Of a stretch of DNA of 64,000 bases, positions 1-64,000 are shown piece after piece. The first letter of the stretch is position 1; every line of letters starts with the position of its first letter. Location: positions 5,334,501 through 5,398,500 of the forward strand of contig NC_135241.1 of the NCBI RefSeq assembly GCF_947623445.1. The letters run 5' to 3'. Under the pieces are notes generated by a model. That model was not told the DNA's origin. It made no database searches and was given only the letters and a program-made list of their open reading frames with translations. The translations under genes and the position numbers were made by a program. This DNA is from Clavelina lepadiformis. Lineage: Eukaryota; Chordata; Ascidiacea; Aplousobranchia; Clavelinidae.

Positions 1-511
1 GCATTAATAACTTTTGTTTATGACAGTGGCATATACATAAAAAAGTTCTGTTGTTTGGCTGTCAAACTTTGCGATATAGTTAACAATTCTAGCAAAACAA
101 CTTATTTCAATCTTAACTGCAATTAAAAACGGTAGGCTGTATCCTCAGCATTTTTGATCTTTTTTTTTAACATAGATAAAAACAACTGTCATTTTTAAGA
201 CAGCTTCATTTCAAACCAACCTAAAATATTATCACATTTATTTTCCAAAAACAACAGTAATGTACATAACAAAGTAAAATAACACCAGACTCGATTTGTA
301 TAATGTTTCGCATATACATTTCGCCTATACAGTTAGGCATCACTAGTCTGTCAAAATAAATAATATAATTTTAAAACGCGATGTTACAGGCCGCTGCTGA
401 ATATCCAGAGATCCAGTGTTTGTTTACCTGCTTATTGTATTATTAACAAATTCACGATAGACAAATTTTTGTGTTCCCTGGATCAATATTCGACAAACTT
501 GAGAGAACAAG

Positions 512-781
512 TTGGGACATGAAACGTCGCAAGCACCGGATAAATGCATTTTTCCAATCTACATCGTATGTGGAAGTCCATCGTTACGAAATCAACCGAT
601 CATCTATTACAATTGTTTATCATGGGGTTTTCAGACGCAACAAGAGCAAAACGTGCTTAGGGTAATGCTGTACGTTGAAATTACCAACGAAAAATATAAG
701 GCTTATATTTACTTGGATAGAATTAGGCCTGATAAACATGATGAAGTAAAGATGAACACATCAAAACCACTATATGTTTAA
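512..781 (+). CDS. Possible terminal exon of an upstream gene (unrecognised)
   Basis: An open stretch of about 89 codons ends in TAA at 779-781. It does not begin with ATG: the first codon counted is TTG, so it would have to be an internal or last exon. The predicted peptide is hydrophobic/beta-like (for example YVEITNEKYKAYIYLDRI) and ends in a short polar tail. I do not recognise a domain. Its composition resembles the last exons of the ZU5-bearing gene downstream, but no alignment could be made. It may be the 3' end of a gene that enters from the left edge, or chance. Confidence 0.25.
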   Translation: MGHETSQAPDKCIFPIYIVCGSPSLRNQPIIYYNCLSWGFQTQQEQNVLRVMLYVEITNEKYKAYIYLDRIRPDKHDEVKMNTSKPLYV

Positions 782-1711
782 AAATTGAAAACATTATACA
801 ACTGAGTTGACACTAAAGATAACGCAACCCAATCACCAAAAGTTATGGCAATTGTAAGTATATTATTCAATAACAAATTGTAAATATATCAAAGAACATG
901 ACGAGAATTAATTAATTGAAAAAACGTCTGCTCTGATCTACACAAATCACTTCAAGATGTGAAACCATGACCTTGAAACGAGCAGGGTTGGTCAATACTG
1001 CCACCAGAACGTGAGATTTGTACAACGTTCTGTTGCTGTTTCATAACAGCATTAAAAGTTGATAAGCACCCAGTTGACTAATGGCCTTTGATCAGATCAG
1101 GATCTAAGCTATATGCGTTAGCAAAAATCGTATTTTTTTATTTCAAGTATTAATTATGTTCTAATAAAGTTACTTGTTAGTTGCTTTTTAAGATCTTGAC
1201 ATAAAAGATTTGAAAATAGCAAGATTAAAATTTGAAAGTGGGTTGCCACTGTGAAAAAAGACAAGAAAAGGAATACTTGCAAAAATAACCAGTTAACTAA
1301 AGGTAATGATTAATTAGTTCAATATTATAACGCCGACAAAGACGAAATGCGGTTAACAGAATGAACATTTCTAAACAGAATAAAGCTAAAGACAGTAACT
1401 TTTGGAATGTTTACGGAAGGATTACTCATTAATACAGTCAACGCAAAGAGTTTAACCTTTTTCGACTAGAATTAACCTATCTTTAGCGCAGCGATGACTT
1501 TAACTGCACTTAGCACAATGATTTGATCGATAACTGGAAGCATTAATTTTGCATGTTAGGTTATAATTTTGATTTTGTTACCACATAACTGCGGATTTGG
1601 TTGAAACTTTCATAATAAAAATAAAAATTTTTTCCAAATTTATGAGAATTAGTTTACTTAAAACTTAGGAGAAATAAGAAACATCAGTATAACCAGTCAA
1701 AAGCATTGCAG

Positions 1712-4700
1712 GAACGACGCACAAACTTTGCAATGCAAAAAAAACGCGATAAAAAGACAAAATACATCTTTAGGCTTACGGAACTACTTTTCGGGAAATT
1801 TAAACGTCAAAATCAGAGGCGTGAGTATACAAAAAGATCTATTTTCTTGAACTAACTTTAAGTAGATGAAGAGTAATTAGTATTTTGTTGATGTAGCATT
1901 ATACTGCATACAGTATTTCTTAAAGTTTATTACAGTGTATAATTAGGAATTAATTTTACTTAGACAAAACCAGCAAAGTATTACGTGCAACTGAAAGGTC
2001 AACAACTTTGGCTTTTCGAAGACGAAACTCATGCAAACTATGAGGAACCCAGCGTAAGTTTCTTTAGGAAAAGGAGACGATTCAAGATGATGAAAAATAC
2101 GTATAAATATGCACTACATGTATTGGTATTCTCATAAATGCAAAAATTGCTTTATGAAGGTTGCCGAGAAAATTTCACTGGAAAATGTTCAATCGGTGAC
2201 CAACACCACAAGAACAAGAGCAATTCCAACATTCACGTCTTCACAGCCACGAATAACAATCAAGTATAAGTAAGAACAACAATAGTATAAGTAGGAGCTT
2301 TTTTATTTTAAATACAATATTCTGCTTGGCAATAGATGAACAGTTAATAGCCTTCCTCTTATTAAGTATATACGACATAACAATAGTATGTGACAGGCCA
2401 GGCAGCCCTAACAACGAAACAAGCTTTTGGACAGAAACTGATCGTCATGAAACCTGGTATGCTTATATCCACACCGCGGCGCTAGTAAGTCTTTGAGTTA
2501 ATTTTAAGACGTATCTCAAATATATGCAGGCATATAACACTTTTAACACGTATAATTGCTACAATGCAATTTCCAATATAAGTGGTGGGTCAGTTATTTT
2601 ACTATGGCCCGTTTAACACTATACATTGCATTTAGCTCAAATTACCAGAGGATTTTCAATCGAAGAATTTTATGTATGGGCAAGTAAAGCTGCTAGATGA
2701 CATGAGGACAGAAATTAGTACTATAAATGAAGTAAGCGTACTGAATTTATCACGAAGTTTCTACTGTTGACAAACATTCCGTGTGGCATAATGTAAAACG
2801 TTTTAAATGTGAAAATTTTTAACATCAGAAAATTCTTATGTTGTACAGATATCCTTGGATATTAGATCGATACAAGTAAAAGATGCAGTTACAACGACAC
2901 CAGCTGAACCACCAAACGCTACTCTTAATACAGACTCGGTATAAAACACGTAGCATCTACAAAAGAGTTTACACAATATTTGATATATAACACTAACGCA
3001 TTTCCAACAGTGGTACGCTTTTGTAACACCAACGAGTTGAAATCAGTTCGGGCTAGCAAATTGCTGGATTGTTACAAAACCACAAAAGTTGTTTTGATCC
3101 ATCGTTTTGCAGGATGACCATTATACTCATATGAAGCCAATTACGCAAGATACAGACAACTCAGCACGAACGTCCGGAATCAAACTACAAAAGCAATTTT
3201 CATTGCCCAACTTGTCTCCAACAAATCGGTTATGGTTTGGTGACACTTAATCACGCGACAATTAATCACGCGACGCTTAATCACCGACACATAATCACTA
3301 GGACATTTAATCACGCGACATTTAATCACGCGACACATAATCACTAGGACATTTAATCACGCGACACATAATCACTAGGACATTTAATCACGCGACATTT
3401 AATCACACATTTACAATATTTTTTTACATTTACAATTTACAGCAATGTTATGCATGGGAAATGTAAGCAACTGCACGAAGATAGACTAAAATCTCGCTTG
3501 ACAGATAAGGGCATTCTTCCAGAGTTCCAAAACCGACGCTCTGACACAGTTTCAAGTAGCATTGTATTTTACGGTGTAACGTTTTGATGGTACTTTGGTC
3601 AAGAGCTTCGGTGACAATACAGTAGAATAATGTTAGATATTACATAGGTTATACTTTCGGACAATATAACAATTAGACTTTATGAAGCTGGTGTTGATTT
3701 AAAGAAACATTATAGAGAAAGCCGGCGCAACGGAGTCAAAACAATTGTCGGGGAGTTCTAAAAGAAAGACCAAGGAAGCCTTTGGCAGTCGCATCCAAGT
3801 GATTATGTGTCGCGTGATTAAATGTCGCGTGATTAAGTATCCAAATCGCGTGATTAAATGTCCTAGTGATTATGTGTCGCGTGATTAAATGTCCTAGTGA
3901 TTATGTGTCGCGTGATTAAATGTCCTAGTGATTATGTGTCGGTGATTAAATGTCGCGTGATTAAGTGTCGCGTGATTAAGTGTCGGTACACCATCGGTTA
4001 TCACCTGACCAGGAGCCTTTTGAAATCCAACGCGGCACTAACAAACCACTTCCACCGCTTCCAGTCTCAGTAAGTTTAATTAGGAATACATTGTGTTCAA
4101 TATATTCAGCACAAGCAGTTATGTGCTTGTTTTGCATCAAAGTATCGCAGTACACTTGTCAGTAACGTTGTTGCTGCTGAAGACATTGTTCTACGAAAAA
4201 ACGTTACATACCGGTATTTGATAATTATCTGTCTTAAGTCTTGCGTCAGTTTCAAATGTAACAATAATGCTGAGCAGTTTCAAGAAAATGACAAACACCT
4301 CTCTTTTAAATTTTTATAGCAACCAAAAAGTCGAAAACAATCAGAAAGGTATCTAAAAAATTACGTTAAATAACGTTGCTTTTAGTCATTTTTTAGATAT
4401 AGCAATTAACCTATTTGTGGCCTTACGCTATGTTAATATTCAATACGGTAGTCATAGGCTCTAACTCATTCAATCACATAGTAATAACAAAAATAATTTA
4501 AATTTCTAGAACATATCTATAATATACAAACCTTTAAGTAGCTTCAGCTGTCAATTAAATATTTCTATAGGCTGTTTTAAGTTAAACAATTCTCATGAGA
4601 TTTTTAGAATACTGAAAACGTTTTGTATTCAAAAAGCGAATTTAAATGGTTGTTCGACGAACCGATGTCTAGAAAACAGTCGGAAGGAATTTTGGAAAAT

Positions 4701-5220
4701 TCTCGACATCTCGGAAATATGTTGATCCGACAAAGTGTCAAAAATATTGGCACGTATGTGGTTTCTACGTTAGACGCAAGCAGAACGTGAGTAAAAATTT
4801 TACGCAAAAATTTAGCCAAAAGAACTTTATGGACAATGAATTTACCGGGATATTGTTATCAGTGCAGTATCACATTGCAAAATTCCATAATACATGACGG
4901 TATAGATTAAGCACTTTGCACAAATTACGGCAAAACCAAGTAAAGTTGTTGAATATAGTTTTAAACACTACCGGGTGGAAGAAGTCAGTAAAAATGGAAG
5001 CGAAGTGTATGTGGTGAAGCTAAAAAATGCAGAGCCATGTTTTAAGTCGTTGGAGGATTTAATGAAATATTTCGTCAGTGAGAGCCAAGGAACTTACCAA
5101 TCAAATGATGACGAAAACACACATGCAACTGGTTCAAATGACGAAGATATATACAGCACACAAAGTGAAACTTTTGTAATTGTAGAAAACAATTTTTTTG
5201 ATAGTGCAATATGGTTTTAA
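1712..5220 (+). CDS. STAP-like PH-SH2 adaptor, copy A (coding exon interrupted by a transposon)
   Basis: Cytoplasmic adaptor: a PH domain for membrane lipid binding, then a linker, then an SH2 domain for phosphotyrosine. Exons: 1712-1820, 1964-2053, 2160-2269, 2397-2484 (PH, closing on a WYAYIHTAAL helix), 2636-2731, 2849-2938, 3113-3233 plus 4002-4069 (linker, with YTHM at 3122-3133 and a proline-rich KPLPPLP), 4320-4348, 4637-4786 and 4959-5164 (SH2; LGNMLIRQ holds the phosphotyrosine-binding Arg). Phases agree at every junction listed. The STAP assignment rests on the PH-linker-SH2 order and on linker and SH2 resemblance. The first coding exon was not found. The last exon either reads on to TAA at 5218-5220 or splices at 5165 to the ZU5 exons. 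A 759-bp element splits exon 7 and brings an in-frame TAA at 3248-3250. Without the element and one target-site copy, the frame is continuous. Confidence 0.82.
3234..3992. mobile_element. Fold-back / Mutator-like non-autonomous element in a coding exon of copy A
   Basis: A 759-bp insertion bounded by a perfect 9-bp direct repeat, ATCGGTTAT (3225-3233 and 3993-4001). Both ends are long imperfect inverted repeats, roughly 180 bp each. They are built from short tandem units such as TTAATCACGCGACA and TAATCACTAGGACAT, with the reverse-complement units on the right arm. The outermost bases are GGTTTGGTGACAC on the left and, reverse-complemented, GGTGTACCGACAC on the right. The middle (about 3410-3800) shows no convincing ORF. 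A 9-bp duplication fits Mutator-like elements, and subrepeat arms recall FB/fold-back elements; the superfamily is inferred. Duplication and flanking coding frame are intact, which suggests a recent insertion. Confidence 0.85.
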
Positions 5221-5403
5221 ATCATTTAACACAGCAATAGTGCTTCTTCAATCATAATTCCTTCTTATACGAGGTATTTCAGCTTCAGTTAATACGTTAA
5301 TAACAGCAAAAACCAAGTACAGTATGACTGTATGACTATAGCATACCGTCAAACTTCCTACGCTAAATGTAAAAGTGATCGATGTCTACTAATGCTTTCC
5401 TAG

Positions 5404-7467
5404 TTTATTTGTTGACCACGAAAGAAAAACATGGCAAGCCTCCTGTGGAAATCGACTTCTCTTGGCAAGTTTCTGCAGTGAGTTCAAAACGTTTTATGCT
5501 AACTAAGGTTTGTAAAGCTTCTAACTCCGATAACGCTGCATCCAGATAATAACTAACAAAGGCAATAAAATGGAAGTTTGCGGATGCGAAATTATCATTC
5601 CACAAGGAGCAGTGAGCCGTACTTTTTCGAAGATTTGCATGTTTTCCCTATATTTTGGGAAAGCACTTAATTTGGTTTGTATGGAGAGTATATTTTTATA
5701 AAAATAACAAAAACATTGCTGTCAAAATTGTCACATTTCACCAAAATGAACAATTGGACATATGTCTATCGAATGAATTAATTCCGTTCTTGTGTTTGAC
5801 CTTTTTCAATACCCAAATTTTCAAGACATTACTATGGTAAACAGGACCAGAATACGCTCGCCGTTACACCTACTTTGCAATGCTCGCCTTCGCTGGAGTT
5901 TAACAAACCAATTACAATTAAGCTTCCAACTTGCTACACACAAACAAGACCTGGTGTTACGGCCACTGTTACGGTAACTGCAAATGTTTTATGAACACAG
6001 CAAAATATTAAGGCGATGGTATTAGCTTTAACATGAACCAGACAATAAATTATCAAACACATGTTTATCCATGAGTTATTTACTGTTTATGAAGGCCATA
6101 AGCAGCCTTGATGGAACAACATGGAAAAACTTGACCGAAATCAAACATAACAAGGAACAAGTCATCACATTCCAAACTGACTCTTTTGGCTGGTAAAATA
6201 ATTTGTCTGATAATTTCTTATAAAAAAGTAGTGTGTTTTACGATTGTAGCTTTCTAGGCAATAGCGCACACCAGACATAATTATTAGGTTTTCTGTTACA
6301 GATTCAGAGTTACCACTGATATTTCCAATAGAGAAATATTAAAAAAGCAACTTTACTATGAATGCTATCGGAATCCAGATTCGAACAATGGTCCTTGTCT
6401 AGCGTGGAAGATCCAGGATAACGTCATGCGTCCTGAACAGGAGCAGGCTGAAAGGGCTTTTTTCGGGAAATTATTTCTGAAGTAAGACTTAAAAATTTAC
6501 TGCTGTAAACTGTACTGTCCGAATCTAAGCAGAAAACATAGGTATGACAACAGAAAGTAGACAACGTTATTAAATAAACATTTTGGTCCTAGCCGATTTC
6601 GGTGTTAATAAGCGGTAGTTTTATTCATCGGCGCACCAAAACAACGAACGTTAATAGTAAAACTGATATCAATAAGTTTTTCAACATAGAAAACTTGGTT
6701 TTGTTAAAGTGAAAATGGTTTTCTAAGATAAAAATCATTTTCTGTTATCACAATTAACATCGGTAAACTATACCCATGTCTTTAATACGTTCGAAAACTG
6801 TCAGTTACGTGGGGATAAAGCCTTTGTTCGTTTACAAATAAACAGTTCAAACAAAATTCAATGTTATAATTTATGAAATAGAGTCAGGGCTTATTAACCA
6901 GGGATTTTTTAATATACTTTAGTTGGGAAAACGTTGTTCCAGGCTAATCTGATTAAACTGACAGATAGATTTATTGTAGTTTGGACTCTTTTTGTAGAAA
7001 AATGCAAGTTGTAGATTTAAAACTTGTTTTCCTCTGATACTTAAAAGCCGTTTCAAAGTTTATAGATGAGCATGGCTTTATCAAAAGAAATGTTCGCAGT
7101 ACTTGTTGCATATTATTAGTAGGTTAATATAAAAAGATTATATTGAAAAATGCAGTTACTCCTGGTGAAAGATGCAATTAGGGATTTGATACAAAGCAAA
7201 TAAACGTATTTTGTTGTCTCCAGGTGGGACAGAGATCTTTCTTTGAGAATTCGAAGCCAAGAATGTTCTGTCAGTCCCAAAAATGTGAATATCGAGGATG
7301 TGTTTGAGCAAGGTTTCCTATATTTAGCAAACTTCCAAGTTGAAACCACAGATGACAACAATCCAGAGGACGATTTCCGTTACGAAATAAGGTACAGTGA
7401 CACAGAGGAAGCTATCCTTGTAAACACTTTCCAAATTCCTTCTGATCCACAAACAACATTCATGTAA
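5404..7467 (+). CDS. ZU5-domain exons, probably the 3' part of adaptor copy A
   Basis: Candidate exons: 5404-5511, 5562-5674, 5845-5973, 6095-6192, 6302-6481 and 7224-7467 (TAA 7465-7467). The translation has ZU5 landmarks: CGCEIIIPQGAV, then TPTLQCSPSLEFNKPITIKL, then a W..L block ending VITFQTDSFGW. The last two exons may be a UPA-like or other beta domain. Exon 5404 begins with two codon bases and the donor at 5165 leaves one base, as at the equivalent junction of copy C, so splicing from the SH2 exon stays in frame. The alternative is a separate ZU5 gene with an unseen start. Two weak points: the 5512-5561 intron would be only 50 bp, and the simple 6192/6302 junction makes a TGA codon, so that boundary or the allele is unresolved. 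Confidence 0.6.
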
Positions 7468-7952
7468 CTATCAAAACATTTCAACATACAAAAGAACTTG
7501 TTAACCGCTTTATTTCTCATTCGCAATAGCCGCGTTTATACGGACTATTACAATACTTTTGTGTTACAATCTTCGTACTAAAATTGCTGAATGTTTGTGC
7601 AGTAATGATGAATGTACAACCTTGCCAAAGTTAATTGCATGGAATATGATTTTGTTGTGTGCATTGTGATTACATTTATTTGAAGATTGTGCGCAGAAAT
7701 TATAACAATGTGCGTTGCCATCTATCACTAAAAACGAAACTAGTTCAACATATTCAGAGCAAAGTACGCAATTAGCAAATATTATTAACAAAGTAGACCT
7801 ATAAGTGAGGAGTTAAATGGAAATGAAAATTGAGATAAAATACGAGCTACCGGTAATAAGATGAGAGCAAACATTTTATAGATAAAAAATTTGCTGAAAA
7901 CCGCATCTCTGCCAAATGGTGGCCAAAAAAATCAGAAAGCCTATCTAATGAC

Positions 7953-8587
7953 TAGGGCAACCAAAAGTCAATATGGTCAATTTTTTTAACCTGCTCAGAA
8001 TACTATCAAACAAGCACAAAACAAATTTCAGCTTTGTACGACGTGTGGTATAGAAGTTATTAGGTCAAATAAAGTCAAAATGTTACGTTAGGTCAAAATA
8101 CGGTCAAATTGTTTCTTTAGGTCTTTTTTTTAGGTCAAAATCTATTAAACTTGTAATTTTGTAACCATTTTGTAATATTATTCTTCCGTTTTTCTCTTTT
8201 CTTGTACCGCAAACACTTCCAGTGCCCCAAATTATACTTAGAACCAAAGCCACAAAGAGAGGGAAGGCCTTTCAGTGCGTCTGGTGACGTCACGATGTGA
8301 AGGCATTGCATTAGAAACTGCAAGTTGTCAATCTTAATACGCAGAAACGAAAAAAAGTCAACACTAGAAACGCGTTTTGTCAATTTTAAATGCAGCTTTA
8401 GATTAGAAAGTTGCTGTAGACAGTGTAGAGACTATCAGTTTAGCGTTTTTCAAAATAAGGTCAAAATTTTAACTTGTTAGGTCAAAATAAGGTCAAAATT
8501 TAAACTTTTTGGGTCAAAATAAGGTCAACATTTGTAAATTTTAAGGTCAAAATTTAAAATTTTTAGGTTAAAAAACTGGTTGCCCTA
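7953..8587. mobile_element. hAT-type MITE with 8-bp target duplication
   Basis: A 635-bp element flanked by the direct repeat CTAATGAC (7945-7952 and 8588-8595). Its termini are inverted: TAGGGCAACCA at the left end, and GGTTGCCCTA preceded by ACT at the right end. An 8-bp target duplication and short terminal inverted repeats are typical of hAT elements. The interior has many copies of an AGGTCAAAAT(AAGGTCAAAA) motif, near 8040-8150 and 8450-8575, and no transposase frame. It is a non-autonomous derivative. Confidence 0.85.
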
Positions 8588-8986
8588 CTAATGACCAAAC
8601 GTATGATGAGCAAATGTAACCCAATGATACAGCAATCTCAAAGTTTTAAAAACTGGTCATAATAATAAAGTAGCTCGCGTCGGTAGAGATCAATACTAAA
8701 TCAAAAAAACTTTTCATGGCTATCACGCAAAAACTATTTTGACAATTTATCATCGTCATGATTTTTAACTTAGTTGTTATTAGCATGCGTAAATGTGTAG
8801 GGTGAAAGTGGCACATCGAAAGGAATCAAAACTTACACGAACATAAAAATGGTCATCTTGTTATCTTGCTTATAACAGCTAGTCTGAGGTAATGTTTAAG
8901 GAATGAATAAAGCAATAAGGTCACAAGACCAAGTATGCTTAAGGTAAAACCAACTGAATTTCACATTGCGCCAACCCAGATACTCA

Positions 8987-9357
8987 GGTCTCGCTGGCTC
9001 GTGTAAGTACTGTCCAATGTCCGATACAAAAACAAAATTTCATGACGCAACATCAGACAGTTGTAATAAATGCCGGCGAAATCATAGGATTGAAGAACCA
9101 ACTGCTTTTACAAGCTACAATAGAAAGCATCATTTGTCAAGTTATGTTTACACACTAGAACTAGTATAGGTCGGGAGTGTGCTACGCAAGTTTCTCTCAT
9201 ACCACAGATATGCTTCAGTTTCAGGGCATACTACTGTTTTGATTGTAATGTAAGTGTATATCAGTGTGTCAGTCGCTATGGCCAATAGATAGGGCAGCAC
9301 TGTGGAACATCAGCACAAAAAACAAAAACCTATCATAGCAGTTGGATACAAAATGCA
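8987..9357 (+). repeat. Dispersed repeat, copy 1
   Basis: This block resembles 13027-13403 in the same orientation. Shared landmarks in order are CTGGCTCGT, CCGAYAC, a CAGATA(T/A)GCTTCAGTTTCAGG stretch, a TACTACTGTTTT block, GTGTCAGTC, ATGGCCAATAGATA, and a shared 3' end ACAAAAAACAAAAACCTA followed by GTTGGATACA. No coding capacity is preserved. It could be an unclassified interspersed repeat or the remnant of a duplication around the adaptor genes. Confidence 0.6.
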
Positions 9358-10212
9358 AGTGGGCGAAGAATCTGCAAACTAGTTTGCGAACTAAAGCTGC
9401 TGTTTCCACAACCCTCTTGAGAGTACGGCTTCATAAGCAATTCACGGAAAAAAGCAATTACCTGTTTGGATTAGTAAAAGAGCACGGAATTGTGCAACGT
9501 GTCATAGCGTATTTGTGAACAAACAAATACAGTTTCGGTACAAGGTGCAAAAGTCACCTTAACAACATTGATAAAAGTTACTAAGGACCACCTAATAGCA
9601 AGCATAGCGAAACATTGTTGTGGCTTAATAGACAAGTGTGTTTTCACTTAGAAACGATCATATTAGTGATGTCAGTGAATAAAATGAATTAGCGATAATA
9701 TACAGTGATTGCCAAAATTGCCTTCATTGCCATACCTGCTGCACATATTTACATGATGTTTATACGCGTATACTGTACATACCCTAATATGACATACATA
9801 ACTGATATGAAACACGTGAACGTAGAATCAGTTGCCTATACTTAGGTATATATTGTAATGTTTTTAAAAACATGACATAAAATGTGACCTAACAAAGATT
9901 ATTTTTTATAGATGTTCCACCTAGTCGTGGTAAGCCTATTCTGGGTTGCGGCTTAAAAAGAATAATGAAATAGTAAAAGTTTCTATGAAAAACATACGAA
10001 CAAACCTAATATTTGCGGAAATACTTTACAATTTACAATAATGTGTTCAGCTGAAAACTGTTTACCAGAATAACTGTTTTTGTAACTTGCATCTTGTGCT
10101 TTTGTGCCCAAGTGATTGCTGCAGTAAAGGTCGAACGTATATGACATTGCTTTATAAAGTAATAACCTCATTTTTGCAGGATTAACTGTATAAATTCTGC
10201 TTGATTATAACG
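9358..10212. other. Non-coding stretch, nothing recognised
   Basis: AT-rich sequence without splice-consistent coding segments or clear repeats. It lies between dispersed repeat copy 1 and the transposon-like pseudogene. Confidence 0.5.
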
Positions 10213-11830
10213 TCTAAACAACGGCGTTCATGCAAGAGCAAAGCTGATGCTTTGTGCTATATCTGCGGTGAATTAAGTTTAAATAAATACAGAAGAAATC
10301 TAAGCGATAATATCAAACGTTTGTATTATGCCTACTTTGGATTTGTAGATGGTGAACAAGACAAAGATTAGGCTCCACACTTTTGTTGCTTAGAATGCAG
10401 TAACAAAACTTAGTAAATGGTTAGCTGGAAAAATCGTTCCTCTTGGATTTGCTGTACCAATGGTATGGAGAGAACAGAAAGACCATATCATTTCTGCCTC
10501 ACCAAAATAGAAGGGTATAACCACAAAATTATAAAGAGCATTGCATACCCTAATCTACCATCTGCTATTCGTTCTGTTTGCCATTCTGTGAAACTGCCGA
10601 TACCAAAGCCTCCATCTAGTCTCCCAGTAATAAGCGATGAATCTGCTGAATATTCTGAGGACTCAAGCACTGACTGTGACCCTTGTGTGAATGAAAGAAG
10701 ACCACATTTTATTACTGAAGAAGATTTGAATGATCTTGTGCATGACTTAAATATGTCCAAAGACAAAAGTGAGCTCTTGGCATCACGCTTACAGCAATGG
10801 AACTTACTTACCCTTGGAACAAAGGTTACATTGTACCGATAAAGATCTAAGGATTTATCAAATCTATTTTCTGCGGATGATAAATTGTGTTACTGCAACA
10901 GCATTCTTGGATTGCTTTGAAAGTATTGGAATAAACTATGACCCAAAGGACTCTTTGCACACAGTTTGAATGAAGGTATGAAAGCTGTGCTTCTGTATAA
11001 CGGAAACATTTTTCCATCCGTGCCAGTAGCATACTCAAACACATTATATCCCTTTGCAGCTTATTTTGGACAGAATAAATTACAGCACCAATAAATGGTT
11101 GGTTTGCGCTGATTTGAAAGTAGTTGCTATAGTGACAGGGTTTAATTGGAGTATACAAAATACTGCTGTTTCTTGTGCTTGTGGGATTAGAGAGCTTGTA
11201 GCGAACATTACAAAAAGAAACACTGGCCCTTGCGAAAAGATATCGAGCTTGATCAGAATAATGTTACCATTAGTTCCACGGGAAACAATAATGATCCTTC
11301 ACCCTTTGCACACCAAACTGGGGCTTTTCAAACAATTTGTAAAAGCTATAAATAAAAATACTCCAGTTTTCAACTTCTTACAAGCTACTTTTCTAAGTTT
11401 GTCAAATGCTAAAATCAAAGAAAGTGTATTCGTAGGGCCGAAAATACGAAGGCTTCTTCTCAACGATGAGCTTCCAAAAATGTTGAAGGGAGCTGAACAG
11501 GTTGCATGGGACTGTTTCAAAGAAATAAGCCAAAAGTTCTTAGATTTACATCGAGCTGAAAATTATGATGAAGTTGTGAGCAACTTGTTGAAGAGTTATA
11601 AAGTGCTAGGTTGTAAAATGTCCCTGAAAGTGCACGTTTTAGCCTCTACTTTACATTTTCTTCCAAGACATTTTAGGAGATGTTTCCGATGAGTACGGTG
11701 AAAGATTCAAGACATTGCTGTCATTGAGAAAAAGAGGTGGTCAGTGGGAATGCTAGCTAACTACTGTTGGTCAATACAGCAAGATAATTCTGAGCTGGAG
11801 CATAAGCGACGAAGACGCTGAGAGCAAGCA
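10213..11830 (+). pseudogene. Frameshifted transposon-type ORF (unclassified family)
   Basis: Adjacent frames together give one decayed protein: a Cys-rich start (CYICGEL, then CCLEC) to a stop near 10372, a segment 10417-10842 containing FCLTKIEGYNHKII and ELLASRLQQWNLL, a frame change into DDKLCYCNSI near 10870, another change near 10912 (CFESIGINYDP), and a long segment 11054-11692 (LILDRINYSTNKWLVCADLK, PLHTKLGLFKQFVKA, GPKIRRLL). It resumes in another frame after 11692 (DEYGERFKTLLS). From memory, intact relatives are multi-copy ORFs in several invertebrate genomes, which suggests a mobile-element origin. The class of element is not known to me. At least four frame breaks mean it is non-functional. 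Confidence 0.65.
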
Positions 11831-13026
11831 GTAATAGCAAGTTCATGTGCATAAGACAGTGTTTTGACAATCATGGTTGCTCATAGTAGAGGTTTATTAT
11901 ACAGTACTCTATATTCAGTATCTACTTCATATCACTTAGTGCATTTGCAATCCATACCAGGGCAGTGTTACTAAAATTTCGGGGGTAAATGGATAGCGGT
12001 GTTTTGCATATCGCTATCCATGTAAATAGTCGGGGAGAAAAAGGATAAAATGGTAATATTATAGTTGTGAAATGGATAAACTCAATATGGTTGCCAGGCG
12101 GAGGCCAGGCGGAGCGCCTCAGAAAGCGGCTGTCCTCTGCACCCGTAATGGGCAGCGGCGACAGGTAGTTTTACATGTATCACATCTGCAGTTTCAATTC
12201 TTCCCTTTATAGCAGCACATGAGCGTTTGGAAAGATAACCAAGTGATTTCATAAGTTTGGCTTTGAATTTTGTTGATCAGCCATGTGTGTAATGTTCATA
12301 GTGTTGGAATTTCAAGCATAATATCGGAAAAATTAAAAATGTTTTCCTTTCCAAAAAATTCTGACGTGAACGTAAAAAACAAGCCCATATTCGGAATCAG
12401 CGTCCCGGAATTTAAATAATACAAACCCACCAGCCCTTGGATTTTTTCGAAGTTTAAAATTTGTTACAGAATGGATCAGGAAGACATTAATTTACTAGAG
12501 TGGTGTCTGAGCTTAAAACTTATACAACCGCTGTACTGTAGAGAAATTAGTACAATGCGAACCTAATAGCACAAATAACGTTGAGTGATAAAACAGCCAA
12601 CAAAGGCATAACAAATACAAACTGTCTTTTTAAAACAACTTTTCTTTAACTCATAATGTATAATATACTTCACTTGTACACGCGTTTCTCCCAACATACC
12701 ACCTACCAAGCATCAGGCCCAAACAACTAGCGCTCCCTATTCCTTTCTCTGAGGTTGCATCACAAACAGCAATTGGGTTGTGTCAAGCAACGATATATTT
12801 ACGCTCGTGGCATACGAATTTGATTACTTTAGAACGCTTGCTCAAACAAACAGTGATGAGGAGTCGGTATTACAATATTTACAGACCGGCATACGTGAAG
12901 TATTGAAAAGGAATTCAACAAAAAAGGCACAAGGTCAGGATTATTTAAGGCAAGGCATCCCCTTCTATTCAGGTTCCCATTGTTGTGGAGATATTAATCG
13001 TCAGCCTTTGGTGAACACTAATCGGA
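11831..13026. other. Upstream of copy B; one unassigned open stretch
   Basis: Mostly non-coding. An open stretch at 12780-13043 (87 codons, not starting with ATG) has a plausible amphipathic sequence (VLQYLQTGIREVLKRN) but no recognised domain, and its 3' end runs into dispersed repeat copy 2. The first PH-strand exon of copy B should lie between here and 13626 but was not identified. Confidence 0.35.
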
Positions 13027-13403
13027 CTGGCTCGTATATTTGACCGACACCAAATCCACATTTTAAGAGACATCAACGGGCATGAGTATACAAGCGGTTA
13101 GAAACAGAAGATTGAAACACCAACTGTTCATGTTACAAAGGGTAGAAAACATCAACTGTCAGACTATCTTTAAACTCTATTACTGGTTGGTTAGTCATGC
13201 ACTGCGCAAGCTATTTTAACAAAAATGCAGAAGTGGGCTAAGTTCCTGTCATAACACAGATAAGCTTCAGTTTCAGGGTGTACTACTGTTTTAACTATAA
13301 AGTAAGTGTATTTGAGAGTGTCAGTCACCATGGCCAATAGATATGACCAGGACTGCGGAAAATCAACACAAAAAACAAAAACCTACCATAGCGGTTGGAT
13401 ACA
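13027..13403 (+). repeat. Dispersed repeat, copy 2
   Basis: Second copy of the block at 8987-9357, same orientation, diverged by substitutions and small indels. It shares the CAGATAAGCTTCAGTTTCAGG, ATGGCCAATAGATA and ACAAAAAACAAAAACCTA landmarks. It sits just upstream of the first recognised exon of copy B. Confidence 0.6.
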
Positions 13404-13626
13404 TGTCAAATTAACTGCTGAGGTAACAGCAAAGCAATTTTTAGTAAAATAATAAATTTACAGTAACGTAGGTAGTTGAGTTTATATTAAAATAAGATTA
13501 ACTAAATCTGGTTAAAGGTAAACACGTCAAACTACTTGGCTAAATGTACATACAATAACACCACCTTTTTGCATTTGTACCTACGTTATACACAGCAGAG
13601 CTTAATCACTTATTATATGTTTACAG

Positions 13627-16600
13627 GACATATACTCGAAATATTTTGCCCAGATTAAAGGCGAAATACTTCATTTGTTCGAAAGTGAGGTGAAAGCAAG
13701 ACAAGGAGTGTTGCATCGAGTGAGTATAATGAAGTTGTATGGATCAAAGTTGAATGTTTCAAAGTAGAAGATTTTTCAAAACATTTCAGAAACATGCCAT
13801 TTCCCTGGACGATGTGTACGCAGTGAAAAAAGATATGACAAAGAAAGCGTTAAACAGAACACCATCCTACCCAACCATAGCTATCATTTACAATCCGTAA
13901 GAGCTTTATTTATTTCAGTCGACTTTTGCGAGACAAGATAAGCATATCTCAATGCGCAAAAATACTTTAGCGCGACATCCAGTATTTACAATGTACAACA
14001 GGTATAGTGCAGCTTTAAGTACGTTATAACGTTGTTAATCATCATTCCTGTGTCTTTTGAGTGCGGTTAGCATCGCAGACTGCAGTTAACATATAGTGAC
14101 ACTGACAGTTCATGTTTCTGTTGGAACAGGCAAAAAAGACAAAACAATGAAGTCAGAATAAGAGCGAGCGGGGCGCAAGAACAAGAACAATGGTTCCGGT
14201 ATATCTACGTCGTGGCAATGGTAAAAACAAAATCACGTTTTTCTTTGAATTTACTCTTTACAATACTACCTTGCTTTAAAATCGATAAGTTGAGCCATGA
14301 AATCAATGTTAGTCGAACTCATAAAAGGGTTGTAAGCCTAAGCCTCATAAAAAAGGTGTTACGTCATTTTATAATTTATTGGGCAAATAATTCTGTTTAT
14401 CAACAACATTAAGGGCGAATTACCTGGCAATCGGGACAACATGCTTCCGGGGCAAATCAAAGAGCTACGGGACATCATAGATGAACTTGAAAAGCACAAT
14501 TACCTGGACATGAATCCGGAAACTGCCGTACCGCCAGAGAGAACAACTTCTCTGCCACAAACACGACAAAGGAAAAGTTCGTTGACTGGAATCGCAACGC
14601 AACCGCTGTCGAAACCCGCGCCCTTTAACAAAATGCACACAATGCCTATTATAAGAGTTGGTTTTCAGGGAAGTCAAACACAAGCGGATCACAGATCAGG
14701 ACCTTCAAATCTGTCGCGACAAACACCACGACAGGTATAAAACAATCTTTTTTCACAAAAAAGATTAAATTGCGAAAAACAACATGGAAAACATTGCGCA
14801 TATACCCATGCTTCATTAATCGACTAATGAATGTTTATCGTCATGTTTAACGTTTGCTTACCTATCCAGCTTCAAATTTTCAATGTAAAATTGGCTGATG
14901 ATAGAAATGTCATCATTAGGTTTTGTTACGCTAGGAATAACAAACCCAATATCACGCAAGGTTTGACTTGCGCGGGTGAATAGAACGTCAAATACGCCAA
15001 TCAATTTTCGGGGGCTATACGTTGGGGATATGTCCTCGCAATATTTTTGTTGTAGGGGACGTAATATAATTTAAGCAAAGTTTTTTACTTATCCACATTT
15101 TTATTTAAACATTTTCGTGTCTGTCCCCTCGAATAATAATTTGCACAGATTTTTGCAGCCGGTAACTTTGTAGATTACTGAGATATAAATTTCTGCGATA
15201 TTGTTGTTTTCTTGAAGATATTAATTAGCCTGCTAGTGCTTAAAACGTACTTTGTAACACGGTTATTTCAAACTAATTTCGTAAACATTAGCTGAAAATT
15301 TACACAGGTAATAACAATCAACGCCTTGCATGGGTAGCAAACTGTAAATAAAATGACTTGTGTTGCATAATATAAACGTAAAGAGTTGAGTATAAAAATT
15401 TAATTTTTTTGTATTTAGCAGATTAAATTTTTTAAATTGTTGATAACTAATTGCTTTTTTATATTTCATAACTGACGCAAAAAATTCTGTTGTAGACATT
15501 GTCAAAACCTAACAATTAAAAACCAAATACATGTTTTCCGTATTTCGCAGGAAACAAAGCCTACTGAAGGAAATCCAGATTTTCATAGAAGGTATATGTA
15601 ACTGTATAAACGTCACACCAGTATGTGTGTGGACTTTATCAAATTTTCAATCATTCAGTATTTTCTTATTTACCCAAATAATAAAGGATACATGTAGTAT
15701 CCAACGGCAAATCAAAGACGACCAATAGCGAACCTAAAGACGTTGAAATATTTCCATAAAGAATAAATTACTTCGTGTTGACTCGATTGACTATGAAACC
15801 ATCTGTGGTTATGTTTTTGTCAATGTGACGATTCTTCAAACGTGGTATCTATATTTATGATCTATAGCTGGTTAATTGACAAAGAAATCGGAAGGACCGA
15901 GGCAGAACAAATTTTAGAAACAAACCAAGAACATGGCAACTTGCTGATACGGAGACGACAATTGTCCAATCTTCATGACAACTGGGGTTATGCCATATCT
16001 GTTAAAGAGGCATCGGGGCAGTAAGTTCAAATTTTTATGCTATATACCACTGTAATTGTTTTGAAATTATGTTTATAATTTAAAACAGCGGTCTGTAATG
16101 TTTTTGCTGAAACGCCCCTCTGTCCGAAACCTTGGATTAAAATCGCCGTCTGTATAGCATCTTATAATTGTCTGCAGTTTTTTTGTTTTTGACAGAAAAT
16201 AAACATACCGAAAGGCGATGATAAGCAATATTTAAAATCAAGTGATATTAAATGCGTAGATAGCTTAATGGATGCGCTTTGTGTCTAAAAGTGGTACGAC
16301 AATAATTTTATAATTATTTTGTTTAGTTTTTTTTCAACAATCAATTTTTCTGCGTGGATAACTGCATACGAGTATATTTTCAGCAGGAAACGCCCCATTG
16401 AAAAAGTAAAACTGAACTCCCATTTCGGTATTGCCGACCAAGTCTCCTCTTCATAAAATAAGCCCGATCTCACTGAAGAACCATGTTCCATTTTCTGTTT
16501 AACTTAGTAAAACTTACTAATTTTTTATAAAACTCTTTGCATTACAAAACCTTCTTAGTAGGAATGCAAACTTTTCATCCCACCTTTGTACGTTACACAT

Positions 16601-17293
16601 AACAATGCAGATCAAATTTTAAATATTTTTCAGTTTTTTATTTTTTTTGGAATATAAATAAATAATTCTGACAAAACATACAACCTAACTCTGACAGGTT
16701 TAAACACTACAAAGCTAAAAAGATTACAGACAGAAGTAGCACCAGGTATCAAATCGCGCTGCAGAGCGGCAACCAACCCATTGTTTCAAGTCTCGATGAA
16801 GTAGTAGATCATTTTGTGGCTGAAAGTCAACATTTTTACCGCCCTTTAAGCAACAGGCACCAACCAAAAGAAAGTTTGTACGAGGACACTATCTCACGTA
16901 CGTAAAATAATTAACGATTGTAGATACTTTTTCCTAGAATATTAAAGTTTTTCAAAACAGTAACGTAACCTTGTTACTATGACGTAGTTTGCAATACAAA
17001 TACTATTTTTTTTACATGCAGCTACTACAAATGCACAAACCACTAACAACGGAGGTAAGAAGGTTTAGCAGAAAACTATACTGTTGGTTTGAACGTACAT
17101 GCGTAATAAGTATTGACAAGTATCTCTCAACATTTCGACAAAAGATTTCTTCTCGTTAAATACCCAAAAACATTTGTGGCGTCTCATACCACACATCAAA
17201 ACAGGAAAATTACAGCCGATATTTGGTGTTTTAGATCACGTGTATGAAAATATCGGGATGGACGCAAGTTACTATAATGTACCAGAGAACTAG
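13627..17293 (+). CDS. STAP-like PH-SH2 adaptor, copy B
   Basis: Exons: 13627-13719, 13790-13896, 14130-14220 (PH domain, closing helix EQEQWFRYIYVVAM), 14414-14734 (linker with MLPGQIKELRDIIDELEKHN and a YLDM motif at 14501-14512), 15551-15591, 15868-16020 and 16698-16897 (SH2; HGNLLIRRR carries the phosphotyrosine-binding Arg), 17022-17054 and 17235-17293 (TAG). All phases agree. The tail ends in two tyrosine sites, YENI and YYNV; YxN is the classic GRB2 SH2 ligand, so GRB2-type recruitment is inferred. The exon with the first PH strand, and hence the start codon, was not found. Domain order and linker match STAP-family adaptors. Copies A and C have the same exon phases across linker and SH2, which shows tandem duplication. 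Confidence 0.85.
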
Positions 17294-20200
17294 CAAATAT
17301 TTACTTATGTGCAAAGTATCAACGAGGACCAAGTGGTATAGGAATTCTTGCTTCTTTTTGGAGAAAATGTAACTGAGCAGGAATTACCTTCCATGCAGCT
17401 GTGGTTACCTTCCATGCCTAAAGGTTTATATACAAAAGACGAAGGATTGCAATATATGCTTTTGCGTTATTTCTAAGAAAAAAATTAGCATCAATGGAAT
17501 TGCAGACGTAAAATTTATATCACATTATGCCAAAGTAATTTGTTGGCTGGAGATATAAAATCGTTTATTCTGATGATTGTACAACATACATAGGCCTACT
17601 GCAATACATTGTAACTCGTTGCTGCAAAGTGTTAAACACATTGTGGCAGGACCGGATTTAGGGCGAGGTACAAGGGCTCCGGGCTCCCACCAATTTTTTG
17701 GCCAGCTACATTGTGTCAAAAATGAGCAAATATATACTGATGTATAATGCAAAAATATTCACCAAATTTAAAGTTTTGCCTAAATTTAACTTTAATTTTT
17801 CTGCTATAATAACCACTGCAATGCTGTATGTATATTAAGTACGATGCTATGACATAAAAGCTTCCGAGAGCATTGTAATAAAATAATGATCAAAGTCAAG
17901 AACACAATTGGCTGATCGTGAAACACGAAGGACTGCTTCTTGTTTTGCTTAGTTATCAAGTATCGAGAGAAAAGTTTCTAAAGAGCCTACTTCCAACAAT
18001 GCAAATTGAGCATCGTAGTTCCTGATACGGGGTTGTTCACTGTTTGATCGAGTTGTAAAAACAGTAATAAGGTTATCCACGTTGTCCACAGTAGATGTGG
18101 AAACCGTTCAGAAAAACTTCAAAATCTTAAAAACATTTGTAGAGAGTATATCATTTACCCTCCTAAATACTATTTCATGCAGCTAGCACTAACGTATTTA
18201 GGGAGTGGGCATTGTTAGGGAGGGGACATGGGGCACCATAGGCCTTTTCACGTTTTCAGTCTTTTTCGTTTATTACATTTCCTTGTTTGCGACTATACTT
18301 GTCAGCTACAACCTTAACAGAAAAGCATATAAGATTAATAAGCGGGTTTACAGCGTTTTAAAATCGATTTTTACAACCTTACAAGTTGTACACGGCGTAT
18401 CAAAAGTGAAAACAATAGTTTGGCTGCTATTCGTCGACATTTCTTATATATGAAAACACATTTCGTTTAAGGTGTTTTGAAGCGGTATTTGAGGCCCAAA
18501 AACACAAAGGTTTTGCGCATCACGCATTTTGGACGGGGTTGACAAGCTCGGGAATTTTAAAGCCAATTTTTAAAACTTTTTGGCTTCGCTGACCTCAACG
18601 CAACCCTAAATACGCAGTTACATGCCAACTATACATAGTTTTACTTGCTAGCGCAATATTACAGTGATGGTTATATCGGTGTTTTAATATTTCCACCCTG
18701 ACACTGTTTTTTAAGTATAGGCTAGTTGCGCAATTCTTTAAACGATTGAACAATATCAGCAGCTGGCCAGACAAATTCGACCTACAAAATGATGTTGGAG
18801 TTCATAAAGTTAAACCTGGCACATAAGCGCTTGAATTATAATTTTATTAATGAAAGGACCTTCACTAATTCTAGGCCCCAGGGCTCTCCACCATGTAAAT
18901 CTGGAGCGGGGTTATGGTGGTGTGTGCAAAGCTATGCCAAGTTCGGTTTCACTTACTCTTTTGTCATTTTCATTGGATGTTTAATTTACTGTTTTCAGAT
19001 TGAGTTTATTTGACGTTTAGTCCACCTTTTTCGACATGCTCTTTTAAGCTTTCGGTCGTCGTCTGCGTTTCGCTCATGGCGTTCAACAGAGTAGGAAATA
19101 TAAAAGAAGGAAGTTAATTGCGTCGGTACGTTTAGATTTCAAACCTATAATCTCGTAAATCCGAAGTTTTCATCTGAACTGAAACGGTGCCGAATCATCC
19201 ATAGATCGATGCTGGTTAGAACACAAAACTGTCCCTAACTAACGCCAGGCCAACACAAAGCTTGAAAATACACAGCGAAACCAACATAGCTATAACCTCT
19301 ATAACATGGAACGACGAACTTATAAGACTCACAGAACCCGACGTAAGTTAATTATTTAAAAACGAAGTCCCAAGTTCACAATCAATATTCTCATAATATA
19401 CAGTGCTTCCCCATTCGTTGTTCACACTCACCTCAATAGTTCGACCAAAGAAAATCTCTTTCTTTTCTATAAATGTCCCACTGTCCGCTAAAAGTTCTCG
19501 CACTTCTCAGAAGTACAGCGTTTGCCCTTCAACAACGAAGCGTTATCACATTATTATAAGGTAAACGTCTATTGTTTATCCATATATTATGACGTTAACT
19601 TAGGTCCACGCATATAACATGCTATTACATTGTGATTTTGCAACAGCAACGTATAATTTTGAGGATTAACATACATTAGCTGCAAATGGAATCCAGTTTG
19701 CATGGCTTCCATAAAATATTAAATTACATGCGTCTTTGTAGTTATAAACAGCATGCACAAGCCTATTGTTATTTGCTTGTTTGAAAGGATAATTTAATTG
19801 AAATAGCATAAGATAAAGTTCATTGAAAACCTTCATGAATGGATTAATCATTAACTCCAGCATATTAAAATAGAAACACTATTCCAACGATTTCAACAAT
19901 ATTTAAGTTTATACAATTTACACAAGATTAAGGATTGTGTAAGCGGCCGGATGATGCGCACTGCGCAGTCACTTCATATTCCACTTTCAACTTTCAATTG
20001 AACACAGTTACGTGCAATTGAACAGGTGGTAACCAGACAAAATACACTAATACAGTGATATAAGTTACAAAGGTGTAATGACCTCACCTATGATTTAATA
20101 ACAAAGGTGTTTTGATTGCATGAAGCGTGACTCTCGTCATTTGTTTGTCATGTATCGGTAAGCAGAATAGAGAAGCAGTGTAACCTATAAGGATCCGTTT

Positions 20201-20429
20201 GCACTGATTGCATTTATAGATATTAGTTACTGAGAGAAATACTTTAAGATTCTAAGGAATAGCACAGTTATAAGTTATACAATCTAGTCTTTTTCTTACA
20301 TTCCTAGTTATTTTTTTAAAAAGGTCAAACGTAGCTTAGAAAAGTTGTCAAACACCTAGGAAGCTCAGGCATGCTTGTACTACCCAGGCAACTGCTGCAC
20401 CATTATTTAATTCTCTAAAAAACTCCGTC
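17294..20429. other. Intergenic region between copies B and C
   Basis: No gene recognised. A short ATG-led segment at 19306-19341 followed by GTAAGT could be an upstream exon of copy C, but its phase and partner exon could not be confirmed. The 17.6-18.9 kb part has transposon-like ends, listed separately. Confidence 0.4.
17645..18940. mobile_element. Possible decayed DNA transposon
   Basis: Near 17650 the sequence reads CCGGATTTAGGGCGAGG followed by GGGCTCCGGGCTCCCACC. Near 18880-18930 a loosely similar segment lies in inverted orientation (GGCCCCAGGGCTCTCCACC, then an inverted CCAGATTTA). GGATTTAGGG-type ends are common on invertebrate DNA transposons. A stretch near 18080-18150 translates to FKILKTFVESI, weakly like the C-terminal block of zf-MYM-type hAT transposases. 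No target duplication was found, so the call is tentative. Confidence 0.3.
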
Positions 20430-23326
20430 ATGAACACCTACGCCATATCAAGAAAATCGTCTTCAAAAGGTAAACTTTACTTCTTCGGATGGCTACACAT
20501 TAAGTCGTCGAAAAGTTCAAAAACAAGTCTCTACAACAAGGTAAATTCAACCTTTGAAAGGCAAAGGAGATCCTTAGCCAATAAATTATAACCTTTGACA
20601 GTTTAAGGTTGGCAGCTGTAAAAGTAATCTTACACCGCAAATGAATCAAATATGGGCAGAAGTAAACGTACGTTTGTGTAACGTAGAATCAGTTTGAACA
20701 CCGATACTACACACAATTGCGTGGGAATAATCTTGTTTTATTTACTAAAGAAAGTGATGCAGTTGGAGTCTCAAGTCATGTATGTATAATGTACTATAAA
20801 CGTAACCATTGTAACATGTTTTTCATACCTTTGAACAATGATAGTGATAGCTCATGTTGTAATAATATTCAGCCTAATACGACTTACTTTATACATCACT
20901 CGTGTTTTAAAAGGTTGAGGACAAAATTCCCCTGAAACATGTAACGTCAGTGACGAATACGCTGAAAACGAGAACCCTTCCCATTCCTTCTACGACATCA
21001 CCAAGAGCACAAATAGTTCTAGCATATGGGTAAGAACAATGAAGTGATTTTGATAGCTTGTCGTAGAGTTGTGTAATCTAAGGTGCGTGCCAACATCACA
21101 CTTGGTATCCAGCGCTTTTTTCGTTTTTTGATAGGCCGGGAAATCCTTGGACTGAGGTCAAATTATGGGCAGACAGCAGTTATGAACAGGAAGAATGGTA
21201 TAGATATATTCATACCACAGCGCTGGTGAGTAATCCAATCCAATACGTCCCAGTATAACTTATATTATAATACTACATCAAGACTTTAAAAACTTGACCT
21301 ATTAAATATAAAAATGTACTTGTCAAACAGCTTCAAATTCCTAAAAACATTGATAACATCTTGCCCGGGCAAATTCAAGAATTAGAAGACATCATTCAAG
21401 AAATATCAAGGCCACAATCTTTACCAAACCTTTTACATCCAGATCTAGCAGAAGACGTAAGTGAAAGCACACTTGTTCATGCTAACTATAGGTTGCTTCA
21501 TTGAATTGACAAAGAGTAAAGTGTCAGAACTCATAACCATTTAGTCTAATATAGAAATGATGTGATTTGAAATGCTGTTATCGTACGCAGATGTATGTCG
21601 CAATGAATGTAGCCAGCACTACGAAAGCGTCAGCGTCCAGGCGAATAAGTATGATTGATGGACAACCTCCACAAAGGCCATTGCGCGACGATCAGTCGTC
21701 GGACATTTACATGGACATGACTCGTCAGTCACATTCTCCACATAGGAGCGTTATTAGGAAAGGCCAAGCATCACCAAGAAGGCCGCCTAGTTTCCGAGAT
21801 GCGGATAAGCCACTTCCATCGCTACCGGTTAACTCCACAGTAAGTCATACCTTTAACAAACACAAAGCATATTAAATCAAACGTACCTTCAACGCTAGCG
21901 TGATTGTATGTTTTCTAGAACTTTTAGGTTGTTTAATGGCATGAACAAACAGTATAACTGAAATTGTCATTCTAGTTTCATTTTCGTTTAAAAAGTAAAT
22001 ATCACCTACCTACGTGCCTAGCCAGTTGTTAGAAATAGTTTGAAAACTAATTAAACTTTGGCTGTATTTACTTTGACCTGCTATGTCTACTGTTTTTTTA
22101 TTCAGAACATACAGGTACCAAAGAAGATTGAATCGTCAGCACCAAGGTCGCGTTGTATTAACTATATTTAATAGGTTTACGATATTGACTCTATGCAATT
22201 TCGTTGTCGATCGCATACACGAAAAATGGAGTATGATCGTTGAACATGTTCATTTTCTTCTTTCAGGTGGATGTACAACCAGGTCATGTCCCGAAGTGAG
22301 TCAGAAAGACTCTTAGACCAAAATCTACGTCTAGGGAATTTATTAGTGCGAAGAAGAACTATATCTGACCTAAACAACAACTGGCCTTACGCAGTGTCAA
22401 TGAAACTGGAAAATGGAAAGCAAGTCCTATAAAACTGTCCGAGTACATAGTCAATAGTTAAACATGATACGCAGAATAGCGTTCGTTCGTATGACATACA
22501 ATTAAATCTTTTATAATCAATATAATTTTCGTTTCAATAGTAACGTTAAAGCACACATTGATGGTAAAGGTGCTTAAAATAATTTTAGGCTTCTTTGTCA
22601 CGGTTTCGACCGTTACTTAAGAATAAACTATAAATGAAGGATGGACTCGTGACGGGTCTTGTACTTTCAGGTTCAAGCACTTTCTTGTGAAAAAAGTCAG
22701 CGAAGGAGTACAGGAAGAATATATGATCCATCTAGGAGGAGACGTGCATCCACATCTCTATTCGTTGGAAGATGTAGTAAATTACTTTGTGGAAGAAAGC
22801 GAAGGAGTTTATAAACCACTTACTGAACACAGCAACCGTCCAGCGGATGAAACGGAGGATTTTTATAACACAAAAAGTAAACTTCAGTCTAGGACAATTT
22901 GAATTCGATACAACCTTCTTCCTTTATTGCCTTAACTACAGAACTATTGCCTGTTTCAGTTTCACTGCAATATGCAAGCCAAGATACCAGAAGCAGTGGA
23001 ACTTTCAACGGTAAGCTAAGAAAAACATTTACAAACAATAGGTTTTTAGGTTACTTTTGATGCGCAAAACTGAAGACCGCTGCGATTGGATTTAAATTAA
23101 AATTTTATAAGTGCTTAAAAAGCACCGTTAACGCCACATGAACGAGTTATCCAACGGCGAACTTTCAAGTGTTATTATTGCAAATCAGAATTGTCTGGAA
23201 GTAAAACAACTTTAATCGTTTACAGGAAACTATACAACAACCCAATCGAGATTCAGTTCATCACCTGCACTCATGTCGTCACAAGTTAACCGCGACGCAA
23301 CAATTTCAAAAAATGTCGAAATGTAA
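20430..23326 (+). CDS. STAP-like PH-SH2 adaptor, copy C
   Basis: Eleven exons give an uninterrupted frame of about 443 residues: 20430-20540, 20693-20779, 20914-21029 and 21135-21225 (PH, closing on WYRYIHTTAL), 21331-21456 (LPGQIQELEDIIQEI), 21591-21839, 22106-22146, 22267-22419 and 22671-22876 (SH2; LGNLLVRRR), 22960-23010, 23226-23326 (TAA). The linker has two YxxM sites, YVAM (21594-21605) and YMDM (21708-21719), and a proline-rich KPLPSLP. Start: ATG at 20430 opens an exon reading into the first PH strand (KLYFFGWLHIK); an upstream non-coding exon is possible. The intron after 22419 appears to be GC-AG (AA|GCAAGT). The linker LPGQ segment and the SH2 resemble vertebrate STAP1/STAP2, so a role below tyrosine kinases or cytokine receptors is inferred. 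SH3BP2-like is the alternative. Confidence 0.87.
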
Positions 23327-23752
23327 AGGAAGAAGAGCAAATATTTTTTTACTATACAACATCCATGCACACCTTCAGTTAATGCAGACCTGTAATGATG
23401 AAAGAATTGAACAAGTACCTTGCATAAAAACGACGTTTAAAGTGTTATTTTTTCGTTTTCACGAAGCAGAGTGTTAATTATTCTGATATTGAATAATCTC
23501 GATAAATAAATAATTATCTTTCATGCCAGTGACGGTTTCTGGTTATTTTACTGCTTTGTACAACAATGATTACCAGTGACAAAATAGCCTAGGAAAGCGG
23601 CATTAAAAGTTAATTTCGAAACGCAGGCTTCTCTATTCTCTCCAAATCTCAATTAATTTCAAAACCCTCATGAGTGCTGAGAGTTAACTTATAGTACTGT
23701 GAGACATGCTTGACAAGAAAAACACCAAATATCGTTCCACGTGGCAGAGCGC

Positions 23753-23825
23753 GGGCGCGTGGCGCAATGGATAACGCGTCTGACTACGGATCAGAAGATT
23801 CCAGGTTCGAATCCTGGCGTGCTCG
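23753..23825 (+). tRNA. tRNA-Arg (ACG)
   Basis: A 73-nt cloverleaf. The acceptor stem GGGCGCG pairs with CGTGCTC through two G-U pairs. The D-arm/A box is TGGCGCAATGG, the anticodon arm CTGACTACGGATCAG has anticodon ACG, and the T-arm/B box is GGTTCGAATCC. The discriminator is G and no CCA is encoded, as expected for a eukaryotic gene. There is no intron. ACG, read as ICG, decodes CGU/CGC/CGA Arg codons. The body closely matches the metazoan tRNA-Arg-ACG consensus as I know it. Confidence 0.96.
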
Positions 23826-23830
23826 CTTTA

Positions 23831-23835
23831 TTTTT
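23831..23835 (+). terminator. RNA polymerase III terminator
   Basis: A run of five T residues on the coding strand begins five bases after the tRNA discriminator, the usual Pol III stop. Confidence 0.75.
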
Positions 23836-26478
23836 CTTACCGTTTACAAACGTTTAAAACTGAAGCTACAACATTATTATCACTTCAATAAGTTTGTAAT
23901 CTGAATTTAGATACAAATAGCAAAATACATTGAGTAGTTAAAACATAAATTATACATTACAAGCTTGGCATCAACGTTTAAGGTAGATTTTAGCTGGTAG
24001 GCCCAATACATAACCAGAGTAAACTTATGACAGAACTGGCGCTTACATAGCATTGATTCACCTTAAGTGGATTCGACATAAAGATTTACCCGCACTCTAT
24101 AAATACTTGAGTAATTAAAATTAAACCACAAGTACTTCTGTCGCAAAGACACCATGCCTATAACCAATCCATGCGATTATTTTATGAAGATATATTTTTT
24201 CGTTAAGTGACGCCCAGCAGCAATAAAACCAAACTTGCATTTCCAAGCGTAACGCGATAGTAGGTAAAAATGTATTGGCCTACGTCTACATGTCAGTTCA
24301 CAGAAACCCAGCTAAATTTAGTTGAATATTTTTAAAATAGCTTTCAATATCATAATAGTATATGATCAAGTGTGAGGATTTTAGCTTGGTGAAATCTAAA
24401 TTTCAGACTTTCAACAAACTGGAGCACTTTTGTCAGCAGCATGGAAAGGTTTATGATATGACTGCGATATCATTATTATTATTATTATTATTATTATTTG
24501 CCATTGAAAATTGATATACAAGATCGTTTGTTTTAGGATAAGATTTTTCACGGATAATTAGATAATAGTCACACAAATAAACTAGCAGATTACACGCACT
24601 AAATAAAGCAGGCTTATGACACCTGGAGTGGATTGTACTCCGGCTTAAAAGGCTTCTATGATCAGCTAATCCCAAACACAAATACGAAACATAGTAAAAT
24701 TGAGAGAGTTGTAATCCAACGACACAAATCCGGAAGATCGTGCAGAAATGTTTCATATGAGAGAGAATACGTTTGCAGTGTCCCATTGCTGCCTCGAGCA
24801 GCGTTTGTGTAAATATAAATAGCGATTTATCATTTCTTTTCCTTACATGGCGAACAAATTCTATATTGACATGTCGTGCTGCGTCCCGACACGATTCAGA
24901 GTTCATCAAATATTTGTGTTTATAAGAAAACCTAAGTCGAACCGCTGATTACTAAGTGCAGATCGTCGGGAATTGGTCATGTCCGCTGCCTGTCAGATAG
25001 GACAACTTTCGCCCGATCGCTGCAGTTAACCATTTACGACATCGAGTGTAGCTGAGTTACCGGTTTTCTTTTTTCTTGCTTTCACCAGACGATATAGCTA
25101 AGACCGCAGTATCAGTTTCCCAGAACTAGTCAAACGACATAGAAGTACAGGATGAAAGCGTTGCAAAGTAGATGCACAGTAATGATGCCTAAATTTACAG
25201 CATAAGCAAATGAAAGGATTTTTCAGAAGAAAGTATCTGTTTGTCAAAACCTTTGTAATAAAATAACCTCGTGATACTGAGGAAACAAGGATTTGCGTAA
25301 GACCGTAAGTTAATCGCGTAAGCAAGTTTATACAAAATCAAATCCGCAATTATATAGAATGGTTAATTAAACCATATCCTCGTGAACTACTTTTACATAA
25401 TCCGGCTTCTGTCAATAGAATGCGCATAAGTAGGAAGTTGGGTAAAACACCACATGCAACTTTCGATATTGCGTGAAGAGTATTATAGATATATCTTGCG
25501 TTAGCGATTAGCACAAGGAAGTTAAATTTTAACTTTTATTAACACAAACTTGTCTGCTTGAACAGTTTGTATAATTGCGCAAAAAATGTAAAGAACGTAA
25601 AAACAAACTTGCAACTGACGAGCGCCAAAGCAAAGTCATCCGTCCGCTGCCAACACGTTGTTAACATGGCTTAGTTCTTAGTGATACCGCAAGACCGAGT
25701 CGCGCAAAAGTGCACATTGTGGTAACTGATTGTCTAAATGAAGTTGCAAAGTACAGGGAATTTCGACGTATTCAAAAAGAGCAAAAAGTTATAAACTGAA
25801 AAAAGGAGCTTTTGGCAACATAAAAGGCGTCCAGGTTACAGATTGTTTTCACTTCCCGATTGTAAGGAAGCTTTTAGCAGAACATGCTGGTTTGTGCTAT
25901 ACACTGATGAATGGATAAGAACAAGATAACGCCTTTCACTGTTCGGCTGCTGTGAAAAACGTTTACACGTCTAGCACATATTGCTGGGTTTTGATTCAGG
26001 TGCTACTTTTATACAGAGCAATTTACTGAAGCAAACAGAAGTTGAAAGGATGCGGTTAACATGACAAACCCGATTAAGTAAACACTGGCCCATTGTAGTA
26101 GCCACTGTCAGACGATAACGAGGTCGAAATCTCCCACTCATCTTTTTATTTTGTCCACTGACCTTTGGGCATTTTAACCATTCAAGCGGTAATGTTCAAT
26201 CAAAACAAAACTGTTTGTGCGTTTCGGAAGTCAATGTTCCTAATCTATAAGGCGCATGAGATGTTATTTAGTGTAACAGATACTATTGAAGTCGAGGTCT
26301 AATTTAGAATTTTTTTCAAATTTCTGAAATATTTATATACAGATTCCTGATAATTCGGCAGGAGTAAAATAGTGCAAATTGAACACTTGTATATACTGAT
26401 TACCGCAAAAAAGGTACAAACTGCAGCGCAGCACACAAGGAGGAATCAAGTCCGGAAACTTAAATTCGATCCGAAAAG
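23836..26478. other. Intergenic region between the tRNA and the SBSPON-like gene
   Basis: No supportable gene. A 152-codon minus-strand open stretch (24451-24909) is unrecognised and its asparagine run comes from the (ATT)n microsatellite, so it is not called. The promoter of the SBSPON-like gene should lie in the right part; no motif was certain. Confidence 0.5.
24472..24498. repeat. (ATT)9 microsatellite
   Basis: Nine perfect ATT units. Confidence 0.9.
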
Positions 26479-29400
26479 ATGCTCCGTCACTTCTGCTTCT
26501 TCACAATTTGTGCCTTAATGTTTTTTGTGATTGACTCGGAGCAGTTTTCGGAGGCAGGATGCGCAGACATTAACCGCTGCTGCGGAGGCAAAAGTTCTTC
26601 CTGTAACTACGAGTACGGAGGACACGGAAGTCGTTACACAAGAACATGTTACTGTGACGAGTTCTGTCAGAAATCCGGAGATTGCTGCTCAGATTACGAG
26701 GAATTTTGTCTAAATCGAGGTAAGATTTTTCATAGAAATTGTAGTTCGAAATTCGAAAGTGTAAACCCGAGCTGTAGGTACCTACATAGGAATCAGTGAT
26801 GATTATTATGTGTCTTTGCCAACATAAAAAATATAACAGCGTTTTATGGAAATCGTTTTTTGTGCAACCGTGAATCAATTTCAAGATTACATGGTCTGAC
26901 AGTCATAACTAAAACTGCCGGTAGTGTGCAAACTTTACAAGATCTGAGATTAAAAGTTGCAATTTAAGAGAAACGTTTGCGGTGAAAGCCGATGAGCGTC
27001 TGATCGGAAAAGGATGTGTGATCTTTGATCCTTAAAGGATGATGCCATATTTGTATTTATGATTATATTTCCGCTATTATCGCATAAGCTGCATACGGTT
27101 GATAAAATTGAAAACAAAATGCTGCAAATACCATTTTATTGGTGTTAAAACATCAAACAACTGTATGAAATTGTAAAATATTTTTGTAAGCTCCAACCGC
27201 CAACATTTTGTTGTTTACAAATAGAGTTTAAATACAAACAAACTTTCGGCAAAAGATCTCAATAACCAAAAGAGTCTCGAAACAGCGACGTCTTGAACAA
27301 TAGATTTCCGCTGAGCTAACAATTTCGAATATTCTTTATGTTCATTATTTACGTTTTACAAAAGCTGGTGAAGTGATCGGTGATAAAAGTTTTGTCTGTT
27401 TTCATTTGCGCGATAATTAATCGGCAAGTGTGCCGTGCAGTGAACCGGATTACTGTCAAATATACAAGGGGCAAAGTCGTGCCTAGATAAACAAAGCTCG
27501 ATAGAAAAATTGGAAGGGCGACGCACCTGTCAGCTTTAGAGTGTTAAAGATTAAAACAATCTCTGCAGGTCGCAAAACTATATCAAACGAAATATAAAGA
27601 AAACATTCGAAAACCGCTTTTCAAAAGGTTGGGCAGGTTAAAAGTTGTCTTTCAAGTCATAAATTTTTAACAAGGTTTGGGATTGGGCAATTGCAACTAT
27701 GTCCATCAGGATATCCTTTAGTTTACTGCGGCGACTCATGTAGACGTAGTATAACTCTAAGTTTAATTGCAACTTCGAGCTTTCAAGTTGCGAGGTTGTA
27801 CAATATTGAACAACTCGAGAAACTGTTAAAAATATTGAGCAAATGTATGTAGTTTTACACTACTTACAGTAAATTTTGTAAGGGTTGCTGTTTTAGCGAG
27901 ATTAAGGCAAACGTACAAGGTACACACTTGCGCTATCACCCGATCCCCAAAATATAGAATACAGTTTTTCCGTATGGTATTCAACACACACTGATTGGAA
28001 GGAGGAGTGTGTTGTGTATGAAACGCAGGCACCTTTATTCGTACAGTCAAAGCGGTTGGTACAGCAGCACGTTTTGCTGCGCGGAGTGCGACGCACACGA
28101 GTTTGGTCAATAATAATCAAATAGTGGGTTTGTACTAGGTTTATTATTAATACCATGGACTTGTGTCGGGTATATAACGCAATTGATAGGTACTCATTGC
28201 GTCTTAGCTGAATTGTTTAAGCAAATTACAAGTCATCCTTTGCAAACACACGGAATACGGATCGTCGTCTACAGTCGAAAGTTGCCCACGGTAGCTTCAA
28301 TCCTAAGCAACTTTCGCTTAACCGCAACAGGATGAAAGTAACTTTAAAAATTTATTTTATTTCGGCGTTGCAGCTAACGCATGTTAGTCACCAAGCATTA
28401 GCTATACCTAACACGAATGCGTATTAACAACTATCTACGGCATCAGTCAGGTCAAAGTAGGTTTAGTTGAGGTTATCGTGGGCTTCCCGGTGCGCAAACA
28501 TGGAAGCAATTGGTTGTCACGGAACGAGTGCATGCTTATGGGTAAACAGGACTTAGCTCCTTTAAGACGTGCTCAAGCCGTATGTGTCTGGCGTTCACTA
28601 GCTGGTCGACCATTAACGCGCCATTTGCCAAGTTATAAATCGTTTTAATATCGGTTTGTTTTATCGGCGTTGTTTAAATGCCAAGCCCGACGCATTAACC
28701 GCAGTGATATTTGCTCGAAATATGATTCCCTTTCACGGACGTTCTTGCTCCGCGGCCTTTTCGTGCAGGTTGACTGTAGCATAACGGAAAGTTTGACCCT
28801 TTTAGCTGAGGAAACATTAAATTTTCCGAACGGAGCTTGAAACAATGCCTTATTCGGACGTGAATAACCATAATAAAGTTTACAACAATGTTGGAAGGTC
28901 AGAAGTAAACAAACGACGTATGAGCATACCAACTGCCGTTACACTAATTCAGCCTGAAAGACATTTTAAACGACGTTTTACAACTAGAACGACCTTCATC
29001 GCCAGTTGTGTCCGAAAATTGATCACTTTTTTAAAATATCAAACTTGATGAGATATACAGCATCTTGTTTTAGTTATTGCGTTTAAGTCAGAACCAATTA
29101 TGCCAGAGTTTTTACAAAGGGTTTGGAGCAACAAAAGTTGTAAACTCAATAATATGCACAGTAATATACGTATCGAGCTTCAAGTCCTGTTTAGGAAATT
29201 GACAAATGAGAAAAATGACATAAAAGAATGTCGGTCAGTAAATAATCATATGTGAGAAACATTCGTCAATATTCTATTATTGATCATTTGAAGAAAATTT
29301 CTATTCGCCATTTATTTAGATTCGTAAGCTTTAACACCGGTAAATAACCATACCACCAGGAGAAAAACATAGTATGGATTACCAGGTGCTGCAATAAAAT

Positions 29401-32400
29401 TTAAAGAACTACATTGACCCGTGATCAAATGCGTCATGAATAAATACGATCGTAGTGTTTTTGCGATATCTAATCGCTTAAAAGCGAGGTTTGGTTTGAC
29501 ATAGTTGTCGATTAAGGTAGATGCGTATACATGCTATAAAGTATTGATGTTTAAATAACGACCGCTGAAACCAATATGTAACCTTTTTGAGATGCGGTCG
29601 GTTAGATACACCTGCAAATGTGACGAAATCCGTGATTCATTTATAGTGTTGTCCACTCTTAATATGCGTCATTAAAAACAACATTTATACTTAAGTGGAC
29701 ATCCTCATTTCAACAAGGATGACTTAGCTAATTATGTTTTCCTCTTAAAACGGTTAATCCGTTATTGTGGGAGTTAAAAATATACAATATCGTTATCGGT
29801 TTTTAAACAACTGTACGCTATGCCCTTGTAGCTTTTTGCTGACTAACCACGATATATACACGCTTTTAAACCTAACACATGATCAAAGAAGGAACACTGA
29901 GTAACATTAATACCATTTCCAATCCTTTGGTCGCATCTCTCATGAGAGCAGGGACACACTGCGCTGTTGTGGGTCCGTCAACATCACTTAATCGATGGTT
30001 TTAGACGGTCCTGTTCGAAATTAATAATGAAGCGAATTATCAGAGTATTTTCTACCTATAATCTTCATTATTTCTCAAAAAACTCTTTCGTAAAGGAATG
30101 GAGAGTAGCAAATTTCACCCGACATGTGTTGGGAAATTTCAAAACGTCTTACAAGGGGTCGATGTCTTACACTGCTATCGATGTCTAAAAAAATGCATAC
30201 TTGTTCTTGAAATAATACGGTAACATAGGCGTTGGTTTGTAAAATGGGATAGTCACATTAAGAGGATTTGTTGGCAAGCGTTATGCTTTAGCTGTGCTGA
30301 AACGAATAAATCTTAATCTAACGTAGCAAAGCCTCAATACATGATGATGCGATAGCTGCTTTAAATAATTAACAGTCACTTCATCTCAATATCCTGCAAG
30401 TTGTGGATATATAATTACCTAGACATGAATATGGCCTTTGTGATATGCCGTAAACCGTATACACGTTAATTATTGCACAGTAAAGTCCATTATTGAATAC
30501 GGTTACATCGTATTCATATGTTATTGGTACGGATAGCATTAAATAGGAGAAGCATTTTCTTATAACACGGATTAAACCTGCGCATTTGTTCAATGGACAT
30601 TACCGTAACTCGTATGGTGAAGCCCCTGAATTGCACAAAAAAAATCTAACTAAAGTAAGTAGTAACCTATTCGTTGCAAACCAATACACTTAGCATGACC
30701 GTTCTATAAGTCGACAAGATAATTTTGTAAAGTGGACGCTATTCTTTTTGGAGCATGTTGGGTGCATTTAACCTTATCAACTATATGGTGATTGAGCTTT
30801 CGGCACCCTTAATGTGTACATGATAACATGCTGTTCATGTGTTTAGCAATACTCTATTGGTGTCAGTCAAAATCGAGTAAACTCCCTTCTACACTGAGAA
30901 GCCACATTTCTTAATACCTCGTAAGAAAAATGGTTTTATCTAAGAGCAATAAATTACGCACAAAAATTTATCTTGCACCAAACAGTTTCGTGTAAACTTA
31001 CGTTATAATTGATTGAACTTTAATCCTGTATAAGACAGGAAGGATTTTAAGATAAATCCAATACAACGCACAACTCAGCTCGGTCGTGGGTCATGATATT
31101 CTTAATAAATATTGAGTATAAGGATCGCGCCCAAAACGGTATCTTAAGCGAGGGGCGAATACGATTAAGGGTGCATGAAAGAGGAGCCGCAAAACCGGAC
31201 ACCCACGCACTTTTTCTCAAACTGCAAAAAAACAACGCAAACGAAAGCTTTTTCACATTTCAAATTGAAAACAAGCTGTTTTTAGAATCCATATACGACA
31301 CTATTATTGGTCCCAACCTAAAATGGTTGTGACTTATATCCTAAGAATTTTCGTTTACATTTGAAGTATAACATGCGGTACGTTTTAAGTAAAAGTTGGT
31401 AGGACGTCAGCGGTGGAAAAACGTTCAACTCAGTCATGTTCAGTTGTTCACGTCTTTGTACATTTAACCACCGCGACAAATTTTAGCTGCTCTTACTTCG
31501 GCTTCGTTGGTACTCGACCTAAAATGGAATCAAATAGGACAGAAATCGTTTACAGCGACATCGGGTCAGTGACTTGTCCAATTTCGTGACAGCCGTGAAA
31601 GTAGTATTTTGACCTAATATAGACAAACATTTAAGCGTATGCCAAGTTCAAAGAATTTAATACGAAGATAGAGTTATACCGGTGCTGGCATATCGTAGCT
31701 AAGTGGGGTTCAGCAAACCAATGGGGTCTTAATGCAAACGAGCGTGAAAACTTGGCCCCAACAAAGTCCATACGGAGAGTTGCTTCGTTGTTGCGGTTTT
31801 ATGCCATATGCTGAGCAAATATTTTTAGTCCTTGTCTGGGCTTGGCTTTTCTCAAAGTCTTCGAAAACCAAGTGATAAAAGATCTTGAAGTTTCTAATCC
31901 AAACGATTAGCATCTCGTAGATAAGGTTGTCTTAAGGTTGGATCTTGGGAATTGGTGACCGACAACATACGGCAATATTTGGTCAACCACGTAATGCTAT
32001 AATTGGAATTCGCGTGGGTCCTTTGGCATAGGAATAGCAAGCATTCCATAGCATAGGACGTAATGATCAAACGTTGGGCGTGCTCTTTTATATACATGCG
32101 TATCGCATAACGGCATAGCAAGCAGGATAGCGTGTCAAGGCAGGCGTTACAAATTTATATCAGCATCAATCCACTCCCGGGACAGTCGCGTAGTAAACGC
32201 ACTAACAACGGCTATCGGTTTCCGGGCAAAAACATGAAACGATTCCCGGTCAAACCTGATGTGTTCATCCGATGGCAAATGAAACGACACTACACGACGA
32301 AGCAAACACGCGTCGTTATCCGCAATTATTGACACTTCAAAGGCAAATATGACAACCTACGGCACGAGATATAAAGAAAACATTTACGATTATATCACTT

Positions 32401-35400
32401 TGGGATGACACAAAGTTTCAACGTTAGTTAGTTGCTGGAACCAATATACTGCCTATACCTCATTTGGTTAAACCCAGCAAGGTTGAGCTATGCATCCACA
32501 TGCAGTGTATTATGAATTGTAAAACACTTGAGTTGATGGAACTTCAAGATTTTAATTTCCTTACCTATCCAAAAAAATAAGAAATTTTCGGTCTTGCTTA
32601 AAAACAGTGACAGCGGCTCGCCATTACTAATAAATGTGTGAAGTAGCCGTTGTAAAACCTATTCACTTGCTTCTGTAAATAAAACGATTGCTTTACGTGA
32701 TGTAGTATGACTAATGCCACAGAAAACAAGCAAGTCTTTTCTTAACGAACTTATACCGTATAGAAAGATGAAAGGCTTATTTTGACGACCTTTAAAACGT
32801 CACCGGTGTAAATAGCATCGTGCTTAAGTTTAATAAAGATAACTTTGAGAGAGCCACAATGACAACGTCTTGTATAGCGTTTAAAGCAGTTTTATGCGTA
32901 ATGCTGAATACAATGACCTTTTTGAGAAAGATTTGGGAGAGCCAAACGTAATAGCGAAAACTACATCTTTTGTTACGATGACGTAGCCAACTGTGGTGAG
33001 AACCGATCTACTTTTTGCCCAATTGTTGTTGTTTGCCCAATTGAGTAAAACCGCCTAACTTTGCCGTTAAAACATGTTAATTCAATCAACAAGTTAATTT
33101 TGGGAGTAATAACACAGCCGTTTCAATATTTTTGTAAAAGCGCTGAGATGGAAAAAAGAGTTAGTTATAGTCGTTGACTGCCGTCTCCTAAGAAGATTAA
33201 TCAGAAGTGGTTAGTGCAAAAAACAGCGTGATTTCTACTTTTCTAGGTTCTTAAAACCGAGTTTGTGTTCTCTAATTAATCTTTTTGTGATAGCAAAGCG
33301 TCGTTATATATCCGATCCGCTATCTATCCCGCTATATACAAATAAAACAGCGATTGCTATAATTTGAACACAATTATATTCGGGCAGGAAAATTGTTTTT
33401 CACCTACACGCATAATAATCGACGCGAGTACTTGTCTCAAGCAAACGCTATTATCTAATCATAGCCCGAATTTCACAATTTTTGTTGATTCACAAAAAAC
33501 ATTCGGTTCATTTGTGTGGTGTAAAATTTACCACTTCAAAAGATAGCATATACTGTAGTTCGACGATTTGCCGCAAGTGTCAAAACGTTCGTTCGCACCG
33601 GCTGTGTATATATACTAGCGCCGTGGGTGGCCAATTAATTAATAAAGAAACACAAAGGCAGAAATTCCTGTGTTTTCAGCCTACATAAACCAATTCGTCA
33701 CAATGTTGAGCTAGAAATAACATGAACGGACGATCCCGCATACGTTAAAGAAAACATGCTGAGAAAGTTTCGATACAAAACTAACTGAAAGGTCTCGGTG
33801 TAAGATTTGCAAAGAAGCTGTGTACCAAGTAAAAGTATAATCGTAAGATACTGCAGGAAAATGGTGAAGTTCGAACGTTTTCGTACCCACTAAAGTATTA
33901 CGCAAACATTTAGCTTTGTGAACGCTTTAGTTGTAAAACCCCTGGTAAAACTATAGAACCTTTGAAGCAAAATGAAAGGAAATCCCATACCGCATCACCT
34001 CACGTTTAACCTTCATCGTTTTCACCAACACAAGAATAGAAAAAAGTAAACCATTAACGTGCACTTTCTCATTTTAACATAAGGTCATTTTCACATGGTC
34101 ATTTATTGTTTGTGACAATATTAGTCATAGAAGGAAAAGCAAACTTCGATGTTGAAACGGGGCGCGGCCGGAAAACAGGAAGAAAATTAGACCAATTCAA
34201 TGCTATGTTCAGCGATACGTCACTCACTGCTTTTCTTGTAGTTATACCTACGTTATGGTCACGTGATTTCTCTATGATGTTTTAGATTTTACTGAAGGTT
34301 GTTTACTGTATAATCGTTACCGTATGGTGCGTGTTGTTGACGAAATATGAACAAAATGTCCGCGTTTGTAATGTCGGCATTGACCTAGGTGTAATGTGAT
34401 ACCCTGACATAGAATGTCTTCAATTTCACGAAGCCCGTCATAGAAATGAAAAGGTAAATCTAATTTAAATATAAGAATAGGTTACGGAGCATCCGATCAA
34501 CGCAATGTCGCTACAGATTAGAATCCTATTCGTTTGAAGGTTAGTTGTTTGAATAGATGTCCTGCTGTTATAAACTACGGGGAATTGCGTAGGCTTAAAC
34601 GATTGTCAAGTATAAAACAGCGTTGTGAAAATGTCTTTCTATTATGCGGCGAATCATTTCAATGGTAAGTTCCCTGGCCTCATCTGTCTTGTTTCGTTGT
34701 CGTTTACTTGGCGGTAAAATCTTTACACGGTCGCCTGTAGGCTGATAAAACCCACCTTGATGCGTGATCAGTCTAGTGCAATACATCAAGTTTGATTTGA
34801 AAAACGGTCTTACAGTAAAAATGGTTGTCAAATGCTTCCGAAACGTATACGAATGATTCGGCATAAATTTGCGGTGTTCCAAACGCTCGTTTTACAGGAT
34901 TTTAATTGTAGTATAGCGTGTGTTTCTACACCACAGTGACTATCCTGTCATCTGTATAGCAATTGTCTACAATTTAAAGTCTGTGTTTAAATAACCTCAA
35001 AAAGACTTTATTCTTCATATGTCATATTATGAAAAACTCTTACGCTGGAAAAGTACGTCAGAAAAGACAATCACATAGACACGTGACAAAGTTGCACTTA
35101 CAAATCTCATTATTTTGAAGCACAAGACTGCATTATGACGTACTGGAGTCACTGGAGCCATTGCACAGCCCGATGTGGACGAGGAACTCGCGAAAGAAGA
35201 AGACAGATCCACATCCAGCCATCCGGAGGAGGAAAACCATGCGGGTCAAGGAGACAGAGAAAAGCGTGTTATCACACTGACAGAAGATGTAGAAACAGTG
35301 GTAAGTTTAACAGAAAGTGGTGACAATGCAAAGAGTTTCCAAATTCCTAGGAAAGTGTAGCAAATAATGTGTATTTGAATTATAAGTGACCAGCGTATTA

Positions 35401-36684
35401 TGTAAAGTAAGTTGATCTAACATTACGTTAAAGACGTATAATATTTGCTTCAGTATATTATGAATCATCTGGATGTGCTTCAGAAAATTCGCCCTTTAAA
35501 AATTTATAAAGACAGCGCTCAATATTTATAAAAGATAAGATAAGTTGCCAACAATTATAGCAAGTTCATTTGATGTTTACTCTTGCAGAGATTGCGCAGT
35601 TACTGCCTGCAAACTTGAACAGAAAGCGAAACGAACCGGACAAGTGGGAGAGGCCAAGCGTAATGAAAAAGATAGCTGCTAGAAAGAAAAGGTAATTTAA
35701 TTATCCAATAAAAAACTGAGTCACAGCCCTTTATTAAACGTCCAATGTATTTATACACTCTTTGAACTGTACGCTTACTCGGTGAGTTAACTCAACTTTG
35801 ACTTTCAAGCGTTTTGAAAATTACATTGTGAATGACATTTGGCACATGGCGACACTTATACTTAACTATATAAACCTTCTGTATTTCCATTATAATTCGC
35901 CTAGCCGGTTTTGGCATGATTTGAGTGATGCATTTTTTTGATTCTTTTCAAACACTTGAAAATTATCTTATCAGTTTACGTGGTTTATGCAATGTCACGC
36001 TGCTAAAATCAAAGAAAATGTTGTTACAGTGTACATTGTTGTAATCACCAGCTATGTTCGTCTCACTTTCTGATCATTTTGTAGCTATTGCATACACTAC
36101 CGGATAACATACGTGGCGTGGTACTGCCGCTATGCGTCGCCCTATCACGTACTCAAGCCTGGTTCGGAAGTCTGCGCTGAATGTCACGATACAGCGATGA
36201 ACAAAGAAGGACATTGCCAAGGTAAGTGTAATTGTTCAGAACGGTTGGAGAAATTTCTTTTTTGGCATTATCTGAAAACTATTTTCAAAAAGAATGGAGA
36301 CACAAATTTCATTTAAATAAGCTTGTCAGACAATAGTTAGGCCTATAGAGTCTGGAATAGATATAGGTCGTTATAATCCTCAAGATTAAAAATACATGTG
36401 AACCCCGTTGGCACGTAAGAAAGTTATGATAACCATAACATTACTCACGTTACTGTAAGAACCCAAAAATCTCCAAATTAAACCTTACAGCAGCAACGGA
36501 GGTAAAGCTCCCGCTTACAGCATTCTTATATTGTGTTTTAATTACAGGCGCGACGGTGGGCATGGTAAGCCGTTGGAGGGCGATGTTGGGTCGATCTTGC
36601 TACGGATCTTGGGAGAGTATTGGAGAGGTGGAAGAAAATTGCACGTGCGGAGAAACGCAAGGAAAAGATTTTATTTTTGTTTGA
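26479..36684 (+). CDS. SBSPON-like secreted somatomedin B / thrombospondin type 1 protein
   Basis: Five exons: 26479-26719, 35121-35300, 35589-35691, 36085-36221, 36548-36684 (TGA). All phases match and give about 265 residues, close to human SBSPON (about 264). Exon 1 encodes a signal peptide and a cysteine-rich somatomedin B domain (RCC...CYC...FC...DCC...FC). Exon 2 encodes a TSP1 repeat (YWSHWSHCTARCGRGTRERR). The last exons hold the family's C-terminal Cys module (YCIHYRI, VCAECHDTAM, SCYGSW, CTCG). The product should be secreted and matrix-associated; its molecular role is poorly known in the family. The exon spacing is uneven: an intron of about 8.4 kb follows exon 1 while the rest fit in 1.6 kb. 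Exon 1 could belong to a separate SMB protein if exon 2 had its own start, but phase and domain order favour one gene. Confidence 0.9.
26720..35120 (+). other. 8.4-kb first intron of the SBSPON-like gene
   Basis: No spliced gene or RNA gene was recognised on either strand. Short open stretches, for example 31093-31332 (+) and 34595-34882 (-), lack homology and splice support. The intron is far longer than most others in the window, so it may hold enhancers or old insertions; I could identify neither by eye. Confidence 0.6.
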
Positions 36685-37997
36685 GAAAAGGATTTTTTTG
36701 CAGTTTGTTCCTATTTTCTGTACGAAAAATGTGTTGTTCTCATCCGGAGGTCCTTTGCTTAAGTGTTAGACGAAATTTTTCATGATAAAAACTTTGCGAA
36801 TTCAGATGAAAATCAAGTACAGTTATAATTGCTTTATACCTTTTTTGGAATTTATAATTTTGGAAAAATTTATACTTTTAACGGCATACAAGCTAATGAA
36901 ACCCACAGGCGGGAAGCACATATCTTATCAATTTCTACCTCTATCATTCTAGTCTGCCTTAAACTTGTAGCATTAGCACAAAGCAATAACATTGTTGCGC
37001 GACATTGTTGTCGACACGAGTGATAAAAAAAGTCTTGAATCATCCCGAAATTCGTTTGCATTGGTGTTTTTCCAATAAGGTGTAGGCGATATGTGAACGT
37101 GTGTCAAGCCCTACTTCGGTTTTTAAAGGAAAGTTTGGATACCGCTACAACAGTGACAACCACGACTGGCGATATCGTACTTCTGATGTTATTGAGTGTT
37201 GCTGAGCTTTTTCGTCATTTTTTGTTTTTTTGTTAGTATAATATCGTTACAACCGATATAAGAAACAAGTTACGCTTTAAACATTATATCTTTATCGCAG
37301 TGTATTGTTTCTCTATACTTTATACATTTTGCATCCCTTTCATATACTTTCGTACGAAGAATATAGCTTAAATGGCTGGACCGAATCCACCAGTTTCCCA
37401 TCACCCTATCGTACAAACTCTGTTTGATTTCGTTGTTGCTGTGCATTGTTTGTCCATACCATCAGCATACTATTATATTACTTTTGCCTTTTTCTGTTTA
37501 TTCAGTAAACGTTTGCCTGTTTTTCTTAGAGAGTGCCTGTATTTTATAAGCTGACATATTGCTTGCTGTAAGTTGAGATCGCTAAAAGCGTCACCAGCAA
37601 TTCAAAATATTTGGTCAGTTTTCAAATTAATGTTAAAGGAGATTTCTCCATGTTGTATAGTTGCAATTTGCTGATACCAATGTCCTATGGGATAAATTAG
37701 TTTCGTAAAATAAAACAAACAGCCTTCATTCGGTCAACCTGGCGTCTGCATTTATCAATAAAACAAAATACAAGGAAAATTCGTGTTTTGTTCAATCAAG
37801 AGAGAAAACACAATCATAACAATCAGAATTATGCATGATATGTGGATTGATTTATAGATTGATTGATGTCAGCTATGACAAATCAAAGCAATTAAACGAA
37901 TTCTAGTTTAGATTTGATTTGCAGTAATCAATCAACAGAGATAAATACAATTAACAGAACAATTAGTAATGCTAGTGCTACAACGTGGTCTGCTCGT
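36685..37997. other. Convergent intergenic region between SBSPON-like and SGPL1
   Basis: Lies between the stop codons of two converging genes and should contain both 3' UTRs and polyadenylation sites. No gene is recognised here. Confidence 0.5.
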
Positions 37998-40900
37998 TTA
38001 GGTTTTATAAATTTCGTCGAATAAATCCACCAAGAAATTGTCGATTATTCCATCGCTAGGCACGACAGACAGCATTCCGTAAATTGCCGAATTGCCTTGC
38101 TTTGTATCAGTGCCATGAGCCTACAAGTCAAAGAAATCGTGTTTTAAGTTCGATTGGAGAGAAAGGAAAATGTATTCGATACGACTAACGTCAGAAAAAA
38201 GGCACATGCCCCAAGCACACTTCCAAAAACAATCGATTTGTACAAAAATGTCATAATACCCCAAATTCACAGTCAAAACTGTCACACAAATGCTGTATAC
38301 AAAGCACCAAAACCATCACCATATAAAATACGGTTTTCATCTCGGTTTCGACTTCTATCGTATACATTTTTGCGCCAACTAACGCCTAATATAAATCTCT
38401 TTTTCTCAAAATGTTAAGTGAAGAGACAAATGGTGAGTGAAATAGACATACCCGGATGTAGTCGACCGCTTCTTTCAAATCTGTTAACCACTGACTGGCG
38501 CTCTTGATATGTCCAGGAAGAATAGTGCAATGGACTGAGTCAGGATTACGTTGCACCTCCAGTTTCCAGCCTAACAACAGTCAGGCGTTACAAATGAGCT
38601 TCAGTGGGATGTTGTGTCACATTTTATACAGAATATTCTATTTTTCTATTTCAATAATTTCCTTTAAGTTTAAATAGCTCATTGGTGTATAGAAAACAAG
38701 GCAAAAGAGACAGTTGCCCTGATGGCCAAAATAAAGCGAATGTTTGAATTGGGGCCATCTTTTGCTGGTGACATACTTTCATTATTGGTGACATACAAAT
38801 ATAAAAGCAATTTTTCAAATTTTGTTAGTTAATATTTTGGTATACAGGTGTCTATTTGTAACGTAGTCTAATAAATACACGACAACAGGATAGTAGCTTG
38901 CTAATGGCATGTGATACAAAAATGCCCGAGATTTGCGAAATAAACGCAATTAACAAACTGAGAGACAGCAGATGGGTCGGGGCAGAGTACAATTACCATG
39001 TATACGAGCAGTGGTGCATTTTTGTGTCAATGGAGAATCATCGATTCAGACCAATTACAAGAAAATATCGTAAAATTTATGCTTTACTTATGAGTTATGA
39101 CAAAACACTGTTGTTTCAAAAATTGTCGTTTGCATCAAAACAACATATCAATTATACAGTTTGTTAGCATGAAAACAACATATCATTGCTGTGCAAGACG
39201 CAACAGCACGTCAATGAGCTGCAAAACGTGCAACTAAATTCCGGATCTACGTAAAATCCGATAAATAATCGAAAATGTTTCTACCTTGCGGTTGTTTACC
39301 GTTTTCTTATTGCAAGTTTTAGCAAAAATTGCCAAGTTGTAGACGTCAAAAACTGTCTCCGAAATCTCTGTTGTTAGTGTAATTTTTGCAGCCATCAAAC
39401 TAACATTTTGTAAAAGTCATAAGCGTGGATCTATGTACGGCAGGCCACTATTCGTTCAACAAACATACAAATAGGATACAAAATCTGTTTAGCGCGTTCT
39501 ATCCAGTAAACTTCCATAGACAGGAGATAAATAATAACGCGGTTAAAAATGGCTCCGTAAACTATGTGGATTGGAAAGACCGTACATTTATCAGAGTTTA
39601 ACGACACTAGCTTTGATGAGAATATAGATAATATGTTTGGCAGAGAGCTCAGTAGTATAGTAGTATAGTAGTAATATAGTATTCAGTAATATTACTCAAA
39701 TATCGCCAAACGCGCAGGTTACCTTAGGTTCGACAAATTATCTAGGGCCAATAGCAAACAAACAAAAAAGTTTGGGTGAAGTTTAGAAACTTTAGATAAT
39801 CCCAAGTGCTGACGAATGACAATTATACATATAATTCTTCCGCGATAACCATACAGTTTCAAGAAAAGCAGCTAGTTAATTAATGCGGTATAGTTGCGTG
39901 AAAAGAGTAAACAAAGCAACATCAAACTATCGTTTCGTAGAATGGTCTCGGGGAACTAGGCAAGGAAATTTGATCCACCCTACAAGAAATAAATTAGGAA
40001 ATTGTGTGTGTTCGTTACATCCTGCTGACTGTTTGCTACTACTGTAGATGCTATAGGTGCTAAGCAAGCTATAAGGGCTTTGCCCTAATCAACAAGCAAA
40101 AGTGGACATATAGTAGTAGAAACGTATATGATGCAAATATAAGACTGGTATCACAATAATACAGAGATACTGAATTCGCAACGCAGAAATGCTAACGTTT
40201 TTGTTACTCAATTTAAACGTGTAGACAGCGCTAACGAAGAAAAACCTCGCAAAGGTGCATTTTCGGCATCAACATTAGAGGTAGCAGAAATATCGCCAAA
40301 AGGCAAATATTATATATAACACAGCAAGGCCTTAAAAAGTTACCATTGAATTTTTAATATTTCAAAGAAAATAATGGTCGCCCGTTAAACCACTGTGAAG
40401 ATTATAACAAAGCAAACGATAATGTTTCAGAAACAACTGAGCACGCAGTCGGAAGAGTAAACAGCTAGGTTGGAGTCTTCAACAAGACACGATAGCGAAG
40501 AAAGGTAACGACAGGTGCCAAGAGACTTAAAAGGTATTGCAGCCTACAGGCGGAGCAGAAACAGTTTCGAAGTGACTAAAGTTAATTTTAAATGTTAACA
40601 TTGAATTCAAATATTTTGCACTTTTTTCAAATACTATAACTATAATAATCTTGTTCTTCATAAGTTATTCTATCAGCAGTAGGCAAAGATATATGGTAGG
40701 GACATGCTCATATTGCCATTAGTAATAATTCATGTCGCTACAGCGAGTTGTTTTTCTTTCAATGCGACTTCGAGTAAACCTAAGAGTTCAGCGACACAAA
40801 CCAAAGAAGTCGTGATGGAAAATCCGAAACTTCTCACTGAAGGAAACAAGACGAAAAACAACAGGAAAATAAGTACGTGTCTGCGGTGGGGCGATGAATG

Positions 40901-43900
40901 TTTGTTATACCACGTAGGCGTGTTACCATTCATAAAAAAAGTTGTTTTGCTCAAAACAATTGGAAATTAGGGAATAATTCCAAACCACCTTTTTGCAGAG
41001 AAAATCTGGATTGAGTCAGTTATGCTAAGACATATACTACATTGGGATCCTGTTTCACCTTCAAGTCGTTACACTGTACTTTATCGAAAGAAGTAAATAC
41101 TTGGTTGGGTACATGCATAGCGCCTTCCTAACAGCAAGTGTCATGGCTGAGTATTATTGTAGGGTATTTAACAAAAGAAAATTATTATTCGCACATAAAA
41201 CGCGAAGCGACAAGGCCGCCTATCATTTAAAACGGCTCTGCACTTGCACACAAACGCATTTTTCGTCGGTTGCAACTTGGTATATAAGCTTGCTTCTTGT
41301 TAGATTTGGTCAGACGAAAAATTGGGAAGAGGCACCGACCTGTTCTAAGATCAAACAAACTACCTGCGATCTCAGCAGTTATCTGCAGACTCCATTGGAG
41401 TATATCATCGGGGTTACCACTGAACCGTTTAAAGAACAATACGTTGGAAACATTTCGTTTTGGACAGAACGTGACAGTAAGTAATGGCAAAAGGTAGTGG
41501 ACCATTGCATCTGATGCAGTGACTTTTCGGTAACAGATTACGGAGTACAATATTCGTTTCAGCAATCTTGATACCACCGACGTTTAGTGCTATTCGTCGG
41601 GAGAGCAAAATACTTCTTCGAATGGATTCTCCACGAAACCATGGAAAGAATGGAAGCATAGCAAAAGATCTAGCGACGCTGAATTTCCAGGTAAACTGAA
41701 GCATAAAAACGATCCAGAATACCTTTTCTGTCTGCTGATTAAAATAATTGTTTTCGTCAGGTGGATTACTGGCCCGGTAATGATACAAGCAAGACAAGAA
41801 CTCAATACTTGCAAGTTAAACAATTAGAGGAAAGGGCGGAGTTTGTTTTGACGGTATTAGACATTAAGTAAAATGGCTGCATAAGAACGGCCTATTAGCA
41901 ATCATAGTTTTAACACAAACTGCAAGGGATCATTGTTAATGAATCGCATTACAAACGCGACAGAATCTCTCTAAATGGTCGGAATACTGCATAAAATCGC
42001 GGCTGGTCGAGTTGTCGTTCATGAGGTTAAACCAAACAACCGGGAAGAGCAACTGGACAAAAGTTTTGTGCCTAAAACCGATAGAATTTTTAACGTCAAC
42101 ATCTAACAACAAACAAGTTGTGCTGCTAACGATTGTATCTTTAGCTGCTATTTGCGTAGCCCTTGTTGTACTTTTCCTAGCTTATAAAAGCTGGAAAATG
42201 TATAAATTTATTCACATGGTGGATGACATACCAGAAGAACTGGTGAGTAAACAATAATGCATCAATCTTTATAAAACTAAGTGTTTAGCTGTTTTTTCAC
42301 AAAGCGATTAATAGCGTTTAACAAACTGAACAGGAGCGAGCTCTGCATGAAATGGAGTGCAGCAACGAAGGTGAAGATTCTTTGAAAAATACAAGTCCAA
42401 TTTCGGAGAGAGTAGATGAAATATTGCACAGCGACGTTGAAAACCTGACATTGGAAGAGAAAGAGTTTGTGCGGGCATCATGTTTTTGCAAATGCGAAAC
42501 TGCGTGCAAAGCGCAAGACACTGGTAAGATATACGTTACTTCTTTAGGACAATGGCCAGGGTATTTAAATGTAAATTGCAATACACCTGCAAACATCGTT
42601 GAATCTTCATTGTAATTCCTCAGACGCAAGGGTCTTAGAAAATTCAGTTGACACCAAAAAACATGATTTTATTAATAAATTACGACGACAAAGAAGTAGA
42701 AGCCGAGGATATCACAGCGCATCTTCCGAGAGCACACTGAGCAGTTTTTCGAGCGAAACCGACTTCGAAAATCATCTTTTCATCTCATCTCAACAAGCTG
42801 AAACCAGCGTCACCTCAGAGATTAGTCGAGAGAAACCAATGGCCACAGAAGTCAGATACGTACAAGAATTATCCTTCCACGTCTCAGATGATGATGAAGA
42901 TCAGGGTGCTTGGAGTAGTGCTCCTTCATTTCCAAGCGCAGAAGAACAAGATTTTCCTCCACTTCCCGACGACGTGTATGTCACGGAAAGCGACTTGCCA
43001 AATTACGTTCAGGCTGGGGAGAAACTGTTACACCAAACCGACATTTTATCAACGTCTGTGATAACGAGTGACCCAAATCGTAGAGGGGTGCAGTTTCTCA
43101 ACTCAGCAAACTTTTACGTGCTTTCCGACATACCGAGGCGCAAATTTCAATAACTTAATATATGTTGGCTTTTTTCAAACACTAATTTTACAAGCTCTTT
43201 TTAAAAAACATCATACATTTCTTTACCGCCTTTCGATTATAAGTTGTGCTTTGCTGTACATTGCATTGTACTACTGTACATATATACTGAAAATATATAG
43301 CATGTTCAATACAAGTTGACATTTCGTCGAGAAAATTGCGGTGAAGTTACAACATTCAAACTGACATAAAGTGTACGGGATGGGCAATTACATAGAAAAT
43401 AAGCAAACCTATACCAAGAGAATTAGATTATTTTGCGCCTGGTTGATGTTTTGTCTACACTACAGCAACTGTCATTTTCAGTTCAGCTATAATGTATACG
43501 TGACTTTGCAGCAGCCAGATCGACATAATTAACCATTTCCTCCAGGTAAAATACTGCGCTTGCGCAAATATCTCATCGGCTAATGGTTTTCATGGTTGTC
43601 GAAAACAGAAAATAAAATAAGCCAGAACAACCCGCCGAACAACAAAAAACTTGAAAAACTTCAAACGTAAAGGGTCCTAATTTAGTGAATCAGAAATTCG
43701 TGGAAACCGAGCGGAAACATAAGCCCAAGACACTTGAGTAACGGTTGCAGTGAGTTTAGCATGTTGAAACAACTATCCGAAGCACGAACGCGATGGTTAG
43801 TAAGCCGCAAACGAGAAAAATTATAATCGCTCAAAGACAAAATCGGAAAACAAACAGGAAACTGCAAGACAAGTAACAAGATATGGGTCATTTATTAGAC

Positions 43901-46900
43901 TGTGGGTTGAGTTGAGGTCGATTTGACAATTTTTACGTGTCTGCAGCAATGTAATTAATGCTCAGTGTCAATGGCTTCACTTGCAGTATAGAGATATTTT
44001 TAATCGGAATTGCGATTGTGCTGTTGAACAGCAGATCAAAAATATCTGACTCGAAACGTGTTCGTGTCATTGTTTTTGATAAGCAAAACTCAATTCTCTC
44101 CTGTTCACTTCGAAATTTGAACGAGAGAACACAACATCTACTTCAACGAAACTTCTAAAAATAAAATCACATTCAGTGAATTTCATCGTGTGGTTTTTGT
44201 ATTGCAATAGCTCTGTCATAATAATGAGTAGGTATAACAACATCGCAAGCATATGAACAACAAACAACGCGATACTAACGCAACGCCAAAACCTTTAAGC
44301 TACAAAACGAGCCAATCAAGGCAAGGAATACCGTCCCAACTGTAAAAACACCAACGTTTCTGCAAAATGACTTTTGTTGCAAGAATAGTTTTCTACGTAT
44401 TTAAGAGTGAACGTTGCATGTGCTATAAGCTACTAGGGAATATAAGTCCACCGTTCTTATAATCTTTCTGAAGCTAACACGGTGAAATTGAACTTCATTT
44501 TGGGTAGTATATTGCAGACGACAAAGCAGCATATTTACAAGGTTTACACAAATATCGAAAAACTTGTTAGTAAGTATCACAGTATCGAAAATTAAAAAAA
44601 AAAAACAAAACCGGAAACACACGGAATGATATGAGATGGTATTTGCATTGAAGATCAAACGCAAGCAAACAAGAGCCAATTTACCTGTTGAAGCATAACA
44701 TAACGCCATAACGTTGAAAACAGGAAATATGTCAAACGCGAGCTCTGTGTCACAATAAAACGACAATTTGCTAGCAGGCTATGACGATTTTCAACAGAAT
44801 ATCTGGTTCTGAGCTAATTGATACCTCCGACTCAGATTATAGCCTACACACATACTCTCGCAAAAATTCAAGGTGAACGTTTATTAGTTGCTATTCCTAT
44901 GCATTCATGCCTCGCACTCAAAGTACGCTTTGGATATTTGAACTGGATTTTACTCGGAGCAGTGAAATCGGTTTATTGTTAACATTGATAAAGTTTACAT
45001 AACACGGTGACATCACGGAAACGCTTCCACTACAAACACAACATCTTTGACGTTGCGCAAGATTTTTGACATCGTTACATATGCGATGAAAAACCACTTG
45101 ACAGGAAACTAGAGGCCATGTTTTTGTCTAAAGTTACGCGGTGAGGTGCATAGTAGTTAGCAAAGTTCATGCTACTGTATAGCGATGAAATGGCAGAACG
45201 TCGTCTTTTACCGTCACAAATGAATTAACGCTTAAACTGTACGCGTGACAAGAATAATGACATTATCCGTCTTAACGAATCGGAATTAGCAGCAGGAAAA
45301 CGTCTTCTCATTTTACGTGCGATACGTTCCCTGCAGTTGTTTTTATAGCATTATAAGCAGCTAAAAGTAATCGTACATATCTAAACCGGAGTCTGGAGAG
45401 TTGGGCGCACGAACATAGTCTGCTGTAAATTCGTACTGAAGAGGAATTTTAACCATCATCTGCGGCTTGCAGGGAGCGGACCTCATTTGCACGTACGATG
45501 TGCTCGGATCAGGCTTGAGTATTTTATCCTCAGTTTCGCGCCCATCATTTACTACCCTATCTCCTAAGGCAAGCCTATGATCTTCTTTCGTTCTTGCATT
45601 AGCAGAGAGTTTCATCACATCCACATCTTTGTCTTCCACTCCGAGATCAATCAATTCCGCATGTTTTGCCAGATCATTTAAACTCCTTATTTCATAATTG
45701 CAAGAGTACACGTTACTGGACTGTCTAAGGACGTTGTCCTTGCCTAACGGTTTGTCAATTGTCAACTGAAAACATTCGAAATTTTATAAACATGACATGA
45801 GTAATACTGGTTATTTTAGGTTATAAGTCTACTGTAGCAAAACAATGTCAGGTTTACCAAAGAAATGGGAACGATGCTGTCATTCTTTCCTTTGAAGTAA
45901 TTCACCAAACGTTTGACCAATTTCAAGGTTATTGCTAAAAACGCCAGGAATGATAAAACTCCAATGGTTGCCAAAGTGGCATAAAGCAAAACTGGTATTG
46001 TTGATGAATCCGTGACGGCGGAATCTGCGCAAACAACACGTCATAATTTACGTCGATTTCATTCTTTCCTGGAATATCAAAGTAATTAAAGTAAACCATC
46101 TGGTTTGCAACCAAGAAGTTAGATCTTAACACGATCTTCCAACACGACTAACAAGCGACACTTTTAACGGCAACAAAAACGTTTGTCGCGTAGTATGACT
46201 AAAGAGTAGGTTGATAGTAGGAGAAGCCGAAAACACAAATACCTTGAACACAAGTGGGTGTAGACCATTCACATGGGTCCAGTGAATTTGAAAGGAGACG
46301 CGTTTGCACACAAATTGAATCCGTAGGTTCGGCGACGACTGGAAAACTAATTCCATCTGCAATCGATTCATAATTCTTCACAAGCTTTTCCGATGTGGGG
46401 TGAGTTTTGTTCTAATAAGAAATATGAATATAGAAATAAAAGCAGCAGCATCACAAGAAAGTATCCCTCAAACCAATATATGCATGTCGATATAACATTC
46501 CTTCGATTGCTTACTTGGATCCAATATTTGGCCTGATAGCCTAAGTCGCCTTCCAAAGCATCAATGAGTAACTCTGACGACCAATACGCATGCGGAGGGT
46601 CAATGGATAGCCTGACATAACTTCCATTGTAACTAACTGTAAAGTTAGGCGCTCTAAACAAACCTAAAAATATACGAAAATATATAGAACTATAATAGCT
46701 CAAACTATTATAGTTATGAGTTATGATCAATTGAATAACATAACGCAAAATATCATAAACATTTCTTGCCTTACCGTGGATATAAGGTACAAAGTCGTAC
46801 ACAGCATTCTCATCGTAAGCGCTGATATGGTCATCAATTTGTGACAAAACGGTAAAAAAGTTCGACTCAAATGCGGAATTTGAAGTCTTTAAAATGCGAC

Positions 46901-49900
46901 AGTAACGGTGGGTGATGTTGGTGCAGTGCGGCATATGTTTCCAACTAAAGTGGTAGAAAAGCAAATGAGTCAAACACTAATGTGCATTTTTGATAAAATG
47001 TGATATCCTACAAAATAACTCGTGGAAAGTATCCAAACGTGAAACAAAGAAACTTTTCCTGCAGTATAATGTATATATTAAACACCTTTGGTTCAATAGA
47101 CAACCATAACACAAATACGCAATACTGCCTTGTTAAACTTCTAAACGAGCTGCATACTAATTTACAAGTCAGAAGAAGATCATTTAAACTAAAGCATGTA
47201 ATCTCAAAATGTAGTGTGTATACTCATACCAGTACACGTGAGATAGTGATTAATTATTATTTGATCATATAAGGCAATAGGGAGTGTCAAATGTGTTTCC
47301 TTGAGAGGAGTAACTCACATGTAAGCTTAATACAATATAGGAAATAACCGATGTGAACGATAATTAATTAGAAGTATGGCAAATTACTGTATATGAAACG
47401 ACCTACTAAAACGGTTGGTCAAGTAGCCGAAGTTACACCATCCTTTGGTAACACGTTTCCTCGGGCAATGTAAGCTATGATGACATTGACAGCCTATAAA
47501 TTATTATCAAAAGTTGAACGCGCTTAGACCAAATGCTTTTAACCAGGGGTAAATTTATCAACTGGGGCTAAAATTAAGGGGTAAAAATTCCGATTTAGAA
47601 GTTAAAAACGGCATTTCCAATTATGAAAATAAGTGTCTTCATTTGATTTTTTTTTCTCTTGCCTTAAACATCACAATAATGACGTTAATTTTGATTTACT
47701 TAAATGTTTATGTTGTTTTATCGAATTTATCCGTATGCATTCATCATAAATTTAGTGTCTGAGAGTAGCACGAGGGCTGAGGGTAATGATAAAAAAATGC
47801 TAATGATCTAGGCCAACTATCAAACTAATAATATAAATCCACTGGCATCTGCCTATCTAATACATTGCTATGTGTTATCTAAAACGATGCCCTTCAACCT
47901 ATAGTTTTAAATGAACTCTGACATTTTAAATTCAAAACAAACCATTTCAAACACATTGTATTACATGACAGACATACGGGCTGGCTCTTTCCAGAACTTA
48001 GCTATAGGCGTTACCTTTAGCTACTAAAACGTTTATTTGGGAACAACTAAAACACATTTCATAAGTTATTCAACCGCATAATATGTCAAAAACAATTAAT
48101 GGTTATATATTTATGTAATACTATTTATAATGTGTTAAAGCTTACTTCCAAACTTCGTCATCGTCATCCATTGCCCAGTAAAGGAAACGATAACGAATCA
48201 CTTTTCCGTTGTATACGTCAACCCCGCCCCTTACGCGGCTGCCGTTTGGCGCATTCCACGCAAAAATTGTGTTCATGTTGTAGGATTCAACCAAGTGAAG
48301 ATTCTGTGGGGGCGGGACATCTAGAACAAAAAGCTTTTTTATGTACACCAGCCAACATCAGACTAAATGAATTGCAAAGATATTTCCTATTTCGATAAAC
48401 AATTGCCTACCTTGCTCGTGGAGCAGTTCAGTTGTGTTGTCCAGAAAAGCAGAGACAACCAAACAGAAACAAGTCGAAAAACATGAGAAGCAAAACAGCT
48501 TTCTGGACGACATTTTACATTAGATCAAAATACAACGAATAGGTAAATTCCTGAGACAATTAAGCGGTATCGTCAGAGGTGAATATTAGGGAACATATTT
48601 TATCTGTAGCCTAGGCCCTAGAGCAAAGAATGCTAAATGGACAGTAGCCTATATCATATTCACAAAGCCACTAATTTCGTTTCCACTGAACCTAGACTCA
48701 ACATAATTGTATCTGTATCTGCCGTTATCTGTAAAACTTTTGCAGTCGCTATAGAAATCTGAAAAGTTTTCATATCAGTCAGACTCACAAATTTAGCGGA
48801 AAGATTGTAAATATTCTTCAGTTTCTGACTTCTGGGAACAGCTCAAGAACAAATACAGCAATGATAGCTGTCGGTATGCTTCTTCAAAAAGCTGACGAAA
48901 ACCGCTTGCAATGAAGGCTAATGCTAAAGATATATTTTAAGACTATTTTCTGTTGATTTCTGCGAAGGCGCGACTGACTGCTTTTTCTAAAACGACTGTA
49001 ATTACTATGACGTTTCCTGAACTGGGTAACGCGATCCCCTTCAAGCGTCATGCAAAGACAATTTCGGAAAAACGAAATTTATCATCAACAATAGGAACTA
49101 TAGCAAAACGCCTGTGACGGATGGGGCGTTCTAGCCCAAACTAAATTCGAATTTGTGAGGTAATAATACTTCAAACACGCGTCAATTCTTTCCGGGTGGC
49201 TTGTAACTATACAATGGTTGCCTGCATACGGAGATCACCTTGCACAACACAAACCCGCTAACAGGTCCACTAAACAATCAAACCGCTACTTTCCCGGTTC
49301 TTATGATGTTAGACGCCGTATTACCAGACTTTTCTGCCCGCTGCAGCAGTGGCAAAGCGAAAACAACCGTATATTGCTTGTTGAACATTTCAGAAGCTTA
49401 TTAAACCACTTCCGGTGTGGGCTTCTGAAAGTGTGCAAATATACTTAAGTGCTTAAGAATGGTTTAAACTTTAAGGGATATATAATATCTAACAATGTTA
49501 CAGATGTTGTACAAACCTGCTATAATAAACCTAAACGGCAATAGGAAGAAAAATAGTAAAACTTCCTTCATATAGCAACCTAATTACATCAATATTTTCA
49601 GCAATATTCTAATTTTGTTCAGAAAATATTTAAACTATATGATACCAAACGAGTGTGGTAGTGCAAAATAACGAAATTAACCCGACACGCTGATTATTTT
49701 ATAGCATCCGCTTTGCCGCTGCGAATAACACGGTAGCAGCATCAAAACATCTTATTATGATATGCAATTTTGTATGTTTATCGCAATTTGCGTAACACAT
49801 GTAAATAAGGTAGAGAAAATACCTTTCTTTTCCATGACGTCAGCCACACCAAATATGCTAACGTCTTTGTCATTTGAGGCAAACGCGAAAGCTGACATAA

Positions 49901-52900
49901 GTGGTTTGCCTAACACTTGCAAACCCTGCAAAATATACAGTTAGTGTGATACGTATTCTTATGGTACTGTTTGACAAATTACATAACCAAGGTATTAATT
50001 GAATGCATTTATTTTAAATGATTTACAATTACATTGTCGACTACAGTATTGCTAATGTAAGTGCAACATATTGTGATGGAAAAATTTAAGTTTACAGCTA
50101 GACAACTCGTTGAAAGAAACACGTTCATATTGCTGGACAATCTGTACAGCTAAACAAAGTACCTGGATACGATTTATGCCGTCTTTCATTTTATTCGCAG
50201 TGTCCATAAGTTGTCGAGCCATATCTATAAAACCGTCCTGTCCCATAGCACGTAACGCCGCCCAAGCGCCCGCTAGATGGCCACCTAGAAAGGAGGTAAG
50301 TTTATGTGAATTTAGACAGCGCTTAGCTAGTACAATTTATCCAGAACCTGCTTACTTAATCAGAATGATCATAAACTAAAATTTAATAGAATTGAACACT
50401 GATACATTTTACTGCGTCGATAGTGCTTATATTTACTGCATTTTTATCTATTTACCTATTTATATGTTTATTATTTTCTTGGCTTGATGTACCTGGTCTA
50501 GTTCCAGCCATGGTCGGAGAAACAAACAGACCACCTGACCAACCGGAGAAGGCAAAAAACTGGTGCTTTCGAATGCTGCTATTTCTGTAACACACTGCAC
50601 TGGCACCTTTGGTAGCAAAACCGTATTTATGAAGATCAGCAGATATTGAAGTAACACCGGGAAGTCTAAAATCCCACTTCGGGATTTTTACGCCCAATTT
50701 CTCAACCCTAAGAAAACACAACGATGTTTGTTGAAATTAATTGCTATGGTTGCTACATCAGTCTTTTTTGGGCTCGGTAAAGACATGGAGCCCTGCAACT
50801 CTGCAAGGTATCATGCATTTATGAAAGCTTTCTTCCAAACTCGAAAATATACATTGTACACATAGTGTGTGCGTCCTAATCTCAGCAGAACTTTAGAAAC
50901 AGACTTAACGAATCATACCATGGTAACATAAAGCCTCCGAAGCATGCATCGACGTGTAACGGCAAGTTGTGGCGCTCGGCAACGCGTGATATTTCTTCTA
51001 CGGGATCGAGGATAGCCTAAAACGTCAAGATCACTTCAAATTACACAAGTTTGCCATGGAGTATTAAAAATTGGTAAGTAAGTGTCAATGTGAGGAGCCT
51101 ACAGAAATAAGAAAGTCAAACTACAAAACTTGTAACTCTCTAGCGCCTACGCGCGAGACCAAGGGCTCAAATAGCCCTTACATGGTGGAAGCATGAAAAA
51201 GTTTTCAAACTCGCCTGTGGGTATGATGGCGCAGATGCCAAGAGAAGGATTGTATTTGAGTCAATTTTCTTTTCATACTCTGCGACGTCACAGATCAAAG
51301 TTTGTTTATTAACTGGGACATGTTTCATTGTCATGTTGAAGTAGTGAGCAGCTTTTTCAAATGCAGGGTGTATTGAAGCTGGAGCAATCTGATTAAAAAT
51401 GAAATCTTTCATATAGCCATTAAAAAATAACGATCAACTAAAAGATATAAGCTAATCGAAACGGACAGGATCTGATTAAAGCACTTCACCACGTTAGGCT
51501 GTGTTATTTTCGGCTTCAAGGATCTGGCTCTATCCCGATGTGTCTTCATCGCCATCAGTATGCTTTCTGTACCGCCCGATGTTATGCTTCCAACAACCTT
51601 GCTATCTCCGTTTAACATGTTTGCTGTCATCGACACAACTTCGTTCTCAAACTTCCTGTAAAAGATTATGCAAATTCAACCAGAGCGTTTTAGACCGGAA
51701 AAGAGACGTTAGCACATGCTGTACAGGCAGCAAATTATATACTGTGATTAACTAATTAAGTTATATTAAATGTAACAAGTACAGCAATCGTGCTTATTGC
51801 TTGGGCGCCTCCGCCGAATCTGTTTGCAGTGCTCGGAGAGCTCGCTGTTTCTCGTGCTCATTTGCTACCAAAACTTTTAGTTATATGGCAGACCATTGAT
51901 ATTTGCACAACTTCACTTTTATTAACCCCGCAATCAATGTTAAAATTGACAAGGCTGCTTACTTATGAGTACTTTATGCGCGATAATATAATGGTTCCTG
52001 CCACAATAAGCATTAGTTAGAGGTTACTAGAGATACACACCTTTTTCTTAGCAAAAACTAAAAATTGCATCAGTGAGAAACAAGATAAAAACCACTGCTT
52101 CAAGTATTACCTCAGCGAAGGGAAAACCATAGGATTGAGAGCATTGTCGTGCATAAACGCCTCCACATAAGCATTAACAATGCCAGCGTGTTCACTGTTC
52201 GCATCACTCAGCGTCATGTTAGTAAACATGCTAAAAGCTTCTTTCTGTAAATCGATAAGGTTGAATTAGTATGATAGCATTTAGCAACATCATTACTGAC
52301 AACATCGCTGAAACACATGCAGACGTTTAACAAGAAAACAAAGCGCCTTATCGCCAATCATTACAGGGTTAGGTTTTGATTTCGAGTTTCACAAATCCCT
52401 GGCATACTTTATACATATTTAGTATTGCAAACTGCCATTAACACAACCTAACCGCAAGCGATTTGCACCTATCAGTGTCAATAGATGTAATTTTATGTTA
52501 ATATTTCGCAGACTGCTGTAAATAACCGGTAAGTTGACCGTGCACACATTTTTCAGATCATCAGAAGTACTATGGCAAAAATGAGAACGCTGCAACCCTT
52601 AAGCGGGTATTTTTGTAGAGCAACACCTATATACACAAAGGCGGTAAATAATAAGTTGAAAAATGCGGCGAAGACTTACTAGCTTTCATTGGAAGAAAGA
52701 AAATGTTGGTTTTTTGCGTTTAGTGCTATACTACAAATACACTAACCTGCAACTCCATGCGCGGACCCTCGGTGGTATAGACGTAAGCAAAGAGTCTCCC
52801 ATCCTCGACTTGTGTACCGTCACCTGCTTTCAGAGCCACCAACTCTTGTCTGAGTTCATCGATTGCTATCCCTGTACAATTTCACACACGGGATAACCAA

Positions 52901-54559
52901 CTAGTCAAGCATTACATCATAGTCTCGTAGACTCATTGGGTTATTTCAGTTCCAAAGCTTCACAGCAGTAAGCACACAGTCATACACAATGCACATGCTC
53001 AATTAAAACTTTAATGCTTGCTTCCTTTTTCATTCAAACAACAAAAAATGACGCTACAAAAACCTCGAAACTGGCGGTTACTGCTTTGGGTTTTACAATA
53101 ACTGCCAAATAATGGAAATTAATATAAATCGCTATCTGACTCTTAAGAATGATTAGAAGGTTGCAAATTCTGTCTAGAAACTCCTAAACTTCAGTTGAAT
53201 AGCTTATATAATTTTAAACGCTGAAATTCTGATTAATATAGATTTTAATATTATTCATTATTACTTCAAACAAACACTAAAATTACAACAATATTATTAT
53301 TATACAGAAAAGGTTTTAAGAATTATTTAACAATAAAGGCGCATCACACTACATTTCATATCGACTTAAAGAATTATTCACAGAGTTATTACGATCTATA
53401 ATCTATATCTTCTCATTAATTGAACTTTAAAACTCTAATTGTATACTGAAGAACTAATATTTAGACAACTAGAACCAATCTAATACTGATTCTGAATGCC
53501 TCATTACATAGCATGCAACGGTAGATTTATACCCTGAAAAAGATAATAAAGAAAGAAATTCAACTTGAAGAGCAATGCGTTTTTCAATGACAGGAAATGA
53601 TTTGGACTTTTTAAACTCGAAGTTTACGCTCAGGTGATAATTACAATCTGGCAATTTTCAATTAAGGGAAACAAATTTCAATCAATATGGTCTATTTTTA
53701 TATTAACAGTGTTGTTAATACAAGGTCAATCGTGCAGTTAAACATTTTTACCGATTAAGTTGTCAATCTCATAGGGTAATTTCGCATTTTGCAAACTCAT
53801 AATGCAATGTGAATAATGTAACATGTTTGCAAAACATAATGACAAATATGGAGTTATCATATTTTGCAAAAAGTTCAAAGGTGCAATGCAGATAGCATGT
53901 TTACGGAACTGATTGTCAATCAACTATTCTTCGATAAGTTTGTAATTATACCGTGAACTTAGATTGAACTTATGGCAAGCATGACGTTACGTAATAGCGC
54001 GGTAAATATCAGAAATTTAATTATAATGATACAACTTGGAAGACAATGGAAACAGTGTCTTCCAAAACCAATACAAAACCGTTTTTACAGATTTCTTTGG
54101 TACAAGTGCAACACGTAAGCTGAGATTTAATGATTAGTGCCCTCTATGCTGCTGTGATAGCCTGCAGCCCTGCACTTGCAGTTGCAAACGGAAAAGACAA
54201 AACATTTAGCCTTTACACTAGAGACCACCGTAAGGCAAAGTATACAACAATCATGCATGCAAGCTTACAGCATATTGACCATTAATACATATTTGACTTG
54301 ATAATTTACCTTTTTGAGGGATGGTGACTACGTCTGCTGCTTTCTGCGTATTCTTTTCAAAGGTGTTTGACATAAAACCATCTACTTCTCTTTTAGTAAA
54401 AGCCCTAACAAGTCGGTCAACTCCGGGCAGGCATATTATGAACTTAGCTAAAGCTTTCAGCACTCCACTAAACCCATTTCTCATAAACACATCCACCAAG
54501 TGGACTGCAACAAAAGCTGTTACAACGTAAGGTATCCAGAAAACTGCTTGACATTCCAT
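37998..54559 (-). CDS. SGPL1: Sphingosine-1-phosphate lyase
   Basis: PLP-dependent ER-membrane enzyme that cleaves sphingosine-1-phosphate to hexadecenal and phosphoethanolamine, ending sphingolipid breakdown. Exons, 5' to 3' on the minus strand: 54559-54310, 52871-52747, 52244-52111, 51655-51490, 51388-51215, 51016-50919, 50707-50493, 50284-50163, 49925-49823, 38570-38452, 38120-37998. The frame is continuous: 543 codons including the stop, against 568 residues in human. Exon 1 encodes the N-terminal membrane anchor. Landmarks are [20 protein letters not shown], the PLP-lysine motif [12 protein letters not shown], and SGWSGG. The C-terminal exons carry [14 protein letters not shown] and SAIYGML, both matching in phase and family sequence, so the gene spans an intron of 11,252 bp between 49823 and 38570. 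Intron 5 (after 51215) appears to be GC-AG (CAG|GCGAGT). Confidence 0.95.
38571..40703. other. SGPL1 intron 9, 3' part, before the nested + strand gene
   Basis: Mostly non-coding. An 89-codon open stretch at 38898-39167 (+) has no recognised domain. The promoter of the nested + strand receptor must lie in this segment; no element could be named. Confidence 0.4.
39651..39680. repeat. Imperfect AGTAGTAT short tandem repeat
   Basis: Repeated AGTAGTATAGTAGTAT units of low complexity inside the large SGPL1 intron. Confidence 0.6.
40704..43153 (+). CDS. Class II cytokine receptor-like protein 1, nested in SGPL1
   Basis: Single-pass receptor. Exons: 40704-40872, 40999-41092, 41304-41476, 41563-41690, 41761-41853, 41964-42242, 42334-42523, 42624-43153 (TAA). 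Phases match throughout and give about 551 residues. Order: signal peptide ([16 protein letters not shown]), FN3 D1 ([28 protein letters not shown]...TCDLSSYL), FN3 D2 (IPPTFSA; SEYC...NWTKVLC), membrane helix ([20 protein letters not shown]), and a long Ser-rich, acidic tail. The paired-Cys pattern (CDL-type in D1, YC...C in D2) and the lack of a WSXWS box suit the class II (interferon/IL-10 receptor, tissue factor) family better than class I. The tail has YVQE, YVTE, YVQA and YVLS. JAK-STAT signalling is inferred from family; the ligand is unknown. Confidence 0.85.
43154..45360. other. Gap between the two tail-to-tail receptor genes
   Basis: Holds the two 3' ends. The minus-strand open stretch 44401-44766 and other short frames have no homology or splice support and are not called. 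Confidence 0.5.
45361..48513 (-). CDS. Class II cytokine receptor-like protein 2, nested in SGPL1
   Basis: Exons on the minus strand: 48513-48411, 48320-48146, 46944-46775, 46663-46515, 46375-46243, 46024-45858, 45765-45361. All phases match and give about 433 residues. Order: signal peptide ([18 protein letters not shown]), FN3 D1 ([29 protein letters not shown]), FN3 D2 ([25 protein letters not shown]...CEWSTPTC), membrane helix ([20 protein letters not shown]), a VPISL segment that could act as a Box1-like JAK site, and a 135-codon last exon. The tail carries YVQM (45484-45495, YxxM type), YVRA and a terminal MYDYF. It is transcribed in the same direction as its host SGPL1 and opposite to receptor 1. 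Class II assignment rests on the Cys pattern and D1/D2 strands; a class I receptor lacking WSXWS is the alternative. Confidence 0.85.
48514..49822. other. SGPL1 intron 9, 5' part, and promoter side of receptor 2
   Basis: No coding exon recognised. It should contain the receptor 2 promoter. Confidence 0.4.
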
Positions 54560-57500
54560 TGCACTTTATTAAAGCTTTTTATTACGTTCACTTGTTTTAA
54601 TCGCGGCGTAACACAATAAGTAGCAGCCGGCAAACTTGCGTTTTGCGAGTAATCGATGTTTACTCAAGCAAGACGGGTTCGTTAAGGTCCACTGCTTTTT
54701 TCACCTCTCTGGGTTGGTAACTTGGTATATGTCATATTGTGCAAACAACATCAACTTGTTTTGCGTACATCGGTGTCTGGATTAACGACCACTGCATGTA
54801 AAATGAGCAAGACATTACCTTGCTTGTGAAATTGTGATAGTTTGTGAAATCTTCATAAATAACTGCAAAACTTGCAATTGTGATGAGTGGTATTAAAATC
54901 TTATTATTTCCGAACCGAGGAATGTCTTTGCAGTTTGCACGACTTAAACTCGGCGCCGCTTGAATGCCGGTTACTGAATTTAACTTTGTCCAAGTTCCGA
55001 TAGCAACATACTGTTTTATTTATGCACTTTAAACTGTACGTATGAATTTTAACTGTATCACAGAACAAGGGCATAAAAACCGTACTCCTAATAGGTATGG
55101 AACCCGGATTGTATTATTGCGAGACCAGTGTTTTAATCGCACCGCCACCGAGGGTTGTTGCATGCGCTTTTCTTAGTACCCGAAAACTGTATTGTAATGT
55201 AGTGCAACTTTGCACAAGTACGCAAAATTGCAGATGGTGCTATCTTAATTTCGGATCATAAACCATGATATCAATGCCAATTTTCCTGTGATTATAAAAT
55301 ATATAGAAAGTAATTGTTGCATAAATATCATCTGCAGTTTTGCATCCTTATCATTACTTTCAGGCACGCAAACAAGGTACAAATAAATTATATCCATCAA
55401 TATCCGCCTGTGTTTGGTTCACAAAATACGGTTGTGGTCGCTCGTGGGTTGTAACGATATGGGACTTTGGACAAAACTTTAGGCTATACCTTATTATCTT
55501 CACCAAATAAATACCTACGCAGAGTACAGTACGCAGAAGATAGCATTGAAAAATTACAAATTTTGTCGGTAGATCCGAAATTATACAATAATAATTTAAA
55601 AGTTTGATTTTGTTTTGGGAATAAAAGCAAATAAAGCTCAAGAAACAACCACAAATCATGTTGTTAGGATTATTATTATCATTAAATGTTTTTAGATTAT
55701 GTCGATCTGGGTTGAGTAATGTTATTGGTTATAGGCACCTGATGTTATTAATGTCTTGGCATAAACTTTTTCTTTCTATATAATACACTTTCCGCTGCAA
55801 TCTGGAAGGTTTAAGTTGTAAAACTTTCAACACCAATGTTTATTTGCGAGAATTTAGGCCATATAATGTTTATTTCTTTAAGAAAATGAAAACTTAAGTT
55901 CTGTGATAGCAGCATTTGCAACGCCTAACTACGATAAGGTTTTATGTGGAAGGTGAGATGTGATATGCCAGATTTCTTCTCAAAAATTAACAACAGAAAC
56001 CAGCAAAACAACGTCTATAAAAAATTAACTTGCGTCAAGTAGCAACGCACATAAACATATTCACTCGTCCGCGATAAGGGGTTATTTAAAAACCAAGATA
56101 AAAGCGATAACCTGTTTTGGCCTGTCTAGTGTTGCTAAGGATACTTCAAATACTAACGAATGGCAATCAATGGCTAGAATGGGTAGAGTTTTCCTCAAAC
56201 TTGTGATGCTTCATTTCATATTGCCCGCAAGATTCAGGAAGTCTTTGAGAAGACCGCTTTCTAGATTTGGTCTTAAAGCAAAGTTTCAGTGAAACTGCAT
56301 GCATATTTGATAACCTATTCACATGCTGAACAGTGTGATAAAAATAGGGCACTAGCATTTTGCAAAACGTGGTTAATACTGCATGATTAATTTGGCATGA
56401 AAAGATTCATTTTATTTTTGATTATGATGTATACCACATTTGTAAGAGAAATCAGACCAACGCGTGTTGAAATTCTCCCACAATTGAAAAAGAGAACAGT
56501 CCAAAAAAAGTAGTAATGAAGGTAGTGCAAAACAGGACGCTTTTATTTAAGCTTATTGGTCTACTGAGATTCTTTCTTTGAAATTTGTGTACGTTCGGAT
56601 ACTACGTTGTAGGCCTACCTTTTATTCCATAAACTTGGCCGCACTGGTAAATCGCTGTGTTCCTGTGTCGGTTACCATAGCGAAAAAACCGCAACGCTAG
56701 ATAGGCTTTACTCTGTTCAATTTTATGAATCACGCGCTACACGGTAGCTAGCCAAATCTATCGTGTTGTAACACACTGCGCTAGACTTTTAGTGTTTCTT
56801 TAAACGCATAATAATGACAAGGTCTCTGCGTGAAATATGCGTGTGTACAATTTGAAAGTTGTTCTTTCCGATTATAATTTAATTGATCAAGCTGGGTATA
56901 TTGTGGTTTCAAACGCTTAGGTTGAAGTAACAGATTCATCACTGTCAATTTAACTGTGAGTTGTTTACTCAATGGTTCTTTAATTAGTTTTATCAGTTAT
57001 TTCATCAATTCTTTAAATGTCGTTTTATAAGCTTATAGGCTAGTTGGCTGACTCGATCAAAGTTTGACTTCATGTACAGTAATAATGTTGGATATAGTGT
57101 TTGTCTTAATTTGACGTTTCTCGCATACAGATATAGGTATCAGCGCAAATGCGCAATACAGGTAGTAGCCTACACTACATTTACAATTGCAGGTACAATA
57201 CAGGTAATGAGTCAAAACATATGGCCATGGTTATTATGAATTTTCTCTGTGACTGCGTGTTGGGTACACCAACAGTACAAAGTAATAGTTCGCAAGGTAT
57301 ATTTTTAGAACGACGGAATGCTCTTTCGGTTTCATATTACAGTGCCGTCGTTTGCGCAAACAGATTTCATAAGTTTAAAGTGTCATGTAGTTTTTTATTG
57401 AAGATCTAATTACAAGCTGTCGCAAGCGGAACTAACGATGTTTACCCCTAGCTAAGGTCATTGTATAGATTAATTGAAAAGATGCGTGGAGCGTAGTGGG

Positions 57501-57701
57501 TCAGGCAATTGTTAATTTGCTAGGATCTAAGACTTCTAAGCAGTCGGTATTAAAATTTGTGGAGGCAATACGGCGTCTGACTTTACAACACTTGAGAGTA
57601 GTTTCTGTACAAAATCGATCATTGAGTTATATACTGTAATGGATTACAATATCATTTCAGAATCCTCGGCAATATAGGCCATTTATTATCTGACAATAAT
57701 A
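54560..57701. promoter_or_regulatory. Divergent intergenic region between SGPL1 and the dynein gene
   Basis: SGPL1 (-) and the dynein heavy chain (+) diverge across 3.1 kb. Both promoters must lie here or in upstream untranslated exons. I saw no clear core promoter element, repeat or gene. Confidence 0.4.
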
Positions 57702-60700
57702 ATGGCTGAAACAGCTGGTGATAAACGATACGAATTCGTGTCCGAGTACGTGCTCCGGACACTGAAGCTAAAAAATGATAAATGGCAAAAATGTATTGGA
57801 GTCGAAGATAACAAAATTTTAATCCAGGAGTTTTTCGACAAGGGTGACAACATCGCCCTCGTTGTTGGGGCAAATGCTGCCGGAATTCTAACTCCGACCT
57901 ACGAGTTTCCTCTTTCCGGAAAAACCAAGGCCGTTTATTTCATCAAGAGAAGCAGGGAATCTTTGCTCCCGGATACCATCCAGAATCAAGTTATTTTTGG
58001 AGATTTATCTTACGCTCCATTGGATCAAATGTCATCCCTTGTAGATGATGTAAGTTATTTTTTGTTATACATTTGCAATTCAGGGTTTATGTATCAGTTT
58101 CGTAAGTTTATCAGCAACCGTTATCCAACTCTCATGTTAAATTTAGTGTGATTTATATTTGGAAAAATTTCTTTCACGCAAAAACTGTATCAACTAGCTA
58201 AGTTTAAAGCTCGTCTTTGTTTGCGTTAGCTCAAACTAATAGAATAGAAAATAAAACGCAAGAAAATAATGATTGAACGCCTGAGGTTTTCCAAGGAAAG
58301 CGGCTTTCTTTGCTATTGTTATCGAACAATAAATTTTCTCAATAATGAGTCTAGACTTTAGACTTAGTAGGTAAAAGCTTTATGCGACTATTCCTCTTTC
58401 GAACAGTACAAACGGCATTATACTGTATAGCTATACTGGTGTTTATCTGCCAACGGAACTGAAGCTTAATAAAATATTTCCGGTTTTCGTAATCACTATA
58501 CATACATGGTGACGTCTGGAATGGTTTTCATGAAGTTTTGGGGCATAATTATTTTGAATGTTGCTGTAGTCTTTGCAGTCGCTATCGGTATGTTGGTTTA
58601 AGTGCTGTTTGGTAAACCGTGCATGCGTCAGTTTTTCGGGCAGGGCGTAAGTTTTTAGGGCATGAACTGCGAATAAAAGCTCGAAACACCTCTTTTATAA
58701 CGTGAGCACTCCGACGAAAATAAATGTCATGTTCAGTCAATAAAATCGGCTACCGTGCACCTAATAATTTAATCAATTCCCCACTTTGTATTTGATCTAT
58801 GCCTAAAGTTTACTGAAGCTCATTCCCTGACGTCATTTGGACTGTGACTGACCGGTAAATCAGTTCAAGGCGCGTCGTTTAACACGGCAGGTTTATTTAC
58901 TTTTGTTAGGCAAGTACCTCCTTCGTTTACTTTCATACCCCCCATGTTTGGTCAGTAATCGAAATGCTTCTTAATTCTTTGCGCAACTATAGCAACTTCA
59001 TCGGCTGAAGAGTTGATTAAATAATTTTTATCGTGTTCTAAGTACAAGTTTGTTTGGTCTCATAAAGTTAACGCCGGAATACACACTATTATTGAAGCAT
59101 TCAAATTACTTACGCAGAGTTGACATACGAACTTTTTGAGTTATGCCTTGGTACTGCTACCTCAATACAGTATAAACTGACATGTTTAAACGCACCCAGC
59201 GCAGTAGCTCTAGAACAGGGGTGTTCAAATGATTTCTGCCATGATCCACCACAACCAAACCTGACAACATGATGATCCACTAAATATGAATAGTAAATAT
59301 ATTGGACATGCTTTAATTTTTATGGTGCTTTATTCATGAAAAAGTACCCTACAACATATTAATAACTTTGTAATAGTCAAAAGTGAAGTGTGCTACAGCT
59401 CCAAGATTATTTCAGTGAGAAAAATGATGAGTTGGTTTAGATCTCACAATAGCGTCGAATCGGGGCTTTCTGTCACTTACTGATATCCTCATAAGCTCAT
59501 GAAGATGAGCATTTGTGAGTCTCGTTCTATGCTTGTTTTTTACAAAATTCATTGATGAAAACAACGACTCACAAAGGTACGTAGAAGCGAAGCAAGTAAG
59601 GATCCTTCTAGCCAGCCTGGTTATAACTGGGTACCTTTCCAAGGTTACAAGTGATAACCAAAACACATTTGGATCTGCGATACAAATCTCATCTCCTTTA
59701 AGATTACAAAGTTCTACCTGCATTTTAGACACCAGCAATGCATATTCAGTGGAAAGTTGTGTTTTCCAAGTGCCATTAACATCAGCAGACAGTGGATGTG
59801 AAATTAGTTCTATAACTGAACTGATTTCATAAAATTCCTTGAACCTGTTACAGAACTCAGTGTCCAAATTTTGCAGAAATTCGACAAAGCATGACCAATC
59901 ATTATCACAGCTAACTTCTTGTAGAGTCACTTTTAAGCATGGAAAGTGGAGCATGTCTTTGGTGATATCTGAAACGAATAGCAACAGCTGTTGCTTGAAA
60001 GATTTCACTGCTGACCACAGCTGAATGATAGTGTGCCCCTTGCCCTGGAGCTTCAAGTTCAGAGTATTTAGATGGGTAAAACAGTCAGCAAGAAAAGCCA
60101 AGTTACATAGATTGGTACCTTCAAGCAGAGTACTAGTTTGACCCTTTTCATTCAAAAACATGACCAAATCTTTACGAAGGTCCCACAGCCTTTTCAAAGC
60201 ATTGCCCTTACTTAGCCATCTCACGTTATTATGCGTGAGTAAGTCACAAAATTCAGCATTATGCTGATCTAGAAAGTTCCTTAGTTGCCGGTGCTTTTGC
60301 TTCACAGTTGTGTTTCGCCAAATTAAAACAAAAAATTGCTGCAATTACGAGACTAATGAATGCTCGTTAATGATTAACAGTATTTCGTATTTTGTTTCAG
60401 ATTGTAGTGCCTTTGCTTTCAAACGGTAGAAATCATGACACTTGGCCTTACGTTGTATCTGGTGACGTACTTCGTCACGTGCATAAATTAAAGAGTAACG
60501 TCTTCGTTGTATCGGGACAGGTTAATAACTATTTATTTTTTTAATAGATAAAATCACATAAAATGACTAAATAACAGGTAAAGTAAGATTTTCTCTTAAA
60601 TGTTTTATTTCTCTTTTGTAACACACTTTATGAATTTCACATAGCACATAACAGGTAATGATGACCTTCTTACGTGAATCCAGCTTTAAATTGCTTTTGA

Positions 60701-63700
60701 AACTCGTAGGTTAAAGGCAAAACATTACTTCCACTTCCACCAGGAACAGACAGGATTCCTGAGGAAGCCCAAGAAGATGTAGAACTGAAGTAAGCTGTCA
60801 GTTTTGCTTCAAAAAAACTTGTTTAGCAACAATCATTTATGGTTCAGACTCTTTCAAAAGTCTGCAACTTTACATTTGTTTTCATTTTTTAATGCTCAGA
60901 GATGAACTTATTGACCGTCAGATTTTGCACACTCTCGAATCTGTGGTCATTGAATGGAGTCATCAAGTCCGAGACGTTTTGAAAAGAGATTCGTCAGAGT
61001 CTTTGTTACAGGGGCATAATCCTCTACCCAATGCAGAACTTACATTCTGGGCCGATCGCTATCAAAATCTGAAGTGCATTTACGATCAGGTACACTAAAT
61101 ATGTTTGCGTAAGCCTACCAATTATTAGTTTTTTTACATGCTTTGGTCCATGCAAGTTCTATTTAGTTATGTATTAATCTCCTTTTAAATAGTTGAAAAT
61201 GCCCAAAGTAAAAACAATGTCGGAAGTACTGAAGAAAGTTCAGAGCAGTTATTATCCAGCTTTCCAACAGATGTTTAAAGATGTTGTTGCGGGTAAGGAT
61301 CTGTTATATATGGCTATGTACGATGGATTCGTAACTGTTACGATGGATGTTTAATTGTTCAAATTTATCCTTTCTTAAGGACTGACAGAATCTCAAGACA
61401 TCCACACCCACCTGAAAGCAATAAAATGGATCATTGAAGATCTGGAAGAGAAAGAATTTCACGAGTACTCCATGTACATCAGACCTCTTTTTACAACTAT
61501 CTGCAAGATATGGGCACATAGCAAATATTATAGCGCTCCCACGAGACTAATTGTTCTTCTGCAGGAAATCAGTAATCTTGTGATTAACCAGGTAAATGTA
61601 GTATGTTTGAAAACTTATAGAAACTTTTGGAAAACAGTTAAAAAACACAGCATAACATCGATGCTGGTCGAAGTCAATCACATGCGAAATATTTTTTATA
61701 ACCTTTTTTATTTTAAATGTTTTCGCAGTGTCGGAACTATTTGAAACCAGAAGACTTGTTTAAAGGAGAGGTAGATGAAGTTATTGAACAAGTTTCTACG
61801 GCAATCAAAGTACTAAAAGAATACAGGTAGGCCTAATACCTTCAAAACAGAAATATTTGAACTACTTCACAAACATTTGTTTAGTTTGTCAACACAGGTT
61901 GTACATTTCAAAATTACTTTATCAATATCACAGAGATTCTTACCAAGAGCACAAGGATAAGCTGGAAACGTTCTTTGAGGGTATGAGTAGAGAACCTGTA
62001 CTGTGGGATTTTGACAACAGCCTAGTGTTCGCGAGAACAGATAGATTTCTGCAACGCCTTGAGAATATCAAAGTATAATATAGGATTTACATTGCAATCT
62101 ACAATGTCATATTTCGTCAATGTTTGGGATTTACTATAACTAACGTTCTTTTATCGCGCAGAGTTTGTTTGTTGACGCAAGGGACATGTTGAAGTTGGAA
62201 AAGATAGAGTTTGGTGGGGTAAAAGGATCGGCTCTCAGTGGACAAGTCGTGGTGCTATTTGAAGAGTTCAATAATCTATTTAAAATATTTGGTGAACTCA
62301 AATACGATCCCTTGGATCCTGTGGATGAGGTAGAATAAAGTTGGTCAATTTAAACTAATTTTGTTTCTACAAGTTGCCTTTTATGATGTGATGTATAAGC
62401 CCTGCAAACTTAAAATCTAATAAACGTTGTTTTAGAGTTTCAACAATGACTTGGAGAACTTCCGTGAACACATAACTGACATTGATCGTCGGTTAGGCGC
62501 CATTGTAGCTCAATCGTTTGATGACTGCCCTTCCACTGAATCCGCGTTTAAGCTGGTGGCAATGTTTGGTTCTTTGTTAGAAAGGTGATGCTGCTACTTT
62601 AACTATTTTCTTCTGTGCTGATATCTTGATGAACTTGTAGTAGCTCTGCTTGTTAACTTTACGGCGTTTCTATATCATAGACCTTTGATTCTTGAAGACA
62701 TGTGGCCGCGATACCCCATTTTGCTGGCAATGTTTCACAAGGAACTTGACGAAGCAAAAGCCATCTATGACAAACAAATGCAAGCAGGAAAAGAAAACGA
62801 AGGTAGATTACTATATACTAAGTTATAGTAGTATATTTATTATAGTAGTTCTATACTTCTAATTGAGAACTTCTGAAATTTCTCGGAAAGTTCAAGATTG
62901 TCGAAATAGTTTCATATGTTTCATATATTTTTTTTTCAGGATACTATCCAGTTAACAAAAACATGCCCATGGTAGCCGGAGCAATCAGATGGTCGAAAGA
63001 ACTTTGTCAAAGAATACAAAACCCTTATGGCAACTTCAGACATATTCAGCATCCGTAAGTGTTCAGATTTGCTTAATAAAATCGTTTTCAGGATTATCAA
63101 TTTTTCGCAGTACTTGAAGATGCCCCTCATGTACTGAATGCCTTTAAATTCCGACCAACTTTTTTATGTATTCAGGATAATGGAATCGGACGAAGGCAAT
63201 CGAATGGAAAAGAAATACGCCGAAATGATGCAACTTTTGAAGAGGTTAGCTTTAAAAAACCGCAAAATGTTAATTCCTGTATGGTTTTGTTTTGAATTAC
63301 TATAAAAGCTAACCCGGACTGGGATTGCGCATATGTTCTGACAAAAGAATACAAATTAAAATTGTTATTTTATACAGCTTTGAGGAGAGTATTTACGCGC
63401 AATGGACCACATCGGTTGATGAGAGATCCCAATACAATCTCAACCAGCCTCTGATCACTAGACATCCTGACACCAATCTAATTTCTGTCAACTTTAATCC
63501 ACAGGTAAAACGTTAACTGCACAACTCTTTCATGAATGTGTATCCATATGTCCTGTATCGGGTTTAATTGTATGGTATGGTGTAACAGCTTGTCTCTGTT
63601 CTGCGAGAAGTGAAATATCTGGAAAGCGAAGAGACAACAGGCATCCCCGACGAAGCAGCAAAGATATTCTCAGCAAAGGAATCCTTCAGGCAGTTTGTTG

Positions 63701-63735
63701 CCAACGTGGACCTTACTCAGCAATGGTACAATAAG
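57702..63735 (+). CDS. Axonemal dynein heavy chain, outer-arm DNAH9/11/17 type, N-terminal part
   Basis: Motor subunit of the ciliary/flagellar outer dynein arm; only the N-terminal tail (DHC_N1) lies in the window. Fifteen exons: 57702-58049, 60401-60520, 60710-60789, 60900-61089, 61193-61292, 61380-61591, 61729-61826, 61898-62072, 62162-62329, 62436-62584, 62681-62802, 62940-63054, 63176-63244, 63378-63504, 63589-63735. Phases match and give 740 codons with no stop. Landmarks include EYVLRTLKL, VVIEWSHQVRDVLKRDS, FWADRYQNLKCIYDQ, IWAHSKYYSAPTRLIVLLQE, LEKIEFGGVKGS and NLNQPLITRHPDTNLI. Such proteins run to about 4,400 residues, so most of the gene, including all AAA modules, lies beyond the right edge. 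Start: the first ATG of exon 1, at the family's usual N-terminal position. DNAH17 and DNAH9 looked equally close. Confidence 0.95.
59216..60344 (-). mobile_element. 5'-truncated hAT (Charlie/ZBED5-like) transposon in dynein intron 1
   Basis: A 310-codon minus-strand frame (60344-59412) encodes the C-terminal part of a hAT transposase, ending in the dimerisation block (CFASTYLCESLFSSMNFVKN, then RTRLTNAHLHELMRIS). Past its 3' end, at 59216, the sequence CAGGGGTGTTCAAA is a typical hAT terminus. The opposite terminus and N-terminal half are missing, so the copy is dead and no target duplication can be paired. It lies antisense to the dynein gene. The surviving frame has no stop, which suggests fairly recent activity. 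Confidence 0.85.
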
Positions 63736-64000
63736 GTATGGTATTGAATGTCATCTAATTGTTTCATCACTGGAACTAGATAGCATACCAGCACGCAGTT
63801 TTCGCGTGATCGATTGATTCCTTTTATTGAATCAAAGGAAGATTGTTGTACTAGCTTTTCATAAACATCTAAAGGGCAAATGTCAAAAGTGTGAGATCAA
63901 CGCTTTTTTAAAGTGATCTTTCATTGTCGTTTAGATTTCGATGTTTTGTCATCAATTATGAAAGAGATTCGGGCTTGTCTCGTAACTTAATCATTGAAAT

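Follow-up and report, generated by a model that had tools for sequence, protein, structure and literature searches.

Two convergent genes predicted to encode class II cytokine receptors lie within the ninth intron of a probable SPL-like, non-SGPL1 gene in the tunicate Clavelina lepadiformis

The 64,000-nucleotide stretch of Clavelina lepadiformis DNA analysed here (the window) raises the question of whether a gene resembling sphingosine-1-phosphate (S1P) lyase carries two complete cytokine receptor genes inside one of its introns, and whether that host gene is SGPL1, as an earlier note on this DNA had proposed. Nested genes are common, and we consider it likely that an ordinary nesting with an unusual cast is present, in which a tunicate SPL-like gene other than SGPL1 carries a convergent pair of class II receptor genes (R1 and R2) in its ninth intron. 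Judged from the sequence, there are three gene models, the nesting itself, a recognisable receptor family, a separate SGPL1 on another contig (C6), and an altered substrate-phosphate site in the host. The tunicate origin of the DNA is supported by a cellulose synthase gene on contig C9, tunicates being, by the abstract of PMC10334666, the sole animals that synthesise cellulose directly; a search for COX1 gave no match.

The predicted host gene runs on the minus strand from 54559 to 37998 in 11 exons, with no internal stop in frame. Exon 1 (54310..54559) carries the start codon and an N-terminal hydrophobic stretch, exon 2 (52747..52871) the Y105 equivalent and a Tyr at the A103/T148 site, and exon 3 (52111..52244) an Asn in place of the SPL phosphate-binding His. 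The donor of exon 4 (51493..51655) is ambiguous, as the exon may end at 51493 or 51490, either in phase, and this sets the length of the protein at 541 or 542 aa. Exon 5 (51215..51388) requires a GC donor for intron 5. Exons 6 (50919..51016), 7 (50493..50707, with the PLP lysine within SADLHKYG), 8 (50163..50284) and 9 (49823..49925) follow, the last of these preceding the long intron. Beyond it lie exon 10 (38452..38570) and exon 11 (37998..38120), which is coding to 38001 and ends in a TAA at 38000-37998. A candidate poly(A) signal, AATAAA, is found 3' of the gene on the same strand (37497..37502).

Intron 9 (38571..49822, minus strand) measures exactly 11,252 bp, the length that the earlier note had given. 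Its donor reads AAG/GTATTT and its acceptor TTGTTAG/GC; exon 9 leaves phase 1 and exon 10 takes up phase 1, and the solved S1P lyases align without a break across exons 10-11 (query 141-539). The claim that the last two exons match the family C-terminus and join the exon at 49823 in phase is thereby upheld, as is the remark that the other host introns are short (nine, of 101-1438 bp). The 22 other introns of the host, R1 and R2 have a maximum of 1438 bp and a median of 162 bp, and intron 9 exceeds the second longest of all 23 by a factor of 7.8. This disproportion speaks for a different explanation, in which exons 10-11 (38.0-38.6 kb) belong to a pseudogene or a stray gene fragment, or the assembly is wrong at this locus, and nothing is nested. 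We regard this as very improbable, since phase, splice sites and homology are all consistent with one gene, and exons 10 and 11 are both intact. When host exons 10-11 were compared with the window by tblastn, full matches were seen solely at 38571-38452 and 38120-38001, and the window held no further credible copy (the next best match had an E-value of 0.39 and lay on the wrong strand). The C-terminus of StSPL found the same two places by tblastn in the window, weakly (E 0.034 and 0.67). The alternative C-terminal exons near 49.8 kb that would have spoken against the nesting were thus looked for and not found, and the 209-Mb assembly held no rival copy of the host protein except the distant intronless gene on C6. 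A misjoin is unlikely, as the window is free of N and sits in a 26.5-Mb contig. A search for repeats of at least 24 nt flanking the insert, as a trace of insertion, gave one 71% direct pair and no inverted pair, that is, no clear flanking repeat. In the Rfam search of the window, the one match at gathering score was a tRNA at 23753, and no RNA gene reached that score inside intron 9.

Inside intron 9 we observed the two genes that had been described as complete and tail to tail, and the description held, since both have full open frames. R1 is on the plus strand (40704..43153) and encodes 551 aa in 8 exons (40704-40872, 40999-41092, 41304-41476, 41563-41690, 41761-41853, 41964-42242, 42334-42523 and 42624-43153), with intron phases 1-2-1-0-0-0-1 and a candidate poly(A) signal, AATAAA, at 43611..43616 (a second is at 44160). 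R2 is on the minus strand (45361..48513) and encodes 445 aa in 7 exons (48513-48411, 48320-48146, 46944-46775, 46663-46515, 46411-46243, 46024-45858 and 45765-45361), with phases 1-2-1-0-1-0 and its own candidate AATAAA at 44972..44977 (a second is at 44885). The two stop codons are 2207 bp apart. At the DNA level, both R1 and R2 are complete genes inside the intron of another gene. H13/Mcts2 (PMC13309782) and LRRTM/alpha-catenin (PMC3933685) are likewise described as complete genes within a host intron; here, in contrast, two convergent multi-exon genes of one family, not retrocopies, share a single intron. Among the literature matches listed, no report of this nesting, or of a class II receptor pair in a tunicate, was found.

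Class II receptors are marked by a C-x7-C cysteine pair in the first domain (D1) and a second cysteine pair, with a Trp between, in D2. R1 and R2 each show both features, C-x7-C in D1 and, in D2, two cysteines on either side of a Trp (C66/C74, C199/C219 and W214, in the numbering of the first row of alignment A1), and in the IFNAR1 and IFNGR1 alignments the D1 pair is placed as in R1 and R2. The wording 'cytokine receptor' in the earlier note was borne out by Pfam. R1 matched PF01108 at 2.4e-12 (47.1 bits; cut-off 27) and PF09294 at 2.2e-8 (34.7 bits; cut-off 21), and R2 matched PF01108 at 1.9e-7 (31.3 bits; cut-off 27). PF09294, or a second FNIII domain, was not matched in R2 by Pfam with either the whole protein or the D2 stretch alone; R2 could be aligned with R1 through D2 and the transmembrane segment, and the two proteins matched each other with an E-value of 2.4e-5. 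With the CRFB family (IFNAR1, IL10RB, IFNGR1), R1 and R2 share PF01108 (PF09294 in R1), the D1 and D2 cysteine pairs and a single transmembrane segment; they are distant from the vertebrate members, as the weak single-sequence matches indicate. For R2, the best such match in the PDB was IFNGR1 (E 0.014).

Intron phases of 1-2-1-0-1-0 are given for IFN-upsilon R1 and most other interferon receptors in PMC8863823. R2 follows this pattern throughout, as the CRFB family does, while R1 agrees in the first four phases and differs in the rest, towards the 3' end. Since the rule, as worded there, says 'most', the phases of R1 alone do not exclude it from the family. From these features, R1 is a predicted class II cytokine receptor of IFNAR1/IL10RB-like type, and R2 a predicted class II receptor of IFNGR1-like type, on weaker evidence than R1.

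Class II receptors in tunicates are already in print: PMC3210801 reports this kind of receptor in Ciona intestinalis (GI 198428337) and in amphioxus. The Ciona receptor belongs to the same family and is set beside R1 and R2 by description only. That paper counts one apparent receptor in Ciona, without a DSG motif, whereas here two are adjacent and R2 has a DSG near its end. As 490 of 10000 shuffled tails contain DSG, we do not press the argument for a degron. When the genome was searched with the R1 and R2 proteins, each matched its own exons only; neither found the other, so these searches are blind to paralogues as diverged as this pair. A genome-wide profile search with PF01108 gave no match and was uninformative, as it also missed R1 and R2 of the window exon by exon and no control gave a match.

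Could one or both receptors be decaying, or be decoys that do not signal? YxxQ was absent from both tails and YDKPH from both proteins, no STAT docking motif of vertebrate type was recognised, and the intron phases of R1 leave the canonical pattern after the fourth intron. Against this, both frames are open, with hydrophobic starts and one strong transmembrane segment each, and the tails, of about 260 residues in R1 and 157 in R2, contain several tyrosines and, close to the membrane, a proline motif (IPEEL in R1, VPISL in R2). VPISL is only a loose match to the LPKS motif of IFNGR1, which is named in PMC5281639. On balance, we find the reading of one or both as decaying or decoy copies improbable.

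The identity of the host was a different matter. It is a clear member of the SPL superfamily (E 1.2e-100 with StSPL and 1e-94 with human SGPL1); the PLP-binding residues that were checked (K311, H201, D274, C276 and H310) are all kept, and its N-terminal hydrophobic stretch is shared with the C6 gene. These points favour the reading in which the host is the SGPL1 gene proper and its nested receptors tie the breakdown of S1P to cytokine reception in immune cells. The gene closest to vertebrate SGPL1 in this genome is, however, the one on C6, which is intronless, with a 568-aa open frame in one piece, and which matched human SGPL1 with 649 bits (E 5.8e-194). Identity to human SGPL1 was 56.9% for the C6 gene (278/489 columns) and 36.5% for the host (177/485 columns), and host and C6 gene were 35.0% identical over the whole alignment. 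No NCBIfam family came over its cut-off for the host, the C6 gene or two bacterial relatives.

Table 3 of PMC6148460 gives five substrate-phosphate positions, and the St H129/human H174 site is counted among the phosphate binders there and in section 5.1 of that paper. The host keeps three of the five (Y105, N126 and K317) and differs in two, with Asn for H129 and Tyr for A103/T148; at the first of these sites human, St and the C6 gene all have His. Relative to the solved enzymes (human 4Q6R and StSPL 3MAD), the host is alike in fold family by sequence, in the PLP lysine and the His, Asp and Cys around PLP, and in the Y105, N126 and K317 equivalents; it differs, besides the two substitutions, in LHK for THK, AGTR for AGSR and a 23-residue insertion after VY. 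We take the enzyme abbreviated BsS1PL to be that of Burkholderia. In the tabulated comparison of PMC6148460, Gln takes the place of the His in the BsS1PL column, and according to the same paper some function was retained in yeast when that His was mutated, so the Asn alone does not exclude S1P cleavage. Taken together, the sequence comparisons mark the C6 gene as the predicted SGPL1 orthologue, and the host as a diverged member of the SPL-like proteins, not an SGPL1 orthologue, whose signature residues are of prokaryote type and whose substrate-phosphate pocket is altered. We give little credence to the host being SGPL1, and the name given to it in the earlier note has to be withdrawn. With the host set apart from the SGPL1 orthologue, there is no footing for a shared expression of S1P and immune genes, which that note itself called speculation. 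The host enzyme would keep PLP chemistry, probably on a substrate other than S1P.

The relatives of the host were then sought among prokaryotic loci, taken as the best 80 of the matches listed for likeness to the host gene. The St H129 site was Asn in 66, Ser in 11, Asp in three and His in none. Among the matches listed, identity to the host was 38-48% in the best segments, a different measure from the whole-alignment identity to C6 and human. The SPL-like PLP enzymes of prokaryotes for the most part carry an Asn/LHK/AGTR-type signature like that of the host, and in four of them (L061, L016, L041 and L031 of Lokiarchaeota) the best segment was 42-47% identical to it; these prokaryotic enzymes differ from the host in having Leu or Met, where the site could be read, in place of the Tyr at A103/T148. 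In the tree, the host grouped with the prokaryotic loci, apart from SGPL1 and StSPL (100/100); the two forks holding it had supports of 81/88 and 88/54, and its terminal branch was long (1.3 changes per site). The AU test rejected a clade of host, C6 and human (p 8.6e-5), which argues further against the host as SGPL1, and did not reject a clade of host, animal SGPL1 and StSPL (p 0.257).

It may be asked whether an animal acquired the gene from a prokaryote and the introns were gained afterwards. The identities (38-48% in best segments, against the 35.0% and 36.5% of the differing whole-alignment measure), the tree and the Asn-type residues all lean this way. The results fit an old second subfamily of eukaryotes equally well, as the collections searched for relatives were prokaryotic; moreover, ten introns point to long residence, the branch is long, and grouping with SGPL1 and StSPL survived the AU test. 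We therefore think acquisition rather unlikely, although less so than the other alternatives weighed here.

For the reading that we prefer, an SPL-like host with a receptor pair in intron 9, the host pre-mRNA would be spliced across the 11-kb intron. R1, on the opposite strand, and R2, on the host strand, would use their own promoters inside the intron, and each transcript would stop at a poly(A) signal of its own. The two single-pass proteins, one IL10RB/IFNAR1-like and the other IFNGR1-like, would form a heterodimer with JAK-STAT signalling; STAT_bind matches were seen on three contigs of the genome. Should a regulatory link with the host exist, a mechanical one, in which nested transcription hinders elongation on the host gene, would be more probable than a programme shared by S1P and immunity. 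A bolder version is that the host belongs to a PLP-lyase subfamily otherwise confined to prokaryotes, from one of which it was possibly acquired, and now harbours a minimal class II receptor set (a ligand-chain-like and an accessory-chain-like member). Convergent R1/R2 transcription could then cause the host to be made in a form truncated at the C-terminus, giving mutual exclusion and not co-expression. This is a long shot; if true, receptor-expressing cells would be without the host enzyme.

A tunicate in which two diverged class II receptors are neighbours, and in which one of them shows the exon-phase signature of vertebrates, would place a paired receptor, and perhaps also the IFNGR1-like and IL10RB/IFNAR1-like lineages, before the tunicate-vertebrate split. 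The host, a prokaryote-type SPL-like animal gene, is easily confused with SGPL1, and for studies of S1P in tunicates the relevant gene would be the intronless one on C6. The interest that remains is in the paired receptor set of a tunicate and in the presence in an animal of a gene from an enzyme subfamily of prokaryote type.

We also evaluated the 5' ends. A 16-mer of the Ciona spliced leader was absent from the window. With a scoring matrix built from these same genes, the AG most like an acceptor in the 150 nt before the ATG lay 24 nt upstream in R1 (top 8% of all AG), 37 nt upstream in R2 (top 2%) and 103 nt upstream in the host (top 15%). The acceptor-like AG before the ATG of R1 and R2 is suggestive of either an intron in the 5' UTR or trans-splicing.

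All three genes, the host and the two receptor genes R1 and R2, were rebuilt from the sequence. The host, an S1P lyase-like (SPL-like) gene, runs from 54559 to 37998 on the minus strand in 11 exons and encodes 541 or 542 aa (one donor is ambiguous). Its introns are all GT-AG but one GC-AG, with continuous phases; the donor of intron 5 is apparently GC (CAG|GCGAGT), at exon 51215-51388 (minus). Exon 9 (49925-49823) and exon 10 (38570-38452) meet in a phase 1 junction across an intron of exactly 11,252 bp, and the remaining nine introns measure 101-1438 bp. Residues 141-539 of the host protein gave an unbroken alignment to solved S1P lyases, and exons 10 and 11 are therefore part of the host. 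The window has no N bases, and tblastn found no second copy of the host C-terminal exons in it. Elsewhere in the 209-Mb, 95-contig assembly, the host protein matched only one other gene, distant and intronless, on contig C6. The earlier proposal of two cytokine receptor genes, tail to tail in this single intron, was confirmed at the DNA level by the rebuilt models and the in-phase junction, and the check for alternative C-terminal exons also went in its favor.

The naming of the host as SGPL1 was not borne out. The canonical SGPL1 orthologue is the C6 gene (L001:1036-2742; contig C6:3028936-3030141 of assembly G000), with a 568-aa open frame. Its best solved relative was human SGPL1 (649 bits), while the window gene scored 321 bits with human SGPL1 and 341 with the bacterial lyase StSPL. 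Identity to the human protein was 56.9% for C6 (278/489 columns) versus 36.5% for the window gene (177/485), which was 35.0% identical to C6 and 39.7% to StSPL. With the C6 gene far nearer human, we rejected the host as the SGPL1 orthologue. The C6 protein has an N-terminal hydrophobic stretch, and the gene may have arisen as a retrocopy that took the place of a parent with introns.

Prokaryotic genomes were also scanned with a small alignment; of 507 confirmed loci the best 80 were retained, and in their best segments these shared 38-48% identity with the window gene. We built a 33-row tree from 29 of these 80 loci, StSPL, human, C6 and the window gene. This tree, in which the window-gene branch is long (1.3) and the prokaryotic loci had been retrieved by likeness to that gene, separated human, C6 and StSPL from the window gene and the remainder with support of 100/100. 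The forks holding the window gene had support of 81/88 and 88/54. The AU test rejected a clade of the window gene, C6 and human (p 8.6e-5); the same clade with StSPL added was not rejected (p 0.257).

Section 5.1 of PMC6148460 gives the residues that bind the substrate phosphate in characterized S1P lyases (StSPL numbering) as Y105, H129, A103 (Thr in human), N126 and K317. Of the five enzymes in its table, four carry His at the H129 site and one, in column BsS1PL, carries Gln; a yeast mutant at this His was in poorer health but survived. We observed that the window gene retains Y105, N126 and K317, as in the characterized lyases, whereas its H129 site is Asn and its A103/T148 site Tyr; the PLP residues examined are retained. 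The BsS1PL column is presumably the Burkholderia enzyme. Among the best 80 of 507 prokaryotic loci, the H129 site was Asn in 66, Ser in 11, Asp in 3 and His in none, and the Thr of the THK motif and the Ser of AGSR were present in 2/80 and 3/80, respectively. C6, human and StSPL have this His, Thr and Ser. The A103/T148 site, readable in 71 of the 80, was Leu (62) or Met (9), so the Tyr is the window gene's own. The most economical reading of these residues would place the host in a sister subfamily, as a PLP enzyme acting on a different or modified substrate. An animal with a second, prokaryote-type SPL-like gene, its true SGPL1 intronless and elsewhere, is worth follow-up.

R1 (40704-43153, plus strand; 8 exons, 551 aa) scored above the Pfam cut-off in each of the two class II receptor domains (PF01108, 2.4e-12; PF09294, 2.2e-8), and its best solved relatives were IFNAR1 (5.3e-8) and IL10RB (3.2e-7). 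R2 (48513-45361, minus strand; 7 exons, 445 aa) exceeded the cut-off for PF01108 only (1.9e-7); its best solved relative in a single-sequence search was IFNGR1, a weak match (E 0.014). Of the earlier interpretation, the nesting and the cytokine receptor identity (by Pfam) stand and SGPL1 as host does not; the suggested tie between S1P and immunity falls, since the genuine SGPL1 lies elsewhere.

The intron phases of R2 are 1-2-1-0-1-0, matching the pattern that PMC8863823 describes for the majority of IFN-upsilon receptor 1 genes and for other interferon receptors. The first four phases of R1 follow this pattern and the later ones differ. A DSG motif lies at the end of the R2 tail (45361-45420, minus); about 5% of shuffled R2 tails contain one by chance. 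According to PMC3210801, this type of motif recruits beta-TrCP to IFNAR1 and IL-10R1, and none was found in Ciona.

BLASTP relates R1 and R2 to each other (2.4e-5, 20.6% over 223 columns), and both carry a cysteine pair in D1, separated by seven residues, and a second pair in D2. Both genes encode a single strong transmembrane segment and are followed by AATAAA sites. A combined R1 and R2 profile matched IFNAR1 (6e-10), IL20RA (2e-6), IFNGR1 (1e-5) and IL10RB (2e-5), which is partly R1's own signal. Judged by nearest relatives, the two may resemble an accessory chain and a ligand-binding chain, which we regard as a lead. Assembly-wide protein searches with R1 and R2 returned their own exons only; as neither recovered the other receptor, paralogues this diverged could be missed. 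STAT_bind matches were present on three contigs. Class II receptors were already known in tunicates: PMC3210801 describes one apparent member in Ciona and one in amphioxus. Among the literature matches listed, we found no report of a diverged adjacent receptor pair, of the phase signature or of nesting in an SPL-like host, and the pair is likewise worth follow-up.

R1 and R2 would be expected to have their own promoters within the host intron, and the host pre-mRNA to be spliced across all 11,252 bp. At H13/Mcts2, transcription of the nested gene leads to premature host polyadenylation (PMC13309782). Similar interference here would cost the host protein everything from about residue 462 on, and would therefore predict host/receptor exclusion, not co-expression. 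From host exon 9 to the R2 start codon the sequence contains neither AATAAA nor ATTAAA; the six AATAAA and two ATTAAA on the host strand of the intron all lie beyond that codon.

On the plus strand within 26464-36684, a Somatomedin-B domain exon exceeded the Pfam cut-off, and exons ~9.3 kb past it matched the SBSPON C-terminus below cut-off. These may all belong to a single SBSPON-like gene with long introns, in which case the host's long intron may not be unique in the window. To the right of the host gene lie N-terminal dynein heavy chain exons (DHC_N1; 60763-62078, plus), adjoined by a hAT-family transposase fragment (59412-60344, minus; 310-aa open frame). A cellulose synthase gene, a tunicate marker, exceeded the Pfam cut-off on another contig (L089; G000 contig C9:12557660-12558118); together with the vertebrate-like SGPL1 and the class II receptors, this supports a tunicate assignment. 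A tRNA-Arg(acg) was found at 23753-23826 (plus) by ARAGORN and Rfam. A unit of roughly 15/31 bp is repeated in two arrays (3242-3408 and 3794-3985), which lie about 400 bp apart and perhaps form a large inverted-repeat structure; their consensus units are apparent reverse complements of each other.
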